This document shows, piece after piece, positions 1 to 64,000 of a DNA stretch of 64,000 nucleotides. The translations under genes were made by a program, and so were the position numbers. The notes beneath the pieces are model-generated. The model worked only from the letters and a program-made list of their open reading frames with translations. It was not told the origin of the DNA and ran no database searches. Source of the DNA: an uncultured Bacteroides sp. (GTDB lineage Bacteria; Bacteroidota; Bacteroidia; Bacteroidales; Bacteroidaceae); NCBI GenBank assembly GCA_947646015.1, contig CANSEY010000010.1:41946-105945 (forward strand), read 5' to 3'. How positions within the stretch are numbered: the first letter of the stretch is position 1; every line of letters starts with the position of its first letter.

Positions 1-891
1 TTCTTTTTGGAAACTGCCGATGGAGCTTACTTTACCGTTGATCCAATCGCTAAAGCCCGGATAAGTCTCAAAAAGACTGTTCTTTTCTTGTGGATAGCTG
101 AACGTGCCATTATTATTCGAAACGGCCAGGCCATAAGGCATATTTTCCTTATTTACCATATCGTAGGATTTGTAATCGATGTCTGAGCTGGCAGCGTACA
201 TCCGTTTTCCGTCTACCTCAATGAACCAGGCTACCCACGCTGCTTTTTTCTCAGTTCTGGGGATGGCATAGTTTTTTATATTGGTTGAAGCCAGTTTGTA
301 ACGTATCGGGTCATTGTCATTGACCGTATTGATGAATCCCTGTCTTCCGCCGAATAAATCGGTTCTGACGTCATCGCTGATCATATGCGTTGAGCCATCG
401 GATAGGATACATCCCAGTTTGATCGTCTTGGTACTTCCCAATGCAATAGGTTGTATCTCTATTGTTTCAAGGCTTTCCTCTTTAGCCCAAGGGAGATCAG
501 TCTGATGTTTCACGTGAATGATTAAGTCGTTGTAATCGTAATCACCGTTTTGCGTATCTTCAAACATGACTGCCTGCCAGGTTTTGGCGTAAGTGGTCTC
601 GGCACCTTCTTTTAGAACATCATAACTGATGTTGATACCGTCTCCTTCGGCACGAGTCGATATTGTGGCGTTTTTGGGGATACGGATGGTGATAGGTTCA
701 TTAGCCATTGCCAGGGTATCTTCTCCGGAGGTGACAAAGGTGGTATACCCCTCTTTGACAGGTACGCTGAAATCTTTGGATGTTTCGCAATTTGCTACAC
801 GTGTTTCGATAATCTGAGAATAATCTTTCTCATCCTCGATACAAGAAGCCCACAATGCAATGGAGGCGACTGCTAAAATGACTTTCTTCAT
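1..891 (-). CDS. DUF4842 (LruC-like) surface lipoprotein, 3' end outside window
   Basis: The frame is open from an ATG at 889-891 down to base 1, giving about 297 codons of a longer protein. The N-terminus is a lipoprotein signal ending in ALWASC (Cys17), followed at once by IEDEKD, an acidic stretch like the surface-export signal of Bacteroidetes lipoproteins. Residues 110-123 read FEDTQNGDYDYNDL, the acidic motif typical of DUF4842 proteins, which are often annotated LruC-domain. Members are exported or surface proteins of unknown function. A -7 element lies 25 bp upstream, so the gene is probably transcribed apart from topA. The family call rests on this motif and the general layout. The C-terminus cannot be judged. 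Confidence 0.75.
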   Translation of the reverse strand, partial: MKKVILAVASIALWASCIEDEKDYSQIIETRVANCETSKDFSVPVKEGYTTFVTSGEDTLAMANEPITIRIPKNATISTRAEGDGINISYDVLKEGAETTYAKTWQAVMFEDTQNGDYDYNDLIIHVKHQTDLPWAKEESLETIEIQPIALGSTKTIKLGCILSDGSTHMISDDVRTDLFGGRQGFINTVNDNDPIRYKLASTNIKNYAIPRTEKKAAWVAWFIEVDGKRMYAASSDIDYKSYDMVNKENMPYGLAVSNNNGTFSYPQEKNSLFETYPGFSDWINGKVSSIGSFQKE

Positions 892-915
892 AGACTGTTC
901 GTTTTGTTTGTTCTA

Positions 916-923
916 CAAAGATA
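916..923 (-). promoter_or_regulatory. -7 element for the DUF4842 gene
   Basis: On the minus strand this reads TATCTTTG, an exact TAnnTTTG match about 25 bp before the start codon. No clear -33 TTTG is visible at the expected distance. Confidence 0.45.
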
Positions 924-968
924 AACAATTAAAATGATAACTTGCTGAATAATAGTTTGAAAAACAAA

Positions 969-1040
969 AAAAGTACAAACAATACAGACCTTATCTACTT
1001 TTTAGAGGAAGTAAGTATAATCTGTATTATTTGTACTTTT
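969..1040 (-). terminator. Long-stem intrinsic terminator of topA
   Basis: Arms 969-988 and 1021-1040 are 20-bp inverted repeats with one difference. That position is a G.U pair in minus-strand RNA, so the whole 20-bp stem pairs. Reading on minus, the stem is followed by TTTTTTTGTTTT. It sits 22 bp after the topA stop, which fits a strong terminator for topA. The roughly 32-nt loop can form a small inner TACTT/AAGTA stem. Confidence 0.8.
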
Positions 1041-1062
1041 CAGTCGGGATGCCCGAATGTGG

Positions 1063-3408
1063 CTATTTTTTCTTAGCGTAGCGTCCGCGTTTCGGAGCGT
1101 TTTCTGCTTTTTCGCTTTGCAGTTTTATGATTTCCAGGCAGGTCTGGTAATTCAGATCGACCGGTACCACATCTTTGGGAATTTTGTAGTTACTTCCTTT
1201 GTAAGCGATGTAAGGTCCGTATCTGCCGTTGAGGATTTCCATTTCTGCATCTTCATCAAACTTCTTGATGTGCTTTTTCGCTTCCGCTTCACGTTTAGCC
1301 AGGATTAGCTCGATAGCTTCGTCCAGTGTGACTTCCAGCGGGTCATAAGTTTTGGGCAAAGACACATATTTAGAATTATGATATACATAAGGTCCGAAGC
1401 GTCCGGTACCGATTGTTACGGTTTTATCTTCAAATTCTCCGACTTTGCGCGGCAGTTTGAATAAGTCCAGTGCCTCTTCCAGAGTGATGGTCTCCATAGA
1501 CTGTCCTTTCTTCATCTGTGCAAAGCGTGGCTTGTCTGTGTCATCGGCCGTACCGATCTGTACTACCGGGCCGAAACGTCCGATCTTCACCGATACGGGC
1601 TTTCCGGTTTTAGGTTCCTCTCCCAGAATCCGTTCACCTACTTTGTGTTCGGTTTTGGTAGCCAGTGTCGTTTCTACTGAAGGATGGAAGTCCTTATAGA
1701 AATCCTTCATGATGCTTGTCCATTTCTTATCGCCTTCAGCTATCTCGTCGAATTGTTTTTCAACGTTTGCCGTAAAGTTATAATCCAGGATATTGGGGAA
1801 GTATTCGGTCAGGAAGTCATTGACTACAGTGCCGATGTCCGTTGGCAATAGTTTTGATTTCTCTGCTCCGACAATTTCCGTATGTTTGATATCCGTAATC
1901 TGATTATCTTTCAAGGTCAGTATATCGAACGAGCGCTCTTCTCCCGGTTTATCCCCCTTCTCCACATATTCGCGTTGCTGGATGGTAGAGATGGTCGGTG
2001 CGTAGGTTGACGGACGTCCGATTCCCAGTTCCTCCAGCTTGCGCACCAGGCTGGCTTCGGTATAGCGTGACGGACGTTGTGTGAAACGTTCGGTAGCTAC
2101 GATTCCCTGATGTTCCAGCATTTGTCCTTTCTTCAGGGGTGGCAGCAGGTGGCTTTCGTCTTCTTGTTCATTGTCGTCATCATACGATTCTTTGTATACA
2201 CGCAGAAAACCATCGAATTTGATCACCTCTCCGGTAGCGGTAAATTTATCGTTACCGTTGCTGATACCGATGGTTGCCGTTGTCTTTTCCAGTTCGGCGT
2301 CTGCCATTTGTGAGGCTATGGTACGTTTCCAAACCAGGTCGTATAGTTTTCTTTCTTGAGCCGATCCTTCGATGGTCTGGTTTTCCATGTAAGTCGGGCG
2401 GATAGCTTCGTGCGCTTCCTGAGCTCCTTTGGTCTTCGTAGCGAAATGGCGTGGATGCACATATTGGTCGCCCATCATCTGTGCGATGGCAACTTTGCTT
2501 CCCTCTGTGGCGTATTCAGACAGATTCACCGAGTCGGTACGCATATAGGTGATTAATCCCGATTCGTAAAGCTTCTGTGCAACCATCATGGTTTGCGCTA
2601 CAGTGAAGCCGAGTTTGCGGGCAGCTTCCTGTTGTAGGGTTGAGGTGGTAAATGGGGCTGCCGGGCTTTTCTTTACCGGGCGGGTTACGATATCTTCGAT
2701 AGAGAATGTGGCTGCCTTGCATGATTCAAGGAATTTTTGGGCTTCCTTCTTTGTCTTCAGGCGGCGTGCCAGTTCTGCTTTCATCTCTACCAGCTTGCCG
2801 TCAGCATCCGGTACGAGGAAAACAGCTGTGACACGATAAGAAGCTTCGCTCTTGAAAGCCTGTATCTCACGTTCGCGTTCTACGATCAGACGTACGGCAA
2901 CCGATTGTACCCGACCGGCAGAAAGTGCAGGTTTTACCTTTTTCCACAAAACAGGTGAAAGTTCGAAACCCACGATACGGTCTAAGATACGGCGTGCCTG
3001 CTGAGCATTCACCAGGTTGATGTCAATGTCGCGTGGCTGTTCGATAGCCTTCAGTATAGCTGTTTTGGTGATTTCGTGAAAAACGATACGTTTCGTATTT
3101 TCAGGTTTTAATTTCAGGACTTCGTAAAGGTGCCATGAAATGGCTTCTCCCTCCCGGTCCTCATCGGATGCGAGCCATACGGTTTCTGCTTTGCTTGCTT
3201 CTTCTTTCAGTTTATCAACCAGCTCTTGTTTCTCTGCGGGTATTTCGTATTTGGGTTTGAAATTCTTTTCTATATCGATAGAAAATTCTTTTTTCTTCAG
3301 GTCGCGAATATGTCCGTAACTTGAGAGGACTTTAAAATCTTTCCCAAGAAACTTTTCAATCGTTTTTGCTTTTGCTGGAGATTCGACAATGACAAGGTTT
3401 TTCTGCAT
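1063..3408 (-). CDS. topA: DNA topoisomerase I (type IA)
   Basis: This is the type IA topoisomerase that relaxes negatively supercoiled DNA by single-strand passage. The 781-residue protein opens with the TOPRIM motif VESPAKAKTIEKFLG and carries the acidic DxDxE triad at D82, D84 and E86. The catalytic tyrosine is Y288 in GLITYMRTDS. The C-terminal third lacks the four-cysteine zinc fingers of E. coli TopA. It has instead at least two glycine-rich repeats (GRFGPYVYHNSKYVSLPK and GRYGPYIAYKG), as in other Bacteroidetes enzymes. Length is normal for the group. A -7 box precedes it and a long-stem terminator follows it, so it looks like a single-gene transcript. Confidence 0.97.
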   Translation of the reverse strand: MQKNLVIVESPAKAKTIEKFLGKDFKVLSSYGHIRDLKKKEFSIDIEKNFKPKYEIPAEKQELVDKLKEEASKAETVWLASDEDREGEAISWHLYEVLKLKPENTKRIVFHEITKTAILKAIEQPRDIDINLVNAQQARRILDRIVGFELSPVLWKKVKPALSAGRVQSVAVRLIVEREREIQAFKSEASYRVTAVFLVPDADGKLVEMKAELARRLKTKKEAQKFLESCKAATFSIEDIVTRPVKKSPAAPFTTSTLQQEAARKLGFTVAQTMMVAQKLYESGLITYMRTDSVNLSEYATEGSKVAIAQMMGDQYVHPRHFATKTKGAQEAHEAIRPTYMENQTIEGSAQERKLYDLVWKRTIASQMADAELEKTTATIGISNGNDKFTATGEVIKFDGFLRVYKESYDDDNEQEDESHLLPPLKKGQMLEHQGIVATERFTQRPSRYTEASLVRKLEELGIGRPSTYAPTISTIQQREYVEKGDKPGEERSFDILTLKDNQITDIKHTEIVGAEKSKLLPTDIGTVVNDFLTEYFPNILDYNFTANVEKQFDEIAEGDKKWTSIMKDFYKDFHPSVETTLATKTEHKVGERILGEEPKTGKPVSVKIGRFGPVVQIGTADDTDKPRFAQMKKGQSMETITLEEALDLFKLPRKVGEFEDKTVTIGTGRFGPYVYHNSKYVSLPKTYDPLEVTLDEAIELILAKREAEAKKHIKKFDEDAEMEILNGRYGPYIAYKGSNYKIPKDVVPVDLNYQTCLEIIKLQSEKAENAPKRGRYAKKK

Positions 3409-3439
3409 ATCTGTGATATTAAAACATATAAATTGCCCG

Positions 3440-3447
3440 CAAAAGTA
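3440..3447 (-). promoter_or_regulatory. -7 element for topA
   Basis: On minus this reads TACTTTTG, matching TAnnTTTG, 32 bp before the topA start. No good -33 element is seen. Confidence 0.45.
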
Positions 3448-3541
3448 GAAAAAAACGTTTTCTTTACCTTATAATATAGAGAGAATCTGATTTTTTTTGC
3501 AAAAAAAGACCTTTTTTATAAGAATCTTTTAAATTTTTTGT

Positions 3542-3651
3542 ACTCAGGAGTTAGAGGAGTGAAAGCCTTTAATCGGAAGTAAATTCCCGGTAATAATTCA
3601 CTTCGGCCTTTTTACCTCCGGTCAGACCGATGACTTCTTTAACTCCTGAGT
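3542..3651. repeat. 110-bp element bounded by long inverted repeats
   Basis: ACTCAGGAGTTA (3542-3553) and TAACTCCTGAGT (3640-3651) are perfect 12-bp inverted repeats. With two G.U pairs, plus-strand RNA can extend the stem to 19 bp (3542-3560 with 3633-3651) around a 72-nt interior. Inside, ATCGG and CCGAT and a further imperfect AAGTAAATT/AATTCACTT pair could nest. It lies between the barrel gene's stop and topA. No T-run follows on minus, so it is not a plain terminator for the upstream operon. Function unknown. Confidence 0.6.
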
Positions 3652-3686
3652 TTTACTAAATAACCGGATCTGGTTTTGAGGATCTT

Positions 3687-5390
3687 TTAAAACCGGAAGC
3701 TCAGTCCTCCCACAAAATTGATTCCTTCAACCGGATAGTATAAGTAGTACTGATATTTCTTATTCAGCAGATTGTCAGCCTTTACATATGCCGAAATTCC
3801 TTTAAAGATTCTGTATGTGGCTCCCAAGCTCAGGTTGCTGACGGCAGGAATACTTTTCGCGTAAAGTCCGGTATAACGTTCGGCCCTGCGGGTATATTGG
3901 TAGCCTGCGTTTAGCCAAAGCGCGGCTATCGGATGAATTTCCGTGTGAATTCCGAGGTCAAACTCCGGTTTCATCAGTAACGCTTCATTATAATCGGAGG
4001 ATTTTGAACCGGTTGTTTGAGCGTCCGCATTCCAATGATAATAAGTTCCGCCTGCTGAAATAGCAAATAAGTCTTTGTACTCATAGCTGGCTTTGATACC
4101 TGCGTAAAAGTTATCCGTATGGGTCTGTCCCAAACCAATGTAGTTTGCTCCGTCTCCACCGTCCCAGGCGTCTGCCGATTGGTATAAATCATCTTTCAGA
4201 TTTTGGTATCCGCCGAAGATGTCGAACCAAAGTCCGGGTGTCGGACTGGCTTTGAATCCCAGTCCGGCATTCAGTTGTTCATAAGTGTCTTTTACCTCCT
4301 GTCCCGGATCGAGGTACGGATTATAAGTTTCCAGCCGGCGGAAGTCGTTTAATTGTCTGCCTCCTGTTGCTTTGGCATATAGTACGTAACTGTCCGAGAA
4401 TACATATTGAGCTTTCACGTCCGGAGACACGCGGACAGCTTTCCCGTTTCCGAAAGAGAGGTCTACGTTGGCGCCTACATGTACTCTCCAACTGTCATTA
4501 TTCAATTCGTAGTAAGGATTCAGATCAAGTGTTGTACGGTTTTTGAAAATATCCTTTATCCGGTCTTTATTTTCTTTCAGTTCGTTCCCGTAGATCAGGT
4601 TGTTCATGGCAAATCCGATAGCTACTGTCTGCTCGTCACTGACTGAACCGCTTACGGTTGCCAGAGTACGTACCATTGTTTCGTTTACCCCTCCGAAGAG
4701 TTGGCATTGCTGCCGTCCGTATAGCATCAGATTGGTTTCCGCCCGGTATTGCAAGGGCAGGGTTTCGTCTGTTGATTTTACTCCGAAGTGTACGTCACCG
4801 GAGGTGAATTTCTGCTTTTTGAATCCGTAAGGTTCATAATTGAAATTGCTCAGGCCGAAATTACCGGCTACGTTCAAATCCAGTTTTGCAAACTGGTGTA
4901 CATAGTCTGCATTGGCCCGTGTACGGTAATAGAAAGCGTTCCATTTTCGGGTATCACCGAAGGGCATATCTAGCGTACCGTCCATTCCGTCCATTTTGAA
5001 GTTCACGTTCAGTTTGTCCCTGTCCGAGAGACGGAACAGATAATTGGCTAAAACGTCCAGGTTACCGTAATTGCCATATCCCAGGCGAACATAACCCGGG
5101 ATGAATCCCGGTTGTGTCTCTTTGCCGGTGTAAGCGCCTATAGTCCCTGCCGGAATCGAAGTGGCGGGAGTTGTGAATGTAGCGTACTCCACCTCCTTTT
5201 TGCTTACGGAGGGCTCTTCAACTTTGGGGAGGACATTTACCTTGGCAGCATCCATTATGTCCGGATTATATTGCTGCTCCACTATTACGGTGCGGTTTAC
5301 AGTCGTATCTTTGGGCTGCGTCTGAGCCTGTATCGAAACGGGCAGTGCAGTAAAAGCAATTCCTAAAAGGATATAATTATTATATTTCAT
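3687..5390 (-). CDS. Outer-membrane beta-barrel protein, TonB-receptor-like without plug
   Basis: The 567-residue protein has a signal peptide ending ALPVSIQAQ and a short periplasmic N-terminus. About 450 residues of alternating amphipathic strands follow, ending in the aromatic GGLSFRF expected for an outer-membrane barrel. It resembles the barrel part of TonB-dependent receptors, but it is too short and has no visible plug domain or carboxypeptidase-like domain. It starts 6 bp after the TPR gene, so the two are surely co-transcribed and may form an envelope complex. The substrate is unknown and I do not recognise a gene name. Confidence 0.7.
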   Translation of the reverse strand: MKYNNYILLGIAFTALPVSIQAQTQPKDTTVNRTVIVEQQYNPDIMDAAKVNVLPKVEEPSVSKKEVEYATFTTPATSIPAGTIGAYTGKETQPGFIPGYVRLGYGNYGNLDVLANYLFRLSDRDKLNVNFKMDGMDGTLDMPFGDTRKWNAFYYRTRANADYVHQFAKLDLNVAGNFGLSNFNYEPYGFKKQKFTSGDVHFGVKSTDETLPLQYRAETNLMLYGRQQCQLFGGVNETMVRTLATVSGSVSDEQTVAIGFAMNNLIYGNELKENKDRIKDIFKNRTTLDLNPYYELNNDSWRVHVGANVDLSFGNGKAVRVSPDVKAQYVFSDSYVLYAKATGGRQLNDFRRLETYNPYLDPGQEVKDTYEQLNAGLGFKASPTPGLWFDIFGGYQNLKDDLYQSADAWDGGDGANYIGLGQTHTDNFYAGIKASYEYKDLFAISAGGTYYHWNADAQTTGSKSSDYNEALLMKPEFDLGIHTEIHPIAALWLNAGYQYTRRAERYTGLYAKSIPAVSNLSLGATYRIFKGISAYVKADNLLNKKYQYYLYYPVEGINFVGGLSFRF

Positions 5391-5396
5391 ACTCTG

Positions 5397-8300
5397 TTAC
5401 TTATTAAGGTTGTTCAGTCTGCTTTCAATCATACTCTCAATGTCATCGTCAGCATGGTAGTTTTGTTGCAGGCTCAGCAGATACTGGCGGGCATCCAACT
5501 TTTTATCCATAGCCACATATACATCGGACAGGAGGATGAAGCCACGCGCCAGCCAGTAGGCATGCGGTGTGCTTTGATCGATGAAGTTCAGCAACTCTTT
5601 CTCGGCAGCGGCATAGTTCTGTGAGTTATACAGTTCCTGGGCTACCAGGAATTTTGCTTCTGCACCGTATAGGTTACGTGTATCCTTGGCCAGTTCTTTC
5701 AAGTCGCCCATGGCGGCTTTGTCTGCTTTCTGATTCAGATAAGCTTTGGCACGGTAATACAGGGCTTCGTTCTTAAGTTCCGGGCTTAGTTTGGCTTCCG
5801 ATAATAAGGCAGTTGCCGCATGAATGGTTTCCGTATCGTCTTTTAGCAGATAAGCCGCACGGAGCATACCGGTTTCGGCCAGCAGTCTGCGTTCGGCGGT
5901 AGTTGCTTTTTCTTTCAGCATTTTGTAGCTTGCCAGTGCATCGGCAAACTGTACTTTATTGAATTGTACTTCCGCACGCATAATCAATGCCTCTTCCGAG
6001 AAAGGATTGTCCGGATACTCAAGCAACTTGCCCGAATGTTCCAGAATCATGTCGTAGTTCTTTTGTTCTTTGCCTATCAGGCAGAGATAATAGTGTGCGT
6101 TCAGTCCGAATGCTCCATCCGGGAAAGTTTGCAGGTACTTTCCGAAGCTCTCTTTGGCCTGCTCCACTCGTCCCCGGATGTAAATCTTCTCAGCTGCCAT
6201 ATAAGTCAGTGAGTCCTGCTCGCTCGCATCGAAGCGGATGTTGCCCGGCATAGCCGAAGCCAGCGCCGCAAATTCATCGATACGGTTCATATCCACATAG
6301 ATCGACTTCAGGTCACGCATGGCCAGACGCGCTTCGTCGCTTCCCGGATATTTTTGTACGACTTGCTTGTAAGCGTTAATAGCCTGGTCGTAGTCCTCGT
6401 TTTGGTAATAGAGCAATCCGATCTCTGCCGCTGCTTTGCGGCTGACAGGACTTTCGGGATATTTAGCCAATAGTTCCTTGAACGAAGCGATGGCCTGTTG
6501 ATTGTTGTCCATCAATACATAAGAACGGCCTTTTTCGTACAGGGCGCTGATGGCATAGGGGGAAGCGGGATATTTACCTGCCAGGCGATTCAACAAAGTG
6601 ATTTTGCCTGAATAATCTTTTTGCAGGCCCGATACAAGTGCGAGTTGATAGAATGAATAGTCTCCCGAAGGAGTATTCATCGCTTCTGCCTGTGAGTAAT
6701 AATGTTTGGCTTCGTCAAAGTTGCGCACATCCAGATAACAGTCTCCGATGCGGTTATAAGCATCGGCCAGTGCCGTTTTGTTTTCCCCTTTTTCCAGGCT
6801 GATATATTTCCGGAACCAGTTTTGTGCCTGTGTATAGTCTTTCTGGTGAAATGCGATATAGCCTAAGTTATAATGTGCCAGGGCATACATCTCGTTATGG
6901 GTCTGCTGGGTCAATTGCAGATAATCGGTGAAGTTCCGTTTAGCTTCCTCCATACGGTTCAAGCGGTAATAAGCTTCGCCTCTCCAGTAGAGGGCGTCGG
7001 CTTTGGTCTGGCGGTTGTATTGTCCGAGTCCGAGCGAGCGGTCGAAATAACCGATGGCTTGTTCGAATTGTGTATTGGCGAATGCTTGTGTGCCCAGTTG
7101 GAATAAGATACGTTGCTTTGCTTCCAGAATGCGTTTACCGGGATGTGCGATGCGGTCGATTGACTTCAGGGCCGCCTCATAGCTCCGTGTGTTCATATAC
7201 ACTTCTACCAGATAGCTACTTACCATCTCCGCATATTCTGAGTTCGGGAATTCATTGAGGAATTTTTCAAAAACAGTTACCGACTCGCCGAAAGCCGAAT
7301 AAGATGTTTCGTGGATGCACAATGCATAGTTGTAGGCGGCCTGTTCTTTAATTTTCAGGTTTGCGTTCGAGGCGGCAGCCTGCTCGAATGCCATGCGGGC
7401 TTTGTTTTTTTCAGCCAGATGCAGATAGGCGAGTCCCATGTGCAGGTATGCGTTTTGAGTGAGTGCATCGCTCTCGGTAGTGACCTCTCCGAGTGTTTCG
7501 GCAGCTTTGGAAAATACGCCGGTCTGAAAGTAAGACAGTCCCAGCATATAAAGTGCGTCTCTTCGTGGAGTATTTTCCTTTTCCAGATAATTCCGGAAAG
7601 AGGCGACCGCCTTGTGATAATCTCCAAAATGATAATAGGCATCTCCCAGAATCCGATACATTTCCGCGGCGTGTTCGTTTTGCGGATAGGCAGACAGATA
7701 ATTTTGTGCTACGATCTGTGCCTTGTCATAATTCTTTTTGACGGCGTAAATCTCGGCGATATAATAGGGCACCAATGCCTTGTATTTTGCGTCATCCTGC
7801 AGGGGGAGAAAGCCTTTCAGTGCTTCGTCATACCGTTTCTGCGTATAACGTATGTATGAGATATAGTAAGAACAGTCATTCGCATATTTGGGACTGCTTG
7901 CTTTCAGGGTTTCGAACCAGATGGCGGCCTCTTTGACATTGCCGACTTTCAGGTAGCAGGTAGCCAATTGATAGGTCATGTCATCCCGTTCCTCGTTGCC
8001 CAGCAAATCAAGGCGGGAAGAGTTGAACAAGGCGAGAGCTTCATCATAGTTGCCCTGATAAAAATAAGCAGAGGCAATCAGTGCATAAATACGGTTTGCG
8101 TGAGGAGTATCCGGATAGGTGTCCAGATAGTTGCGTAGTTGCGCGATGGCATTACGGTCTTTCAATTCATACGCCGAACATACCAACATGTATTCAGCCT
8201 CTTCTTTCAGGTTCACGTCCGCTTTCTGGCGGACAAATGTGCGCAGGGGAGGCATTGCGGCTGCATAGTTCTTTTGCAGGAACAACTCTTTCCCTTCTTT

Positions 8301-8405
8301 ATACAGATTTACGGGAGACGTTATTTTCTCGCTGGTTTGTGCCTGCAAGGCGACAGGCACACAACATGCCACGGCACATATCAATCGTGATATCTTTTTT
8401 TTCAT
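5397..8405 (-). CDS. Exported tetratricopeptide-repeat protein
   Basis: This 1002-residue protein has a signal peptide ending in VALQAQ. Helical TPR units fill almost the whole length, for example AEMYRILGDAYYHFGDYHKA, ALYWRGEAYYRLNRMEEAKR and AEIGLLYYQNEDYDQAINAY. TPR solenoids bind partner proteins, and here the likely place is the periplasm or the inner face of the outer membrane. The beta-barrel gene follows after 6 bp, so a barrel plus TPR-scaffold pair is the simplest reading. No enzymatic motif was seen. The specific role is unknown. Confidence 0.75.
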   Translation of the reverse strand: MKKKISRLICAVACCVPVALQAQTSEKITSPVNLYKEGKELFLQKNYAAAMPPLRTFVRQKADVNLKEEAEYMLVCSAYELKDRNAIAQLRNYLDTYPDTPHANRIYALIASAYFYQGNYDEALALFNSSRLDLLGNEERDDMTYQLATCYLKVGNVKEAAIWFETLKASSPKYANDCSYYISYIRYTQKRYDEALKGFLPLQDDAKYKALVPYYIAEIYAVKKNYDKAQIVAQNYLSAYPQNEHAAEMYRILGDAYYHFGDYHKAVASFRNYLEKENTPRRDALYMLGLSYFQTGVFSKAAETLGEVTTESDALTQNAYLHMGLAYLHLAEKNKARMAFEQAAASNANLKIKEQAAYNYALCIHETSYSAFGESVTVFEKFLNEFPNSEYAEMVSSYLVEVYMNTRSYEAALKSIDRIAHPGKRILEAKQRILFQLGTQAFANTQFEQAIGYFDRSLGLGQYNRQTKADALYWRGEAYYRLNRMEEAKRNFTDYLQLTQQTHNEMYALAHYNLGYIAFHQKDYTQAQNWFRKYISLEKGENKTALADAYNRIGDCYLDVRNFDEAKHYYSQAEAMNTPSGDYSFYQLALVSGLQKDYSGKITLLNRLAGKYPASPYAISALYEKGRSYVLMDNNQQAIASFKELLAKYPESPVSRKAAAEIGLLYYQNEDYDQAINAYKQVVQKYPGSDEARLAMRDLKSIYVDMNRIDEFAALASAMPGNIRFDASEQDSLTYMAAEKIYIRGRVEQAKESFGKYLQTFPDGAFGLNAHYYLCLIGKEQKNYDMILEHSGKLLEYPDNPFSEEALIMRAEVQFNKVQFADALASYKMLKEKATTAERRLLAETGMLRAAYLLKDDTETIHAATALLSEAKLSPELKNEALYYRAKAYLNQKADKAAMGDLKELAKDTRNLYGAEAKFLVAQELYNSQNYAAAEKELLNFIDQSTPHAYWLARGFILLSDVYVAMDKKLDARQYLLSLQQNYHADDDIESMIESRLNNLNK

Positions 8406-8420
8406 AATTCAGAGTTTTGA

Positions 8421-8428
8421 CAAAAGTA
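8421..8428 (-). promoter_or_regulatory. -7 element for the TPR/barrel operon
   Basis: On minus this reads TACTTTTG, an exact TAnnTTTG, 16 bp before the TPR start codon and inside the 39-bp gap to the Nudix gene. No clear -33. Confidence 0.4.
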
Positions 8429-8444
8429 CTTGTTTTTATGTATT

Positions 8445-8969
8445 TTACCTCTCTTTCAGGAATCTTTTTAACCCTTTTTTGATAGAGCCCAGTCCGAACT
8501 CTTCGGGATTAATTTGGCACAATGGGACGAAAAACGAGTCCGCCACATCATCCATTGCTTCAAAGTGACTTGTATCTTCCACTTGGCAAAGGAAAAACAT
8601 GTCGAGCGTATGTACAGGAAACCCGGAATAGATATAAATGTTCGGAAGGGAAAACAGGTAGGTTGCCTTTTTCACTTTTAGTCCGGTCTCCTCTTCTACT
8701 TCCCGGCTTACTCCTTCTTCACCCGTTTCGTTCATGTCGATGAAGCCACCCGGAAGGTCCAGCGTCCCTTTCGCCGGCTCTTTGGCACGGCGGCATACCA
8801 GTAACTCGTCTTTTTCGTTTAAGATCAGTGCCACTGTAGCCGATGACGGGTTGAAATAATAAACGAACCCGCAATCGGTACATTGTTTAGACTTCTCGTT
8901 GTGAATCTCAAAAGCGGCAGAACCGCATTTCGGACAGTATTTAAATTGATTAAGTGGATGTTCCATCAT
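8445..8969 (-). CDS. Nudix hydrolase with N-terminal zinc ribbon
   Basis: Nudix enzymes hydrolyse nucleoside diphosphates linked to another group. In this 174-residue protein a CPKCG...CTDCG zinc ribbon (C12, C15, C30, C33) precedes the fold. A complete Nudix box GX5EX7REUXEEXGU runs from G75 to L97, with E81, R89, E90, E93 and E94 all present. The ribbon resembles that of NudC-type NADH pyrophosphatases, but the protein is shorter and I do not see enough to assign that substrate. It is probably a cytosolic house-cleaning or NAD-related pyrophosphatase. Two adjacent ATG codons exist, and the first is used here. Confidence 0.9.
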   Translation of the reverse strand: MMEHPLNQFKYCPKCGSAAFEIHNEKSKQCTDCGFVYYFNPSSATVALILNEKDELLVCRRAKEPAKGTLDLPGGFIDMNETGEEGVSREVEEETGLKVKKATYLFSLPNIYIYSGFPVHTLDMFFLCQVEDTSHFEAMDDVADSFFVPLCQINPEEFGLGSIKKGLKRFLKER

Positions 8970-8989
8970 TCTATTTGTTTTTGTGCAGG

Positions 8990-8997
8990 CAAAAATA
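8990..8997 (-). promoter_or_regulatory. -7 element for the Nudix gene
   Basis: On minus this reads TATTTTTG (TAnnTTTG), 21 bp before the start. The -33 is not evident. Confidence 0.4.
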
Positions 8998-9128
8998 ACG
9001 AAAAAGAAGCAGTTTCAGGTGATATGTCCGCCAGTATTGTATGTTTGATAATATAAAGTGTTGATAAAGAATGGGAAATGACTACTGTAATGTCCGCTTC
9101 CTTTTTCTTCTTTTCCTTTTTCTTTCTC

Positions 9129-9136
9129 TACCTTTG
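9129..9136 (+). promoter_or_regulatory. -7 element for the propeller/TonB-C gene
   Basis: TACCTTTG matches TAnnTTTG and lies 29 bp before the ATG at 9166. Upstream is a pyrimidine-rich run with no clear -33. Confidence 0.45.
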
Positions 9137-9165
9137 CCATTGATTTATTTATTAATACACAAACT

Positions 9166-10824
9166 ATGAAATCACTTCATTCTCTTTTATTTTGCGGAGT
9201 ACTTCTTTTGCATGCTTCTTGTTCGGGAATAAAAACATCAGATGAGAAATCTTTGGATGATTGCCCTTTGGTAGCGACCTGGAAACAGGCCGGTACTGAC
9301 AGTATAGTGGTATTGGACGTCGGGTTGATAAAAGATACCATGCAGATACGGCTCAGCCAGTTGGTAGACGACCTGGAGATTATCAAGCTTGAAACCCGGG
9401 ATACGGCATTAGTCAAGTCCGGATATATGGCGGTCTCTGACCGGTACATGCTTTTGGGAAGTTATTTAATGCCTTGTAAGTTATTTGATAAGAATGGGAC
9501 TTTCCTGCGTCAGATTGGCGGGCTTGGGCAAGGTCCCGGTGAGTATACCAATATTTATGATGCTCAGATCGATGAAGTGAATAATCGGATTTATATGCTT
9601 CCGTGGACTTCAAATCAACTATTGGTTTTTGACTTGGATGGAAATATACTTCCTCCGATACCTTTGCCGGCCCGAGTTCCTAAAGGAGTGTTCCGGGTAG
9701 ATACGAAAAAGAATCTATTGACTATGGGCATCTTGCCTTTCCAGGATTTAGAAAATAAGTTTGTGCTTTGGCAACAAGATCTCAAAGGAAATGTGTTTCA
9801 ATCCATCAGTTCGACTCCTTATTATACTTATGATGATTACAGCAATGAAGTGAGCAGTAACCGGAATGCCGGTTCTTTTGACTTCTTCATCTTTAATTGG
9901 TCTGCCGTACAAGATTCCTTGTATCACTATGATGCGAAAGAGAATCGTTTGGTTCCTGTTTTTACCGCCAATTTCGGGACTCAGGATATTCCCAAGCATA
10001 CGTATACGGAGTTTCCCGGACATTATTGGGTCAACATCATAACAGAGGTTGTTAATGGGCAGGGTATGCCTCCAATGAATGTTTTGATAGATAAGCATAG
10101 CCTGAAAGGGACCTATTGTACATTGGTGATTGATGAACTTGGGGGTATTCCGGTCGAGTATCCGTACGACTGTTTTCAGGACGGACGTTTTCTGATGAAT
10201 CTCGATCCGGGAGATTTGATTGATGAATTGGAAAAAGTCCTTGCTAGACCCGAACGTTTTTCTAAAGAAGAATCAGATCGACTTACAAAATTAAAGAATT
10301 CGATTTCCGTTGACGATAATAACTATATTCTGGTCGGTAAGCTTAAGTCAAAAGGAGAAAGTCTGATACTTTCTGCTAATCCGGTTCAGAAAATAACGGA
10401 GCAGGAACAACAACCGGCAAAAGAGGAACCGGTAAAGACTGCCGTTCAGTCCGAAGTAGCATCGGAGGCGGATACAGTGTGGAGTGTATCTCCATATTCA
10501 GCTATACTTCCTGATGCCATTGATTATTTCCGTACTCATAATAAATATAAAGATTGGAATCCGAAAAAGGGCAAGCGCGTCCTTGTGCGTGGCATCGCAG
10601 AAAAAGACGGAACAATTACAGGTGTAGGCATCAGTTATGGATGGGATCTCGATCCTCAGAGCGGGGCTATGAAGAATAAGAGCGAGGGAACTTGTGGGCT
10701 GAAAGAGTTGGATGAAGAAGCCTTAAGGCTGATCCGGCAGGCTAAACTTTTACCCGGAATGACAGATAAGAAAATACCGGTCAGAAGTAAATTCGTTATT
10801 GTAGTCGATTTCCCTCCTAAATGA
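9166..10824 (+). CDS. 6-bladed beta-propeller lipoprotein with C-terminal TonB-like domain
   Basis: The lipoprotein signal ends LLLHASC. Residues from about 55 to 400 form the 6-bladed propeller seen repeatedly in this window: EIIKLETRDTALV early, then LFDKNGTFLRQIGGLGQGPGEY. The usual C-terminal family end is recognisable as DDNNYILVGKLK, but the protein does not stop there. A Gln/Glu-rich linker leads into about 110 residues (GKRVLVRGIAEKDGTITGV, then LDEEALRLIRQAKLLPGM, ending in FVIVVDFPPK) that look like a TonB C-terminal domain. The 552 residues exceed the 370-440 of its paralogues. There is no inner-membrane anchor, so energy transduction by this protein is doubtful. Function unknown. 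It has its own -7 box and a terminator hairpin. Confidence 0.8.
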   Translation: MKSLHSLLFCGVLLLHASCSGIKTSDEKSLDDCPLVATWKQAGTDSIVVLDVGLIKDTMQIRLSQLVDDLEIIKLETRDTALVKSGYMAVSDRYMLLGSYLMPCKLFDKNGTFLRQIGGLGQGPGEYTNIYDAQIDEVNNRIYMLPWTSNQLLVFDLDGNILPPIPLPARVPKGVFRVDTKKNLLTMGILPFQDLENKFVLWQQDLKGNVFQSISSTPYYTYDDYSNEVSSNRNAGSFDFFIFNWSAVQDSLYHYDAKENRLVPVFTANFGTQDIPKHTYTEFPGHYWVNIITEVVNGQGMPPMNVLIDKHSLKGTYCTLVIDELGGIPVEYPYDCFQDGRFLMNLDPGDLIDELEKVLARPERFSKEESDRLTKLKNSISVDDNNYILVGKLKSKGESLILSANPVQKITEQEQQPAKEEPVKTAVQSEVASEADTVWSVSPYSAILPDAIDYFRTHNKYKDWNPKKGKRVLVRGIAEKDGTITGVGISYGWDLDPQSGAMKNKSEGTCGLKELDEEALRLIRQAKLLPGMTDKKIPVRSKFVIVVDFPPK

Positions 10825-10903
10825 CGAGTTAATTTCATTTTGTCAAATTTACAATTTGTCCGGTAAGCTCTGTCTGTAACCGGATAAATTCGGATGAAGA
10901 TTC

Positions 10904-10928
10904 ATGCAGCGCAAAAAATGCGCTGCAT
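10904..10928 (+). terminator. Hairpin after the propeller/TonB-C gene
   Basis: ATGCAGCGCA, AAAAA loop, TGCGCTGCAT: a perfect 10-bp GC-rich stem 80 bp after the stop. Only a short TTT follows, so terminator strength is uncertain. Confidence 0.6.
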
Positions 10929-11545
10929 TTGGCTTCTGTGTTTGTCTATATTGTAGCTGTTTTGCTGATTGGCGGATGTTTGGATATGCTATTCCTTGAT
11001 CCGTCTGTCTACTTGTCTCCTGTGCTTGCTGTTTGCTTTCTTTCTTCTATCGGTGGTTTTTCTTTTTCAGTATGCAACCAGCCTCTTTCTTCCCCAATTG
11101 GGTCACTGATTTATCCTCCGTTTTTAGTAAGTTAACATCCTGTTGGCAAAGAATTAGTTTTCTACCGACAGGAAGTTAACTTACTCCTTTCATGAAGTTA
11201 ACTTACCATATTCTGTTTATTCATATCCTGCTTGCATGATTATGCCATTTCTCTGGATTTATTCGCTTTTGTTGTATATCATTGCTTTTTTTATTCATTT
11301 TCATTTCTATTTCTTGCCGATTCTACCAATGTTCGGTTAGCTGGGAACGGTATATTGCAACTATTTGTCATAGAAACACTCTGTTTCCTTACGTTTCTCT
11401 ATTTCTTTGGTCGAGCTTTGTCTATTGAGTGTGTGGTCGTCTCTATGATTTGTTTAATACCCGCCTGATTATCAACACCGAATTACGATATGTTCGTATT
11501 TTATTGATTCGCAAATAAATATATGTATTGTTTCTCGCTGAAAAG
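10929..11545. other. Intergenic region without a convincing gene
   Basis: The short frames here are pyrimidine-rich and give hydrophobic, low-complexity translations with no family resemblance, so I call no gene. The stretch holds the inverted and direct GTTAACTTAC repeats at 11126-11206 and ends at a good promoter. It may be decayed coding sequence. Confidence 0.6.
11126..11206. repeat. GTTAACTTAC repeat cluster with 21-bp hairpin
   Basis: Arms 11126-11146 and 11165-11185 pair over 21 positions with one A.A mismatch and one G.U pair, around an 18-nt loop. A third copy, GAAGTTAACTTAC, follows at 11194-11206. It is in direct orientation to the right arm (11172-11184) with a 22-bp period. This could be a structured RNA end or a protein-binding array. 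Confidence 0.6.
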
Positions 11546-11577
11546 TTTGCTTTTATTAAATGCAATCCTTATTTTTG
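11546..11577 (+). promoter_or_regulatory. Bacteroides-type promoter for the DUF4221 gene
   Basis: TTTG at 11546-11549, a 20-bp spacer, then TATTTTTG at 11570-11577. Both elements and the spacing fit the Bacteroides primary sigma consensus. The leader to the ATG at 11718 would be about 135 nt. Confidence 0.65.
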
Positions 11578-11717
11578 GAGAAATAATTTTAAGCCTTATT
11601 TTTTGATAAACAGGCAGAAGAATGAAGCGGAATATATGTTTTTACTTGATGCCTTAGGGGATTGATACGTTGCCCATGAACCCAAAGCTTTGTTGCAAAA
11701 CGACTAAAACGACTAAT

Positions 11718-12860
11718 ATGAAACAGAACACCTTTTTTGTTAATGTATGGACCTTGATGCTGATTCTGGGTCTTATTGCTTGTGGAGAGAAAAAAGCGCA
11801 GGTGAAAACAGAACTTCAGAGAATAGAAGCTTTTGCATTTGATGTTAATGATGATTATTTACAAAGCTATGCCGGTACTTTTTGCTATTCTACTTCAGCC
11901 CGGATCGATGGTAAAGAGTGTCTGATTGTTTATAATGGAAAACTTCATTCCATTGACATCCTGAATCTGGCTGATCGCCGGCCATTAAAGCAAATAGCTC
12001 TGGCTAAGGATGGTCCGGATCAGATACTTGCTCCCAAAGGGATCGGCTATTATAAAGATTCGTTTATCATACTGAATACCGGTGGTTTGTATCGGGTTGG
12101 TCAGGATGGAAAAGTGGTGTCTAAGAAACTTCTCAATGATTTTCCGCAGATTAAGGAAGAAGGGTATGGAATAGCCGTTCCCGATCTTACTGTTTACTTT
12201 AGCGTGTATAGCTTCTTCGGATTTGATGCTGCGAATGGAAGAGTGGCTTTACCCCTCTACTTTTATGAGAAAGATACTACGGGAGAATATCCGAAGAAAG
12301 TGCTGATTGTTTCGTGTGACGATTGGAATATACGGGATGAAGTGGAGATACATTGTCCTGATGTGATAAGGAAAGAGGGAGATATGCAATTACTGGGTTG
12401 TGTCAACGTGCTTCCCTACGGTGACCGGTTGATTTATAATTTCCCTGCGTCTTCCAAAGTTTATGTTTACGATCTGTCTGCAAAAAAGAGTAAAGAATAT
12501 GATTTTCCTTCTACCTTTACAGATCCTTTTTTCCATTTACCGGATATAAATGGGTCGGAGCCCGGTTTCGGATGCCTCAAAACCGGTTATTATTTCCCAT
12601 TGTGTTACGATGCCTATCATAATGTGTTCTGGCGTATTCAACAGGGGCCTTTAGATGGTCATGGAGTGGGAGGAAAGCCCTTTTCCGTCATGTGTATATC
12701 ACCTGATTTTTTGAATAGTGCAGAGTATGTGATTCCTGCCGGTGCATCTATCTATCCCGATTTGGCTTTTACAGATTCTTTGATCTTGTTGCCGTATACG
12801 GGAGGTGATAAAATCGATGAAAACAATATGTGCTTTTATGGACTGCAATATAGAGAATAG
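11718..12860 (+). CDS. DUF4221-type lipoprotein, predicted beta-propeller
   Basis: I place the start at the ATG at 11718 rather than at 11670, because it gives a clean lipoprotein signal (MKQNTFFVN..., LGLIAC) and the extra 16 residues have no signal character. The 380-residue protein has repeated beta units such as LHSIDILNLADRRPLKQIAL, and an ending (LPYTGGDK...FYGLQYRE) that I associate with DUF4221. These are exported Bacteroidetes lipoproteins of unknown function, often found among 6-bladed propellers as here. The LETxDS and DNPV motifs of its neighbours are absent, so it is a related fold rather than a paralogue. Confidence 0.7.
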   Translation: MKQNTFFVNVWTLMLILGLIACGEKKAQVKTELQRIEAFAFDVNDDYLQSYAGTFCYSTSARIDGKECLIVYNGKLHSIDILNLADRRPLKQIALAKDGPDQILAPKGIGYYKDSFIILNTGGLYRVGQDGKVVSKKLLNDFPQIKEEGYGIAVPDLTVYFSVYSFFGFDAANGRVALPLYFYEKDTTGEYPKKVLIVSCDDWNIRDEVEIHCPDVIRKEGDMQLLGCVNVLPYGDRLIYNFPASSKVYVYDLSAKKSKEYDFPSTFTDPFFHLPDINGSEPGFGCLKTGYYFPLCYDAYHNVFWRIQQGPLDGHGVGGKPFSVMCISPDFLNSAEYVIPAGASIYPDLAFTDSLILLPYTGGDKIDENNMCFYGLQYRE

Positions 12861-12963
12861 TAGTTGTGGAAAGGACTGCTTGGAGGCGCTCCCGTTAATT
12901 AATTTAATTTCATAGGGTATGAAACTGTTTATTTCGTCATTGTACTTTATGTGGTCTGCTGAA

Positions 12964-12988
12964 TTTGATCTGTATAATACAGATCAAA
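12964..12988. promoter_or_regulatory. Perfect 12-bp palindrome upstream of a propeller gene
   Basis: TTTGATCTGTAT (12964-12975) and ATACAGATCAAA (12977-12988) are exact inverted repeats around one base. The site ends 39 bp before the ATG at 13028. Such a tight palindrome is typical of a dimeric repressor or activator site. No T-run follows, so it is not a simple terminator. The binding protein is unknown. Confidence 0.6.
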
Positions 12989-13027
12989 GGTTGTGATATA
13001 ATAATGACATCTTAAAATGAATTCTGT

Positions 13028-14221
13028 ATGAAAGTTTTGTATGTAATTTTTATATGTGTTTTGTATTCATGTATGCAAAATGTTGAGCCGGATAATAAGA
13101 TAAGTGTGGGTGCAGCAATGAATGCTTTGGGAAAGATAACGGCACAGACAATATCTTCTAATGTGAGATATGTAGCATTGGAAACAAATGATAGTAGCCT
13201 TGTGGGAGAAATGCCGGATATGCGGGTGTTAGAGCATGCCATACTTGTATCTTCCGTAAATCAATGCCTGAAACTTTTTGATCGATCTACCGGTAAATTT
13301 ATTCGGGATATAGGTCATGTCGGAACAGACCCGCAGGGATATGCTAAAGATGCTTGGGGAAAAGTGAACTATTGGGTTGATTATGACCAAAACATAATAT
13401 ATGTTTTAGGTTGGGGTAATGATTTAATATTGTATGATTTAGCTGGTAATTATAAAGATAGAATTTGTATAGATGATAATGTACGCTATAATTTGCAGCA
13501 AAGCTATCTATATGTTACTTATGGTAAACTATGGGGACATAATAAACTTGATATTTCCAATCGGACGTCACCCTTGTTTTGTATAGACGAAAACTCTAAT
13601 CACATTACAGATATAGTAGGTTTACCGGTAGATTTACTTCCTATGGATGATTTGCAATCTGTATCGGAACTTTTAGGGGATTATGTATCTTATGGCGGTG
13701 ATTTGACAATGGCTTCATTTGCCAATGGTGGAAAGTTTTACACAGCCATTAATAGTCCTTCCTTATGGCGGTTTGAGAATGATATTAGATTAAAACAAAC
13801 ATTCAACGATACGATCTATACGCTGTCGGATAGTAAAATTAAACCTTATTTAATTTTCGAGCTAGGGGATTGGGCTTGGCAATATCAAGATCGGTTGGAA
13901 GAAGGTGGATGTGAAAAGAAAATCATGATTGATTATGCTTTGGAAAATGAGAGATGTATTTATTTTCATTTTCATACAGGGTTCTATACTAAAAATAGGC
14001 AGGCTTTTTGTGGACTATATTATAAAGCTGATCATAGAGTTGTGTTGATGTGCGGAGATAGACTGTTGGATACAGTTAATAGACAATCTCTCAGAGTTAG
14101 GGGAGTAAGTTCTGATGGCTGTTTTATAGCTCTGCTGCAACCTGATGAGTTGTGTGATGAAGTGAAAAAGAAAACGGGAAGTAAAGAAGAAGACAATCCT
14201 ATAGTGGTAATATTGGAGTAA
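13028..14221 (+). CDS. 6-bladed beta-propeller lipoprotein
   Basis: The 397-residue lipoprotein has a short signal ending VLYSC. The family motif NVRYVALETNDSSLVG is at about 45-60, followed by the blade motif LKLFDRSTGKFIRDIGHVG. The C-terminus EEDNPIVVILE is a variant of the conserved (D/E)NPvlviaxLK ending. The usual GQGPGEY is changed to GTDPQGY. It is presumably anchored in the outer membrane. The ligand is unknown. A 25-bp palindrome lies just upstream, suggesting dedicated control. Confidence 0.75.
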   Translation: MKVLYVIFICVLYSCMQNVEPDNKISVGAAMNALGKITAQTISSNVRYVALETNDSSLVGEMPDMRVLEHAILVSSVNQCLKLFDRSTGKFIRDIGHVGTDPQGYAKDAWGKVNYWVDYDQNIIYVLGWGNDLILYDLAGNYKDRICIDDNVRYNLQQSYLYVTYGKLWGHNKLDISNRTSPLFCIDENSNHITDIVGLPVDLLPMDDLQSVSELLGDYVSYGGDLTMASFANGGKFYTAINSPSLWRFENDIRLKQTFNDTIYTLSDSKIKPYLIFELGDWAWQYQDRLEEGGCEKKIMIDYALENERCIYFHFHTGFYTKNRQAFCGLYYKADHRVVLMCGDRLLDTVNRQSLRVRGVSSDGCFIALLQPDELCDEVKKKTGSKEEDNPIVVILE

Positions 14222-14494
14222 AAGAACAAATGTTTTTTTATAAAATTCAAAAGAAGGTATAGACTAAATATTGTCTTTTATAGGAGTGGACCATAAGAAG
14301 GTTTTTGGAAGAACTGTTGGCGTTATATTGGGGGATATAGAGGGCAAAAGTAGGTATAATGGTAAAATTGACTTGTATTACAAACTTGTAACTGTCCGGG
14401 TATTTAGGGTTAAAATCGTGCGCTTTATGTCTATTGTGTTTATATACAGTGGTTTATATCGCATTATTTTTCATGAATTTGTCCGGGTAGATAA
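14222..14494. other. Intergenic stretch, no convincing gene
   Basis: An 81-codon frame from a TTG at 14271 resembles nothing I know and lacks a signal peptide or family motif. It ends on the promoter of the LytTR gene, so I treat the region as non-coding. Confidence 0.5.
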
Positions 14495-14526
14495 TTTGCG
14501 AATTGGTTCAACATGATTTAACTTTG
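14495..14526 (+). promoter_or_regulatory. Promoter of the orphan LytTR regulator
   Basis: TTTG at 14495-14498, a 20-bp spacer and TAACTTTG at 14519-14526 give a full Bacteroides consensus. The ATG follows 51 bp after the -7 element. Confidence 0.7.
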
Positions 14527-14577
14527 AACCAAGGAGGGAGGTCCCTTTTTGAGTGATGTAATTCAAATCTGTTAGCC

Positions 14578-14937
14578 ATGGATAAAATAGAGTTTAGAGA
14601 AGATAAGATAACGTTTTCATATAAGAAATCTTATGGAGAATGTTTGTATCAGGATTTAATTGCTGTGGAATATAGCAAGCCTTACTGTATATTACAAATA
14701 GGAGGTAGGAACAGTATTCTGTTTTTAATAAGCCTACGTGTGATTCTGGAAAAATTGCCTGCCGATTTTCTGCTGATAAATAGAGGAATTATAGTAAATA
14801 AAGAGCGTATTGTAGATTGTGTACTTCAGGACGGGGCATATCATATAAAGATGGATAATAATAAAATTTATAGGATTAGCACTCGTAAGCTGGCTACAGT
14901 TAAGAAATATTTTATGGTACAAAATGATACTATTTAG
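14578..14937 (+). CDS. Stand-alone LytTR-type DNA-binding regulator
   Basis: The 119-residue protein is a LytTR domain with almost nothing else. Its hallmarks are YQDLIAVEYSKPYCILQI, then LPADFLLINRGIIVNKERIVD (the usual F..i.RsyiVN segment with Asn in place of Ser), and a C-terminal ISTRKLATVKKYF. LytTR domains bind pairs of about 9-bp direct repeats one or two helical turns apart. No receiver domain or membrane segment precedes it, and no sensor kinase gene is nearby, so its input is unclear. It has its own promoter and sits just ahead of the tandem propeller genes. A matching direct repeat occurs at 23415-23446. The function in this locus is inferred. Confidence 0.8.
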   Translation: MDKIEFREDKITFSYKKSYGECLYQDLIAVEYSKPYCILQIGGRNSILFLISLRVILEKLPADFLLINRGIIVNKERIVDCVLQDGAYHIKMDNNKIYRISTRKLATVKKYFMVQNDTI

Positions 14938-14986
14938 GTTTAGGTCATAAAAGATGTATAGGAGAAAAAAACTGCAAAAAAAGATT

Positions 14987-15010
14987 ATATACTACGAAAA
15001 TGTAGTATAT
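14987..15010. promoter_or_regulatory. 9-bp inverted repeat before the tandem propeller genes
   Basis: ATATACTAC (14987-14995), 6-bp spacer, GTAGTATAT (15002-15010). It lies between the LytTR gene and the first tandem propeller. On minus a T-rich tract follows but no minus gene reads into it, so an operator is more likely than a terminator. Confidence 0.45.
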
Positions 15011-15106
15011 TGTAGCCGTGAAAACATTTGCAGGGAGATTCTCGTCTCTAATATTGGATAGTGGGGACCTTATGCACAAACAATAAATCTTAATTCAATT
15101 GTGGCT

Positions 15107-16414
15107 ATGAAACACATGTCCTTATTGCTAATCGGTGTATTTGTATTATTGGGATGCAGTTCCAATAAGAAGCAAGAACCTATATCCAAGTCAGGAATAC
15201 CTGTCATTAATCTTTCTGAGGATGTATCGATTGTACCTTCACTTCTTTTGAGTGAGGCTGCCTCAAAGGTCGATATAGTACCGTTAGAAGTGACGGATGA
15301 ATCTCTATTGGGGGAAATCTATCATCTTCAAATAACCGAGAACGATATATGGGTACACCATTATAAAGATAAATGTATTTGCCGTTTTTCCCGTTCCGGA
15401 AAATTTCTGAATAAAGTCGGAAAAATAGGTCAAGGGCCTGGTGAATTTATTCAATTATCTGATTTTTTTATAGATGAGAAACATAGAGAAATCTATATTG
15501 TATCTGCATCAAGAGGCATTTTCGTATATGATTTTGATGGTAATTTCAAGAGGCAGCCTACCAGAACAATAGTAGAAACTATGTTCGGTTCTATTTTTAA
15601 TCAATTTATGATATACAATAATCACTTTTTTATTCTTCAAAATTTACCTTTATACCGAGAAATACCTAAAGATTCGTTATGGTCTCTTGCCTTGGTTGAT
15701 AGTTCTTACAAGAAAAAAAAGATATTTAAAAACCCAGTACATATAGGTAAAGAAGATCAAATTATAAAGAATCGTGTCCAGATGAATTATATGTTTAATT
15801 ATTGGCTGGAATCTTCTACTAACATCGATACATATAATAATCAACTAACTCTTAAGTTTCCTGACACTGATACAATTTATAGCTATGACAGTATTAAAGA
15901 GGAATTAGTGCCTCAGTATGCAATTTTTGTAGACGAAGAAAAAGGAGATTACGAATATACACATTTATGGTTTCGTGACAGGAAAGCTTTTGATTATTTT
16001 TCGATACACTCTTACTACTCTACTAAAGAAAATATTTATTTGGTAGGCAGTAAAGGAGAGGAGGTATATATATATTGTTACAATAAACAAGAAAAGAATG
16101 TAAGGTTGCAAAAACAACAAGGAGAGATAACCGAGCGTGATGTGTCTTGGTTTAGTATTCCTTTCCGTCGAATGGAATGTCCGTTTGTCCTAAGCAATGA
16201 TCTATGTGGCGGCGATTTTATTATAGATTTTCGCTCTTCTGGTAAATACTGGGTAGATGTATTATATCTTGGCAATGATGGAAATAGGGTTGATTTGAAT
16301 CAAATAAAATCATCTACTGTAATAGATGAATCCAAGAAAAAGGAGCTAATCCGAGTTTTGGAAAGTGCGACTGAGGATAGCAATCCGATTTTGATGATTG
16401 CAACTTTAAAATAA
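15107..16414 (+). CDS. 6-bladed beta-propeller lipoprotein, tandem copy 1
   Basis: I chose the ATG at 15107 over the GTG at 15101. The signal ends in VLLGCSSNKK. The family motif KVDIVPLEVTDESLLGE and the blade motif RFSRSGKFLNKVGKIGQGPGEF are present, and the protein ends ATEDSNPILMIATLK. It is the first of three tandem paralogues of about 435 residues. Its first ~110 bp of mature coding sequence and last ~100 bp nearly match copies 2 and 3, whereas the middle is diverged. Base composition is strikingly AT-rich compared with the first 9 kb. Predicted cell-envelope lipoprotein, ligand unknown. Confidence 0.8.
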   Translation: MKHMSLLLIGVFVLLGCSSNKKQEPISKSGIPVINLSEDVSIVPSLLLSEAASKVDIVPLEVTDESLLGEIYHLQITENDIWVHHYKDKCICRFSRSGKFLNKVGKIGQGPGEFIQLSDFFIDEKHREIYIVSASRGIFVYDFDGNFKRQPTRTIVETMFGSIFNQFMIYNNHFFILQNLPLYREIPKDSLWSLALVDSSYKKKKIFKNPVHIGKEDQIIKNRVQMNYMFNYWLESSTNIDTYNNQLTLKFPDTDTIYSYDSIKEELVPQYAIFVDEEKGDYEYTHLWFRDRKAFDYFSIHSYYSTKENIYLVGSKGEEVYIYCYNKQEKNVRLQKQQGEITERDVSWFSIPFRRMECPFVLSNDLCGGDFIIDFRSSGKYWVDVLYLGNDGNRVDLNQIKSSTVIDESKKKELIRVLESATEDSNPILMIATLK

Positions 16415-16599
16415 TAGAGTAGGTTCCTATGATGGAAAAATATGTTGTTTCTAATAAATAAATTGTGATGAAGTCTATATTATTATTACTAATAATTACG
16501 CTATTGGGATGCAGTTCCAATATGAAGCAAGAGCCTATATCCAAGTCAGGAATACCTGTCATTAATCTTTCTGAGGATGTATCGACTGTACCTTCACTT
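16301..16599 (+). repeat. 299-bp direct repeat, copy A
   Basis: It covers the 3' end of tandem propeller 1, the intergenic bases and the 5' end of tandem propeller 2. It matches 17659-17957 with a single difference by eye (16318 T versus 17676 C). The period is exactly 1358 bp. Recombination between the copies would delete one gene cleanly. Confidence 0.95.
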
Positions 16600-17772
16600 C
16601 TTTTGAGTGAGGCGGCGGAGAAATTGGAAATTGTTCCTTTGGAAATGACAGATGAATCTGTATTGAGTGATATTACGGAAATGCAAGTAACTGATCATAA
16701 TATATGGATAGATCATGGACGCGAATTCTACATTTATCGTTTTTCCCGTACGGGAAAATTTCTGAATAGAATAGGGAGTATAGGCCAAGGGCCGGGAGAA
16801 TATGTCAATTATTTAACTTTTCTTGTCGATGAAGATAAAAAAGAAGTATATATTTTTTCCACTAATAACGGTGTTTTAGTATATGATTTTGAAGGTGGGT
16901 TTAAAAAGCAAATTTCAGATTTCCAAACTATGGTTGGAATGTTTTCGTCTATATATAAGCAATATATCTTAAATGACCATAAATTTTTTGCTATCCAGAA
17001 TTTTGGTTTATATAGATCTGTGGATAAAGATTCATTGTGGTCTTTTGTTTCTTTGGACGATAACTTTCAGAAAAAGAGACTATTTAAAAATCCGGTTCAT
17101 GTGGGTAAAGAAGAGCAGATTATAGCTAACCGTGCCAATATGGATCGGATGGTTAATTATTGGATGGAGTATCTAACCAGTGTAGATATTTACAATGGTC
17201 AATTGACCCTTAAATATCCGGATACTGATACTATTTATTGTTATGATGATGCGACAAACCAACTTTTGCCTCAATATGCAATCTTTACAGATGAAGAAAA
17301 AGGGGATTATGAAGCTACTCATTTATGGTTTAAAGACAGAAAGGCTTTCGATTATTTTTCCATTTTTTCTTATTACCCGACTAAGGATTTTGTTTATCTG
17401 ATTGGTAGTAAAGGCGAGGAGGTATATACCTATTGCTATAATAAAAAAGATGGAAGTGTTAGATTGCAGAAACGACAAAGCGCAATAACCGAGCGTGATG
17501 TGCCCTGGTTCAGCTTTCCTTTGCGCCAAATGAAACGTGATTTTGTGTTAGATAATGATTTAGGTGGAGGTGATTTTACTGTTGACAGCCGTTCTTCCGG
17601 TAAATACTGGATAGATATATTAGAACCTGGCGGTGATGAAAACTGGATTGATATAGACCAAATAAAATCATCTACCGTAATAGATGAATCCAAGAAAAAG
17701 GAGCTAATCCGAGTTTTGGAAAGTGCGACTGAGGATAGCAATCCGATTTTGATGATTGCAACTTTAAAATAA
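16468..17772 (+). CDS. 6-bladed beta-propeller lipoprotein, tandem copy 2
   Basis: The ATG at 16468 is preferred to the GTG at 16465. The 434-residue lipoprotein has signal LLGCSSNMKQ, motif KLEIVPLEMTDESVLSD, blade motif SRTGKFLNRIGSIGQGPGEY and the ATEDSNPILMIATLK end. Its last 260 bp (17512-17771) are identical to copy 3, and its start and upstream spacer are identical too. Only the central blades differ, with scattered residue changes and no frameshifts. That pattern fits recent duplication plus gene conversion at the ends. Function as for copy 1. Confidence 0.85.
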   Translation: MKSILLLLIITLLGCSSNMKQEPISKSGIPVINLSEDVSTVPSLLLSEAAEKLEIVPLEMTDESVLSDITEMQVTDHNIWIDHGREFYIYRFSRTGKFLNRIGSIGQGPGEYVNYLTFLVDEDKKEVYIFSTNNGVLVYDFEGGFKKQISDFQTMVGMFSSIYKQYILNDHKFFAIQNFGLYRSVDKDSLWSFVSLDDNFQKKRLFKNPVHVGKEEQIIANRANMDRMVNYWMEYLTSVDIYNGQLTLKYPDTDTIYCYDDATNQLLPQYAIFTDEEKGDYEATHLWFKDRKAFDYFSIFSYYPTKDFVYLIGSKGEEVYTYCYNKKDGSVRLQKRQSAITERDVPWFSFPLRQMKRDFVLDNDLGGGDFTVDSRSSGKYWIDILEPGGDENWIDIDQIKSSTVIDESKKKELIRVLESATEDSNPILMIATLK

Positions 17773-17957
17773 TAGAGTAGGTTCCTATGATGGAAAAATA
17801 TGTTGTTTCTAATAAATAAATTGTGATGAAGTCTATATTATTATTACTAATAATTACGCTATTGGGATGCAGTTCCAATATGAAGCAAGAGCCTATATCC
17901 AAGTCAGGAATACCTGTCATTAATCTTTCTGAGGATGTATCGACTGTACCTTCACTT
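17659..17957 (+). repeat. 299-bp direct repeat, copy B
   Basis: Second copy of the repeat at 16301-16599. It spans the junction between tandem propellers 2 and 3. The 3' part occurs a third time at 19017-19129 at the end of copy 3. Confidence 0.95.
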
Positions 17958-19130
17958 TTGCTGAGTGAATCTGCTGAAAAACTAGAAATTGTTCCTTTGG
18001 AAATGACAGATCAATCTATGTTAGGTGAAATAAGACGAATACAAGTGACAGAACATGATATATGGATTCATGATTTTAATAAATTTTATATTTATCGTTT
18101 TTCCCGAACGGGGAAATTTTTGAATAGAATTGGCAGTATAGGGCAAGCTCCAGGAGAATATGTCAATTTTTCAACCTTTCTCGTTGATGAATATAAAAAG
18201 GAGGTCTATATTATTTCTAATAACAATGGTATTTTGGTATATAATTTCAAGGGAGAGTTTAAAAAGAAAATAGTTGATCAGCAGACAATCAATAATCTAT
18301 TCTCATCTGTATATAGTCAATATATCTTATATAATGGAAATTTCTTTGCTGCTCAGAATATAGCTTTATATAAATTAATAGATAAAGATTCATTGTGGTC
18401 TTTTGCTTTTTTGGACACGGCTTTTCAAGAAAAAAAATTATTTAAGAATCCAGCACATATGGGTAGAGAAGAGCAAATTATAGCTAACTGTGTCGATAAA
18501 GGTAGAATGATTAATCTTTGGATGGAATATCAAACCAGTATAGATACTTACAATAATCAACTGACCCTTAAATATCCAGATACTGATACAATTTATTGCT
18601 ATGACGATGCGACGAATGACCTCTTGTCTCAATATGTAATTTGTACAAGAGAAGAGAAAGGAGACTATGAGGTTACTCACTTATGGTTTAAAGATAGAAA
18701 GGCTTTCGATTATTTTTCGATCAAGTCCTACTATCCGACTAAAGCTTTCATTTATTTGGTGGGTAGTAAAGGCGAGGAGGTATATACCTATTGCTATAAT
18801 AAAAAAGATGGAAATGTTAGACTGCAGAAGCGACAAAGTGCAATAACCGAGCGTGATGTCCCCTGGTTTAGCTTTCCTTTGCGCCAAATGAAACGTGATT
18901 TTGTGTTAGATAATGATTTAGGTGGAGGTGATTTTACTGTTGACAGCCGTTCTTCCGGTAAATACTGGATAGATATATTAGAACCTGGCGGTGATGAAAA
19001 CTGGATTGATATAGACCAAATAAAATCATCTACCGTAATAGATGAATCCAAGAAAAAGGAGCTAATCCGAGTTTTGGAAAGTGCGACTGAGGATAGCAAT
19101 CCGATTTTGATGATTGCAACTTTAAAATAG
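17826..19130 (+). CDS. 6-bladed beta-propeller lipoprotein, tandem copy 3
   Basis: The ATG at 17826 is preferred to the GTG at 17823. Length is the same as copy 2. The signal LLGCSSNMKQ, the motif KLEIVPLEMTDQSMLGE, the blade motif with GQAPGEY in place of GQGPGEY, and an identical C-terminal ~85 residues are all visible. The central region differs from copy 2 in many surface-type residues, for example VDQQTINNLFSSVYSQYI against SDFQTMVGMFSSIYKQYI. The downstream spacer differs, so the tandem repeat ends here and is followed by the remnant of another propeller gene. Confidence 0.85.
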   Translation: MKSILLLLIITLLGCSSNMKQEPISKSGIPVINLSEDVSTVPSLLLSESAEKLEIVPLEMTDQSMLGEIRRIQVTEHDIWIHDFNKFYIYRFSRTGKFLNRIGSIGQAPGEYVNFSTFLVDEYKKEVYIISNNNGILVYNFKGEFKKKIVDQQTINNLFSSVYSQYILYNGNFFAAQNIALYKLIDKDSLWSFAFLDTAFQEKKLFKNPAHMGREEQIIANCVDKGRMINLWMEYQTSIDTYNNQLTLKYPDTDTIYCYDDATNDLLSQYVICTREEKGDYEVTHLWFKDRKAFDYFSIKSYYPTKAFIYLVGSKGEEVYTYCYNKKDGNVRLQKRQSAITERDVPWFSFPLRQMKRDFVLDNDLGGGDFTVDSRSSGKYWIDILEPGGDENWIDIDQIKSSTVIDESKKKELIRVLESATEDSNPILMIATLK

Positions 19131-19165
19131 AAGAATTATTATTTTGAATCTAAAGTTTTTTTTCT

Positions 19166-19309
19166 TCGGTTTGGCCGTTTGAGTTGAAGGAATATATTCA
19201 AGAGAAGAAAGAAAAGGGAGGAATTGTGAGTGAGCGTTTGGTTATGCTTACCGATTCACTGGATGAGGAGCAAAATCCGGTTCTTGTAATTGCTAATTTA
19301 AAGAATAGG
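19166..19309 (+). pseudogene. 3' remnant of a propeller gene
   Basis: The frame beginning at 19166 reads SVWPFELKEYIQEKKEKG... and ends ...SLDEEQNPVLVIANLKN. This is clearly the C-terminus of the sub-family represented by the gene at 25205, which ends SVWPFELKEYIQKKAEKG...ENPILIIAHLKQ. No upstream part and no start are present, and the original stop is lost, since AAT is followed by AGG rather than a stop. The frame runs on into the start of the next gene. A deletion fused this tail to the end of tandem copy 3. Confidence 0.8.
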
Positions 19310-19314
19310 TGGAT

Positions 19315-20577
19315 ATGGAATTTTTTATGCGAATGATATTGATACTGGGTGTTATGGTATTGGGCTTCACGGCTTGTAGTAACAAAAAAACAGTGGATAC
19401 TAATCCTGTTGTTCGAGATAATATTATTCATTTGTCAACTGCGATAAAGAATGTTCGAGAGGAAATGATGCTTTCGGAGCTGGTGGATAGTGTCAGTTAT
19501 ATTCCTTTGGAAACGAATCCGAATTGTATGTTAGGTAATTATCAGCGTTTGACCTTTTCTCCCCAATACATATTTTACTCAAACTATTGTTTTGATTGGA
19601 ATGGGCAGTTCTTGTTCCGTATTGGGAGCCAGGGTCAAGGGGCTTGTGAAGATATCTATGTGCATGTGGCTGATATAGTGTATTTGAATAATCATTTCTA
19701 TGGGAATGCCTCTAAAATAATAGAATATGATGACCGGGGGAAGTGTACAGGGAAAGAGCTTAGCTGGTTTACCCAGAAAACAATGGACACTGCGCCGGTT
19801 GGGCGTATGGTCAATAAGGTCTGCTTTGCTCCGGCAGGAGAAAACCTGATGTTTTATAATTCTCCGGATACGGTTTATTTCATAAATACGGATTACGAGT
19901 TTGTAGCCAAACGCAGTATGATGCCGTGGGGCAGGAAAGGGGGCGTTCCGTCCATGAGTGGCGGAGATCCTCGTTTTAAGTACACGAGTTACTATAAAGA
20001 TACGACCTTATTTTATAATTTTTATACGGATACAGTTTTTACTGTTACCCCCACTTCCCTGATGCCTCGCTGGGTGGTGGAGTTAGATGAAGAATTACGG
20101 TTTCCTACCCGGTATCTATATGAAGATGGATTGTTGTCTGAAGCTTTTAAATGTTGGGAATCGGGCAACTTGGAAAATGCAAAAATGATTAAAATGCTGG
20201 ATCACAAATATATAGTATCCGGTGTTTTTGAAACAGAGCGTTTTGTTTTTTTATCTGTCTATGAATGCATGCCATTCAGGGAGCTGCGTAAACTGCCTGA
20301 GACTCCTCCATTAACAGCCATTTACAATAAACGTACGGGTGAGACATTTGCAGTGAAACAGATTATAGATGATCTGGGTGGTATGAAGACCTTCTTTCCT
20401 TCTTGGGGGGCGTATAATGAAAAGCTTTTAGCTACCATCTGGCCTTATAAGTTGAAAGAATTTATAGAAGAGGAACAGTCTGCCGGACGGGCTGTGGCTC
20501 CGCAAATACTGAACTTGATGCAGCGCGTGCGAGAAGATGATAATCCGGTTCTTATAATAGCTCATTTGAAAAAATAG
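19315..20577 (+). CDS. 6-bladed beta-propeller lipoprotein
   Basis: Three possible starts exist: GTG 19309, ATG 19315 and ATG 19327. The last would give the tightest lipoprotein signal (MRMILILGVMVLGFTAC), and I list 19315. The motif SVSYIPLETNPNCMLGN, the blade motif GQFLFRIGSQGQGACED and the end REDDNPVLIIAHLKK mark the family. It shares YKDTTLFYNFYTDTVF and the WPYKLKEFI segment with the gene at 25205, so these two and the remnant at 19166 form one sub-group. Predicted envelope protein, ligand unknown. Confidence 0.8.
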   Translation: MEFFMRMILILGVMVLGFTACSNKKTVDTNPVVRDNIIHLSTAIKNVREEMMLSELVDSVSYIPLETNPNCMLGNYQRLTFSPQYIFYSNYCFDWNGQFLFRIGSQGQGACEDIYVHVADIVYLNNHFYGNASKIIEYDDRGKCTGKELSWFTQKTMDTAPVGRMVNKVCFAPAGENLMFYNSPDTVYFINTDYEFVAKRSMMPWGRKGGVPSMSGGDPRFKYTSYYKDTTLFYNFYTDTVFTVTPTSLMPRWVVELDEELRFPTRYLYEDGLLSEAFKCWESGNLENAKMIKMLDHKYIVSGVFETERFVFLSVYECMPFRELRKLPETPPLTAIYNKRTGETFAVKQIIDDLGGMKTFFPSWGAYNEKLLATIWPYKLKEFIEEEQSAGRAVAPQILNLMQRVREDDNPVLIIAHLKK

Positions 20578-20634
20578 ATTTGTCTGTTTATCGAAATCTA
20601 GAATGTTGGATTGTTGTTTTAAATATAAATTGGT

Positions 20635-20781
20635 ATGAATAAAGTTCGATTGGCCTTGTATTTGGGTATATTGGTGCATCTGATCGGTTGCTCTTCTTTT
20701 CATTCAGAGAAGATTGATTTGTTAGCTCAGGTGCCATCTGATTGTCCGATTGTTCGGTTCTATATCACATTAATCATTTAA
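20635..20781 (+). pseudogene. 5' remnant of a propeller lipoprotein gene
   Basis: A 48-codon frame encodes a complete lipoprotein signal (LGILVHLIGCSS) and a short mature part containing SDCPIVRF. That matches the start of the intact gene at 33290 (SECPIVNV) and the DDCPLV of the gene at 9166. It then stops at 20779-20781. The rest of the propeller is absent, so this is most likely the 5' stump of a deleted gene, although a very small lipoprotein cannot be excluded. Confidence 0.65.
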
Positions 20782-20794
20782 AGTTACCGATATT

Positions 20795-21910
20795 ATGAAA
20801 TCACTTTTATTTTTTTGTTTAAGTACATTTCTCTTTTACTCGTGTAGTAAGAAAGAAAATAGTCTTTATCCTGTAATAGACTTAGCCGATGCTATCGAGA
20901 ATCCGGTGGAGAAATCTGTATATGATATTGCGGAAAGTGTAGAGGTCGTGCAATTAGAGACGAATGATTCGTTACTGATTCCATACGTGAGCCAGTTAAT
21001 AATGACCGATCAGTATTTTATCATAGGATATGGTAAGAAGTGCTCTCTTTTTTCTCATTCCGGAAAATTTGTTTGTGATATAGCTCAGAAAGGAAGTGGT
21101 CCGGAGGAATATACAATGTTGATGAATTTGCTTTATATAAACAATCGTGTTTTGATTACAGACTTAAATAATAAAGTTAATGTTTACTCCTTAAATGGGA
21201 AGTTTATTGAATCCTATCAGGCACTTCCGGACATGTTTTCTGCCATTTATCCAATGTCGGACAAGAACTTTATAGGTTTTAAAGCTCAGAGTGGAGGAGA
21301 TGAAAAAGAACGTCTTGTGTTCTATCGACGGGATGAAAAGAGGGGGGCTATTCCATATCAACAAAACTATCAGGCAAAAAAAGTTTGTTTCTTCCCTCAT
21401 GAAGCCCAATTTTCATCTTTACATGATAAGTTGTACTTTAAGCAGTTGCTTAATGACACTATTTTCTCTGTGGATACGGTAAAGCACTCTCTTTCTCCTG
21501 AATATATAATCGACTGGGGAAAGCTGAGATCTAACGATAGATTGCGCTACTCTTTGGAAAATCCGGACGAAGAATTGTTTTTGCACATGCCATACGTTCC
21601 TTTGTTCAGTATGACTGCTAATGGATTAGTCTTAGGGGCTATTACAGTAGACATAGATCAGAAGAAGCAATATTACTTAACTGCATTCTATGATAAGGCA
21701 AATCATCAGGCGGATCTTTTCGAACTAAAATTATCAAAAAAAGAGATGGATTATTTTGGTGAACCTACAGGTAAGCTTCCTCCTTATCTGGAGGGTGATA
21801 CTTTTTTCCCGGAGTATATTTCCCAAGATGGCAATTATTTGATTTCTGTCAGAACTCAACCTTTAAAAGAAGAATTGAATCCTGCGTTGATTGTAGTGAA
21901 GCTGAAATAA
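20795..21910 (+). CDS. 6-bladed beta-propeller lipoprotein
   Basis: The 371-residue lipoprotein has a signal ending LFYSCSKKEN, motif SVEVVQLETNDSLLIP, blade motif SLFSHSGKFVCDIAQKGSGPEEY and C-terminus EELNPALIVVKLK. It starts 13 bp after the truncated 20635 frame. It is the last gene of the plus-strand propeller array and faces the convergent GT8/LanC-like gene. It is shorter than the tandem copies. Ligand unknown. Confidence 0.8.
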   Translation: MKSLLFFCLSTFLFYSCSKKENSLYPVIDLADAIENPVEKSVYDIAESVEVVQLETNDSLLIPYVSQLIMTDQYFIIGYGKKCSLFSHSGKFVCDIAQKGSGPEEYTMLMNLLYINNRVLITDLNNKVNVYSLNGKFIESYQALPDMFSAIYPMSDKNFIGFKAQSGGDEKERLVFYRRDEKRGAIPYQQNYQAKKVCFFPHEAQFSSLHDKLYFKQLLNDTIFSVDTVKHSLSPEYIIDWGKLRSNDRLRYSLENPDEELFLHMPYVPLFSMTANGLVLGAITVDIDQKKQYYLTAFYDKANHQADLFELKLSKKEMDYFGEPTGKLPPYLEGDTFFPEYISQDGNYLISVRTQPLKEELNPALIVVKLK

Positions 21911-21970
21911 TGAATATGGCCAGACACTGATAGATTTCTGATTTTTATATAAGTATTAGTGGCTGCGGAA

Positions 21971-23320
21971 CTAATAGCCTGTTATTTGGGACAGGCTATT
22001 GCGCATTAATGTCTCTATTGGTGCTTGAGGGATGTTTAGTTCGTGTAACAGGCTAAGAACCAGATAAACTTCGCATAATACAGGCCGATTATTTGTATCC
22101 GGAAGCAACTCTGCTATCCAATTTATCAAGTGGAAGAGATATTCTTTTATTTTTAAGGCTGTGGGAGTGTTGAAGTTTTCTCTTGTACATAGACGTGAAT
22201 AGAAATAGTAAGCTAAGCCCGAAACTCCTTTTCCTAATCCGAGGTCAGTCAAAGACTTTTGTTCAATGACTGAATATATAGCGGAGTCTATTTGATGTAG
22301 TATTTCATCACTATTGCCTTCGACCAGTTTCTTTTGCAGTAAATATTCAATTCCCGTTCCAATGCCACATAACCCATTCTCGTAAGTGATAGGAACAGCC
22401 AGAGAGCAGTGGTCTATTATCTTGTTCAGTAATTTATCTGCCTCCTCTTCTAATTCTGTATCGTTCGTTTTTTGGCTTAATTGAAAAAGCTCAATCGTTC
22501 GTTCCATCCACCTTGATAAAAGTCGATTTTTGATTTTGTCCATAGAGCTATTGTATTTGCAATATAGCTCTTTTAAAACTAGCCAAGTGTACTCTTGATG
22601 CCATGGCTTTATACTTCCGGTATAATGAATGATGATGATGTCGGATAACATTTCAGGGGTATGCAAAGTTTCACTGGTAGTGAAATTATAGATATTGGGA
22701 ATTAGCTTTATTTTGCCTTTACATATACAATTAATTGCATCTTGATCCTGATATCGATCCCGGTTTATATAAATTGATGTGTGTTGCAATAGCTTTTCCT
22801 GTATTTTATCTTTTCTAAGGTCTTTCAGATTCAACAGTAGTACGCCTGCATTGATGTATACATCCTTTTCCGCTAGTTCCAGTATCTTTCTATAATTGAT
22901 TCGTCTTATAAAGATATCATCCACTCCTGCACAATAATAACCTTCCAAATCCAGTTCCCACAATGGCTCTATGCTGCCATTGATTACTAAATCTGCATCC
23001 AGGTATAGGGCTTTATCCAGATTGGGAAAAAGATCTGCGATGGCATAACGATAAAGAGTGTGTTCGGTGATGTATCCTCCTTTTTTCTTGAGTTGCTTGA
23101 ATGATTCTGAATCTATTATCTCCCATTGGATAGTTACACAGGTAAATACATTTTCTATTTCCTGAAGGAGCTCTTTGCTTTCTAACGAAATATAATCTGT
23201 CAGAATGTATATGCTTATATTCAAATATCTATTATTCTCAAGAATAGATACTATAGAGGTACAGCAATGGTCAATGTATTCTTCATTGATTGCAAAGAAG
23301 ATTGGTATTGTGTTTTTCAT
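21971..23320 (-). CDS. GT8-type glycosyltransferase fused to a LanC-like half domain
   Basis: Residues 1-270 are a GT8 (galactosyl/glucosyltransferase) domain. The DxD metal motif is YLDADLV (D108, D110), with NAG at 157-159 and HYTGSIKPWH at 232-241, so it should use a nucleotide sugar. Residues about 290-449 are helical, with LanC-like glycine motifs NGLCGIGTGIEYLLQ and GLGKGVSGLAYYFY. The zinc ligands of true lanthionine cyclases (WCxG, CHG) are absent. The same domain occurs alone at 31770. It is the only minus-strand gene of the peptide locus and is divergent from the GT4 gene. Likely role: adding a sugar to the peptide, with the helical domain perhaps docking substrate. The latter is inference. 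Confidence 0.85.
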   Translation of the reverse strand: MKNTIPIFFAINEEYIDHCCTSIVSILENNRYLNISIYILTDYISLESKELLQEIENVFTCVTIQWEIIDSESFKQLKKKGGYITEHTLYRYAIADLFPNLDKALYLDADLVINGSIEPLWELDLEGYYCAGVDDIFIRRINYRKILELAEKDVYINAGVLLLNLKDLRKDKIQEKLLQHTSIYINRDRYQDQDAINCICKGKIKLIPNIYNFTTSETLHTPEMLSDIIIIHYTGSIKPWHQEYTWLVLKELYCKYNSSMDKIKNRLLSRWMERTIELFQLSQKTNDTELEEEADKLLNKIIDHCSLAVPITYENGLCGIGTGIEYLLQKKLVEGNSDEILHQIDSAIYSVIEQKSLTDLGLGKGVSGLAYYFYSRLCTRENFNTPTALKIKEYLFHLINWIAELLPDTNNRPVLCEVYLVLSLLHELNIPQAPIETLMRNSLSQITGY

Positions 23321-23354
23321 GCTTGTGTGGTTAAAAAGGATTATTTGTCAGAGG

Positions 23355-23382
23355 CAAATATATCTGTTTTTTAGATATATTT
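23355..23382 (-). promoter_or_regulatory. -7 element and inverted repeat for the GT8/LanC-like gene
   Basis: CAAATATA at 23355-23362 reads TATATTTG on minus (TAnnTTTG). It overlaps a perfect 10-bp inverted repeat, AAATATATCT (23356-23365) with AGATATATTT (23373-23382), so a bound protein could block or control this promoter. Confidence 0.5.
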
Positions 23383-23414
23383 CTGTTTATAAGGATTATT
23401 TCTATAGGTATATG

Positions 23415-23446
23415 ACGTTCGGTATAAAAAAAGGCTACGTTCGGTA
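23415..23446 (+). promoter_or_regulatory. Direct repeat fitting a LytTR binding site
   Basis: ACGTTCGGTA occurs at 23415-23424 and again at 23437-23446, 22 bp start to start with a 12-bp spacer. The second copy with its preceding T fits the LytTR half-site [TA][AC][CA]GTTN[AG][TG] exactly; the first differs only at its first base. AgrA-type LytTR sites also use a 12-bp spacer. A weak -7 (TAATATTTG, 23459-23467) follows. The site lies between the divergent GT8/LanC-like and GT4 genes. Confidence 0.6.
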
Positions 23447-23549
23447 CATCTTTTCTGATAATATTTGGATATGAAGTAAGGTGGGCATACCTTGCAAATC
23501 TAATAGAATAATATTGTAGCCGGTTAATAAGAAGTTGAAAATCTATATT

Positions 23550-24782
23550 ATGAAACACTTATATATAATTGATCAATGTAGTTCTGCATCCCTTTATGGT
23601 ATAGGCACATATATTCAACAAATTATTAATATTTGGAGAATGGATGTTTGTAGTGCGTTGACAATTGTAAAGTTGGAATCTGGCACTAATGTAATAGAAG
23701 AAGGGTGGTCAGATGGAGTTCGATATTTATGGTTTCCTTCTGAAACAGAGGAAGAAGAGATGCGACATGAAAGTTACTGTTTGGATTTAGCAGAGTCGCT
23801 GAGATTTTGTATGAATGAAGAAGAAGATAATATATTTCTGGTAAATTATTTGAGTCATTCAGAACTCATTCTGAACCTAAAGAAGATTATTTCTAGTTGT
23901 CGTATTATAATTGTAATACATTACGTTGGATGGTACACCATGAAAAGGAGAAACGGAAGCTATTTGGAATGTCTTCTGGGTAAAGTATCCACTGACAGGG
24001 ATGCTACAGAGAAAATTGTCTATAAAGAATTTGTTGCAAATAAGGACTTTTTTCTGAAAGCAGACAGAGTGGTCTGTTTATCGGAGCATACTTATAATTT
24101 GCTTCGAAATGTTTATGGGATTGTGGAACAAAAAATAAGATTATTATATAATGGTCTGGTGGACGAAGCACGGATTTTAGATATAGAACAGCGTAAAATT
24201 CAAAAAGGTAATTTGTCATTTAAAGTGGAAGATCAAATAATTCTTTACGTGGGACGACTAAATCAGATCAAAGGTGTGTACTATCTAATTAATGCATTTC
24301 GAAAGCTTTTAGATTGTTTGCCTAATGTTCATTTGTTAGTGGTAGGTGATGGGGATTATTCTGCTTATTTGTCTGAGTGTGAGGGTATTTGGAACCATGT
24401 TACTTTTACTGGTCGAATCAGAAAGGAGAAATTATATCAGTTATATCAAATATCAGATATAGGTGTTCTTCCTTCTCTTCAAGAACAATGCAGTTATGTT
24501 GCTATAGAAATGATGATGCATGGAATACCTCTCATTGGCACAGCTTCTACAGGTTTAGAAGATATGATTCAGGAAGGGCTAAATGGATATGCTATATCTA
24601 TAGAGGATGTGGATGCTTACCCGGAAGTATTTATTGAGAAATTGAAATCCAGTATGGTTCGAATTTTATCTTTATCAATTGATGAAAAGAATGCTATGCG
24701 GCAGCAAAGTAGAAATGTCTATTTGAAACACTATACTTTGAATGTCATGCAAGAGGGAATGAAAGAGCTAGAGTGGATTTGA
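23550..24782 (+). CDS. GT4-family glycosyltransferase of the GG-peptide system
   Basis: The start is the ATG at 23550 (MKHLYIIDQC); a TTG at 23535 is less likely. The 410-residue protein has a GT-B fold. The C-terminal half shows ILYVGRLNQIKGVYYLINAF, VVGDGDYSAYLSE and the acceptor-side motif SLQEQCSYVAIEMMMHGIPL, where the second E replaces the usual EG/EA. The family is retaining, nucleotide-sugar dependent and cytosolic. A GT4 protein of this kind is a recurrent member of GG-Bacteroidales peptide loci (TIGR04157, from memory). The precursor gene follows after 48 bp, so the peptide is the likely acceptor, though this is not shown. Confidence 0.85.
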   Translation: MKHLYIIDQCSSASLYGIGTYIQQIINIWRMDVCSALTIVKLESGTNVIEEGWSDGVRYLWFPSETEEEEMRHESYCLDLAESLRFCMNEEEDNIFLVNYLSHSELILNLKKIISSCRIIIVIHYVGWYTMKRRNGSYLECLLGKVSTDRDATEKIVYKEFVANKDFFLKADRVVCLSEHTYNLLRNVYGIVEQKIRLLYNGLVDEARILDIEQRKIQKGNLSFKVEDQIILYVGRLNQIKGVYYLINAFRKLLDCLPNVHLLVVGDGDYSAYLSECEGIWNHVTFTGRIRKEKLYQLYQISDIGVLPSLQEQCSYVAIEMMMHGIPLIGTASTGLEDMIQEGLNGYAISIEDVDAYPEVFIEKLKSSMVRILSLSIDEKNAMRQQSRNVYLKHYTLNVMQEGMKELEWI

Positions 24783-24830
24783 AAGGCCACTCTGCTGAAT
24801 TTATAGTATTAACTTATAAAAATTATTATT

Positions 24831-25073
24831 ATGAAAAAAATTTCAGTATTGAAACTTGGTAATCTAGACAAAAAATGTCTGGAGGAGAAAGAAATGGATC
24901 GATTGGTTGGAGGTAATGAATGTGCATTTGGAACAGCTAATCAATGGGCTAATTATTATTCAGGCAAGTGTTCTTGTATTTGTGGTGGAAGTGGGGAAGA
25001 TGCTTACTACAATGTTATTTCTGATGTCGCTAAATTTACCAAGTCAAATGGTACGGTTTTGCCAAATAAGTGA
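24831..25073 (+). CDS. Ribosomal peptide precursor, GG-Bacteroidales type
   Basis: The 80-residue peptide has a leader of about 28 residues (MKKISVLKL..., LEEKEMDRLVGG) ending in Gly27-Gly28, the cleavage signal for bacteriocin-type C39 proteases. The core of 52 residues has cysteines at 31, 47, 49 and 51 in the pattern C-x15-CSCIC, followed by GGSG and an aromatic YY. This matches my memory of TIGR04149 precursors (KEMnnLrGG then a Cys/Gly-rich core). Its neighbours are a GT4 gene upstream and two radical SAM genes downstream, so the core is expected to be modified. The leader carries an unusual extra Cys16. The product and activity are unknown. Confidence 0.85.
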   Translation: MKKISVLKLGNLDKKCLEEKEMDRLVGGNECAFGTANQWANYYSGKCSCICGGSGEDAYYNVISDVAKFTKSNGTVLPNK

Positions 25074-25149
25074 TTTCTTATAGGTTGCTTATAGTGTGAT
25101 AAGAATTTTTTGATATTGAAATTTATCTGGCTATTAGGTAAAATGGGTG

Positions 25150-25180
25150 TGAAGTGGGACTTTTTATATTTTCCACTTCA
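25150..25180 (+). promoter_or_regulatory. Hairpin between precursor and downstream genes
   Basis: TGAAGTGG (25150-25157) pairs with CCACTTCA (25173-25180) over 8 bp around a 15-nt U-rich loop. It may protect or attenuate the precursor message. A weaker stem (CTTAT/ATAAG at 25088-25103, then AATTTTTT) lies just after the precursor stop. Confidence 0.45.
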
Positions 25181-25204
25181 TACTAATTTAATTGGCAATA
25201 TTAG

Positions 25205-26485
25205 ATGAAAAATACATTTTTGTTATTATCCATTTTCCTATTCTTGGCTTGTTCATCTGACAATACGAAGAAGAAGCAAACCAAGGTTATAGATCGTACT
25301 ATTCGAATAGGCAATGCAATGGAGTATCCTGTTTCAATGAAGCTTTCAGCTTTTGTTGATAGTATTACTTATGTTCCTTTAGAAACAACAAAAAGTTATG
25401 TAAAAGATAAAATGCTTATTTCTTACATGAAGCCATATTGGGTTGTTTATCCAGGAAGCTTATTTGATAAAAAAGGACAGTTTGTAGCAAATATTGGTGC
25501 GCTGGGGCAAGGGCCAGGTGAGGAAAGTGGTTTTGGATATAGTATCTTCTATGATCGTGATCGCGACCTTTTCTATACCCAAGGAGATAAGATTATCCAG
25601 TTTGATGCAAAAGGAAAATTTACAGGGAAGGAAATTAGAATAGCATATCGTGATAAAAGTATAGAAGGTAAAGTCGCTTCTGGATTAAAAAATGTATATG
25701 CTATGGTAAAATCTGGGGAAAATTATTTGATAGTAAATTATCCTGATTCTGTATTTTGGATGGATGAAGAGTTGAATATTCGACATAGTGCTAGAATTAT
25801 TCCGGATAGTCTCTTTCTTAATCCTCCGGGAATTGGTGGGGGAATGCCTTATACTTTTTCTGATTATCAGGATACGACACTTTTTTATAACTGTTTTACA
25901 GATGCTATTTATGCAGTATCGGATACGGGACTCCAAAAACGCTGGACTCTTGATTTTAAGGGTCTAAAAGCGGATAATCGGTGCTTTTTAAATGATTATA
26001 AGAAATTATATTTAAAAGAGTATACTAAAATAGTTTCCTCATCAAAAGGAAATGTAGAAACAATGAAAGAGAAAGCAAAAAATAGTGAACTAGCTCAGCT
26101 AATTGATAATAAAAAGTGGGTATATCAAGTCAGTGAGGGAAAGCGGTATTTATTTTTATGGTGGTTGAATCTGAAAGCTTTTTCTTCAGCTTGGAGAGGG
26201 TATAATGAGTCACATATGGCTCTTTATGACAAGCAAACAGGTGAGACTGTAGCAATAGCAGGAGACGGTCTGATAGATGATATTGATAATGGAATGACAT
26301 TTTTTCCACAATATGGCATTTGTAATAATGCGATGGTTTCTTCGGTTTGGCCGTTTGAACTGAAAGAATATATTCAAAAAAAGGCGGAAAAGGGAGAGAG
26401 CGTGAGCAATCGTTTGATTGCACTTGCCGATTCATTGGATGATGAAGAAAATCCGATTCTTATAATAGCTCATTTAAAACAATAA
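25205..26485 (+). CDS. 6-bladed beta-propeller lipoprotein inside the peptide operon
   Basis: The 426-residue lipoprotein has signal LFLACSSDNTKK, motif SITYVPLETTKSYVKDK, blade motif FDKKGQFVANIGALGQGPGEE and C-terminus DDEENPILIIAHLKQ. It sits between the precursor and the first radical SAM gene, with only 6 bp to the latter's ATG. It is therefore probably part of the same transcript, and this is the strongest contextual link between propeller lipoproteins and the modified peptide. It could bind the exported product or serve in self-protection; neither is shown. Confidence 0.8.
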   Translation: MKNTFLLLSIFLFLACSSDNTKKKQTKVIDRTIRIGNAMEYPVSMKLSAFVDSITYVPLETTKSYVKDKMLISYMKPYWVVYPGSLFDKKGQFVANIGALGQGPGEESGFGYSIFYDRDRDLFYTQGDKIIQFDAKGKFTGKEIRIAYRDKSIEGKVASGLKNVYAMVKSGENYLIVNYPDSVFWMDEELNIRHSARIIPDSLFLNPPGIGGGMPYTFSDYQDTTLFYNCFTDAIYAVSDTGLQKRWTLDFKGLKADNRCFLNDYKKLYLKEYTKIVSSSKGNVETMKEKAKNSELAQLIDNKKWVYQVSEGKRYLFLWWLNLKAFSSAWRGYNESHMALYDKQTGETVAIAGDGLIDDIDNGMTFFPQYGICNNAMVSSVWPFELKEYIQKKAEKGESVSNRLIALADSLDDEENPILIIAHLKQ

Positions 26486-26491
26486 TTGAAT

Positions 26492-27976
26492 ATGGAATCA
26501 ACGGTTTATTTTGAAAGTAATAATGGAAATGGATATTTATATGATATGCAGAATTCTTGTATAGTTAATTGTCATCCAGTATTTAAGGATTTCATGAAGT
26601 TGTCAGCAGACAATCTTGAGAGTGATCTATATGCTGTTATTCAAACTAAATATCCTTCAATGACAATAGAAGAATTGAAACATTATTATCAAAAATATTT
26701 GCATTTGAGAGGGGGGGGACTATTTGGATCTATTGACTCCAAAAAGCATTTGGCTGGGCGAATATCAGCTCAAGTAGTGGCACAACAATTAGCTAATATA
26801 GACAATGTGGTTTTTCAGGTTACACATCAATGTAATTTAAATTGTGTTTATTGTTGTTATGGGGATCTATATAATCATGCAGATATTGCACCCCGCCATG
26901 ATTCCATGAATTTTGAGCAGGCTAAAGTTCTGATAGACCATTTAGTAGTTCTTTGGGATTCTGATTTGAATTTGTCACAAGGTGGGAATATTATGTTAGG
27001 CTTTTATGGTGGAGAACCTTTGATTAATTTCAGGTTGATAGAACAGATTGTGGAATATGTCCAAACACTTCATTTAAAAAATCATTCGACTTTTTTATTT
27101 AGTATGACTACTAATGGCATACTACTTGATCGTTATATGGATTTTCTAGTGAAGCATGAGGTTTCTCTATTAATTAGTTTAGATGGAAATAGCGTACATA
27201 ATCAATTGCGAGTAGATAAAAAAGGAACCCCTTCATTCGATCGAGTTTATGCTAATATCAACTTATTGAGGGAGAGATATCCTGGCTATTTTAAACGTAA
27301 GGTTCATTTTAATTCTGTATTAAACTGTTACTCTAATGCGGAGTCGGTACATCAGTTTATTTATGGCGAATTTAATAAAGTTCCTGGGATAGAGACAATT
27401 ACTTATACGGGAGTGAAAAAGGGCAAAATGGAGCATTTTCGTAAGATTTATCGTCCTTATGTTGAGTCTACTGATCTTTTAAGAGCTCGTGAAAGAAACT
27501 CTGCTCAAATAAGAAATGCTGGCTATTTTTTTTATTATCATATAGGTAATTCGTATAGGCATTATATAGAGTTGCTTTTAAAAGAGAGAAAGGGATACCC
27601 ACGAATACCCACAGGTACTTGTTTGCCTTTTTGGAAAAAGCTTTTTGTGACTCCGAGTGGTGATTTGTTGGCTTGCGAAAGAATAGGGTTTCAGCATGTG
27701 TTGGGGAGGATAGAAGAGGCCGTGAAAGTCGATTGTGTAGAGATTGCAGATAAGTACAATCGCTATTATGAGGCGATAAGTAAGCAATGTGAGCATTGCT
27801 ATCAAGCGGATTTTTGCCCTCACTGTCTATTTCAATTCGATTTTAAAGGTGGTCTTCCTGTCTGTGAAGTTGCTATGGATGAGAACGAATATAAAGAATA
27901 TTTAAGCGATAAGATTTCTATGTTAGAGATCGCTCCAGATTTATATAATAGTGTTAATACAATGATTTTTGCGTGA
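26492..27976 (+). CDS. Radical SAM/SPASM peptide maturase, GG-Bacteroidales type
   Basis: The start is the ATG at 26492, not the TTG at 26486. The 494-residue enzyme has an N-terminal substrate-binding region, then the radical SAM motif CNLNCVYC (C114, C118, C121) and the SAM-binding FYGGEPL. A C-terminal SPASM domain shows GTCLPFWKKLFVTPSGDLLAC and CEHCYQADFCPHC, which hold auxiliary Fe-S clusters. Such enzymes make C-S, C-C or other crosslinks in ribosomal peptides. I recall the TIGR04148 maturase as the standard partner of this precursor family. The stop overlaps the next gene's ATG by one base, so the two are translated together. Confidence 0.9.
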   Translation: MESTVYFESNNGNGYLYDMQNSCIVNCHPVFKDFMKLSADNLESDLYAVIQTKYPSMTIEELKHYYQKYLHLRGGGLFGSIDSKKHLAGRISAQVVAQQLANIDNVVFQVTHQCNLNCVYCCYGDLYNHADIAPRHDSMNFEQAKVLIDHLVVLWDSDLNLSQGGNIMLGFYGGEPLINFRLIEQIVEYVQTLHLKNHSTFLFSMTTNGILLDRYMDFLVKHEVSLLISLDGNSVHNQLRVDKKGTPSFDRVYANINLLRERYPGYFKRKVHFNSVLNCYSNAESVHQFIYGEFNKVPGIETITYTGVKKGKMEHFRKIYRPYVESTDLLRARERNSAQIRNAGYFFYYHIGNSYRHYIELLLKERKGYPRIPTGTCLPFWKKLFVTPSGDLLACERIGFQHVLGRIEEAVKVDCVEIADKYNRYYEAISKQCEHCYQADFCPHCLFQFDFKGGLPVCEVAMDENEYKEYLSDKISMLEIAPDLYNSVNTMIFA

Positions 27977-29223
27977 TGAAGAGATTTTGGCTTTTTTTAG
28001 AATCGTATGTTTTCGTATGGACAAACCATGAAGCCGTATTGCTATACGATTCTCTGTCTGGGAAAGGATTGACATGGAATCTTACAGATCCTGTCCGTAC
28101 GATTGTTATGGAATTGATAAAAAAAGAGAATTTGTATTGTATGGAACTAACAGAGAATGATTTGAATGTTCCTGAAGTAGCGGATTTTGTGTCCGAAATT
28201 CGGCGAAATTTTATCGGTGACTTATATTCGCAGGAAGAGTTTAGGCAGAAACCATTAGTTATTGTGCCTGAAGTTAGTGTGAATGAGAATTTGGAAAATG
28301 ATGTCGAAACAATGAATAATTTGGAGCTTTTTGGACAAAAGATTGTAAATAATCTACGTGTTGTAACGATGCGTCTGACCGGTGAATGTTCCATAAATTG
28401 TCGTTATTGTCAAACTGTTGATAAACAAATTGTATGGTGCCGTAAACAAGATAATCGGCTTTCCTACAATGAGATATGTCGTTTGTTAGAACAGCTTAAA
28501 CACACTCCAGTCACTTTAATTAATTTTGTAGGTGGAAATGTACTGTCATATCCTTTCTTAGATGAGTTGTTGAATGAACTTAAAAAATATTCTTTTGGAA
28601 AGTGTTTTTATCTTTATTATAAACAATCTGTTGATTATGAGCAGATTAGAATTAAGCTATTGAATGACCCATCTGTGTCTATAAAATTTTTGATTGATTA
28701 TCCTGTAAATGAATATGCAATAAGTGCCTGTGTTGCTTTACCTAATGAACGTGTAGAATACTGTTTTGCAGTGACTTCTGAAGAAGAATTTCAAGAAGTG
28801 AGCCGAATTATTGATGTTTATAAATTGAAAGCTAATATTTATCCATTTTATACAATTGATAACTTGGATTTCTTTGAAAAATATGTTTTCCAGACCCTTG
28901 AGGATGTGATGGCTTTGTGTCGAACGAAAAAAGATATTTTTGCTCACCAGTTAGTGAATACGCACTTTTTTGGTACATTATACATTGATTGTGACGGAAA
29001 GGTATACCCAAATTTTAATTCAAAGTCAATAGGAACAATTGATGGTTATGTAAAGGACTGGGTATTTCAAGAGATGAAACAAGGGAAGATGTGGCATTGG
29101 ACTCGTGATTCATTGCCTGCTTGTAAAGAATGTTTGTACAAATATCTTTGTCCTTCACCCTCTAATTACGAATTAGTAATTGGAAAACCTAATTTGTGTC
29201 ATGTTAAACCGTGGAAATGCTAG
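27976..29223 (+). CDS. Second radical SAM-like protein of the peptide system
   Basis: The ATG at 27976 overlaps the previous stop (TGATG). The 415-residue protein has the N-terminal layout of its partner, and a CSINCRYC motif at C138, C142 and C145 in RLTGECSINCRYCQ. Near the C-terminus is CKECLYKYLCPSP...LCHVKPWKC, possible auxiliary-cluster cysteines. Its place corresponds to the pseudo-rSAM partner (TIGR04150 in memory), a group named for frequent loss of the cluster motif. This member keeps all three cysteines. In place of GGEP it has FVGGNVL, so SAM binding may be altered. It could be a second enzyme or a maturase partner. Confidence 0.8.
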   Translation: MKRFWLFLESYVFVWTNHEAVLLYDSLSGKGLTWNLTDPVRTIVMELIKKENLYCMELTENDLNVPEVADFVSEIRRNFIGDLYSQEEFRQKPLVIVPEVSVNENLENDVETMNNLELFGQKIVNNLRVVTMRLTGECSINCRYCQTVDKQIVWCRKQDNRLSYNEICRLLEQLKHTPVTLINFVGGNVLSYPFLDELLNELKKYSFGKCFYLYYKQSVDYEQIRIKLLNDPSVSIKFLIDYPVNEYAISACVALPNERVEYCFAVTSEEEFQEVSRIIDVYKLKANIYPFYTIDNLDFFEKYVFQTLEDVMALCRTKKDIFAHQLVNTHFFGTLYIDCDGKVYPNFNSKSIGTIDGYVKDWVFQEMKQGKMWHWTRDSLPACKECLYKYLCPSPSNYELVIGKPNLCHVKPWKC

Positions 29224-29336
29224 CTTATCTTCATAATACTCGGTTGGATGTCGTGGCAGTACTTCCTGTTTGAGATAGGAAAAGAGGAATTGTATGAAGA
29301 GTCAGCCGGAGTTAGGAACTTAATAAGGGGTCAGAT

Positions 29337-31142
29337 ATGCAGGCTATTATATTGGCAGCAGGAATGGGTAGGCGTCTGGGAGAATTGACCCGGTACGACA
29401 CTAAGTGTATGATTGAGGTGAACGGTATCCGGATCATAGATCGGTTACTGGCAAACCTGGCAGTCGCAAGACTATCGAGGATTGTGCTTGTGATTGGTTT
29501 TCAAGGTGACAAACTACGGGCGTATCTGGGAAATGAATATTGCGGAATTCCTATTTATTATCTGGAAAACCCTTACTATGCACATACCAATAATATTTAT
29601 TCTCTGTTTCTGGCACGGCACCACTTAGCGTCTGATGATACTTTATTGTTAGAATCGGATATTGTTTTTGAGAAGAGAATACTTGAAAGAGTGCTCGAAG
29701 AACCGTATCCGAATGTAGCAGTAGTAGACCGTTATAAGAGTTGGATGGACGGGACTATGGTGACTGTGGATGAAAAGCAGTTTATTGTGGACTTTGTATC
29801 TAAACATACTTTTTCGTACGAAAAAACTTCTACTTATTTTAAGACGGTGAATATCTATCGTTTTAGTAAGGAGTTTTCTGTAGGTAAGTACGTACCTTTT
29901 CTGGAAGCCTATTGCAAATGTTTTGATAATAGTGCATATTACGAACAAATACTGGCCGTTTTGTCTTTGTTGGATAAAGCCGGGCTGAAGGCTTTGCCGC
30001 TTGAGGGTGAAAAGTGGTATGAGATAGATGACATGCAGGATTTAGATATTGCCGAAACGCTATTTGGTAAGAAAGAAGGGCTTTTGCCCGGTTACCAGAA
30101 ACGTTATGGAGGGTATTGGCGCTTCCCTTTCTTGTTTGATTTTGCTTATCTGGTGAATCCACATTTCCCGACAGAAAGGATGCTGGAAGAACTGAAGGCT
30201 AATTTTGATAAACTGCTCAGGCAATACCCTTCGGGGAGTTATGTAAACAGGCGATTGGTGGCGAAGCACTGGAACATTCCTGCGGAGGCTGTCGCGGTGG
30301 GGAATGGCGCGGCAGAGTTGATAAGAAAGCTGATGGAGTTGCTTTCCGGTAGAATGGGGGTGATTCTTCCTACATTTGAAGAATATCTGGTGCGTGATGA
30401 CCGGATAGAGACTTTCTTGCCGTTGGGGCCAGGTTATCGCTATACCGTAAGCGACCTGAAAACATTTTTTGAGGATAAGGGAGTGACTTCATTACTGTTG
30501 CTGAATCCGGATAACCCCTCCGGAAATAGTATCCCTTACGAGGATTTGATTTCATTAGCGGGATGGACTCAGGAGCGTTCGATACGGCTGATTGTGGATG
30601 AGTCTTTTATTGACTTCTCGGAGGGAGGAGAAGAAACTTCTCTGATTGATGACAAGATACTGAAGGAGTATAATCATCTGGTGGTGATAAAGAGCCTGTC
30701 TAAGTCACATGGAATTCCCGGATTACGATTGGGAATTGCTGTTTCCGGTGACCATAAATTAATGGATGAATTACAGCAGAAACTTCCGGTCTGGAATATA
30801 AACTCTTTGGCGGAGTACTATTTACAGATTCAGGACAAATACACCATCGACTACCGGCAGGCATGTGCCCGCTTTAGAGAGGAAAGAACGCTCTTTTTTG
30901 AAGAACTTCAGGAGGTAGGCTATTTAGCGGTATTTCCTTCACAAGCAAACTTCTTTTTATGTGAAGTGACCCATAAGTACAGCGCCCGAGAGCTTGCGGA
31001 AGTTTTGCTGAGAGAGCATGATATTCTGGTAAAAGACTGTAGCTTGAAGAGGGGAATGTATGGAAAGCAGTATATTCGTATTGCTATCAGGAGTAAAGAG
31101 GAAAACCGGTATTTGGCCGGAATATTAAAATATAAATTATGA
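29337..31142 (+). CDS. LicC-like nucleotidyltransferase fused to CobD/HisC-like PLP enzyme
   Basis: Residues 1-245 are a nucleotidyltransferase: LAAGMGRRLGELT, LLESDIVFE (E105, D107) and EIDDMQDLD, as in choline-phosphate cytidylyltransferases. Residues 250-601 are a fold-type I aminotransferase of the CobD/HisC branch, with NPDNPSGN (390-397), DESFIDF (D421) and the PLP lysine K456 in SLSKSHGIPGLRLG. CobD-like enzymes decarboxylate phosphothreonine or phosphoserine. A fusion could thus make a phospho-amino-alcohol and activate it as a CDP derivative. Alternatively the PLP half is a true transaminase. The LicD gene overlaps by 4 bp, which supports the activation-and-transfer reading. GC content rises sharply here compared with the preceding genes. 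Confidence 0.85.
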   Translation: MQAIILAAGMGRRLGELTRYDTKCMIEVNGIRIIDRLLANLAVARLSRIVLVIGFQGDKLRAYLGNEYCGIPIYYLENPYYAHTNNIYSLFLARHHLASDDTLLLESDIVFEKRILERVLEEPYPNVAVVDRYKSWMDGTMVTVDEKQFIVDFVSKHTFSYEKTSTYFKTVNIYRFSKEFSVGKYVPFLEAYCKCFDNSAYYEQILAVLSLLDKAGLKALPLEGEKWYEIDDMQDLDIAETLFGKKEGLLPGYQKRYGGYWRFPFLFDFAYLVNPHFPTERMLEELKANFDKLLRQYPSGSYVNRRLVAKHWNIPAEAVAVGNGAAELIRKLMELLSGRMGVILPTFEEYLVRDDRIETFLPLGPGYRYTVSDLKTFFEDKGVTSLLLLNPDNPSGNSIPYEDLISLAGWTQERSIRLIVDESFIDFSEGGEETSLIDDKILKEYNHLVVIKSLSKSHGIPGLRLGIAVSGDHKLMDELQQKLPVWNINSLAEYYLQIQDKYTIDYRQACARFREERTLFFEELQEVGYLAVFPSQANFFLCEVTHKYSARELAEVLLREHDILVKDCSLKRGMYGKQYIRIAIRSKEENRYLAGILKYKL

Positions 31143-31765
31143 ATATAGATATAAAGGAGGCACATCGGAGGATGCTTTATTTATTGCAGTCTTTCGATAC
31201 TGTTTGCAAGAAGCACGATATTGATTATTGGCTCGATTATGGTACACTGCTGGGAGCTATCCGGCATCAGGGGTTTATTCCTTGGGATACAGATACGGAT
31301 GTGGGGATGTTAAGGAGTGATTATGGAGTATTTCTGGAGAAAGGTGTGCCGGAACTGCCTCAGGATATTTTCTTTCAGACTCCGGAAACAGAACCGGCCA
31401 TGGCTTCATGGAGGTGGTTGGTTGAGGCGCGGTTGAGAGATCGGCACAGCCGGTATGTTCCGGATAAAAAGACTCCGGCCGAGCCGATGCAGTTCGGTGG
31501 ATTACAGTTGGATCTTTTCATCTATGATTGGGATGGTAAGTATGAGAATGCTTTGTCGAACAGTTTTGAACGGAATTTGAGTGAGAGCCGTATTCATTTG
31601 CGGCTGGATGAGGTGGAATATCTGGATACTGCACGATTTGAAGGAGTGGAGTTTCCGGTTCCGTCAGGATACGATACTTATCTGACCCGTTGTTATGGAG
31701 ATTATAGAACGTTTCCCCCGGAGGAGGAAAGGCAAATTCCGGAAGTGGTTGCCTGGTCGGTGTAA
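31139..31765 (+). CDS. LicD-family phosphotransferase
   Basis: LicD proteins transfer phosphocholine or related groups from a CDP donor to sugars. The 208-residue protein shows the family core YWLDYGTLLGAIRHQGF (D33, G35, H43) and the metal-binding WDTDTDVGM (D50, D52, D54), then LQLDLFIYD. It is shorter than typical LicD proteins (about 270 residues) but reads as complete to YGDYRTFPP near the C-terminus. The ATG overlaps the preceding stop in ATGA, so it is coupled to the activating fusion enzyme. The acceptor is probably a glycan built by the neighbouring glycosyltransferases. Confidence 0.88.
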   Translation: MNIDIKEAHRRMLYLLQSFDTVCKKHDIDYWLDYGTLLGAIRHQGFIPWDTDTDVGMLRSDYGVFLEKGVPELPQDIFFQTPETEPAMASWRWLVEARLRDRHSRYVPDKKTPAEPMQFGGLQLDLFIYDWDGKYENALSNSFERNLSESRIHLRLDEVEYLDTARFEGVEFPVPSGYDTYLTRCYGDYRTFPPEEERQIPEVVAWSV

Positions 31766-31769
31766 TAAA

Positions 31770-32399
31770 ATGATTGATTACGTCAATAAAGAAAATATGG
31801 AAAGCGTAAGAGGGATAGAAAATCCGGGGATGATGGGAGAAATGGGGAAAATCATCGGATTCTATCGTCTTTATCGGCAGACGGCTGAAGAAGAGTGGGA
31901 AGAGAAAGCAGAAGTGTTGCTGGATGAGGTGATGGAGAATTGTTCTTTGGAACTTCCGGTGACTTATGGTGACGGTTTGTGCGGAGTAGGTGTCGGAATT
32001 GAGTATCTGTTGCAGGAGGGCTTTGTGGAAGGGGATGCCGACGAGATTCTGTGGCAGATCGATTGCAGGGTATTTAACACGATTAATAGTAGGGCGATCG
32101 GAACTTTAGGCATCGGGAAAGGTATTTGTGGTCTCGCTTATTATCTGTATTACCGGTTGTCCCGGAGGAAAGGTGAGGAAGACATCAAGGTGCTGCGAAT
32201 GAAAGAGCATTTAATTTACCTGATTGACTGGATAGCAGACTCGCTGCCCGGAGTCAGGGAAAGTTCACTTTTCGAAGAGGTGTTTTTTATTCTTTGCCTG
32301 TTGCATCGGTTGGATGTATTCAATGCAAAAGTCGAGAAACTGATGGAGTACTGTGAGAAGGGCATGATTACATCTGGAAGGGAGGCGGTATGGATCTGA
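31770..32399 (+). CDS. Stand-alone LanC-like half-domain protein
   Basis: I choose the ATG at 31770, 4 bp after the licD stop; an in-frame ATG at 31695 would overlap licD. The roughly 209-residue protein closely matches the C-terminus of the GT8 fusion at 21971. Shared segments are GDGLCGVGVGIEYLLQ, ADEILWQID, GIGKGICGLAYYLYYRL and LIDWIADSLP. It is about half the size of a LanC toroid and lacks the zinc cysteines and the CHG motif, so cyclase activity is unlikely. No dehydratase (LanB/LanM) is present. It may be a carrier, chaperone or recognition subunit. The next gene overlaps by 10 bp. Confidence 0.75.
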   Translation: MIDYVNKENMESVRGIENPGMMGEMGKIIGFYRLYRQTAEEEWEEKAEVLLDEVMENCSLELPVTYGDGLCGVGVGIEYLLQEGFVEGDADEILWQIDCRVFNTINSRAIGTLGIGKGICGLAYYLYYRLSRRKGEEDIKVLRMKEHLIYLIDWIADSLPGVRESSLFEEVFFILCLLHRLDVFNAKVEKLMEYCEKGMITSGREAVWI

Positions 32400-33151
32400 C
32401 AAGAGAGGTTAGCATTGTCATCCCCTTGCGGGTAGATAATCCGGAGAGGGCGGAGAATCTTCGGTTTATCCTTTCTTTGCTGCTACAGCAGACAGAGGTG
32501 TCTGTGGATATTCTTGAGGCGGATACGGAGCAACGTTTTTATTTGTCTGAGACGTGTGAGAGGTTACGCTATCGGTTTGTGAAAGATGATGATCCGGTAT
32601 TCTACCGGACACGTTATTTAAATATATTGTTGAGATCGGCTAAGTTCCCGATTGCAGGCATCTGGGATACGGATGTGATTATTCCGCCGGTTCAGTTGAG
32701 AGAAGCGGTCGGCAGGATTTGTTCGGGCTGTGTGATGTGTTTCCCGTATGACGGGCGTTTTATCTTTCTGAATGAAGCTATGAGTGACAGAATCCGCAAG
32801 GACGTATCAGTGTTGGAAAAGGTGGATGCTACTTCAATAGGAATGAGACCTTCGGTGGGAGGAGCTTTTCTTGTGAACAGGGTTGCCTATCTGCGGGCAG
32901 GCGGAGAGAATGAAGCGTTTTATGGTTGGGGCCCCGAAGATGCCGAAAGAGTGAAGCGTCTGGAGATATTAGAGTTGCCCATTGCACGTGTAAAAGGACC
33001 GTTATATCATCTTCATCATCCGAGGGGCATCAATTCGGGGTTTGATATGGGTGAACGGGATAAACGTAATTTAGAAGCATTGCTGGCTACTTGCAGAAGG
33101 AGTAAGGCGGAGATGCTAAGGTGGCTTGAACAACCAACCTTTCCGGACTGA
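32390..33151 (+). CDS. GT2-like glycosyltransferase with galactosyltransferase-type C-domain
   Basis: The 253-residue protein starts with a GT-A nucleotide-binding segment (REVSIVIPLRVDNPERAENL) and has the metal motif WDTDVIIPP. A C-terminal segment GGENEAFYGWGPEDAERVKRL and YHLHHPRG resembles the GT7 C-terminal domain that follows many GT2 domains in galactosaminyl/galactosyltransferases. It should transfer a hexose or hexosamine from a nucleotide sugar in the cytosol. It overlaps the LanC-like gene by 10 bp and ends the glycan-decorating block. Sugar and acceptor are unknown. Confidence 0.8.
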   Translation: MDLTREVSIVIPLRVDNPERAENLRFILSLLLQQTEVSVDILEADTEQRFYLSETCERLRYRFVKDDDPVFYRTRYLNILLRSAKFPIAGIWDTDVIIPPVQLREAVGRICSGCVMCFPYDGRFIFLNEAMSDRIRKDVSVLEKVDATSIGMRPSVGGAFLVNRVAYLRAGGENEAFYGWGPEDAERVKRLEILELPIARVKGPLYHLHHPRGINSGFDMGERDKRNLEALLATCRRSKAEMLRWLEQPTFPD

Positions 33152-33223
33152 TCACACTAAATTTATATGGTATTTGATTGTCGGGTTTATAAATAGGGAT
33201 AAAAATGATTGATTTTAAGTGAT

Positions 33224-33248
33224 TTTTCAAATTGAAAATGTATCTTTG
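33224..33248 (+). promoter_or_regulatory. Promoter with overlapping palindrome for the 33290 operon
   Basis: TATCTTTG at 33241-33248 matches TAnnTTTG, 41 bp before the ATG. Immediately upstream, TTTTCAA (33224-33230) and TTGAAAA (33232-33238) form a 15-bp palindrome around one base, a likely operator. No clear -33. Confidence 0.5.
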
Positions 33249-33289
33249 TATACATATCCCTGAAAAATAAATATTGAGAGACAGTCATT

Positions 33290-34480
33290 ATGAAAAACAC
33301 AATATTATTGTTAAACGGTTTATGGCTGCTCGGGCTGGTGGCCTGTCAGCCAAAATCTTCTTCTTTATCCGAATGCCCGATTGTCAATGTACGCTCTGCT
33401 TTGCAGGAAGAGACACCTATCTCCATGAAAGAAGATGTGGTGAGCATACAATATATTCCTTTGGAAACAACAGACTCGTGCCTGATTAGCAATCTGCTGA
33501 ATCTGCAGGTGACGACGGATTACATGTTTATGTATAACGGAAAGACTGAAGAAGTGTTGCAATTTGATCGAAAGGGTAAGTTCATACGTCGGGTCGGCCG
33601 CCAGGGAAATGGGCCGGGAGAGTATAGTATGATAAGTGAACTTGCGGTTGATGATAGCAATAAAGAATTATCTATATTCCAGTATGGAGGGGATGCATTG
33701 GTGTATTCGTATGACGGAAGTTTTCTACGGAATGATACAACGGTGAAGCAGGCCGGTGGAATGTATGTCTTTGCGGATGGGAAGAGAGCATTGAAAGGAT
33801 TGGTCATGAAGCCTTTTGAACAAGCACCATGGGCAGGCGCATTGCAACAGGCTGATGGTTTGCTGTTAAAGTCTAAGTCTCTTTTTCCACAAGGACTCTC
33901 TCAGGACGTTTGTTTCATGAAAGAAATCTGCTTTTCTCCTTCTACAGAAGGGGTACTGCTGTTTACTGCATGCAATGATACGGTGGCCGGGATTTATGCT
34001 AATGGAATAGAGCCGGCTTATGTTCTGAAACGGGAAAACCCGACTGAATATTATGTGGATATTGCTAATATTAATAAATTCAGGGATAATACAGTTGAAA
34101 CGGATCAGATTATTGGAGTCTATGATCTGTTCGAATCTCCTCACTATCTTTACTTGCGTCTGTACAAAGGAGATGCTATTTTTATACAAAGATTCGATAA
34201 GAAGACCGGTGAACTGAAATCGCAGCGTATTCCGGATGATTATTTGGAATGTAGTGCTGCCATTCCAGGCGGCAATGTAATTGGCATGGATAATGATATA
34301 GATGGAGGGATACCTTTCTGGCCGGAGTATGTAATGGCGGATGGGGGACGCGCACAAGTGGTGAATGCTGATATTCTTTTGGCTTTACGTGAAAAAGGAT
34401 ATCTAAAGCAGGCTCCTGATGTATTGAATATCGGGGATGAAGCCAATCCGGTAGTGATTCTTTATAAATTTAAAAGATAG
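33290..34480 (+). CDS. 6-bladed beta-propeller lipoprotein
   Basis: The 396-residue lipoprotein has signal LLGLVACQPKSS and the early segment SECPIVNV that also survives in the fragment at 20635. It has the motif SIQYIPLETTDSCLISN, the blade motif QFDRKGKFIRRVGRQGNGPGEY and the end DEANPVVILYKFKR. It is the first gene of a short operon with another propeller 8 bp downstream and a GH27 glycosidase. GC content is higher than in the 13-29 kb array. Ligand unknown. Confidence 0.8.
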   Translation: MKNTILLLNGLWLLGLVACQPKSSSLSECPIVNVRSALQEETPISMKEDVVSIQYIPLETTDSCLISNLLNLQVTTDYMFMYNGKTEEVLQFDRKGKFIRRVGRQGNGPGEYSMISELAVDDSNKELSIFQYGGDALVYSYDGSFLRNDTTVKQAGGMYVFADGKRALKGLVMKPFEQAPWAGALQQADGLLLKSKSLFPQGLSQDVCFMKEICFSPSTEGVLLFTACNDTVAGIYANGIEPAYVLKRENPTEYYVDIANINKFRDNTVETDQIIGVYDLFESPHYLYLRLYKGDAIFIQRFDKKTGELKSQRIPDDYLECSAAIPGGNVIGMDNDIDGGIPFWPEYVMADGGRAQVVNADILLALREKGYLKQAPDVLNIGDEANPVVILYKFKR

Positions 34481-34488
34481 GAGGTATT

Positions 34489-35622
34489 ATGAAATCATTT
34501 ACATTTTGCATTTTATTAGCCCATGTGTTGGCTTTTCCACTATTTGCTCAGAAGAATGCAGCTGCCGTCACGCTGAATTTGGCAAAGGCTGTTACACAAA
34601 GTCCTAAGACGGTATTAATGAGTGAACTGGCATCTGATGTACGTTATTTCCCTTTAGAGACTACTGATAATTGTCTGCTGGGGAATGAATGTAGTATTAT
34701 TTATGCCGGAAACTCGATTATTGCGGGTGACGCACAGACCAGAAGTTTTTATCGGTTCGATAAAAATGGTAAGTTTATGAATAAGATAGGCCGGCAAGGA
34801 CAGGGGCCTGAAGAATATGCGGTAGGATTATTGTTTTTTACTGACCCTGATAACCAAAAACTGTATGTTCAGGATTTCCAGGATATAATCTGTTATGGCT
34901 TCAATGGTAAATTTCTCCGTCGTATACCGGCTCCTCACCTGAATATGGGTACCGGAGCTGTAGACGGCCAGGGATCTATTCTCTATTGTGATAATAATTA
35001 TTTTATGAGAAAGGATAATCCCCAACAATTGTTCCTTATCGATGAAAATGGGAAGAAACTAAAGATCTGGAAAGGATATATGGAACCTGGAAAGAAATAT
35101 GGTGTTAACCTATCTACCCGCGATGTAATGTATCGTTATGGGGGCGATATTTACTTTAAACCTGCGTTGGAGAATCTGATTTATAAAATTGATGCCAACA
35201 GAAAAAAGACATTGGCATGGAAATTTGATTGTTCGGGGAAGGATGTGGATGTATCTGCCAATGAAATAGATCCCGGAAAACGTTTTCAATCAATTGCAGT
35301 ACAACAGGTTTTTGAGTCAGACCGTTATTTCTTTGTGCTTTATGTCCTGAAGAATGAAAGCTTTGTGGGATTGTATGATAAACAGAAGAAGAGTTTTTCA
35401 AATGTGATTATAAAAGATGATTTGGCGGCAGGATTTGATTTTACTCCTCCCGGAACAGGGTTGGGAAATCAGTTGGCAAATGCCCGGATGGTAGGTTATC
35501 TGAGTAAAGGTAAACGCTATTCGAAAGCTTTACTGCCGGAAAGAAAAAAAGAACTGGATGAATTGATAAACCGATTGGATGAAGAGGATAATCCGGTAAT
35601 GGTTGTTGTAACATTAAAATAA
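34489..35622 (+). CDS. Exported 6-bladed beta-propeller protein (no lipobox)
   Basis: Unlike its paralogues, this 377-residue protein has an ordinary signal peptide (HVLAFPLFAQ, cleaved near residue 21) with no lipobox cysteine, so it should be soluble in the periplasm or secreted. The family motif DVRYFPLETTDNCLLGN, the blade motif RFDKNGKFMNKIGRQGQGPEEY and the end EEDNPVMVVVTLK are intact. It lies 8 bp after a propeller lipoprotein gene and 26 bp before the GH27 gene, which suggests the three act together. Confidence 0.8.
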   Translation: MKSFTFCILLAHVLAFPLFAQKNAAAVTLNLAKAVTQSPKTVLMSELASDVRYFPLETTDNCLLGNECSIIYAGNSIIAGDAQTRSFYRFDKNGKFMNKIGRQGQGPEEYAVGLLFFTDPDNQKLYVQDFQDIICYGFNGKFLRRIPAPHLNMGTGAVDGQGSILYCDNNYFMRKDNPQQLFLIDENGKKLKIWKGYMEPGKKYGVNLSTRDVMYRYGGDIYFKPALENLIYKIDANRKKTLAWKFDCSGKDVDVSANEIDPGKRFQSIAVQQVFESDRYFFVLYVLKNESFVGLYDKQKKSFSNVIIKDDLAAGFDFTPPGTGLGNQLANARMVGYLSKGKRYSKALLPERKKELDELINRLDEEDNPVMVVVTLK

Positions 35623-35648
35623 AATCTATATAAATTCTTTTTAAACGT

Positions 35649-37139
35649 ATGAAAATTACAAGTTATGTTTCTTTTTTATATTGCTTATGTCTGATGCTGG
35701 CGAGTCCGACAGTACAGGCGAGCGAAGTGCGAACCGCTATTTTTGAGGGGAAACCGTGTATTAATCCCCCTCATGTGGTGGGAAACTATCCTGCTACCCC
35801 TTTTTTGTTTTATATTCCCACCTCTGGAGAACGACCGATAAAGTGGCATGCTGAAAATCTTCCCAAGGGATTGAAGCTGGATAAAGAAACGGGGATAATC
35901 AAGGGAAAAGTAGTAGAAAAGGGAACGTACAAAGTAATGCTGAAAGCTGAGAATGCCCTTGGAACCGATACACAGGAACTACTGATTAATATAGGAGATG
36001 AGTTGTTGCTGACTCCTCCGATGGGGTGGAACAGTTGGAATACATTCGGACGTCACCTGACAGAGGAGCTACTGTTGCAAACTGCAGATGCAATGGTAGA
36101 AAACGGAATGCGTGATTTGGGGTATGCTTATATTAATATCGATGACTTTTGGCAGTTGCCTGAAAGGGGAGCCGACGGTCATATCCAAATTGATAAAACA
36201 AAGTTCCCGAGAGGCATCAAATATGTGGCCGATTACTTGCATGAGCGAGGATTCAAACTTGGAATTTATTCGGATGCCGCTGATAAAACTTGTGGTGGGG
36301 TTTGTGGCAGTTATGGATATGAAGAAATTGATGCACGGGATTTCGCATCTTGGGGTGTTGATCTTTTGAAGTATGACTATTGCAATGCACCTGCCGGAAG
36401 AGTAGAAGCGATGGAAAGATATGAGAAGATGGGGAGGGCATTGAGAGCGACCGACCGTTCTATCGTCTTTTCAATTTGTGAGTGGGGACAGCGTGAACCT
36501 TGGAAATGGGCGAAGAAAGTCGGCGGACATTTATGGCGAGTATCCGGTGATATTGGCGACTTGTGGAATCGTTCGACAGACGAAAAGGGAGGTTTACGTG
36601 GCATTTTGAACATTCTTGAAATAAATGCACCGCTTAGTGAATATGCAAGACCCGGCGGATGGAATGATCCGGATATGCTTGTTGTGGGGATTGGCGGAAA
36701 AAGTAAGAGTATCGGTTATGAATCGGAAGGTTGTACGAATGAACAATATCAGTCCCACTTTGCTCTCTGGTGCATGATGGCTTCTCCATTACTCTGTGGC
36801 AATGATGTACGGCAGATGAATGATAGTACGTTACAAATACTTTTGAATAAGGATCTGATTGCTATCAATCAGGATCCGCTGGGCATTCAGGCAGAGCGTG
36901 CCATTCGTGCCGATCATTATGATGTCTGGGTGAAGCCGTTGAGTGACGGAAGCAAAGCAATAGCTTGTCTGAACCGGATATCCGGACCCGTAGACGTGGA
37001 GTTGAATGTAAAGACGGTAGAAGGATTGTCATTGGATCGGGTATATGATGTTATAGAAGGCAGCCTTGTGGCTGAGGCTTCTACCGGATGGATCGTAAAG
37101 CTTGCTCCCGGTGAGTGTAAAGTGTTTATATGTAAATAA
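35649..37139 (+). CDS. GH27 alpha-galactosidase family enzyme
   Basis: This is an exported glycosidase of 496 residues. After a signal peptide, residues 45-115 look like a putative Ig-type domain (IKWHAENLPKGLKLDKETG). The GH27 barrel begins at LTPPMGWNSWNTF. The nucleophile is D243 in LLKYDYC and the acid/base is D301 in WRVSGDIGDLW; GGWNDPDML follows. The family retains configuration and removes terminal alpha-D-galactose, though some members act on beta-L-arabinopyranose or alpha-GalNAc. There is no SusC/SusD pair next to it. Its partners are two propeller proteins. A strong bidirectional terminator follows. Confidence 0.92.
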   Translation: MKITSYVSFLYCLCLMLASPTVQASEVRTAIFEGKPCINPPHVVGNYPATPFLFYIPTSGERPIKWHAENLPKGLKLDKETGIIKGKVVEKGTYKVMLKAENALGTDTQELLINIGDELLLTPPMGWNSWNTFGRHLTEELLLQTADAMVENGMRDLGYAYINIDDFWQLPERGADGHIQIDKTKFPRGIKYVADYLHERGFKLGIYSDAADKTCGGVCGSYGYEEIDARDFASWGVDLLKYDYCNAPAGRVEAMERYEKMGRALRATDRSIVFSICEWGQREPWKWAKKVGGHLWRVSGDIGDLWNRSTDEKGGLRGILNILEINAPLSEYARPGGWNDPDMLVVGIGGKSKSIGYESEGCTNEQYQSHFALWCMMASPLLCGNDVRQMNDSTLQILLNKDLIAINQDPLGIQAERAIRADHYDVWVKPLSDGSKAIACLNRISGPVDVELNVKTVEGLSLDRVYDVIEGSLVAEASTGWIVKLAPGECKVFICK

Positions 37140-37154
37140 GATTGATTATAAAAT

Positions 37155-37192
37155 AGGGCTATCCGGTAAAATTGGCGGTACCGGATAGCCCT
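37155..37192. terminator. Bidirectional terminator between convergent genes
   Basis: AGGGCTATCCGGTA (37155-37168) pairs perfectly over 14 bp with TACCGGATAGCCCT (37179-37192), followed by TTCTT on plus. It separates the GH27 gene from the convergent 37223 gene. Confidence 0.85.
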
Positions 37193-37222
37193 TTCTTCAT
37201 AGTCAGGTTTATATTGGGTTGG

Positions 37223-37948
37223 TTATTTTAATCGTATGGTTGGGCCTATCTTATAAGTATTTTCCCATTGCCGGGTAGCAGCATTGTAACTTCTGTCGGT
37301 ACCCAGATTCAGGTCGAGACCATATTCTTTCCTTTCCAGGAGGTTTATCCGGAATGAAGCGCCGTAATGGGATTGTGGAGATAACGGGAAACCTTGTACA
37401 CCGGAGTTGGGATTACAGTCCAGCCGGTATTGTCCGTAAATATAAGCGGTCAGCCAATTATTCAGACGATAGGTAAGGTCTGCGTTAAGGGTAAAATCAT
37501 TAAACATCCGTCCGTTAGAGCGGTATTGATAGGCATTGCCACCTATCCGGATAGCCAGTTGTCTGTTAAGACGATATACCAATCTGCCACCTGCCATATT
37601 CTGTGTACCTACTCCCCGGAGTGAATAACTGGAACCGTATAATTCGTATCCGAAATAGCGGGAATTGAACAGTCGGTACTGTTGCTGATTAAAATAACCG
37701 GTGAAGACGGGATCCAGATAGGAGAATTTTTTTCTCAGTTCGTATTGTTTGACTAACGGCATACTGTTATTGAAAGCAGGGTTGGTTTCTGACAAAGTAT
37801 TCTTTATTTCGGGTAGTTTGAAGATTTGAGGGGTTTTCATTTCTTTGTGCAGTGTAAAGGCAGGTATGGGCGTTTCGTTGAATGTTTGCGCATAAGCAAA
37901 TCCGTTGCCGCAAATGATAAATAGCATTGTCAATCTGAATTTTTGCAT
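37223..37948 (-). CDS. Exported protein, probable small outer-membrane barrel
   Basis: The 241-residue protein has a signal peptide ending GNGFAYAQ. The mature part starts with a Pro/Lys-rich segment, and the second half has alternating amphipathic strands such as GGRLVYRLNRQLAIRIGG, ADLTYRLNNWLTAYIYGQ and YGLDLNLGTDRSY. That suggests an 8- to 10-stranded outer-membrane barrel. It ends in IRLK rather than the usual terminal aromatic residue. I do not recognise a named family. It is divergent from the inositol-phosphatase gene. Confidence 0.6.
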   Translation of the reverse strand: MQKFRLTMLFIICGNGFAYAQTFNETPIPAFTLHKEMKTPQIFKLPEIKNTLSETNPAFNNSMPLVKQYELRKKFSYLDPVFTGYFNQQQYRLFNSRYFGYELYGSSYSLRGVGTQNMAGGRLVYRLNRQLAIRIGGNAYQYRSNGRMFNDFTLNADLTYRLNNWLTAYIYGQYRLDCNPNSGVQGFPLSPQSHYGASFRINLLERKEYGLDLNLGTDRSYNAATRQWENTYKIGPTIRLK

Positions 37949-38019
37949 AGTTAAGTCTTTTATGTCTTTTAGACGCAGAGATATGCCGAATGCTGCAATG
38001 TTTTTTCAAAAGAATCATT

Positions 38020-38027
38020 TATCTTTG
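38020..38027 (+). promoter_or_regulatory. -7 element for the suhB-like/comF operon
   Basis: TATCTTTG matches TAnnTTTG, 23 bp before the ATG at 38051. The -33 is weak. Confidence 0.45.
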
Positions 38028-38050
38028 CCGAAATACGTTAAAAATCGAAT

Positions 38051-38857
38051 ATGGAACTGGATCTTCAACAACTTACTACTGAAGTATGCCGGATAGCAAC
38101 TGAAGCCGGGAATTTTTTGAGAAAAGAACGGAGGAGCTTTAGTCGGGAGCGTGTGGTGGAAAAGCATGCGCATGACTATGTGTCGTATGTTGATAAAGAA
38201 TCTGAACGCTTGTTAGTGGCACAACTGTCTGCGTTGCTGCCCGAAGCCGGGTTTATTGCGGAAGAAGGTTCTGCCGTTTATAAGAATGAGCCTTATTGCT
38301 GGGTTATTGATCCGTTGGACGGGACGACTAACTACATTCATGACAATGCTCCTTATTGTGTCAGTATCGCATTGAGGAGCTGTACAGAATTACTTTTAGG
38401 AGTGGTGTATGAAGTTTGCAGGGATGAATGTTTTTACGCCTGGAAAGGTGGGAAGGCTTGGATGAACGGAGATGAACTGCATGTCTCGAAAATAGAAAGC
38501 ATAGAAGAGGCGTTTGTAATCACTGAACTTCCTTATAACCATCGGCAATACAAACGGACTGCGGAATATTTACTGAAACAACTGTATGGAGTGGTAGGAG
38601 GAATTCGTATGAATGGCTCGGCTGCATCGGCTCTTTGTTATGTGGCGGCCGGACGTTTTGATGCCTGGGCGGAAGCTTTTATCGGGAAATGGGATTACTC
38701 GGCTGCGGCACTGATTGTGTTGGAAGCCGGCGGAAAAGTAACTGATTTCTTTGGAAGTGAGTATTTTATTGAAGGACATCATATCATTGCGACGAATGGC
38801 CCTTTACATCCTGTCTTTCAACGGCTGCTGAAAGAGATGCCTCCACTGGAAATGTAA
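38051..38857 (+). CDS. Inositol monophosphatase family protein
   Basis: This is a Mg-dependent, lithium-sensitive type phosphatase fold. The 268 residues carry the metal-binding motifs EEGSA and DPLDGTTNYIHDNAPYCVSIAL, and the C-terminal WDYSAAALIVLEAGG, so the site is complete. Members hydrolyse inositol phosphate, 3'-phosphoadenosine 5'-phosphate or fructose 1,6-bisphosphate, and the sequence alone does not decide which. It is cytosolic. comF follows after 34 bp, and the shared -7 box suggests one transcript. Confidence 0.92.
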   Translation: MELDLQQLTTEVCRIATEAGNFLRKERRSFSRERVVEKHAHDYVSYVDKESERLLVAQLSALLPEAGFIAEEGSAVYKNEPYCWVIDPLDGTTNYIHDNAPYCVSIALRSCTELLLGVVYEVCRDECFYAWKGGKAWMNGDELHVSKIESIEEAFVITELPYNHRQYKRTAEYLLKQLYGVVGGIRMNGSAASALCYVAAGRFDAWAEAFIGKWDYSAAALIVLEAGGKVTDFFGSEYFIEGHHIIATNGPLHPVFQRLLKEMPPLEM

Positions 38858-38891
38858 CTTTCCGGGTATTGATTAAACTGAAAAACATCAC

Positions 38892-39584
38892 ATGAATACT
38901 TGGTTCGACTCTTTTTGGTCTCTTTTGTTCCCACGTTGTTGTGTGGTTTGTGGAGCTCCGCTGTCGAAAGAAGAGGAGTGCTTGTGTATTCGTTGTAATA
39001 TGAACTTACCCCGTACCGGATTTCATCTGCGAAAGGATAATCCGGTTGAGTGTCTTTTCTGGGGACGTATTCCGGTTCTTGAAAGAGCTTCTTCCTTTCT
39101 CTTTTATCGTAAAGGTAGTGATTTCAGACGTATCTTGCATCTGCTGAAATATAGCGGATATAAAGAACTGGGCGAAGTGATGGGACGCTATATGGCGGCA
39201 GAATTAATTTCTTGTGGTTTCTTTGATCATGTGGATGTGATTGTTCCTGTACCTTTGCATAAGAAAAAACAGAAGCTGAGAGGATACAATCAGAGTGAAT
39301 GGATTGCCCGTGGTATATCTTCTGTGACGGGGATTCCGCTGAATGCGAAGAGCGTGATACGGGAAAAGAATACAGAGACTCAAACCCGTAAATCGACTTT
39401 TGAACGCTCGGAAAATGTGGAAGGTATTTTCAAATTGTGTGATGTAGCTTGTTTCCAAGGGAAACATGTACTGATTATTGATGATGTGCTGACTACCGGA
39501 TCTACAACTGTGGCCTGTGCATCTACGCTTTTTGAAGTTGAAGGAGTACGGATCAGTGTGTTGACATTGGCCGTGGCCGAATAA
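38892..39584 (+). CDS. comF: ComF family phosphoribosyltransferase-like protein
   Basis: The 230-residue protein has an N-terminal zinc-finger pattern CCVVCGAPL...CLCIRC and ends in a phosphoribosyltransferase domain with the PRPP loop VLIIDDVLTTGSTT. VPVPLHKKKQKLRGYNQSE is the classic ComF/GntX signature. ComF proteins act in uptake of transforming DNA in competent species; in Bacteroides their role is not clear. A bidirectional hairpin follows. Confidence 0.93.
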   Translation: MNTWFDSFWSLLFPRCCVVCGAPLSKEEECLCIRCNMNLPRTGFHLRKDNPVECLFWGRIPVLERASSFLFYRKGSDFRRILHLLKYSGYKELGEVMGRYMAAELISCGFFDHVDVIVPVPLHKKKQKLRGYNQSEWIARGISSVTGIPLNAKSVIREKNTETQTRKSTFERSENVEGIFKLCDVACFQGKHVLIIDDVLTTGSTTVACASTLFEVEGVRISVLTLAVAE

Positions 39585-39598
39585 ATGAAGTGATAAAT

Positions 39599-39624
39599 AT
39601 GAGGGTGCATTGAAGCACCCTCGT
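39599..39624. terminator. Terminator hairpin between comF and the monooxygenase-fold gene
   Basis: GAGGGTGC (39601-39608), ATTGAA loop, GCACCCTC (39615-39622). It sits between two convergent genes and can serve both. The T-tract on plus is weak (TATCTATTT). Confidence 0.75.
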
Positions 39625-39630
39625 ATCTAT

Positions 39631-39912
39631 TTAAAAAGTTTCAATTATCAAATCGGATGCCAGCATTTCCTTGATCGCCTTTCCAAAAGCCTGGAAATGG
39701 GGGGATGCCGCATGTATATCCATGGCACGCTGGTCTTTGTACTCTTCGTAGAAAATGAAAGCTACGGGTTGTGACGGGTTTTGATATAAGTTATAACTAA
39801 TATTCCCCTCTTCTGCCCTTGTACCTTTGATTAGAGCATCAGCCGCCTGTAGAAATGCTTGTTCTTTGCCGGGTAGCACTTCTACACGTGCTACGATTGT
39901 TTTCTTTTCCAT
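39631..39912 (-). CDS. Antibiotic biosynthesis monooxygenase (ABM) fold protein
   Basis: The 93-residue protein has the dimeric alpha-beta barrel ABM layout: IVARVEVLPGKEQAFLQAA, GNISYNLYQNPSQPVAFIFYEEYKD and HAASPHFQAFGKAI. Relatives include YgiN-type quinol monooxygenases that work without cofactors. It has no signal peptide, so it is cytosolic. The substrate cannot be deduced. It is a single gene with a -7 element at 39948-39955. Confidence 0.85.
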   Translation of the reverse strand: MEKKTIVARVEVLPGKEQAFLQAADALIKGTRAEEGNISYNLYQNPSQPVAFIFYEEYKDQRAMDIHAASPHFQAFGKAIKEMLASDLIIETF

Positions 39913-39947
39913 AATGATAATCTATAATTAAGATGATTCTCGTTCCG

Positions 39948-39955
39948 CAAATTTA
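39948..39955 (-). promoter_or_regulatory. -7 element for the ABM gene
   Basis: On minus this reads TAAATTTG (TAnnTTTG), 35 bp before the start. The -33 is unclear. Confidence 0.4.
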
Positions 39956-40019
39956 CGTATAAATGGTGATACTTTCTTTTTCATCTTGAATAAATTTGTT
40001 TGTAGGAATCGTCTGGCTC

Positions 40020-42092
40020 TTATTTCTGAGGAATCCATACTTTATAGCTATGGCTCTCTTCCCTGTTGGCCACAGCATAATATGGGATGGCTTTTGCCGG
40101 AATATCACCCTGACATTTGATGATATTGACTCCATTGAGCAGATTACTGTCATGGGAGAGTTCCAAAGGTGTTTGTGCCTGAAGTTTGAATGTCTGCAGT
40201 TCCGGATTATCGGCATCCTCAAAACAGTAAATGATAGGCCCTGACGCCAATGCGACTTGTCCCCGTAAGTTTTCGACTGCTTTATTTGCAGTGATCAGGC
40301 GAGGTTGCATGGGTAGTTCAAGCTCAATGTGATCGCCTTTTTTCCATTCCCGGTTGATTTCCGCATATCCGTCTACGATCCTCAAAAGTACATCCTCTTG
40401 ATTAACTTTTAACTTGACCGGTGCTTTTAGATTCGATTGGTAAAGGTCGTATGGATTTTCTGTACCTTGTGCCCATCCGGGAATACGGACTTTCATAGAG
40501 AAGGTGCTTGCCTTGTCGGGATTGACTTGAATGGAAACAGCGCCGTGCCAGGGATAAGAGGTTAATTGTTTCAATCGGACGCTGTTGTCACCGACCGGAA
40601 TTCGCACTTCACTTCCTATGAATAAATTGACATAGACATTATCTCCCTGATAGGCATAGATATAACCGGGCATGGCAGCCATGATTTTCAGGAACATCGG
40701 TGGGCAACATGGACATACATGCCATTCCCACCTGTCGGGCTTATCGGTATTCAGGGGATTTTGATAGGTGTATTTATCACCGGACAAAGAAACGCCAGTC
40801 AGTACATTGTTGTAAAGCACTCTTTCCACTTCGTCCATATAGCGGGCATTGCAAGTTAATTGGTTCATGCGTTGGCTGAAAAAACCGGCTCCGACAGCTG
40901 CGCAGGTTTCCAGATATGCATCGGTGGGCAGAAAGTAGTCCGGACCAAACTTTTCGTCTTCGTGAATAGCGCCGACTCCACCTGTGATGAACATCCGTTT
41001 GCCTGCCATATTCTCCCAAAGACGTTTAGCTGTTTCGATGTATTGGGGTGATTGGTTCTCAAGTGCGGCCGCGGTTAGACCGGTTGCCATCAAGGTAGCT
41101 CGCACAGCATGCCCTTCAATTGTTTTTTGTTCGAGTACAGGGATCGAATCTTGTGAATACTCTCCCCAACTGGGACGAGAGTGTGTGCCGAATTCAGCTT
41201 GGTGATAACAAGCGTCTTTAATCCATTTTTCCGATTTCCGGTATCCCCACGTTCCCCATAATGGAAAGCCACAGTGATGCCCTCTGTTTTCTATCCAAAA
41301 AGTGGCCAGATTATAATAATCTGATTCACGGACCGGTATGGAAAGTTTATCTTTCAGTTCCGGTTCGTTTTTATACAACCAGTATAATGCCATTACGGCT
41401 TCCTCGGGGCCGGAATGTGCGGGAACGATATTCTTGCGTGGTTCCGGACCCATATAATCTGCCATGTAATTGGCAAAGCGGGTTGCAATTTCAAGCAAAC
41501 GTGTTTTGCCGGTTGCCTGATAATAATGTACTCCGGCTTCGATCAGCATCCCGGCATTGTATACATCGTGTTGTCCACGAAGGAGTCCCCCATTGTCTCC
41601 CCATCTATGGTTGTTTTCCATAAGTTGGGTATGGGTGTTGATGTATCCGGTCGGCTCTGTTTGCTGAGCGGCATAGATGCGGTCTACATATCCGTCGATT
41701 CGTTTTTCCAGTTCTTTATTGGGGTGGCTTGCAAGAAAGTCGGCGATACCCCGGATACTTTCATAAACGAGTCCGTCATACCATTCGGGACCATCGTGCT
41801 GTTTTATATCTCTCTGCCCTTCAGCTACACGATCGAAATTCCGGAAAGCATTACGCGTGTCGGTCGATCCGGGAAAAGGAGTGTATTTCCCTTCGAATTT
41901 GTTTAATACATCATTAGCGGTTATTTTCCTCCAGATATCGAGTTTCGGACTCCAGAAAGCATCTTCTATCCGGACTTCGTTTAGCTCGGGCAAGTGGAGT
42001 GTTTGCCGGGTATTGTCTGTGTGAGACTGACACCCCATTTGCATCAGTACGGTTAGTACTGCTGCGACAGATAAATGTTTTGTGGTTTTCAT
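40020..42092 (-). CDS. GH127 family beta-L-arabinofuranosidase
   Basis: The 690-residue lipoprotein (lipobox LMQMGC, Cys21) has the GH127 (formerly DUF1680) alpha/alpha-barrel. The zinc-thiolate active site of HypBA1 is conserved: E395 and C397 in YLETCAAVG, and C460, C462 and C463 in HVCPCCPP. C462 matches the cysteine nucleophile. HypBA1 removes beta-L-arabinofuranose from short hydroxyproline-linked arabinosides. It is the last gene of a five-gene operon, and its ATG overlaps the aldose epimerase stop (ATGA). Together they should release and mutarotate L-arabinose at the cell envelope. Confidence 0.9.
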   Translation of the reverse strand: MKTTKHLSVAAVLTVLMQMGCQSHTDNTRQTLHLPELNEVRIEDAFWSPKLDIWRKITANDVLNKFEGKYTPFPGSTDTRNAFRNFDRVAEGQRDIKQHDGPEWYDGLVYESIRGIADFLASHPNKELEKRIDGYVDRIYAAQQTEPTGYINTHTQLMENNHRWGDNGGLLRGQHDVYNAGMLIEAGVHYYQATGKTRLLEIATRFANYMADYMGPEPRKNIVPAHSGPEEAVMALYWLYKNEPELKDKLSIPVRESDYYNLATFWIENRGHHCGFPLWGTWGYRKSEKWIKDACYHQAEFGTHSRPSWGEYSQDSIPVLEQKTIEGHAVRATLMATGLTAAALENQSPQYIETAKRLWENMAGKRMFITGGVGAIHEDEKFGPDYFLPTDAYLETCAAVGAGFFSQRMNQLTCNARYMDEVERVLYNNVLTGVSLSGDKYTYQNPLNTDKPDRWEWHVCPCCPPMFLKIMAAMPGYIYAYQGDNVYVNLFIGSEVRIPVGDNSVRLKQLTSYPWHGAVSIQVNPDKASTFSMKVRIPGWAQGTENPYDLYQSNLKAPVKLKVNQEDVLLRIVDGYAEINREWKKGDHIELELPMQPRLITANKAVENLRGQVALASGPIIYCFEDADNPELQTFKLQAQTPLELSHDSNLLNGVNIIKCQGDIPAKAIPYYAVANREESHSYKVWIPQK

Positions 42093-43219
42093 TGTACATT
42101 GATTTTATAGATGCATATATGTTTGTAAGTATCTCCGGGTAAGAGGGTTGTTGACGGGAATGCCGGTTGGTTAGGACTATCCGGATAGTGCTGGGTTTCC
42201 AATGCGAGGGAAGCCCGGTAGTTGTATTTCTTTTCGTGCTTTCCGGTCATTGTACCATCAAAGAAGTTACCGCCATAGAATTGTAGTCCGGGTTCGGTGG
42301 TCCATACTTCAAGATATCTTCCTGAGGCGGGTTCATAAACGGTTGCTGCCAGTTCGGGGGTGTTGGAGGTTTTGCGATTCAAGACCCAATTATGGTCGTA
42401 GCCGTGACCGAACTCCAGTTGCTCGAACGAATCATTTACTCGCTTTCCGATAGGTGTGGGGCGACGAAAATCCATCGGGGTCCCTTCTACATCCTGGAGA
42501 ATACCGGTGGGGATTAGGGTCTGATCGACAGGAGTAAACTTATCCGCATTGATCATGAGTATATGGTCATTGATATCCTTATTGCCTGCACCGTGCAGGT
42601 TGAAGAAGGAATGATGGGTGAGGTTGATGACCGTTTCTTTGTCTGTTTGAGCCTGGTGAGTGATAATAAATTCGTTTTTATCCGTAAGTTTGTAACTCAT
42701 GGATACTTGGAGATTTCCCGGATACCCCTCTTCACCATCTTTGGATAAATACGTGAGTTGTAAAGTCTGGCTGTCCGGCTGCTCAACATCCCATACTACC
42801 ATATCAAATCCTTTAAAGCCACCATGTAGACTGTTGGGAGTATCATTGATGGGTAACTGGTAAGTTTGTCCGTTCAGGGTAAACTTTCCTTTGTTGATCC
42901 GGTTGCCATACCGTCCGATAGTGGCTCCCAAAAATCTTTCACCTTTATAATGGAGATATTTGTCCACATGATCGTGTCCGAGGACGATGTCTTCAAAATG
43001 CCCTTTTTTATCCGGAGTCCAGAATTCAACGACTCGTCCTCCGAAATTGGTGATGGCAATTTCAATGCCGTTTTTGTTTCTCAGAAAGTAGAGATCGGTT
43101 TGCTTTCCGTCAATTGTTTGTTGAAAATCGGCTCTTTTCAATTGTGAATGTTGGGCATTTACGGTGTTTGTGTGTATCATGGTTGTGAGTATTAATAAAA
43201 TGATCAGTTTTGTTTTCAT
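42089..43219 (-). CDS. galM: Aldose 1-epimerase (mutarotase)
   Basis: The start is taken at 43219 (MKTKLIILLIL...) because it gives the better signal peptide; an ATG at 43228 is also possible. The protein of about 376 residues has GalM motifs GRYGNRINKGKF, NLTHHSFFNLHG (with the catalytic His region) and EPGLQFYGGNFFDG. It interconverts alpha and beta anomers of aldoses. The export signal places it in the periplasm, where it would act on the arabinose freed by the GH127 enzyme before uptake by the porter encoded 35 bp upstream. Confidence 0.92.
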   Translation of the reverse strand: MKTKLIILLILTTMIHTNTVNAQHSQLKRADFQQTIDGKQTDLYFLRNKNGIEIAITNFGGRVVEFWTPDKKGHFEDIVLGHDHVDKYLHYKGERFLGATIGRYGNRINKGKFTLNGQTYQLPINDTPNSLHGGFKGFDMVVWDVEQPDSQTLQLTYLSKDGEEGYPGNLQVSMSYKLTDKNEFIITHQAQTDKETVINLTHHSFFNLHGAGNKDINDHILMINADKFTPVDQTLIPTGILQDVEGTPMDFRRPTPIGKRVNDSFEQLEFGHGYDHNWVLNRKTSNTPELAATVYEPASGRYLEVWTTEPGLQFYGGNFFDGTMTGKHEKKYNYRASLALETQHYPDSPNQPAFPSTTLLPGDTYKHICIYKINVQ

Positions 43220-43254
43220 ACGATTCATATTTTTAGTTTATTATTCGTAAGTTG

Positions 43255-44574
43255 TTAATTGGTCAATTCCTTTTGTATCTGCTCCAGAGACTTGTTCTTT
43301 GTTTCGGGTAGCCTGAGAGCAAAGAAGAAGCTTAGGAACATCATAATGGCAAAGAAACTGAAAATGAAGGTACCTCCTGTACGGATGAAAACGGGAAACA
43401 TCCATGAAAGGAGGGCGGACCACACCCAATGTGTCATGCTGCCTAATACTTGCCCTTTGGAGCGCACATTGTTTGGGAAGACTTCGGAGATTAATACCCA
43501 AATGACGGCACCCAGTGAAATGGCAAAGAAAGCGATAAACCCCATCAGGCAGATAAGCATATAGTAACCTGAAAATGCGCCTTGGTAGAAACCTTTGGCT
43601 ACTAAGGCCAAAGAGAGGGTCATACCGATGGAACCGATATAGAGGAGTTTTTTTCGTCCTACCTGATCTATCAGGATCATTCCGATCATAGTGAAAGTAA
43701 GGTTGGTCAGTCCGATAACAATAGACTGCATCATGGCTGAGTCGGTAAATACACCTGACATCTCAAAAATCCTCGGAGCATAATAGAGAATGGCATTGAT
43801 ACCTGATAACTGGTTGAAAGTAGCTATAAGGAAAGCATAGAGGATCGGTTTCCGGTATTTATGCTGAAACAGTTTTTCGCCACTGGCTCCTATTGTTACC
43901 AGGGATTCTTTGATTTCATGAATTTCCTGTTCAATATCTGCATTGCTGACCTTCTTTATGACGTGTCGGGCTTCGGCTTCCCGATCTTGCTTTACCAGCC
44001 AACGAGGACTTTCAGGTACGGTGTATAATAGAAGAGCGAATGCGATGGCAGGAATGGCTTCAACTCCTAACATCCATTGCCAATCATGCGCAATGCCGTG
44101 AATCCAATAGTTGGAAAAGTAAGCCAGTACAATACCCAGTACAATATTAAACTGGAAGAATGCGACAAAACGGCCGCGCCAACGCGAGGGGGATATTTCG
44201 GCAATGTACATGGGACCGACTACGGATGAGGCTCCGACAGCTAAACCTCCGGCAAAACGGAAGAATAAAAAGGAATACCAATCGATGATGGCAGCACTGC
44301 CCACTGCAGAAACAAAGTAGAGAAAAGCAATAATTTTCAGTGCTTTCAGACGTCCGTGTTTTTCTACCGGTTTACTACAGACGAAAGCTCCGATGATTGT
44401 ACCGATCAAAGCGATAGCAATGGTGAAGCCATGGCTGAAGTCGGATAGATCATATACCACCTGGATGGATTTCTCGGCTCCGGATATCACTGCGGTATCG
44501 AATCCAAAAAGTAATCCTCCCAATGATGCCACGAAGGCAACGTAAAACATGAAATTCTTTGCTGTATTTTTCAT
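43255..44574 (-). CDS. Sugar:proton symporter (MFS sugar porter family)
   Basis: The 439-residue inner-membrane protein has 12 predicted helices. It carries the sugar-porter signatures GFDTAVISGA in helix 1, PESPRWLVKQ after helix 6, FNQLSGINAILYYAPRIFE in helix 7 and LPETKNKSLE at the end. Close types are the XylE/AraE pentose transporters, and the operon points to L-arabinose or another pentose. It is 12 bp downstream of the glycyl radical enzyme gene and 35 bp before galM, so it belongs to one operon. Confidence 0.92.
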   Translation of the reverse strand: MKNTAKNFMFYVAFVASLGGLLFGFDTAVISGAEKSIQVVYDLSDFSHGFTIAIALIGTIIGAFVCSKPVEKHGRLKALKIIAFLYFVSAVGSAAIIDWYSFLFFRFAGGLAVGASSVVGPMYIAEISPSRWRGRFVAFFQFNIVLGIVLAYFSNYWIHGIAHDWQWMLGVEAIPAIAFALLLYTVPESPRWLVKQDREAEARHVIKKVSNADIEQEIHEIKESLVTIGASGEKLFQHKYRKPILYAFLIATFNQLSGINAILYYAPRIFEMSGVFTDSAMMQSIVIGLTNLTFTMIGMILIDQVGRKKLLYIGSIGMTLSLALVAKGFYQGAFSGYYMLICLMGFIAFFAISLGAVIWVLISEVFPNNVRSKGQVLGSMTHWVWSALLSWMFPVFIRTGGTFIFSFFAIMMFLSFFFALRLPETKNKSLEQIQKELTN

Positions 44575-44586
44575 AATGCAGATGTA

Positions 44587-46656
44587 TTATAGACCGAATT
44601 CGATCCGATTGATAACGTGATTTTGGTAACATTCATCTAATTCCACAAAATATCCGCTCCATCCCCATACTCTGACAATCAAATTTTTGTGTTGTTCGGG
44701 ATGTTTCCGGGCATGTAGCAGTGTCTCTCGGCTGACTGTGTTTAGTTGTAGTTGATGGCCGCCTAAAACGATGTAGGTTTTCACGAGCATACCCAGCTTT
44801 TCAATGGTTTCGTCATTGCTGAATACGGATTGATCGAACTCCAGGGTGAGGGGACCACCGTTGACAACACGGTCCAGATGTTGTTTGGTAAAAGATTTTA
44901 TGACGGATATAGGACCTTTTTGTTTTAAAAACAGGCTGGGGGAGTAATTAGCAGGAATCATCTCGCCATCATTACGTCCGTCGGGGGTGGCACGTAATTG
45001 ATTGGAATGGAAAATGTAGTACATAGCGGTGCCGGTACCTGCCCGGTAAACCCCTCCGCGTTCATTTCGTTTATCGGCTAATGACCGATCAAAAGAGTCG
45101 AGAAGATCTTTGGCTATCAAGTCGGCATAGTCATCATCCTGTCCCATTTTGGGCGCTTCTTCTCTTAATTTTTTTTGTAACTCTTCGTAGCCTTTGAAGT
45201 TGCTTCTTATGGCAGTAAGCAGGGTTGTATAATCCAGGCTTTGCTCTTCGAAATAGTATTTTTTCAAGGCAGCAAGGGTATCGGTAGCGGTTGCAATGCC
45301 TGTTCCGTGGATTCCGTAGTTGTTGTAGTAGGAACCTTCCGAAATATCTTTGGCTCTTTCGATGGTGCCGTCCATCAGTAAAGACATCATTGGAGAAGGG
45401 ATGATGTAGAGATTGCGGTGTTTCTCGCAGATCGCATTGACCTCCTTTTGTATTTCCTGCTCCACCAATGTATAAAAGGATGAATAGTCCGAACAGGTAT
45501 TTAGTTTTTCAAGGCATCGGTCTACACATTCGATTAAAGAAACGGCATCAATGTTAGGTATATCCATGGCTCGGTTAGGGATGATAAATTCCCAGCAGGC
45601 AGCCACTACGTAATTGTATGCGTCTTCTTTGGAATAGCCTTTCCGTATAAGTCCCGGAATGATGATATCATCATTGCTGTATTGGGGGAAACCCAGCCCT
45701 ATTTTGGTCAGACGAGAACCTAAAGTGAATATTTCGTCAGGGGTCTTTGGGTCTACACGAATGTTGATTTTAGGATCAATTAGTTTTAATTCGTAACTTG
45801 CCTGCAGGCACATTCGGGACAGGTCGTTGAATAAGTATTTGCCCTCCGGATCGCGTCCTCCCAAAACCAGGCTCTGCCCATTGTCACCCTGTTGCATACC
45901 CGGATACAGGTCGCTGTCCTTATTGCATACAAGGAAAAATTCTTCAAGCAGATCGAATGCTTCTTCTTTGGTGAGTGTTCCATTTTCCAGGTCCCTCTGA
46001 TAGAAAGGATACATATATTGATCGAAGCGGCCGAGGGTATTGTGATAGTTGCCTGCTTCCCAAATAGAGAAATGGAGAATTCTCAAAAGCTGTAGAGCTT
46101 GTCTGAAGTTTTGAGCGCCTTCGGTCTTTATGGTATGTAAAGTGTGCGCAATTTCTGTCTCGTTATTGAGCAATGCATATTGTTCATACTTCTCAATTAG
46201 TTTCTGTAGGGATATGATGCATTGGTACATGCTATTGAGGAATACTCTCTCTTTTTCATTTAAGGAGGGATTTTCCTGACGCTTTCGGATCTCCTGTTTT
46301 CTCGCTTCCAGTCCGTGTTGAATGGTATAAGCGTAATTGGGGGAGATATTACATACCGTACCTTTTTCGTGGACGTAATATTTGTTTTTTATTTCGTTCC
46401 ATTCTTCAGGGGTGTATATATCCGGTACTTGCGTAAGGGTACGGGTAAAAACGATCTTTTCACCCGGAAGTATAACCGGGAGTTCAGCGTTCATCAAAGC
46501 AGCAAAACAGGCTGTAGCACGTTCTACAGGAGATAAACCTTGTTGGGCATAAATTGTGTTCAATTTGTCCAGCCCGATACTTGACGGTGTTCTCCTTTGT
46601 GAATGGTGTCGTTTATCTAAAATATACGTTTTTAGATAGTTAATTCTTTCGTTCAT
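44587..46656 (-). CDS. Glycyl radical enzyme of unknown substrate
   Basis: The 689-residue protein is a pyruvate formate-lyase family member. The radical glycine is G665 in VRVWGWSGYFVEL, a variant of the RVxGY motif. The thiyl cysteine is C354 in VVAACWEF, followed two residues later by E356. That C-x-E arrangement is typical of dehydratase/lyase types such as glycerol dehydratase, choline lyase and hydroxyproline dehydratase, not of PFL (Cys-Cys). It is about 100 residues shorter than those enzymes. The activase gene overlaps by 4 bp upstream and a sugar porter follows, so the substrate is probably a sugar-derived or glycan-derived small molecule in an anaerobic cytosol. I cannot name it. 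Confidence 0.88.
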   Translation of the reverse strand: MNERINYLKTYILDKRHHSQRRTPSSIGLDKLNTIYAQQGLSPVERATACFAALMNAELPVILPGEKIVFTRTLTQVPDIYTPEEWNEIKNKYYVHEKGTVCNISPNYAYTIQHGLEARKQEIRKRQENPSLNEKERVFLNSMYQCIISLQKLIEKYEQYALLNNETEIAHTLHTIKTEGAQNFRQALQLLRILHFSIWEAGNYHNTLGRFDQYMYPFYQRDLENGTLTKEEAFDLLEEFFLVCNKDSDLYPGMQQGDNGQSLVLGGRDPEGKYLFNDLSRMCLQASYELKLIDPKINIRVDPKTPDEIFTLGSRLTKIGLGFPQYSNDDIIIPGLIRKGYSKEDAYNYVVAACWEFIIPNRAMDIPNIDAVSLIECVDRCLEKLNTCSDYSSFYTLVEQEIQKEVNAICEKHRNLYIIPSPMMSLLMDGTIERAKDISEGSYYNNYGIHGTGIATATDTLAALKKYYFEEQSLDYTTLLTAIRSNFKGYEELQKKLREEAPKMGQDDDYADLIAKDLLDSFDRSLADKRNERGGVYRAGTGTAMYYIFHSNQLRATPDGRNDGEMIPANYSPSLFLKQKGPISVIKSFTKQHLDRVVNGGPLTLEFDQSVFSNDETIEKLGMLVKTYIVLGGHQLQLNTVSRETLLHARKHPEQHKNLIVRVWGWSGYFVELDECYQNHVINRIEFGL

Positions 46657-47405
46657 ACAATTAGATTTTTGATATTATTTTCTTCAAATACATTATAGAT
46701 TTGTGGCGCCTTTCCGGTATCGAACGGAGGATGATACGTTTCTCCGATCATTGCGTATTTGGCACCTGCTGTACGGTGATATCTAAGGATTTCGACACGT
46801 ATCAGGTTCCTGGCATCTTTGATTTTTTCAAGAATGGCACTCATGTTTTCCCGGGTATCATTAACACCCGGGATTAAAGGTATCCGAATGATAAAATCTC
46901 GTCCGGAATTACAGAGTAAAGCAAGATTTTCCAGTATAATCGCATTATCCACTCCTGTATATTTCCGGTGCATTTCCGGGTCCGTATGTTTGATGTCGAA
47001 TAAAATAAGATCAGCTAAAGAAGTAACCTCATTGAAAATGTGAGTGTTTGCGTATCCGCTTGTTTCGATAGCCGTATGTATGTCCGGAAGTTGTCGGAGC
47101 AGTTCGATAACAAAATCCGGTTGAAATAAGGGTTCTCCGCCGGTTAGTGTAACTCCTCCCCGGTTGAGCGTATAAATGGACCGGTTCTTTTCGATCATGG
47201 TAACCAATTCTTCCACAGCTATCTGATATCCACAAATACTTTTGACTCCTTTTTTAATCATGTATTGTGGCTGTGGCGATATACCTTCGGGATTATGGCA
47301 CCATGCACAGCGTAGAGGACATCCCTTGAGAAATATCGTTGTTCGGATTCCCGGTCCGTCATGGATGGCAAATTCCTCGACACTGAATATTGTTCCTGTT
47401 TTCAT
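46653..47405 (-). CDS. Glycyl radical enzyme activating protein (radical SAM)
   Basis: The start at 47405 (MKTGTIFSVEEF) is preferred to 47438. The 250-residue enzyme has GPGIRTTIFLKGCPLRCAWC with C29, C33 and C36, and TGGEPLFQ for SAM. It generates the glycyl radical on its partner by hydrogen abstraction. It lacks the 4Fe-4S ferredoxin insert that many dehydratase activases carry after the first motif, so it is of the compact PflA type. First gene of the operon; its stop overlaps the ATG of the glycyl radical enzyme gene. Confidence 0.92.
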   Translation of the reverse strand: MKTGTIFSVEEFAIHDGPGIRTTIFLKGCPLRCAWCHNPEGISPQPQYMIKKGVKSICGYQIAVEELVTMIEKNRSIYTLNRGGVTLTGGEPLFQPDFVIELLRQLPDIHTAIETSGYANTHIFNEVTSLADLILFDIKHTDPEMHRKYTGVDNAIILENLALLCNSGRDFIIRIPLIPGVNDTRENMSAILEKIKDARNLIRVEILRYHRTAGAKYAMIGETYHPPFDTGKAPQIYNVFEENNIKNLIV

Positions 47406-47425
47406 TGTGTTTGGATTAACAATGG

Positions 47426-47492
47426 CAAATATATACATAATATTTTAAACAGGTACGAACTGGTATGTATGTTGTTGAGCATATATTCATAT
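47426..47492 (-). promoter_or_regulatory. Promoter and putative regulator site of the activase operon
   Basis: On minus, TATATTTG (47433 to 47426) is a TAnnTTTG -7 element 20 bp before the start codon. ATATGAATAT (47492 to 47483) starts 59 bp upstream of it. The identical 10-mer occurs at the same 59-bp distance from the -7 element of susC, suggesting a shared regulator site. Confidence 0.55.
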
Positions 47493-47517
47493 AATATTAA
47501 GAATATTAATAGCTCAA

Positions 47518-47535
47518 ATTACCTTTATAGGTAAT
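47518..47535. repeat. Short inverted repeat upstream of the activase operon
   Basis: ATTACC, 6-bp spacer, GGTAAT. It lies between the activase operon and the sensor gene end. Possible operator, but short and AT-rich enough to arise by chance. Confidence 0.3.
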
Positions 47536-47636
47536 GTTTATGGGAGTAAAGACGATTATTCGACATTTACAAATAATGGATGTCTCAGATCACTGTTAAG
47601 GCGTAATGGACCGAATAAAATGGCAAAACGGTCTGT

Positions 47637-50600
47637 CTATTGGCTTTTACCGTTTTTAAATTCATTAGGTGTCACTCCACAAAAACGCTTGAATGTCTTA
47701 CTGAAATAGCTGGGATTATTGAATCCGAGTTGCCATGAGATTTCAGCAATAGTCAGATTAGTCTTTATAATCTTTACTTTAGCAACATCGATCTTGATTT
47801 TATTGATAAACTCGGTTGCACTCAGGTTTAATAGTTTTTTCAGTTTATTGTATAGTTGAGTTCGACTGATATTCATGTGAGTGGTCAGTTGATCGACACT
47901 CAATTCCGGGTCCTCAATGTGTTCGATGACGAATTGTGTCAATGATTTGATAAATTCCTCGTCTTTGTTGTTGAGTTCTTCATTGAGTTGGAATATTTTC
48001 ATGTCGTGATAATGTTCGCGGATATTATTTTTGGCTTTAAGCAAGTTGGTAATTCTAAGATTCAATTCATCGAAAGTGAATGGTTTTTCGATATAGGCGT
48101 CGGCTCCTGCAGATAAACCTTGCAATTCGTTTTCTTTCGAAGGCTGTGAAGTGATGAGAATGACCGGGATATGGGAGTATTCACGAGAAGTTTTAATATA
48201 TTTACTCAATTCATATCCGTCCATATAAGGCATCATAATGTCACTGATGATAATGTCGATGATATGTGTTTTTAGCAACTCTACAGCTTCCTGTCCGTTA
48301 TAAGCCGTTTTCACCTTATATAAACGGAGTAGCTTACTTTTTAAAATGTTATTGATATCCGGATTATCTTCCACCAAAAGTACAGTCATCTTTTTCTCGG
48401 CATTTGCAGCATTCATATCCTCTTTTAGTCCGGAGTTATTGAGCAGGTATACAGTATCTGCCACTACGTCGGGTGAGTTAACGATATCCAAAGTTTCGTC
48501 CGGTGCAATCATATCCTTAGAGTCTTCGACCAAAGGTAATTTTACTTTAAAGGTCGTACCGCTGTTTTGATGACTTTCTATCTCAACTGTTCCTGAAAGC
48601 AGCTGAACTAGACCATTCACCAAAGCCAGTCCAATACCCGTATTGGAATACTTTTGATCGGATGAATCGGTTTTGTGAAAAGGCTGCATGACAGCTTCCC
48701 GCTGTTCCGGATGAATATATGAACTGCTGTTATGACAGGAGAGAATCAATTGTCCGGAAGCTTTGTCTACATCAATCCTGAAGTTTATTTCACTTTGAGG
48801 ATCAGAATGTTTGAAAGCATTGCTGAGCAGATTACTGATGATTTTCTCTATCTTGTCTCTATCGAATACCGTATAATAAGAGTCGGCTGAAGTTGCATAT
48901 TGAAAAACAATCTGCTTTTGTCTGAAGACGGGAATAAACAGTTCGAAGATGCTGCGTCCATAAGTCATAATATCTCCTTTGACATATTCGATGCGTGCAT
49001 GGTCGGTTTCTACAGAACGAAATTCCAAAAGTTGATTAATCAGGAATTGAAGCCGTTGGATATTCCGATTGATGATTTTCATTTCTTCACCGGTAATTGT
49101 ATTGTTTCGTCCGATTGATATATCTTCGAATACAGCCATAAGGATAGATAAAGGAGTCTTAAACTCATGGGTGATATAAGTGAAAAAATTCAGCTTGTGT
49201 TTATTCAGTTCGCGCAGGTTGTTTTTTTCCATTCTTTCGATGCGGATATCCATTTTGTCTCGCATACGCACTTGGTAGAAGCGGACAATTATAAAACTGA
49301 TAAGAAGTCCGATAAGAGAATAAATAGTGATCATGAAACCACTCAGCAAAAAGTGAGGACGAATGTTAATGGTTATTTTCCGACGGTCGAATACAACTCC
49401 GTTTTTTCCTATGACCCGTACGTGAAATTGGTAGGTGCCCGGATCAAGGTTGGTATATGTGACTGATTGTGGGATTTGTTGTGTTGCATTCCATTCGGTC
49501 TCCATACCTTCCAGATAGTATTCACAGGAAAGTTGTGATTGGCAATTTTCATTATAGTTGATCACCAGAAAATCAAAAGTCAGGGTATTCATGCCGTGAG
49601 GTAAGCGAATGGCAGATGTGCTGTCGATATTATTCTGTAGAATGCCGTCCGGTGATGGTTGTACGTGTTTATTGAAAATCCTGAAATCCGAAAAAGTCAG
49701 ATGAATATCGTTTGTAGGACTGTTATGGTTCAGTCCTTCCGGTCGGAAGAAGCATACCCCATTGATACTGCCAAAGAAAAGGGTACCGTCAGGATCTTTA
49801 TAGCCCGGACAGGCATTGAACTGGTTGGAAACCAGATTATCGGATACTTTATAATGGGCAAAACTACGACTTTCCGGATTGAAAGAGAAGATACCGTTAT
49901 CCGTACTCATCCATAAATAGCCAAAGCTATCTTCCTGTATGGAATAAATATCTCTTTGCCGGAGTTCATTCTCCTTTCCGAATGCCTGTATACTGTCTGC
50001 ACGTGCATTGTATTTCATCAATCCTCCGTTGCTGGTACCGAACCAGACCTCTCCTTTGGAGTCAACAAAACTACAATAAATATTATCGCTGGTCATTGTT
50101 TTACAGCCTGTCACTCCTTTTTGATATCGATGGATACTATGGGTCGGAATATGATACCGAAAAATACCGTTGAAATGTGTGGAAAACCAGATATTTCCTT
50201 TGAGATCACGTGTGATGTCGTCAATACGTATAAGTCGGAATACATCCGGAAGGAAGGGAGTGAATGAATCGGTCCGGAAATGATAGATATTGACACCTTG
50301 GCTGGTTCCTATAAACATAGTATCAGGATTATGAACATAAAGTTTATAGATTGAATTATTGGATAGTCCCGCGTGTCCCCCTGCTATGTTTTTATATGAA
50401 CGAATATAGCCTTTTGCTAAATCGACTTTTTGCAACCCATCGATAAAGTTGCCAATCCAGATATTACCGGAGTGATCTTCGGCTAATGCATGGACATTAT
50501 CTCCGTTTAATGACGGGTGTGTCGATTTGTTTAAATACCTGATGTGACCATCCGGGTAAAGAATAGAAATTCCATGATCTTCGGATGCAAACCACAAAGC

Positions 50601-51665
50601 TCCGTTTTTATCTTTAATGATGTTGCTGATTGCTTTTCCTTTCAGGTATTGTTTCCCATTATCTGCTATCAGGTAGTGGAAATTATTTTCGGTCAGGCTG
50701 GTGTAACTGACCCCTCCGAAGAAAGTGCCGATCCACATAATGTCACCCCGGCTTTTATAAATAGTATAGATCGCATTATCGGTCAGTCCGGATTGGACAT
50801 CTTTTGCATGCTGCCGATATTGTATGTAGCTGTTATCTGTATAGTCATAGATGAAAAGTCCGTTTTCGGTTCCGATCCATAAATTTCCACGCATATCTTC
50901 TTGGATGCAGCGAATATAACGCATATCCTTTCTGTCTTGTGAAGCGAACTCCACGGATACGAATTGATTATAGTTTTTGTTGTATCGGTACAGTCCGTTT
51001 TTGGTCGTCCCCAGCCATAGAGTCCCCTGCGAATCTTTATAAATAGAAGTAAACTCGACAGGATAATCCGGAGAAACCTCAGTAGCTGTGATTTTTCTGG
51101 TCATTTGTCCGTTTGGGCGGAAACAATAAATCGTATTTGGACTCACTGCCCATACATTTCCATTCATATCCAGCGTTACTTTTACAATCAATCCCTTATG
51201 GAGTAGTGGCATACTTTGCTCTGTCTTACTATATGCATATAGCCCGGAATCGGACGCAATGAAAACTGAACGTCCGTCGTAGGCCATGTCCAATACATAT
51301 AGTGGGGCCTTGGTTTGCGGAACAATAGTGGTGAACTTCTCTCTCATCATATCATACAAGCACAGTCCTTCATTGGTACCCATCAATAGAGTATCCTGAC
51401 CGAGGAGTAGCAGTTTCTCGATGCAGTTTGAAGAGAGTCCGTCATCTGACTTATAATATTGTTTGATGTTGTATCCATCATACCTGTTCAGTCCTTTGAG
51501 GGTTGCAATCCAAATATATCCTTTTGAATCCTGCAGAATATCCCGTACGGCACTATAGGTAAGTCCGTGTTGACTACCCAGGGAGTGGAACATAAGTTCA
51601 TTCTGTTGTGCATATAGGATAACAGAAGAAAAAAATAAAATCAGGGTAAAAGTGCTCTTCTTCAT
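47637..51665 (-). CDS. Hybrid two-component system sensor/regulator (HTCS)
   Basis: The start at 51665 (MKKSTFTLILFF) gives a signal peptide; the TTG at 51689 is not needed. The 1342-residue protein has, in order, an N-terminal periplasmic double propeller of Reg_prop repeats (about 30-690), a Y_Y_Y domain, and one membrane helix (FMITIYSLIGLLISFIIV). A histidine kinase (THEFKTPLSIL, then an ATPase with NLLSNAFKHS and GIGLAL), a receiver domain (LLVEDNPD, phospho-Asp in ISDIMMPYMDGYEL) and a C-terminal AraC-type helix-turn-helix ending in SYFSKTFKRFCGVTPNEF follow. Such HTCS proteins sense a breakdown oligosaccharide in the periplasm and activate their PUL. It lies between the two operons it probably controls. 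Confidence 0.95.
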   Translation of the reverse strand: MKKSTFTLILFFSSVILYAQQNELMFHSLGSQHGLTYSAVRDILQDSKGYIWIATLKGLNRYDGYNIKQYYKSDDGLSSNCIEKLLLLGQDTLLMGTNEGLCLYDMMREKFTTIVPQTKAPLYVLDMAYDGRSVFIASDSGLYAYSKTEQSMPLLHKGLIVKVTLDMNGNVWAVSPNTIYCFRPNGQMTRKITATEVSPDYPVEFTSIYKDSQGTLWLGTTKNGLYRYNKNYNQFVSVEFASQDRKDMRYIRCIQEDMRGNLWIGTENGLFIYDYTDNSYIQYRQHAKDVQSGLTDNAIYTIYKSRGDIMWIGTFFGGVSYTSLTENNFHYLIADNGKQYLKGKAISNIIKDKNGALWFASEDHGISILYPDGHIRYLNKSTHPSLNGDNVHALAEDHSGNIWIGNFIDGLQKVDLAKGYIRSYKNIAGGHAGLSNNSIYKLYVHNPDTMFIGTSQGVNIYHFRTDSFTPFLPDVFRLIRIDDITRDLKGNIWFSTHFNGIFRYHIPTHSIHRYQKGVTGCKTMTSDNIYCSFVDSKGEVWFGTSNGGLMKYNARADSIQAFGKENELRQRDIYSIQEDSFGYLWMSTDNGIFSFNPESRSFAHYKVSDNLVSNQFNACPGYKDPDGTLFFGSINGVCFFRPEGLNHNSPTNDIHLTFSDFRIFNKHVQPSPDGILQNNIDSTSAIRLPHGMNTLTFDFLVINYNENCQSQLSCEYYLEGMETEWNATQQIPQSVTYTNLDPGTYQFHVRVIGKNGVVFDRRKITINIRPHFLLSGFMITIYSLIGLLISFIIVRFYQVRMRDKMDIRIERMEKNNLRELNKHKLNFFTYITHEFKTPLSILMAVFEDISIGRNNTITGEEMKIINRNIQRLQFLINQLLEFRSVETDHARIEYVKGDIMTYGRSIFELFIPVFRQKQIVFQYATSADSYYTVFDRDKIEKIISNLLSNAFKHSDPQSEINFRIDVDKASGQLILSCHNSSSYIHPEQREAVMQPFHKTDSSDQKYSNTGIGLALVNGLVQLLSGTVEIESHQNSGTTFKVKLPLVEDSKDMIAPDETLDIVNSPDVVADTVYLLNNSGLKEDMNAANAEKKMTVLLVEDNPDINNILKSKLLRLYKVKTAYNGQEAVELLKTHIIDIIISDIMMPYMDGYELSKYIKTSREYSHIPVILITSQPSKENELQGLSAGADAYIEKPFTFDELNLRITNLLKAKNNIREHYHDMKIFQLNEELNNKDEEFIKSLTQFVIEHIEDPELSVDQLTTHMNISRTQLYNKLKKLLNLSATEFINKIKIDVAKVKIIKTNLTIAEISWQLGFNNPSYFSKTFKRFCGVTPNEFKNGKSQ

Positions 51666-51984
51666 TCGTCTCTTAATTACGTACAACACAAAAGTCTGAA
51701 ATAAAAACGAATCAAAAAGATACTTATGGTCACAAACTGATATTTATATTCACTATAGAAATATTTAATGTAAATATGAATATGCGTATCAGTGAATAAT
51801 CTATTGTTTTACGGTTCGGTTCTCTTTTCGCTTACTTTTGCTGAAACAACAAACAGTAAAATATGCATGAAACAACAACTCAGTATGGAACCACACAAAA
51901 TGGACTCGTCCTGATCCGACTTCGGGACTTAACAAACAAACTAAAAATGTATGAATCCTTTTTAATGACTAAATTACTAATATT
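51666..51984. other. Divergent control region between HTCS and susC
   Basis: This gap holds the susC promoter and putative regulator motif (51774-51840) and a susC leader of about 138 nt. The leader includes a possible short GTCC/GGGAC hairpin around 51913-51928. I see no small gene and no clear promoter for the HTCS gene. Confidence 0.6.
51774..51840 (+). promoter_or_regulatory. susC promoter and putative HTCS site
   Basis: ATATGAATAT (51774-51783) starts 59 bp before TACTTTTG (51833-51840), a TAnnTTTG -7 element. Both motif and distance repeat upstream of the activase operon. No strong -33 is present, as expected for an activator-dependent promoter. Confidence 0.55.
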
Positions 51985-54900
51985 ATGAATCTAAAAGATC
52001 TGAACAACCTTAGAGCAGATACGGAAGGCAGGATAAAAGCCGTCTTCTTAATATGCATGTTTGTGCTGGTGTCTGCAGGTGGATTTGCTCAAAATACAAA
52101 GAGCATTTCGGGTACGGTGAGAGAGAAAGGCAGTAATGAAACTGTTATTGGTGCCACTGTACAAGTGAAAGGAACACACAATGGGGTGATTACTAATGAG
52201 AATGGGGAGTATACAATTAAAAATGTATCTCCGGGACAAGTACTTGTTTTCTCAATGATTGGTATGAATACGGTTGAAAAAACTGTAGGTAGCCAAAATC
52301 GGATAGATGTACTGATGGATGCGGGAGTATTGATTGACGAGGTGGTAGTGACCGGTTATCAGACTCAGCGTAAAGTGGACTTGACCGGATCTGTATCCAG
52401 TTTGAGTTCCGATCAGTTCATGCAAACCAACCCGTTAAGTCTGGAGCAGGCTTTGAAAGGAAAAATATCCGGTGTGCAGGTAATGAATAATGATGGTGCG
52501 CCGGGTGGTGGAATTACGATTAAGATTCGTGGAGCCAGTTCTATTACGGCAGGTAGTTCACCTCTGTATGTCATCGATGGTTTTCCTCTCCCTATTTCGG
52601 ACGATCCTCTGGAAAGTCCTTTGGCTACTATCTCTCCTGATGCAATCGAGAGTATCTCTATCCTGAAAGACGTATCATCAACTGCCATTTATGGGGCACA
52701 GGGGGCTAATGGCGTTGTGTTGATTACTACGAAGAAAGGATCGGCCGGTATGAGTGAAATCTCTGTGAAGGCTACTTACGGTATCAGTAAACTGGCAAAT
52801 TCTATTCCAATGCTGGGTGCGGAAGACTATATGCGTGCGTATATGCGTGATATGATTATGAGCGGACGCTGGCAAAATGCTGATTTCTATCAGGAATATA
52901 AAGATCAGATATGGAATACCAATCCTTCCCGTTTCCAATTCTATCCCGATCTTTGTTTGCAGAATGGTACTAAACAGAATTATGAAGTTTCTTACAGAGG
53001 GGGAACAGACCGCATACAGAACTCTACAATCTTTTCGTTGATGAATGAAGACGGTATTGCCATCAATACCGGATTTAAACGATTCTATTTCCAAACGAAT
53101 AATAGCATTAAATTGCTTCCGCAATTGACTTTGAACACAAATCTTTCATATGAACACAATATTCGTAGCGGTGCTTTCTGGACAGAAGGGAATATTTTTA
53201 ACGAAATACAGACTTTCTCTCCGCTTGTTCCTAAAGAATGGACTTTTCAGGAGATAGATGATAACCTTTACTATACAGGTAAGATGGATAACCCTTATAG
53301 AAAATTAAAAGATATTGATTACTCTAACAAGAATAATACTTTCTTCGGTCAGGCAGAGTTGGTTTACAATATCAATGATAACTGGTTTGTAAAAGGAGGT
53401 ATTGGTGTGCGTATACCCAAAGGTGAAGTGAAAGAATTTATTCCGAAAACCATTCAGAGAGGCTACGATAATAACGGATTGGCCACATACGCTACGCAAA
53501 GTGGATTAAATATGCGTGGAGTAGTCCAGGCCGGATTTAATAAAGTATTCAACAAAGTACATAGTCTCTCGGTAAATGCCGTATACGAGGCTAATACCAA
53601 CAAGTATGAAACCTTTAATCAGGAATATTCTCAGTTTAATACCGATTTGGGATGGGAAGGTATTTATGATGCAAAAAGTGGTAATCATGTGAAATCTCCC
53701 GGTGTATCTTACGAGAAGATAGCAATGCTTTCGGGGGTATTGATGGCTAACTACTCTTATAAAGGGCGTTATTTATTGAAAGCATCTATGCGTGCTGACG
53801 GTTCTTCTAAATTCAGCCCTGATAATCGTTGGGGATTTTTCCCGTCCGGAGCATTGGGTTGGAGAGTTTCAGAAGAAGAATTTTTTAAGAATGTATCTTG
53901 GTTGGAGAAGAACGTTAATAACTTGAAACTACGTTTTAGCTATGGTCAGGTAGGTAACGATCAGATTGCTCCGTATGCTTATGCACAGACCTTATCTTCC
54001 AGCCAGAGACAAGCCATTTTTGGTGACGGAGCTATTCCGGCCTTGTACACCAGCCGTATGGCAAACCCCGAAATCAGTTGGGAAGTAACGGAAGAGTTTA
54101 ACGGCGGTCTCGATTTAGATATGTTTAATAACCGGCTGAATATTTCATTGGATCTCTATACCAAGACAACTCGTGATATGCTGCTTGAACAGAATCTGCC
54201 ACGTACTTCCGGTTTTGGAAAAGTAACCAGGAATATCGGTTCGGTACGTAACCGTGGATTTGAAATCAGTGTAGGCGGTGTGCTGATTGATAAGAAAGAC
54301 TTTACGTGGAATGCAACAGTGAACTTTAGTTCCAATCAGTCCAAAGTACTGAGTCTAGGTGCTGAGACACAGATGTTGGAAGGGCGTCCGGTGGGTTCTG
54401 CTTCGGGTTCGGAAAATGTCCTGATAAAAAAGGGATATCCTCTCGGACTGTTCTATGGTCTGCAAATGGAAGGCATTCGCAGTAATTGGCATTCTGACTA
54501 TAATGGTATAGGCAGTGCTGATTCTCCTTGGTGGTATGCTACTGAAAGAGAGATGCCATACGGATTCCCATCTTTTGCAGATACCAATGGAGACGGGAAA
54601 GTGGATATGAGTGACCGTGTCGTGATAGGAGATGTGAATCCGGTATTTATCGGTGGCTTGAACACCCGTTTGCGCTGGAAATTCATTGAACTGGCTATGG
54701 ACTTCAGCTGGTCATACGGAAATGATATAATCAATGGTAATGTATACAATCTGATGAACAATGGCGATATTCGTAATAAGTCGGCTGTATACTATAAAGA
54801 TGCTTGGTTTGCTAATAATCCTACCGGTACTTTTACAGGTCCTGGTGCAATTGATTGGTCCGGGTATATGTGGGCTGCTTCCAACTCTGAAATGGTGGAA

Positions 54901-55155
54901 GATGGTTCGTTCCTGAAGATGAATAACCTGGCTGTAACTTTCCGTATGCCGAAAAATATATTAAAGGCTTGGAAAATTAAGGACCTGGCTCTGACATATA
55001 CGATTAACAATGTTTTCTGTTTAACGAACTATTCGGGATATGATCCTGAGGTACGTAGTGGCAGCTCTGTAAATAATCGTATTCTTCCGGGAGTCGATAT
55101 CTCGGCTTATCCGTATGCCCGGTCTCATATATTCTCACTTAATTTTAAATACTAA
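51985..55155 (+). CDS. susC: SusC-type TonB-dependent outer-membrane transporter
   Basis: The 1056-residue protein has a signal peptide (to about 36, VSAGGFAQ). A carboxypeptidase-regulatory-like domain (SISGTVREKGSNETVIGATV) is followed by VLIDEVVVTGYQ, the conserved stretch before the plug, then the plug (LYVIDGFPLP, ILKDVSSTAIYGAQGANGV) and the 22-stranded barrel ending in FSLNFKY. It imports oligosaccharides across the outer membrane with a SusD lid, using TonB-ExbBD energy. susD follows after 12 bp. The symbol is used as the family name. The glycan is probably arabinofuranoside-rich, judged from the linked hydrolases. Confidence 0.95.
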   Translation: MNLKDLNNLRADTEGRIKAVFLICMFVLVSAGGFAQNTKSISGTVREKGSNETVIGATVQVKGTHNGVITNENGEYTIKNVSPGQVLVFSMIGMNTVEKTVGSQNRIDVLMDAGVLIDEVVVTGYQTQRKVDLTGSVSSLSSDQFMQTNPLSLEQALKGKISGVQVMNNDGAPGGGITIKIRGASSITAGSSPLYVIDGFPLPISDDPLESPLATISPDAIESISILKDVSSTAIYGAQGANGVVLITTKKGSAGMSEISVKATYGISKLANSIPMLGAEDYMRAYMRDMIMSGRWQNADFYQEYKDQIWNTNPSRFQFYPDLCLQNGTKQNYEVSYRGGTDRIQNSTIFSLMNEDGIAINTGFKRFYFQTNNSIKLLPQLTLNTNLSYEHNIRSGAFWTEGNIFNEIQTFSPLVPKEWTFQEIDDNLYYTGKMDNPYRKLKDIDYSNKNNTFFGQAELVYNINDNWFVKGGIGVRIPKGEVKEFIPKTIQRGYDNNGLATYATQSGLNMRGVVQAGFNKVFNKVHSLSVNAVYEANTNKYETFNQEYSQFNTDLGWEGIYDAKSGNHVKSPGVSYEKIAMLSGVLMANYSYKGRYLLKASMRADGSSKFSPDNRWGFFPSGALGWRVSEEEFFKNVSWLEKNVNNLKLRFSYGQVGNDQIAPYAYAQTLSSSQRQAIFGDGAIPALYTSRMANPEISWEVTEEFNGGLDLDMFNNRLNISLDLYTKTTRDMLLEQNLPRTSGFGKVTRNIGSVRNRGFEISVGGVLIDKKDFTWNATVNFSSNQSKVLSLGAETQMLEGRPVGSASGSENVLIKKGYPLGLFYGLQMEGIRSNWHSDYNGIGSADSPWWYATEREMPYGFPSFADTNGDGKVDMSDRVVIGDVNPVFIGGLNTRLRWKFIELAMDFSWSYGNDIINGNVYNLMNNGDIRNKSAVYYKDAWFANNPTGTFTGPGAIDWSGYMWAASNSEMVEDGSFLKMNNLAVTFRMPKNILKAWKIKDLALTYTINNVFCLTNYSGYDPEVRSGSSVNNRILPGVDISAYPYARSHIFSLNFKY

Positions 55156-55167
55156 TAAGGTACTGCC

Positions 55168-57147
55168 ATGAAAAAAATATTATTAGCCCTTTTAACCTCT
55201 TGCGCCTTAGTGTCGTGTGAGGGGTATTTCGACCAGTTACCGAAAACAGAACTTCCGTCTGAAACTTTCTATACTTCCTATGATGCTGCTTTACGTAATG
55301 TAGCTATATTGTATGCTAATGCAGGGCATGTCAATGATGGAATTATGACCAGTGACCGGTTTATGATGCCTTCATTGATGAATGAAGGTCCGTTCGACCT
55401 GACTTCGACATCGGGTAGCGTACTGAATTTGTGGTCAAAGCATTATGCGTATATTGCACAGGCAAATCTGATACTTGAGAGGCTGGAAACCAATAAAGAG
55501 GTGATTGATGAGAATGCAGGACATTCTGCATTGGATAAAGCTACGATCACCGGATCAGCTACTGAAATGCTGATGGGAGAAGTTCGTTTCCTCCGGGCTT
55601 ATGCTTACTTTACATTGTATCGTTATTATGGCGGTGTACCTCTGATTATAGAGCCTACCGGACCGAAGCCGGATTATGTGCCGCGAGCAACCCGCCAGGA
55701 GATGTTCAAGTTCCTCTATGACGAGATGGCCTATGCATTGGACAAGTGTTTGGATAACCGTTCGGGCATTGCTTATGGTCGTGTTACCAAAGGTGCCGTA
55801 GCCGGTATGTTGGCAAAAATGAAAATATTCCACGCTTCTTATATCCGCCGTGCAGAAATGTATGGAAACAAGATTAATGAAACAACAGCTGATGATGTAG
55901 ATAAGACAACGTTATATGCTGATGCAGTGAAGTTGTGTGACGATATCATTGCCGGCGTGTACGGAACTTATAAGTTGGAAGAATATTTCCCTGCTGTATT
56001 TACCAAACGAAATAACGAGATTATGTTCAGTGTATTGGCAGAAGAAGGAGTCGGTACAGGAAACAAGATACCTATGGGTTTTGCCGGTGAAGGTAAATAC
56101 GGAGCAACCGGTGGAAGAAATCTTACTTCGTGGCTGACGTTGCTGTATGATATACCGATGTGGGAACATAATTACAGTTTCAAGGACGTGTGTATGGACT
56201 ATGGCCAGGTAGATCGTTTCAATGCCGAAAGTCCGAAGCCCGGAACGACTCCTTATGACTTGCAGAATCTCTATGATCGTACCGGAAAGTACACCATAAC
56301 CGGAGACATTACCCGTCGTATGTGGAGTTCGGTGAAAGGCTGGGTAACCGGTCCTAACAGTGGTGGAGCTCCTATCGGGTTGTGGGTGTTTGAACCTGCC
56401 GGACGTGAATTAGGCCCCGAGTTTTATATTGAGCCGGGTAAGGTGAACGATTACACCGAAGAACAGCTCAAAGTAATGGATGTAGCTCTTGAAAGTCATG
56501 AACGGGCGTGGTGGAAGAATGAAACGAATGGGCAGAACAAGCCTAACTTGTGGAACTGTAATTGGTGGCAATTAGGTAAATTCCGTAACCTGAACCCGAG
56601 TGAGTTGAGTTCAACCTTTGATATTAATTATGGTGGAGTGGACTATCCTGTTTTACGTTTGGCAGAGATTTACTTGCTGAAAGCGGAGGCACAAATCATG
56701 CAGGGCCATGTTTCGGAAGGAGTGAAAACGATGAATATTATCCGTGATCGTGCTTGCCATCAAGGATCTATTAAAGATATGTTTGTTTCTCAGGGAGATG
56801 CTCCTTATACTTATCAACCGGGTTCGGTTATGATGATTCCGACTAATATCAGTCCGGCTAATGCACTGAAAGAGTTGATGTATGAACGTTTACGCGAATT
56901 GGCAGCCGAGGATGATTGCGGATGGCTCGATGTAGCACGCTTTCCTGATGTTTCAATGGTTGACCTGGCTGATATCTGCCGTTATCGCGATCCTCTACAA
57001 TTCTTTGATCCGTTTGGTGATCCGGCGCGTGGGGAATACCTTTGGCATCTTTTTAATGAAGAGAAAGTGTACCGTGTGCTGATGCCGATACCGTTTACCG
57101 AGTTATCGTTCTTCCCAGAAATGAAACAAAATCCGGGATATTTTTAA
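55168..57147 (+). CDS. susD: SusD-type glycan-binding lipoprotein
   Basis: The 659-residue lipoprotein (CALVSC, Cys at about 17) starts the mature part with EGYFDQLPKTELPSETFYTS, the SusD hallmark. TPR helices are seen in VRFLRAYAYFTLYRYYGGVPL and in PVLRLAEIYLLKAEAQIMQG. It is longer than SusD of B. thetaiotaomicron (about 550 residues). It forms the surface lid over the SusC transporter encoded just upstream and binds the same oligosaccharide. The symbol is the family name only. Confidence 0.93.
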   Translation: MKKILLALLTSCALVSCEGYFDQLPKTELPSETFYTSYDAALRNVAILYANAGHVNDGIMTSDRFMMPSLMNEGPFDLTSTSGSVLNLWSKHYAYIAQANLILERLETNKEVIDENAGHSALDKATITGSATEMLMGEVRFLRAYAYFTLYRYYGGVPLIIEPTGPKPDYVPRATRQEMFKFLYDEMAYALDKCLDNRSGIAYGRVTKGAVAGMLAKMKIFHASYIRRAEMYGNKINETTADDVDKTTLYADAVKLCDDIIAGVYGTYKLEEYFPAVFTKRNNEIMFSVLAEEGVGTGNKIPMGFAGEGKYGATGGRNLTSWLTLLYDIPMWEHNYSFKDVCMDYGQVDRFNAESPKPGTTPYDLQNLYDRTGKYTITGDITRRMWSSVKGWVTGPNSGGAPIGLWVFEPAGRELGPEFYIEPGKVNDYTEEQLKVMDVALESHERAWWKNETNGQNKPNLWNCNWWQLGKFRNLNPSELSSTFDINYGGVDYPVLRLAEIYLLKAEAQIMQGHVSEGVKTMNIIRDRACHQGSIKDMFVSQGDAPYTYQPGSVMMIPTNISPANALKELMYERLRELAAEDDCGWLDVARFPDVSMVDLADICRYRDPLQFFDPFGDPARGEYLWHLFNEEKVYRVLMPIPFTELSFFPEMKQNPGYF

Positions 57148-57165
57148 TGTTAAAAACGAATGGAT

Positions 57166-58473
57166 ATGAAAACAAATAAACTGATTATAGGGCTGCTTGC
57201 TGTGGCAGCTACTTCACTGGTTTCTTGTGAGAAATTTGGTGCAGATGTAGAAACACCGTCTGTCAGTATCTCTGTGTCCCCCGAAAATCCGAAAGTCGGC
57301 GAAGAGGTGACGGTAACGATCAATACCGATGCTCAGTACCTGACACTTTTTACGGGTGATGAAGGAAAAAACTTTGAGCGTTCGCGTATTAAAGCTATTA
57401 TGGAACATGATTGGGATAGCTTTTATGAAGAATGTTATCGGGTCTCTTATGCAAAGAATGGGGAGAAGACCTTGTTTTATAAATATTTTAAGGACTATCA
57501 GAGTATAGAAGACGTAAAAAAGGATTTTGAGTTTTTCGGAGCGATTGATAATATCCAGTTAGTGCCCTACAAAAAAGGAGACTTTCCGGAGGCACTGATG
57601 GAAATGAGCTATATAGGGACGAATCAATTGAAGTTTACGGTGACAGATCGGCGGATTCCTTCGGGCATCCGGATGAAGCCGAATATTCATATCTTTGGAG
57701 GACTTGCCAATCAACCGGGTAATACAATTATCGAGAGTCGCTTTGTAGCGTGTGATGCTGATCGTGCAATACGTAAATACTCTAATGATGCATGGGTAGC
57801 TGCTTATTTTGGTTTACATACCGAACAGTTGGAAGACTTTCAGGGATATAGTGCAGGATACAAATATTATACGTTCCAAGATGAACGTTCGTATGGAGCG
57901 TTTCAGACTAACGATCCATTATCCCGCCGTCCTACGGAAGGATTTTATAAACTGGGTGATATGTACAACCGGGATACTTACTTGCAGCCTTTTTTGGATC
58001 ATGGAGAAAAAATCATTCTTCGCCAAGTGGATATGTATGTGAATGGTCGTTCGACTTTTGTGGCAGCTGATGATTCGCCTTATAAATATGATTTGGACGG
58101 AGATGGAGTATTGGAATCGTATGAATGTGAACTCGATCCTGCTACCGGTCTTCCGGTACATGAAGCCGACTATACAAAGTACAAAGGTTTTCAGGGAGAT
58201 GTTTATCTCTCTTTTATAGAGATGGGAACTGATGAATATGAACCGTGGAATACCGGTGTTTCATTAGGTTCTGTATATACTACCGGAGGAATTCAGAAAA
58301 CTTATAAGTATATTTACACCGGAGCCGGTGACTTTACAATTACTGCTGTTGCTACCAATGTAGGTGATAAAGATTATAAAGGAATAGATTATAGCGAGGA
58401 AAGAAGTAATTCTTTGGATGACTATAGTCATAAGAGAGCACTTAGCAGTGTGAAGGTTTCGGTAAAACCGTAG
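57166..58473 (+). CDS. DUF5017-like surface glycan-binding lipoprotein
   Basis: Two ATGs lie close together (57160 and 57166), and I use the second. The lipoprotein has signal TSLVSC and an N-terminal PKD/Ig-like domain (VSISVSPENPKVGEEVTVTI, then LTLFTGDEGKNFERS), which matches the start of DUF5017 proteins. A beta-rich C-terminal region of about 300 residues follows. Its place directly after susD is that of SusE/F-type surface glycan-binding proteins. These capture polysaccharide at the cell surface without catalysis. The family assignment is from memory of the N-terminal pattern. Confidence 0.7.
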   Translation: MKTNKLIIGLLAVAATSLVSCEKFGADVETPSVSISVSPENPKVGEEVTVTINTDAQYLTLFTGDEGKNFERSRIKAIMEHDWDSFYEECYRVSYAKNGEKTLFYKYFKDYQSIEDVKKDFEFFGAIDNIQLVPYKKGDFPEALMEMSYIGTNQLKFTVTDRRIPSGIRMKPNIHIFGGLANQPGNTIIESRFVACDADRAIRKYSNDAWVAAYFGLHTEQLEDFQGYSAGYKYYTFQDERSYGAFQTNDPLSRRPTEGFYKLGDMYNRDTYLQPFLDHGEKIILRQVDMYVNGRSTFVAADDSPYKYDLDGDGVLESYECELDPATGLPVHEADYTKYKGFQGDVYLSFIEMGTDEYEPWNTGVSLGSVYTTGGIQKTYKYIYTGAGDFTITAVATNVGDKDYKGIDYSEERSNSLDDYSHKRALSSVKVSVKP

Positions 58474-58495
58474 TATCCTTCGGTAGAATGTAAAT

Positions 58496-58591
58496 CAGTA
58501 GTTGAGTGTCTGCCCGGTCGCGGTATCCATTAATAAGGGGTTTTGCACAATCCTTTTAGGACCTGTGGAAGGCAGCAATACTCAACTACTG
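58496..58591 (+). repeat. Long hairpin within the susC operon
   Basis: CAGTAGTTGAGT (58496-58507) pairs perfectly with ACTCAACTACTG (58580-58591), and an inner CTGCC (58510-58514) pairs with GGCAG (58571-58575). The interior is about 56 nt. It fills most of the 151-bp gap between the DUF5017-like gene and the next hydrolase. It could be an mRNA-stability or attenuation structure, or a small RNA. No T-run follows, so it is not a plain terminator. Confidence 0.65.
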
Positions 58592-58624
58592 TAGATTACT
58601 TTATTAATATAAAGAATAGTGCCT

Positions 58625-61372
58625 ATGAAACTTAAGTATTGTATTTTATCTCTACTCTTTTTTTATCTGAATATTTCTTCTATCCAGGCCGTAATACCAC
58701 AGATGGAAGTCAGTCCGGATGAGAGAGGTGTGAGTTCGCTCGTTTTTCAAGGTGCGGGCAATGTTCGGAATTATGTAGACCACGGGAAATATCTGGGCGA
58801 TTTGAGTCTGACTTATGAAGTAAGAGGGAAGAGTTATGCCGTTTCTTTGGCTGATATTACTCCTCTGGTCTTGTCGAATACTCCGGATAAGATACAGATA
58901 TTCTGGCAGCTTCCTTCGGATGTGCGTCTTTACCAAACTTTTACTATTAAAGGAGAAGAAGTAGACTGGGAGATTGATTTTTTTAATCGCAGTCATCATC
59001 CGGTGAAGGTGACGGATATGTGGTTCGCTCTGCCTGTGGGCGCTTTGGATGAGTCTATTCAGGCACATCAGAACCTGAACCGTCATTTCTCTCTGAATGG
59101 AAATGCCTCTTTCTTTTATTGGACTCCGCTGACAGGGCAAGGTGATATTCTGCTGATGACTATGCATAAGGGAACTGCGATAGAATATGCTACACAAGAT
59201 GGCAAGTACTATCTGCATTCAATGAATGCTGTAGATCGTACCAATGATAGCTGGAGATTACCGTCTACCTCAAAAAACGTACAGCCTTACGAGCATTACA
59301 TGACAGGTTTCAACTTCACACTCACTGGAAATCATGAAGAGGTAAAAACGAAGATTTATGATAAACACGGAGTGGTTGTGAAAGTTGCTCCCGGTATGGT
59401 AGTCACTCCTGAGTTTGAGGTCTATTGTGCCTTGCAATCGAAACTGCCTGTTGTTGAATTAGTGGCAGAATATCCAGAGGAGATACAGATAACCAGTCTT
59501 GGACAAAAGGAAGGAGATAAATATATCTATAAGTTCCGTTTCTCCCGTTTGGGAGAAAACCTGATTACGGTTCATTATGGAGATGATTTGATATGCTTTC
59601 TCGATTTCTTTGTGACCGAGCCTTTGGAAACCCTGATAAAAAAACGGGCGCGTTTCATTGTGGACAAACAACAACATCGTGATTCTTCCAAATGGTATAA
59701 TGGACTTTATAGTCTTTGGGATATGGAGAAATCCGAGTTACTTTCACCTGACCACTTGGGCGATTTGCGGGAGGAGTTTATGGTAGGCGGATCTGATGAT
59801 CCGTCCAATAGTAAACCAGTCTATGTGAGTGAGAAGAATGTCATTTATCCTAATAAAGAAGAAATTGCTTCTTTGGAGTATTATGAAGAAAATTTTGTGT
59901 GGGGCAAGCTGCAACGCACGGATGAGGAATATCCCTATCCATATGGCATTTACGGCAGTGAAAACTGGTATCAGAACCGCAGCGGGAAATATGGCGGATA
60001 TGAAGACGGGGGTTCCGGTAAGGGGCGTATGTGGCGAACTTTTGATTATACCACTCATTTTGCCATCTATTATAATCTCTACCGGATAGCAGAGGATAAT
60101 CCTGAAATGGTATCTTATCTGGATGCTGATGGCTATCTGGAACGTGCTTATCGGACAGCGATGGCTTATTTTGAAGTACCCTATAATATTTTGATGGGTA
60201 AACAATGGGCTTTTCATGGTTGGACGGACTGGGCCTATAAACAAGGTAATTTTCATGAGCGATATCTGCTGGATATTATCAATGCCCTGCAACAGAAAGG
60301 TAGATTAAAAGATGCAGCCAAGTTGCGTCGTGAATGGGAGAAAAAGGTAACTTATATGGTTTACGAAGATCCCTGGCCTTTTGGATCCGAGATGTTTGTT
60401 GACCGTACAGCTTTTGAGTCCTCCTATTATGTGGCAGAGTATGCAAAGTTAAATCCCATTAAACCCGAAGAACAATTCTGGTATGATAAGAATCGGAAAA
60501 AATGGTACTCGTATACTTCGTTTGACACTTCGATGATTGATCGTTTCATGCAGAATCAGTTGGATGGAAACCTGGCGTTGAGAGGGTTGTTTGAACCAGG
60601 TTATGCTAATCTGGGTACAGCATGGAGTGGACAATATGTAAATCTGGATTATATGACCCAAATGGGCGGAGTGGCATTACTCGATTATGCTTACCGGTTT
60701 TCGGACCGGCCGGATAGGTATATTAATTATGGATATAATTCTTTGTTGGCTTCGTGGGCACTGATGAATACCGGGACTAAAAAGACAGATTTTGGCTATT
60801 GGTATCGGGGAGAACAAAATGACGGTGCTGTAGGCTGGGCTTTTTCACCCTATCAGAACTCACGTACCTATATGAATTATATCAAAGTGGGGCGTGCTCC
60901 CTGGCGGTTTGATGGTGAGATAGACCATGGGCTTACCGGAGGTATTCACGGTTCAGGAGTTTATCTGCTCGATGATCCTGATTTCGGATTAATCGGTTAT
61001 GGAGGAAATGTCCGAATGGATAAAGATGGAACAGTGAGTATCATTCCTTTTGACGGAGTACGTCGTCAGGTCCGTATCATGACTCCTGTCCGTTTTTCGG
61101 TCGAGTTGATGCAAGACGGATTCCGGAAAGATTACCCGATCACTCTGAGAGGGACGGAAGAACTGAGTTTCTGCATAGAAAACCGTTCTGATAAACCTCA
61201 TAACACAACTATCCGGGCTGAGGGAATGCCTGAAGGTAAATATACTGTCATGACCGATCACAAAATGATAACGACATTCAATATTGAGGCGGGTAATGCA
61301 CATCATCCTTATTATATAGAGGTACCCGTTACGGACAAACATACCCAAGTGAAACTTTTAAAAACAAATTAG
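58625..61372 (+). CDS. DUF5695-like exported protein, putative glycoside hydrolase
   Basis: The ATG at 58625 is preferred to the GTG at 58619. The 915-residue protein has a signal peptide ending SSIQA. An N-terminal beta-sandwich region (to about 330) is followed by a helical part with glycosidase-like aromatic and acidic segments: WYNGLYSLWDMEKSELLSPD, FHGWTDWAYKQGNFHERY, FGYWYRGEQNDGAVGWAF and GEIDHGLTGGIHG. A C-terminal beta-domain ends the protein. This order fits an alpha/alpha-barrel hydrolase or lyase. I associate it with DUF5695 but know no proven activity. It is between the glycan-binding gene and the GH127/146 gene (1 bp gap), so it should act on the same glycan. Confidence 0.65.
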   Translation: MKLKYCILSLLFFYLNISSIQAVIPQMEVSPDERGVSSLVFQGAGNVRNYVDHGKYLGDLSLTYEVRGKSYAVSLADITPLVLSNTPDKIQIFWQLPSDVRLYQTFTIKGEEVDWEIDFFNRSHHPVKVTDMWFALPVGALDESIQAHQNLNRHFSLNGNASFFYWTPLTGQGDILLMTMHKGTAIEYATQDGKYYLHSMNAVDRTNDSWRLPSTSKNVQPYEHYMTGFNFTLTGNHEEVKTKIYDKHGVVVKVAPGMVVTPEFEVYCALQSKLPVVELVAEYPEEIQITSLGQKEGDKYIYKFRFSRLGENLITVHYGDDLICFLDFFVTEPLETLIKKRARFIVDKQQHRDSSKWYNGLYSLWDMEKSELLSPDHLGDLREEFMVGGSDDPSNSKPVYVSEKNVIYPNKEEIASLEYYEENFVWGKLQRTDEEYPYPYGIYGSENWYQNRSGKYGGYEDGGSGKGRMWRTFDYTTHFAIYYNLYRIAEDNPEMVSYLDADGYLERAYRTAMAYFEVPYNILMGKQWAFHGWTDWAYKQGNFHERYLLDIINALQQKGRLKDAAKLRREWEKKVTYMVYEDPWPFGSEMFVDRTAFESSYYVAEYAKLNPIKPEEQFWYDKNRKKWYSYTSFDTSMIDRFMQNQLDGNLALRGLFEPGYANLGTAWSGQYVNLDYMTQMGGVALLDYAYRFSDRPDRYINYGYNSLLASWALMNTGTKKTDFGYWYRGEQNDGAVGWAFSPYQNSRTYMNYIKVGRAPWRFDGEIDHGLTGGIHGSGVYLLDDPDFGLIGYGGNVRMDKDGTVSIIPFDGVRRQVRIMTPVRFSVELMQDGFRKDYPITLRGTEELSFCIENRSDKPHNTTIRAEGMPEGKYTVMTDHKMITTFNIEAGNAHHPYYIEVPVTDKHTQVKLLKTN

Positions 61373-61373
61373 A

Positions 61374-63836
61374 ATGAAAAATGTACTAACAGGGCTATTT
61401 CTGCTTATCCTTGCGACAGCTTGCTCGGAGGAGGAGCCGCAGACAATAACACCCGTTCCTTTTAATCAGGTAACTTTGACCGATGGGTTTTGGAAGAATA
61501 GGATGCAGACGGAAATCAATGTAACAGTACCGTTCTCTGTCGAACAAAGTGCCCCGGCAGTAGAGCGTTTCCGGCGTTGTGCCGCTTTCTTGGCAGGAGA
61601 CTCTACCGCTCTTCCTGAAACTCATCGTTTTATAAGCTCTGATCTTTATAAGGTGATGGAAGGGGTGTCTTATTCATTGATGATTCAACCAAATAAGGAG
61701 TTGGAAGAGTTCATGGATCGAGTGGCAGACCTGATCACTGCTTCGCAGAAAGACGACGGATATTTATATATTTCACATATTTGTGGTAATCCCGATCCTC
61801 GTGAGATGGGTGAGAAGCCTTACTCATGGGTGGTTCATAGTCACGAGCTTTATAATGTGGGGCATCTGTACGAAGCCGCAGTAGCTTACTATCAAGCTAC
61901 AGGTAAAGATAAACTACTGAACGTTGCTATCAAAAGTGCCAAGCATGTGAATAAAGTGTTCTTTGAAGGAGGTGATCCGAATTATAATGGGGGTAAACCT
62001 ATTAACCAGGCTCCGGGACATGAAGAGATTGAACTGGCACTTTGTAAACTATACCGGGTGACTAATGATCCGCTATACCTCGATATGGCGAAGAAGTTTC
62101 TGGAGATCAGGGGAGTGACCTATCGTCCTGAGGGTGAAGGAGTGATGGCACCCACTTATGCACAGCAACACGCACCGGTGAAGGAGCAGACGGAAGCTGT
62201 GGGACATGCGGTCCGTGCGGCTTATTTGTACACGGCTATGGCGCAGGTGGATGCCTTGACCGGATTGAACGATTATACCAAGGCTCTCAATTCCATTTGG
62301 ACAAATCTGGTGACGACCCGCATGCATATTACAGGTGGACTCGGGGCTGTAGAAGGAATGGAAGGTTTTGGAGCTCCCTACGAACTTCCTAACTTAACAG
62401 CCTATAATGAAACTTGTGCGGCAGTAGCAAATGTCTTCTTTAATTATGGCATGTATCTGGATAGTGGCGATGCTAAGTTTCTCGATATAGCGGAACTTTC
62501 ACTTTTCAACAATTCGTTGGCAGGTATCAATCTGCATGGTGATCGCTTCTTCTATGTCAATCCTCTTGAAGCAGATGGAGTGAGACGTTTTAATCATGGG
62601 AATGGCGGACGTGCCAAATGGTTCGGGTGCGCCTGCTGTCCTCCTAATATTTCTCGTTTGATTCTGCAAGTGCCGGGTTATATGTATGCTTACAGTAAAG
62701 ACAGAGTTTACCTGACCCTTTATGGTGGCAGTCGGACAACTATTCCTCTGGAAGGAACCCGTGTGAAACTGGAGCAAACTTCTGCTTATCCGTTTGATGG
62801 GAAAGTGCGCTTGACGGTACAACCTGAAAAGGGAAGCAAATTCTCGGTTTGTATGCGTATTCCTACGTGGGCACGATCCGACGAATTTGTGCCGGGAGGA
62901 CTTTATCCCTACAAGCAGCCCAAGCAGGCGGAAGTAGAATTGAGTGTCAACGGGCAGAAAACCGACTTCAAGATGGAGAAAGGATTTGCCGTTATCAAAC
63001 GTGACTGGAAGCCCGGTGACGTAGTTGAACTTAACATACCGATGCCCGTACGTTTTGTTGATTGTATTCCCGAAGTCAGTGAAAATATAGGTAAAACTGC
63101 TGTAACTCGCGGACCATTGGTCTATTGTGCGGAAGAGGTAGATAATGCGGGACCTGTTCAGCGGCTCTATCTGGGGGATACGAACGAAGCACAGGCTAAG
63201 GTAGCAAACATCTCTTCCGGCGTGCTGCAAGGATTGGAGAGGATCACTTTGCCCGGAATGGAAAAGAAGGTCGGAGGAATCACTTCACGAGAGATTACGA
63301 TGATTCCTTATTATGCTTGGTGTAATCGGGGAGATAACCGTACAATGCTGGTTTGGCTAAACGAAGAGGCTTCTACAGCCAGTATCGGTCAGCAGACCAT
63401 GGCTTATCTGCGTAATGTAAAGGGAGTGAATGCTTCATCTGTTGCCGGAGGGAAGAATATCTCCGTGCGTGCACTTTGTGATGGAAAAGTATCTGAATCT
63501 TCTGCAGACAAGCTTACAGAACAGTGGGTGTCTGAGGGATCGGGTAAACAATGGGTGCAGGTAGACTTTAGAGAGCCATTCCTACTAAATTCACTTTCCG
63601 TGTATTGGCTGGATGATCAAGACAAAATAACTGTTCCGTCCGGTTGGTCGGTGGAATATAAGTCGGATGCCGGTTGGACTCCCCTTGAACTCTATGTGAC
63701 GGACTCTTATCAGATGGGTACCGATCGGTTCAACGTAGTACATCCATCCGGTAGTCTTGAAGTGGAATCCGTTCGTATTCTTATAGAACCTCAGAAAGGA
63801 AAATCAATAGGTGTTTCAGAGATAAGGTTTGAGTAG
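61374..63836 (+). CDS. GH127/GH146-type arabinofuranosidase with C-terminal carbohydrate-binding domain
   Basis: The 820-residue lipoprotein (LILATAC, Cys17) has the DUF1680-type barrel. Conserved active-site residues are E346 and C348 in YNETCAAVAN, and C419, C421 and C422 in WFGCACCPPN. The barrel ends at about 690. The last ~130 residues (from NISVRALCDGKVSES to SIGVSEIRFE) resemble a discoidin/F5-8-type beta-sandwich. This size and tail match GH146 enzymes better than the 690-residue paralogue encoded at 40020, so two different arabinofuranosidases serve the locus. It is the last gene of the susC operon, followed by a strong terminator. Confidence 0.88.
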   Translation: MKNVLTGLFLLILATACSEEEPQTITPVPFNQVTLTDGFWKNRMQTEINVTVPFSVEQSAPAVERFRRCAAFLAGDSTALPETHRFISSDLYKVMEGVSYSLMIQPNKELEEFMDRVADLITASQKDDGYLYISHICGNPDPREMGEKPYSWVVHSHELYNVGHLYEAAVAYYQATGKDKLLNVAIKSAKHVNKVFFEGGDPNYNGGKPINQAPGHEEIELALCKLYRVTNDPLYLDMAKKFLEIRGVTYRPEGEGVMAPTYAQQHAPVKEQTEAVGHAVRAAYLYTAMAQVDALTGLNDYTKALNSIWTNLVTTRMHITGGLGAVEGMEGFGAPYELPNLTAYNETCAAVANVFFNYGMYLDSGDAKFLDIAELSLFNNSLAGINLHGDRFFYVNPLEADGVRRFNHGNGGRAKWFGCACCPPNISRLILQVPGYMYAYSKDRVYLTLYGGSRTTIPLEGTRVKLEQTSAYPFDGKVRLTVQPEKGSKFSVCMRIPTWARSDEFVPGGLYPYKQPKQAEVELSVNGQKTDFKMEKGFAVIKRDWKPGDVVELNIPMPVRFVDCIPEVSENIGKTAVTRGPLVYCAEEVDNAGPVQRLYLGDTNEAQAKVANISSGVLQGLERITLPGMEKKVGGITSREITMIPYYAWCNRGDNRTMLVWLNEEASTASIGQQTMAYLRNVKGVNASSVAGGKNISVRALCDGKVSESSADKLTEQWVSEGSGKQWVQVDFREPFLLNSLSVYWLDDQDKITVPSGWSVEYKSDAGWTPLELYVTDSYQMGTDRFNVVHPSGSLEVESVRILIEPQKGKSIGVSEIRFE

Positions 63837-63854
63837 GTTCTTTTTTATCAGCAG

Positions 63855-63893
63855 GAAAGAGAATGTTGTGCAGCAGAGGCAACATTCTCTTTC
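63855..63893 (+). terminator. Terminator of the susC operon
   Basis: GAAAGAGAATGTTG (63855-63868) pairs perfectly over 14 bp with CAACATTCTCTTTC (63880-63893), followed by TCTATTTTT. A clear intrinsic terminator 18 bp after the last stop. Confidence 0.9.
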
Positions 63894-63917
63894 TCTATTT
63901 TTCTAGGGTGTATAAAC

Positions 63918-63951
63918 AAAAAAAGGTTCGTCTTGTTGACGAACCTTTTTT
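63918..63951 (-). terminator. Terminator downstream of tRNA-Asn
   Basis: AAAAGGTTCGTC (63921-63932) pairs with GACGAACCTTTT (63938-63949), with T-runs on both sides. On minus it follows the tRNA 3' end directly. Confidence 0.85.
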
Positions 63952-63952
63952 G

Positions 63953-64000
63953 CTCTTCCTCTTGGACTTGAACCAAGGACCCTCTGATTAACAGTCAGAT
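63953..64000 (-). tRNA. tRNA-Asn (GTT), 5' part outside window
   Basis: On minus the window starts in the anticodon arm: stem TCTGA/TCAGA around CTGTTAA, giving anticodon GTT for asparagine. The T-arm CTTGG-TTCAAGT-CCAAG, the acceptor strand AGGAAGA and discriminator G (63953) follow. CCA is not encoded. Confidence 0.92.

What the first reader, a model, noticed from the sequence alone, without database searches (positions are those of the whole stretch)
21971..33151. A modified-peptide locus that also carries a full set for glycan and phospho-amino-alcohol decoration
Seen: a GG-leader precursor (24831), two CX3CX2C radical SAM proteins, GT4, GT8 and GT2-like glycosyltransferases, LanC-like half domains, a LicC/CobD-like fusion and LicD, most with gaps of a few bases or overlaps. 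Known: GG-Bacteroidales precursors go with radical SAM maturases and a GT4 protein; LicC/LicD pairs add phosphocholine-type groups to glycans. Inference: the mature product may be a crosslinked peptide bearing a sugar chain capped with a phospho-amino-alcohol. I know of no described product with that combination.
Basis: partly seen in the sequence, partly recalled or inferred. Interest (0 to 1): 0.85.

Follow-up and report, generated by a model that had tools for sequence, protein, structure and literature searches.

The report
Bacteroides glycopeptide locus with swapped cassette
A gut Bacteroides carries genes that probably make a cross-linked, sugar-coated peptide with an unusual phospho-amino-alcohol cap, and related strains swap the peptide part while keeping spare copies of its partner lipoprotein, a pattern expected of a weapon and its antidote but not yet proven.

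Summary
In detail: every named gene is present. Precursor (TIGR04149), radical SAM maturase (TIGR04148), partner (TIGR04150) and GT4 (TIGR04157) pass their curated cut-offs.

Fusion plus LicD occurs in 4 of 56 TIGR04150-type loci, all in the B. fragilis group. Elsewhere the fusion lies in stretches without these peptide genes (36 of 36 examined), 19 of them with a LicD-like gene. In the B. fragilis group the four-gene block stands beside the peptide cassette in 4 of 4 genomes, and LicD is followed by LanC-half and GT7C genes whose relatives occur in another locus of this family. Recruitment of a polysaccharide-decorating module onto a glycopeptide remains plausible.

New here: core peptide, lipoprotein and most of the maturase are exchanged between strains within 97-100% identical flanks. 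Full-length counterparts of two of four cassette lipoproteins, plus fragments of a third, lie without a precursor in other strains' arrays. Across Bacteroidales most precursors found are followed by their own exported protein. Best reading: a strain-variable glycosylated RiPP with lipoprotein immunity. No product or activity has been shown.

The parts
21971..23320 (-). GT8 glycosyltransferase with C-terminal LanC-like half domain (about residues 259-449)
   Evidence: PF01501 168.9 bits; LANC_like weak, 15.6 bits; tail 43% identical to the other LanC half; reduced to a remnant in G023
23535..24782 (+). GT4 glycosyltransferase, TIGR04157 (likely true start ATG 23550)
   Evidence: 546.3 bits, cut-off 400
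24831..25073 (+). precursor peptide, GG leader, Cys-rich core
   Evidence: TIGR04149 41.8 bits, cut-off 25; only leader-like ORF in 8-36 kb
25205..26485 (+). cassette ('cognate') beta-propeller lipoprotein
26486..27976 (+). radical SAM peptide maturase TIGR04148
   Evidence: 419.1 bits, cut-off 300; CNLNCVYC
27973..29223 (+). TIGR04150 partner, CX3CX2C intact
   Evidence: 502.2 bits, cut-off 250; CSINCRYC
29337..31142 (+). LicC-like cytidylyltransferase fused to CobD-like PLP domain
   Evidence: PF12804 and PF00155; PDB sequence matches 6oux (C-terminal) and 1jyk (N-terminal)
31139..31765 (+). LicD phosphotransferase
   Evidence: PF04991 111 bits
31695..32399 (+). LanC-like half domain protein (likely start ATG 31770)
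   Evidence: homology to GT8 tail; weak nisin-cyclase-like fold match
32390..33151 (+). GT7C/GT2-like glycosyltransferase
   Evidence: PF02709 30.9 bits; 35% identical to GT7C of the second locus
24915..27700 (.). approximate block exchanged relative to NCTC 9343-type genome G017
   Evidence: 200-bp blocks 64-80.5% identical between 25,201 and 27,600, flanks 97-100%
9166..10824 (+). flanking propeller protein (552 aa)
   Evidence: PF17170
13028..14221 (+). flanking propeller lipoprotein
   Evidence: PF17170/PF16288
15101..16414 (+). flanking propeller lipoprotein
   Evidence: PF17170
16465..17772 (+). flanking propeller lipoprotein
   Evidence: PF17170
17823..19130 (+). flanking propeller lipoprotein
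   Evidence: PF17170
19309..20577 (+). orphan propeller lipoprotein: 92.5% identical to the cassette propeller of Q1F2-type genome G023
20603..20781 (+). remnant of the S82-type (G018) cassette propeller
   Evidence: 83.7% DNA identity over 153 columns, 20603-20754
20795..21910 (+). flanking propeller lipoprotein, second copy inside the G018 cassette
33290..34480 (+). flanking propeller lipoprotein downstream
   Evidence: PF17170
34489..35622 (+). flanking propeller protein downstream
   Evidence: PF17170

Best explanation
The locus makes a strain-variable glycosylated RiPP. Shown by sequence: a GG-leader precursor with a Cys-rich core, a TIGR04148 radical SAM maturase with its TIGR04150 partner, three glycosyltransferases and two LanC-like half domains. 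Inferred: the maturase cross-links the Cys-rich core; the glycosyltransferases, with the LanC halves as accessory domains, build a short glycan on it; the fusion enzyme decarboxylates O-phosphoserine (or O-phosphothreonine) to phosphoethanolamine (or aminopropanol phosphate) and activates it as the CDP form; LicD transfers it to the glycan; one of the genome's C39-peptidase exporters removes the leader and secretes the product. The cassette propeller lipoprotein is the cognate partner of that peptide, most likely its immunity protein. Strains exchange core + lipoprotein + maturase as a unit and keep non-cognate lipoproteins as an orphan array. Rough separate odds: glycosylated rSAM RiPP 0.8; LicD acts on its glycan 0.5; lipoprotein is immunity 0.4-0.45. 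The stated confidence is for the glycopeptide with the phospho-amino-alcohol cap plus a cognate-partner role for the lipoprotein.
For: Family assignments above curated cut-offs. Fusion domains match 6oux (threonine-phosphate-decarboxylase-like, 133.8 bits) and LicC 1jyk (40 bits). PEP mutase was not found in 19 of 23 fusion-carrying genomes searched (of 24 known; several incomplete), among them G023, rated 100% complete, so a phosphonate is not required. Fusion, LicD, LanC half and GT7C are adjacent to the cassette in 4 of 4 B. fragilis-group genomes at 97-100% protein identity, while cassette genes differ: precursor 74% (G017) and 43% (G023); maturase 76/44/33% and TIGR04150 98/39/21% (G017/G023/G018). 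Against G017 the exchange limits lie just after the leader and inside the maturase. Counterparts of cassette lipoproteins outside cassettes: the window's at 86% in G017; G023's at 91.5-92.5% in three genomes; G018's as a truncated copy in G017 and a remnant in the window. The DNA match is close to gene-precise: 25176-26496 for the ORF 25205-26485. No leader-like ORF remains in the window's array. dN/dS 0.07-0.53 over 18 pairs. Next gene after 45 distinct precursors: 33 of 45 a propeller, GLPGLI-type or retropepsin-PDZ-like protein, plus 4 unclassified with signal peptide and lipobox; the same crude signal test of 45 next genes exported, against 0 of 53 TIGR04148, 0 of 23 GT4, 0 of 10 GT7C, 1 of 57 TIGR04150 and 3 of 28 LanC-half proteins. 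Loci with two or four precursors named in the report have at least one such gene per precursor. C39 peptidases: 4 in the genome, none on the window's contig.
Against: Fusion and LicD are mostly found away from peptide loci, and 52 of 56 TIGR04150-type loci lack them. No product, glycan, acceptor or killing activity is known. 5 of 45 precursors are followed directly by the maturase and 2 by a non-exported unclassified protein; the S82-type precursor (found by eye, missed by the profile) has its lipoprotein before it. G017's cassette lipoprotein has no close counterpart elsewhere (best 63%), and G018's has only fragments. G023 has no propeller in the stretch fetched upstream, and its GT8 is a remnant. 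Immunity proteins of about 420 residues would be large for a RiPP (recalled). Only four genomes of the group were available, and they were found by the fusion itself.
Confidence: 0.42

Rival explanations
1. The fusion and LicD decorate a cell-surface polysaccharide or lipid-linked glycan and are only neighbours of the peptide genes.
For: In 36 of 36 examined fusion stretches outside the B. fragilis group there is no TIGR04148, TIGR04150, leader or LanC-half match; LicD-like genes are near in 19 of 36, some weak.
Against: In the B. fragilis group the pair lies between cassette and LanC-half/GT7C genes in 4 of 4 genomes, with short gene overlaps inside the block; no second full-length fusion was found in the (74.7% complete) genome.
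Confidence: 0.33
2. The propeller, GLPGLI-type and retropepsin-PDZ-like proteins are receptors, chaperones or processing partners of the peptide (signalling or surface display), not immunity proteins; flanking copies are leftovers of cassette exchange.
For: The partners belong to three unrelated families; beta-propellers often bind ligands (BtuG lipoproteins and virginiamycin B lyase are among the fold matches, at middling scores); some array members are degraded (window 20603-20781 and 19184-19336; G017 19918-20289).
Against: Several intact flanking copies occur in two or three genomes with dN/dS below 1 and no leader-like ORF beside them in the window.
Confidence: 0.4
3. The LanC-like halves are true cyclases and the product is a lanthionine peptide.
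For: LANC_like similarity and a nisin-cyclase fold match of weak significance.
Against: The match covers profile positions 18-117 of 350 only; no Cys-His dipeptide in the two window halves; PMC10352776 (section 13 read, other passages seen) reports missing zinc motifs in such proteins and no LanB in the genomes it screened; the domain is fused to glycosyltransferases.
Confidence: 0.03
4. The fusion activates a phosphonate (PntC-like) rather than a phospho-amino-alcohol.
For: Same two-domain plan as Treponema PntC-AEPT, PDB 6pd1; PEP mutase exists in G017 and G018.
Against: C-terminal domain is CobD/HisC-like, while that of 6pd1 is named class V; PEP mutase not found in 19 of 23 carriers (G000 itself is only 74.7% complete).
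Confidence: 0.08

Closest known systems
GG-Bacteroidales rSAM systems (TIGR04148/04149/04150/04157) and B. fragilis BGC5 of PMC10352776
   Same: GG precursor, rSAM, TIGR04150 partner, LanC-like proteins, glycosyltransferases; [quoted passage not shown]
   Different: By its description BGC5 resembles this genome's second locus (contig C17), not the window locus; the section and passages I saw mention no LicC/CobD, LicD, propeller array or strain exchange
Lic pathway (LicC/LicD) and Pnt pathway (PntC-AEPT, PMC6697681, passages seen)
   Same: MobA-like cytidylyltransferase; LicD-like neighbours; PLP-domain fusion plan
   Different: PLP domain is CobD-like; neighbours are peptide-maturation genes
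SMUL_1544 / CobD
   Same: closest solved relatives of the C-terminal domain include threonine-phosphate decarboxylases (6oux 133.8 bits, 1lc5 110.8); that 6oux is SMUL_1544 is recalled, not from a call
   Different: fused to a cytidylyltransferase; no cobamide genes seen beside it in the window annotation
Fab1/Rfab1 of B. fragilis (PMC8406203, passages seen)
   Same: bacteriocin gene followed by immunity gene; immunity gene also present without the toxin in some strains
   Different: Fab1 is a predicted 50-kDa protein activated by fragipain, not a RiPP; no homology was tested here

Membership tests
GG-Bacteroidales rSAM RiPP system | TIGR04149 precursor over cut-off | tested here: met
   41.8 vs 25 bits
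GG-Bacteroidales rSAM RiPP system | TIGR04148 maturase with CX3CX2C | tested here: met
   419.1 vs 300 bits; CNLNCVYC
GG-Bacteroidales rSAM RiPP system | TIGR04150 and TIGR04157 partners | tested here: met
   502.2 vs 250; 546.3 vs 400 bits
GG-Bacteroidales rSAM RiPP system | C39 exporter in the locus (common, not obligatory) | tested here: not met
   none on the window's contig; 4 elsewhere in the genome, one near the second TIGR04149 locus. 38 of 56 loci have an exporter match by my profile, one of them only a 72-aa fragment (L028)
Pseudo-rSAM (name of TIGR04150) | loss of the CX3CX2C motif (recalled meaning of 'pseudo') | tested here: not met
   CSINCRYC kept
LanC lanthionine cyclase | zinc triad (Cys ... 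Cys-His) | tested here: not met
   no Cys-His dipeptide in the two window halves; only the N-terminal part of the profile matched
CobD threonine-phosphate decarboxylase (TIGR01140) | curated score cut-off | tested here: not met
   175 vs 290.55 bits; works-like claim only
PntC-AEPT phosphonate enzyme | AEP transaminase domain (class V in 6pd1) and PEP mutase in genome | tested here: not met
   C-domain matches PF00155 class I/II and 6pd1 aligns only over the N-terminal domain; PEP mutase not found in G000 (74.7% complete) or G023
LicD family | PF04991 gathering score | tested here: met
   111 vs 22.6 bits
Lic phosphocholine pathway | transfer of phosphocholine to a glycan | not testable with these tools
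   no acceptor or product known
Orphan immunity array | effector-adjacent gene found in other strains without the effector | tested here: met
   full-length for 2 of 4 cassette lipoproteins, fragments for 1, none for 1
Orphan immunity array | protection against the cognate effector | not testable with these tools
   needs a bench test

The most novel reading that the evidence does not exclude
A RiPP antagonism system in Bacteroidales in which each modified glycopeptide has its own exported partner protein (propeller lipoprotein, GLPGLI-type or retropepsin-PDZ-like protein) that gives immunity; strains exchange core peptide, partner and maturase as one cassette beside a constant decorating block that, in B. 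fragilis, adds a phosphoethanolamine or aminopropanol-phosphate cap; and strains keep orphan partners against rival peptides.
Probability: 0.27. Interest if true: 0.87.

Novelty: new variant of a known kind. Interest (0 to 1): 0.64.

Why it matters
If the cap is real, one peptide would join rSAM cross-linking, glycosylation and CDP-amino-alcohol decoration, a combination I did not find in the papers searched. If the lipoproteins are immunity proteins, a family of propeller lipoproteins annotated only as domains of unknown function (DUF5128/DUF4934) gains a role, and these peptides become candidates for strain competition in the human gut. The cassette borders and strain pairs make a direct test possible in a laboratory strain.

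Tried and rejected
Rejected: lanthionine cyclase role for the LanC halves. Held unlikely: phosphonate pathway. Looked for Bacteroides-type promoter matches (consensus recalled; 4 in 64 kb, 2.1 expected by chance, none at 21971-33151) and invertible repeats near the locus (13 imperfect pairs in one stretch, none convincing, none in two others): no result. The LanC-half model has low confidence (pLDDT 69.5); no structure hit has E below 0.001, 14-3-3 proteins rank first and nisin cyclase is at rank 6, E 0.17. Propeller model (pLDDT 75.3): only 4raa, a putative exported B. fragilis protein, stands out; it says nothing on function. Paper searches for TIGR04149, Bacteroidales rSAM RiPP with LicD, B. 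fragilis rSAM RiPP, CobD-cytidylyltransferase fusion, propeller lipoprotein with rSAM, orphan immunity in B. fragilis, GLPGLI with RiPP, LicD with RiPP and Ser-P decarboxylase gave no description of this combination in the listings; the library is open-access only, and most listed papers were not opened.

Row choices. Of 29 over-cut-off TIGR04150 places, 27 were fetched (the second-locus copies of G017 and G023 were not), plus two below cut-off (G018:C9, G012:C141); of 31 non-own places, 28 were fetched. L112 was dropped from the 56 because it overlaps L099. Identical precursors and motif sequences were counted once; the signal-peptide control counts were not de-duplicated. Precursor counts leave out the S82-type precursor, which the profile missed; one L126 precursor overlaps its retropepsin-like gene by 64 bases and fell outside my distance limit, so it counts as 'none'. 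The PEP mutase search left out one fusion carrier (G070, a weak 27% match). Propellers were not scanned for. Many loci are cut by contig ends, so absences are lower-confidence. My class profiles were built from window and relative sequences and are not curated. The names 'GLPGLI' (Pfam calls it PF09697 Porph_ging) and 'retropepsin-PDZ' (no Pfam match) are recalled or by eye.

Full report
What is there. The window lies in a Bacteroides fragilis-group genome (the fusion protein is 100% and 98% identical to those of B. fragilis S82 and Q1F2; the window is contig C10 of an assembly rated 74.7% complete). The four GG-Bacteroidales families pass NCBI's curated cut-offs: precursor TIGR04149 41.8 bits (25), maturase TIGR04148 419.1 (300), partner TIGR04150 502.2 (250), GT4 TIGR04157 546.3 (400). 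The precursor has a 28-residue leader ending in GG and a Cys-rich core with a CSCIC cluster. GT8-LanC is on the minus strand and so is not part of the plus-strand run.

The phospho-amino-alcohol block. The 601-residue fusion joins a LicC-like cytidylyltransferase to a CobD/HisC-like PLP domain. Its solved matches include 6oux, a threonine-phosphate-decarboxylase-like enzyme (133.8 bits, the best), CobD 1lc5 (110.8) and, for the N-terminal domain, LicC 1jyk (40.0). From recall, 6oux is SMUL_1544; PMC4585668 (passages seen) says SMUL_1544 might make ethanolamine phosphate. The fusion has the same plan as Treponema PntC-AEPT (6pd1; PMC6697681, passages seen), but 6pd1 aligns only over the N-terminal domain and its second domain is named class V, and PEP mutase was not found in 19 of 23 fusion-carrying genomes searched, among them G023, rated 100% complete (several others are incomplete). 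I therefore infer CDP-ethanolamine or CDP-aminopropanol as its product, not a CMP-phosphonate.

Is the block tied to the peptide? The fusion occurs in 24 of 158 Bacteroides genomes. In 4, all of the B. fragilis group, it is beside the rSAM genes; in the other 20 it is not. Those 20 stretches hold no TIGR04148, TIGR04150, leader or LanC-half match, 10 hold a LicD-like gene, and one holds a weak GT7C match of 30 bits (one of the 20, G070, is itself only a weak 27% fusion match). Across Bacteroidales 13 of 393 genomes carry the fusion at E 1e-100: the own genome and 12 others. All 12 others were fetched: none has peptide genes in the stretch, 8 have LicD-like genes (three at 31-34 bits); of 4 more distant loci, none has peptide genes and 1 has LicD. 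In reverse, of 56 TIGR04150-type loci gathered, fusion and LicD occur in 4. So the pair is mainly a glycan-decorating module that the B. fragilis group has next to a peptide locus. In favour of a shared product there: LicD is followed by a LanC-half and a GT7C gene, and genes of both kinds (GT7C 35% identical) stand in the same genome's second TIGR04149 locus without LicD; the arrangement is the same in 4 of 4 genomes, though these four were found through the fusion. In 25 of the 56 loci or more the exporter gene stands after the TIGR04150 gene or elsewhere nearby (38 of 56 have one); in the S82-type genome a 72-residue fragment resembling the exporter (32 bits) lies between TIGR04150 gene and fusion, which suggests that the block took the place of an exporter gene there.

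What the second locus and other loci show. The second TIGR04149 locus (contig C17, L050/L056) has two precursors, each followed by a retropepsin/PDZ-like lipoprotein (named by eye; the one tested has no Pfam match), the maturase, a second rSAM, the TIGR04150 protein, GT4, GT7C and LanC halves, a CMP-sugar-type cytidylyltransferase, a GT10 and a C39 exporter. It fits the published description of BGC5 of B. fragilis (PMC10352776, section 13 read and passages found) better than the window locus does. Another Bacteroides locus has a 1,523-residue protein holding GT2, cytidylyltransferase and methyltransferase domains beside the rSAM genes (L100). LanC halves are fused to GT8 (window), GT4 (L109) and GT2 (L094, L110). 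I read these as glycan-building sets that differ from locus to locus.

Cassette exchange. Against the NCTC 9343-type genome G017, 200-bp blocks are 97-100% identical from 20,769 to 24,800 and from 27,801 on, 87.5% at 24,801-25,000, 44.7% at 25,001-25,200, 64-80.5% from 25,201 to 27,600, and 89.0% at 27,601-27,800. The leader is identical in both; the core is not. The exchanged block is core + propeller + most of the maturase. Against G023 (Q1F2-type) and G018 (S82-type) the exchange reaches from the GT4 side into or past the TIGR04150 gene, while fusion, LicD, LanC half and GT7C stay at 97-100% protein identity. GT8 is 97-99% identical in G017 and G018 but only a remnant in G023.

Orphan lipoproteins. 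Propeller paralogues in the window are 20-32% identical to the cassette copy; closer paralogues are a tandem group (64-89%) and a G017 pair (63%). Against that background: the window's cassette propeller is 86% identical to a G017 propeller upstream of its locus; the G023 cassette propeller is 91.5-92.5% identical to upstream propellers in the window, G017 and G018; the G018 cassette propeller has a truncated counterpart in G017 (92% over 104 residues) and a remnant in the window; the G017 cassette propeller has none closer than 63%. The DNA match of the window's cassette propeller stops within about 30 bases of the gene on either side, and no leader-like ORF is left in the window's array. dN/dS is 0.07-0.53 in 18 pairs, several with few substitutions. 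G023 shows no propeller in the upstream stretch fetched.

One exported partner per precursor. In the gathered loci, 45 distinct precursors were found by profile. The next gene is a propeller in 19, a GLPGLI-type protein in 9, a retropepsin-PDZ-like protein in 5, unclassified in 6 (4 with signal peptide and lipobox, 2 without), the maturase in 5, and none within the limit in 1. By a crude signal test the next gene is exported in 32 of 45, against 0 of 53 maturases, 0 of 23 GT4, 0 of 10 GT7C, 1 of 57 TIGR04150 and 3 of 28 LanC-half proteins; the test itself recognises 58 of 63 propellers, 9 of 12 GLPGLI-type and 8 of 10 retropepsin-like proteins. L097 has four precursors and four GLPGLI-type genes with one maturase; L050 two precursors, each followed by its own; L105 two precursors, each followed by a propeller. 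Exceptions: the five precursors followed by the maturase, the two followed by non-exported proteins, and the S82-type precursor, which follows its lipoprotein.

Mechanism. Shown: gene content, family membership, exchange borders, orphan copies. Inferred: cross-linking of the Cys-rich core, glycosylation, cap transfer by LicD, export by a C39 transporter encoded elsewhere, immunity by the lipoprotein. Precedent for an immunity gene kept without its toxin in B. fragilis is Rfab1 (PMC8406203, passages seen). The main alternatives are a cell-surface role for the LicD pair and a receptor or chaperone role for the lipoproteins; neither is excluded.

Verdict.

Noticed in passing
L050 262-15196 and L056 (contig C17 of the own genome): Second TIGR04149 locus with two precursors, each followed by a retropepsin/PDZ-like lipoprotein, plus CMP-sugar-type cytidylyltransferase, GT10, 824-residue GT and C39 exporter.
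   Followed up: partly
L097 3548-8610: Four GG-leader precursors, each followed by its own GLPGLI-type exported protein, sharing one maturase set.
   Followed up: partly
L099 7322-9964 and L101 7258-9900: 880-residue protein, outer-membrane-like by eye, encoded between maturase and TIGR04150 gene; no Pfam match for the one tested.
   Followed up: no
L100 4424-8995: 1,523-residue protein with GT2, cytidylyltransferase and methyltransferase domains beside rSAM genes.
   Followed up: no
L028 8884-9999: 98% identical copy of the window's 20795-21910 propeller inserted between maturase and TIGR04150 gene in the S82-type genome.
   Followed up: no
L028 11249-11467: 72-residue ORF with a weak match (32 bits) to the C39 exporter, between TIGR04150 gene and fusion: a possible exporter remnant at the junction.
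   Followed up: no
many cores, e.g. L050 9608-9919, L097, L108, L139: Recurring core motifs: CxC in 40 of 45 precursors, Nxx(A/V)N in 29, GG(S/A)S in 19; a possible modification site.
   Followed up: partly
TIGR04150 proteins: 15 of 28 distinct 'pseudo-rSAM' proteins keep CX3CX2C, so the family may include active enzymes.
   Followed up: partly
window 11670-12860: DUF4221 protein next to the propeller array; a solved DUF4221 protein (3s9j) is among the fold matches of the cassette propeller.
   Followed up: no
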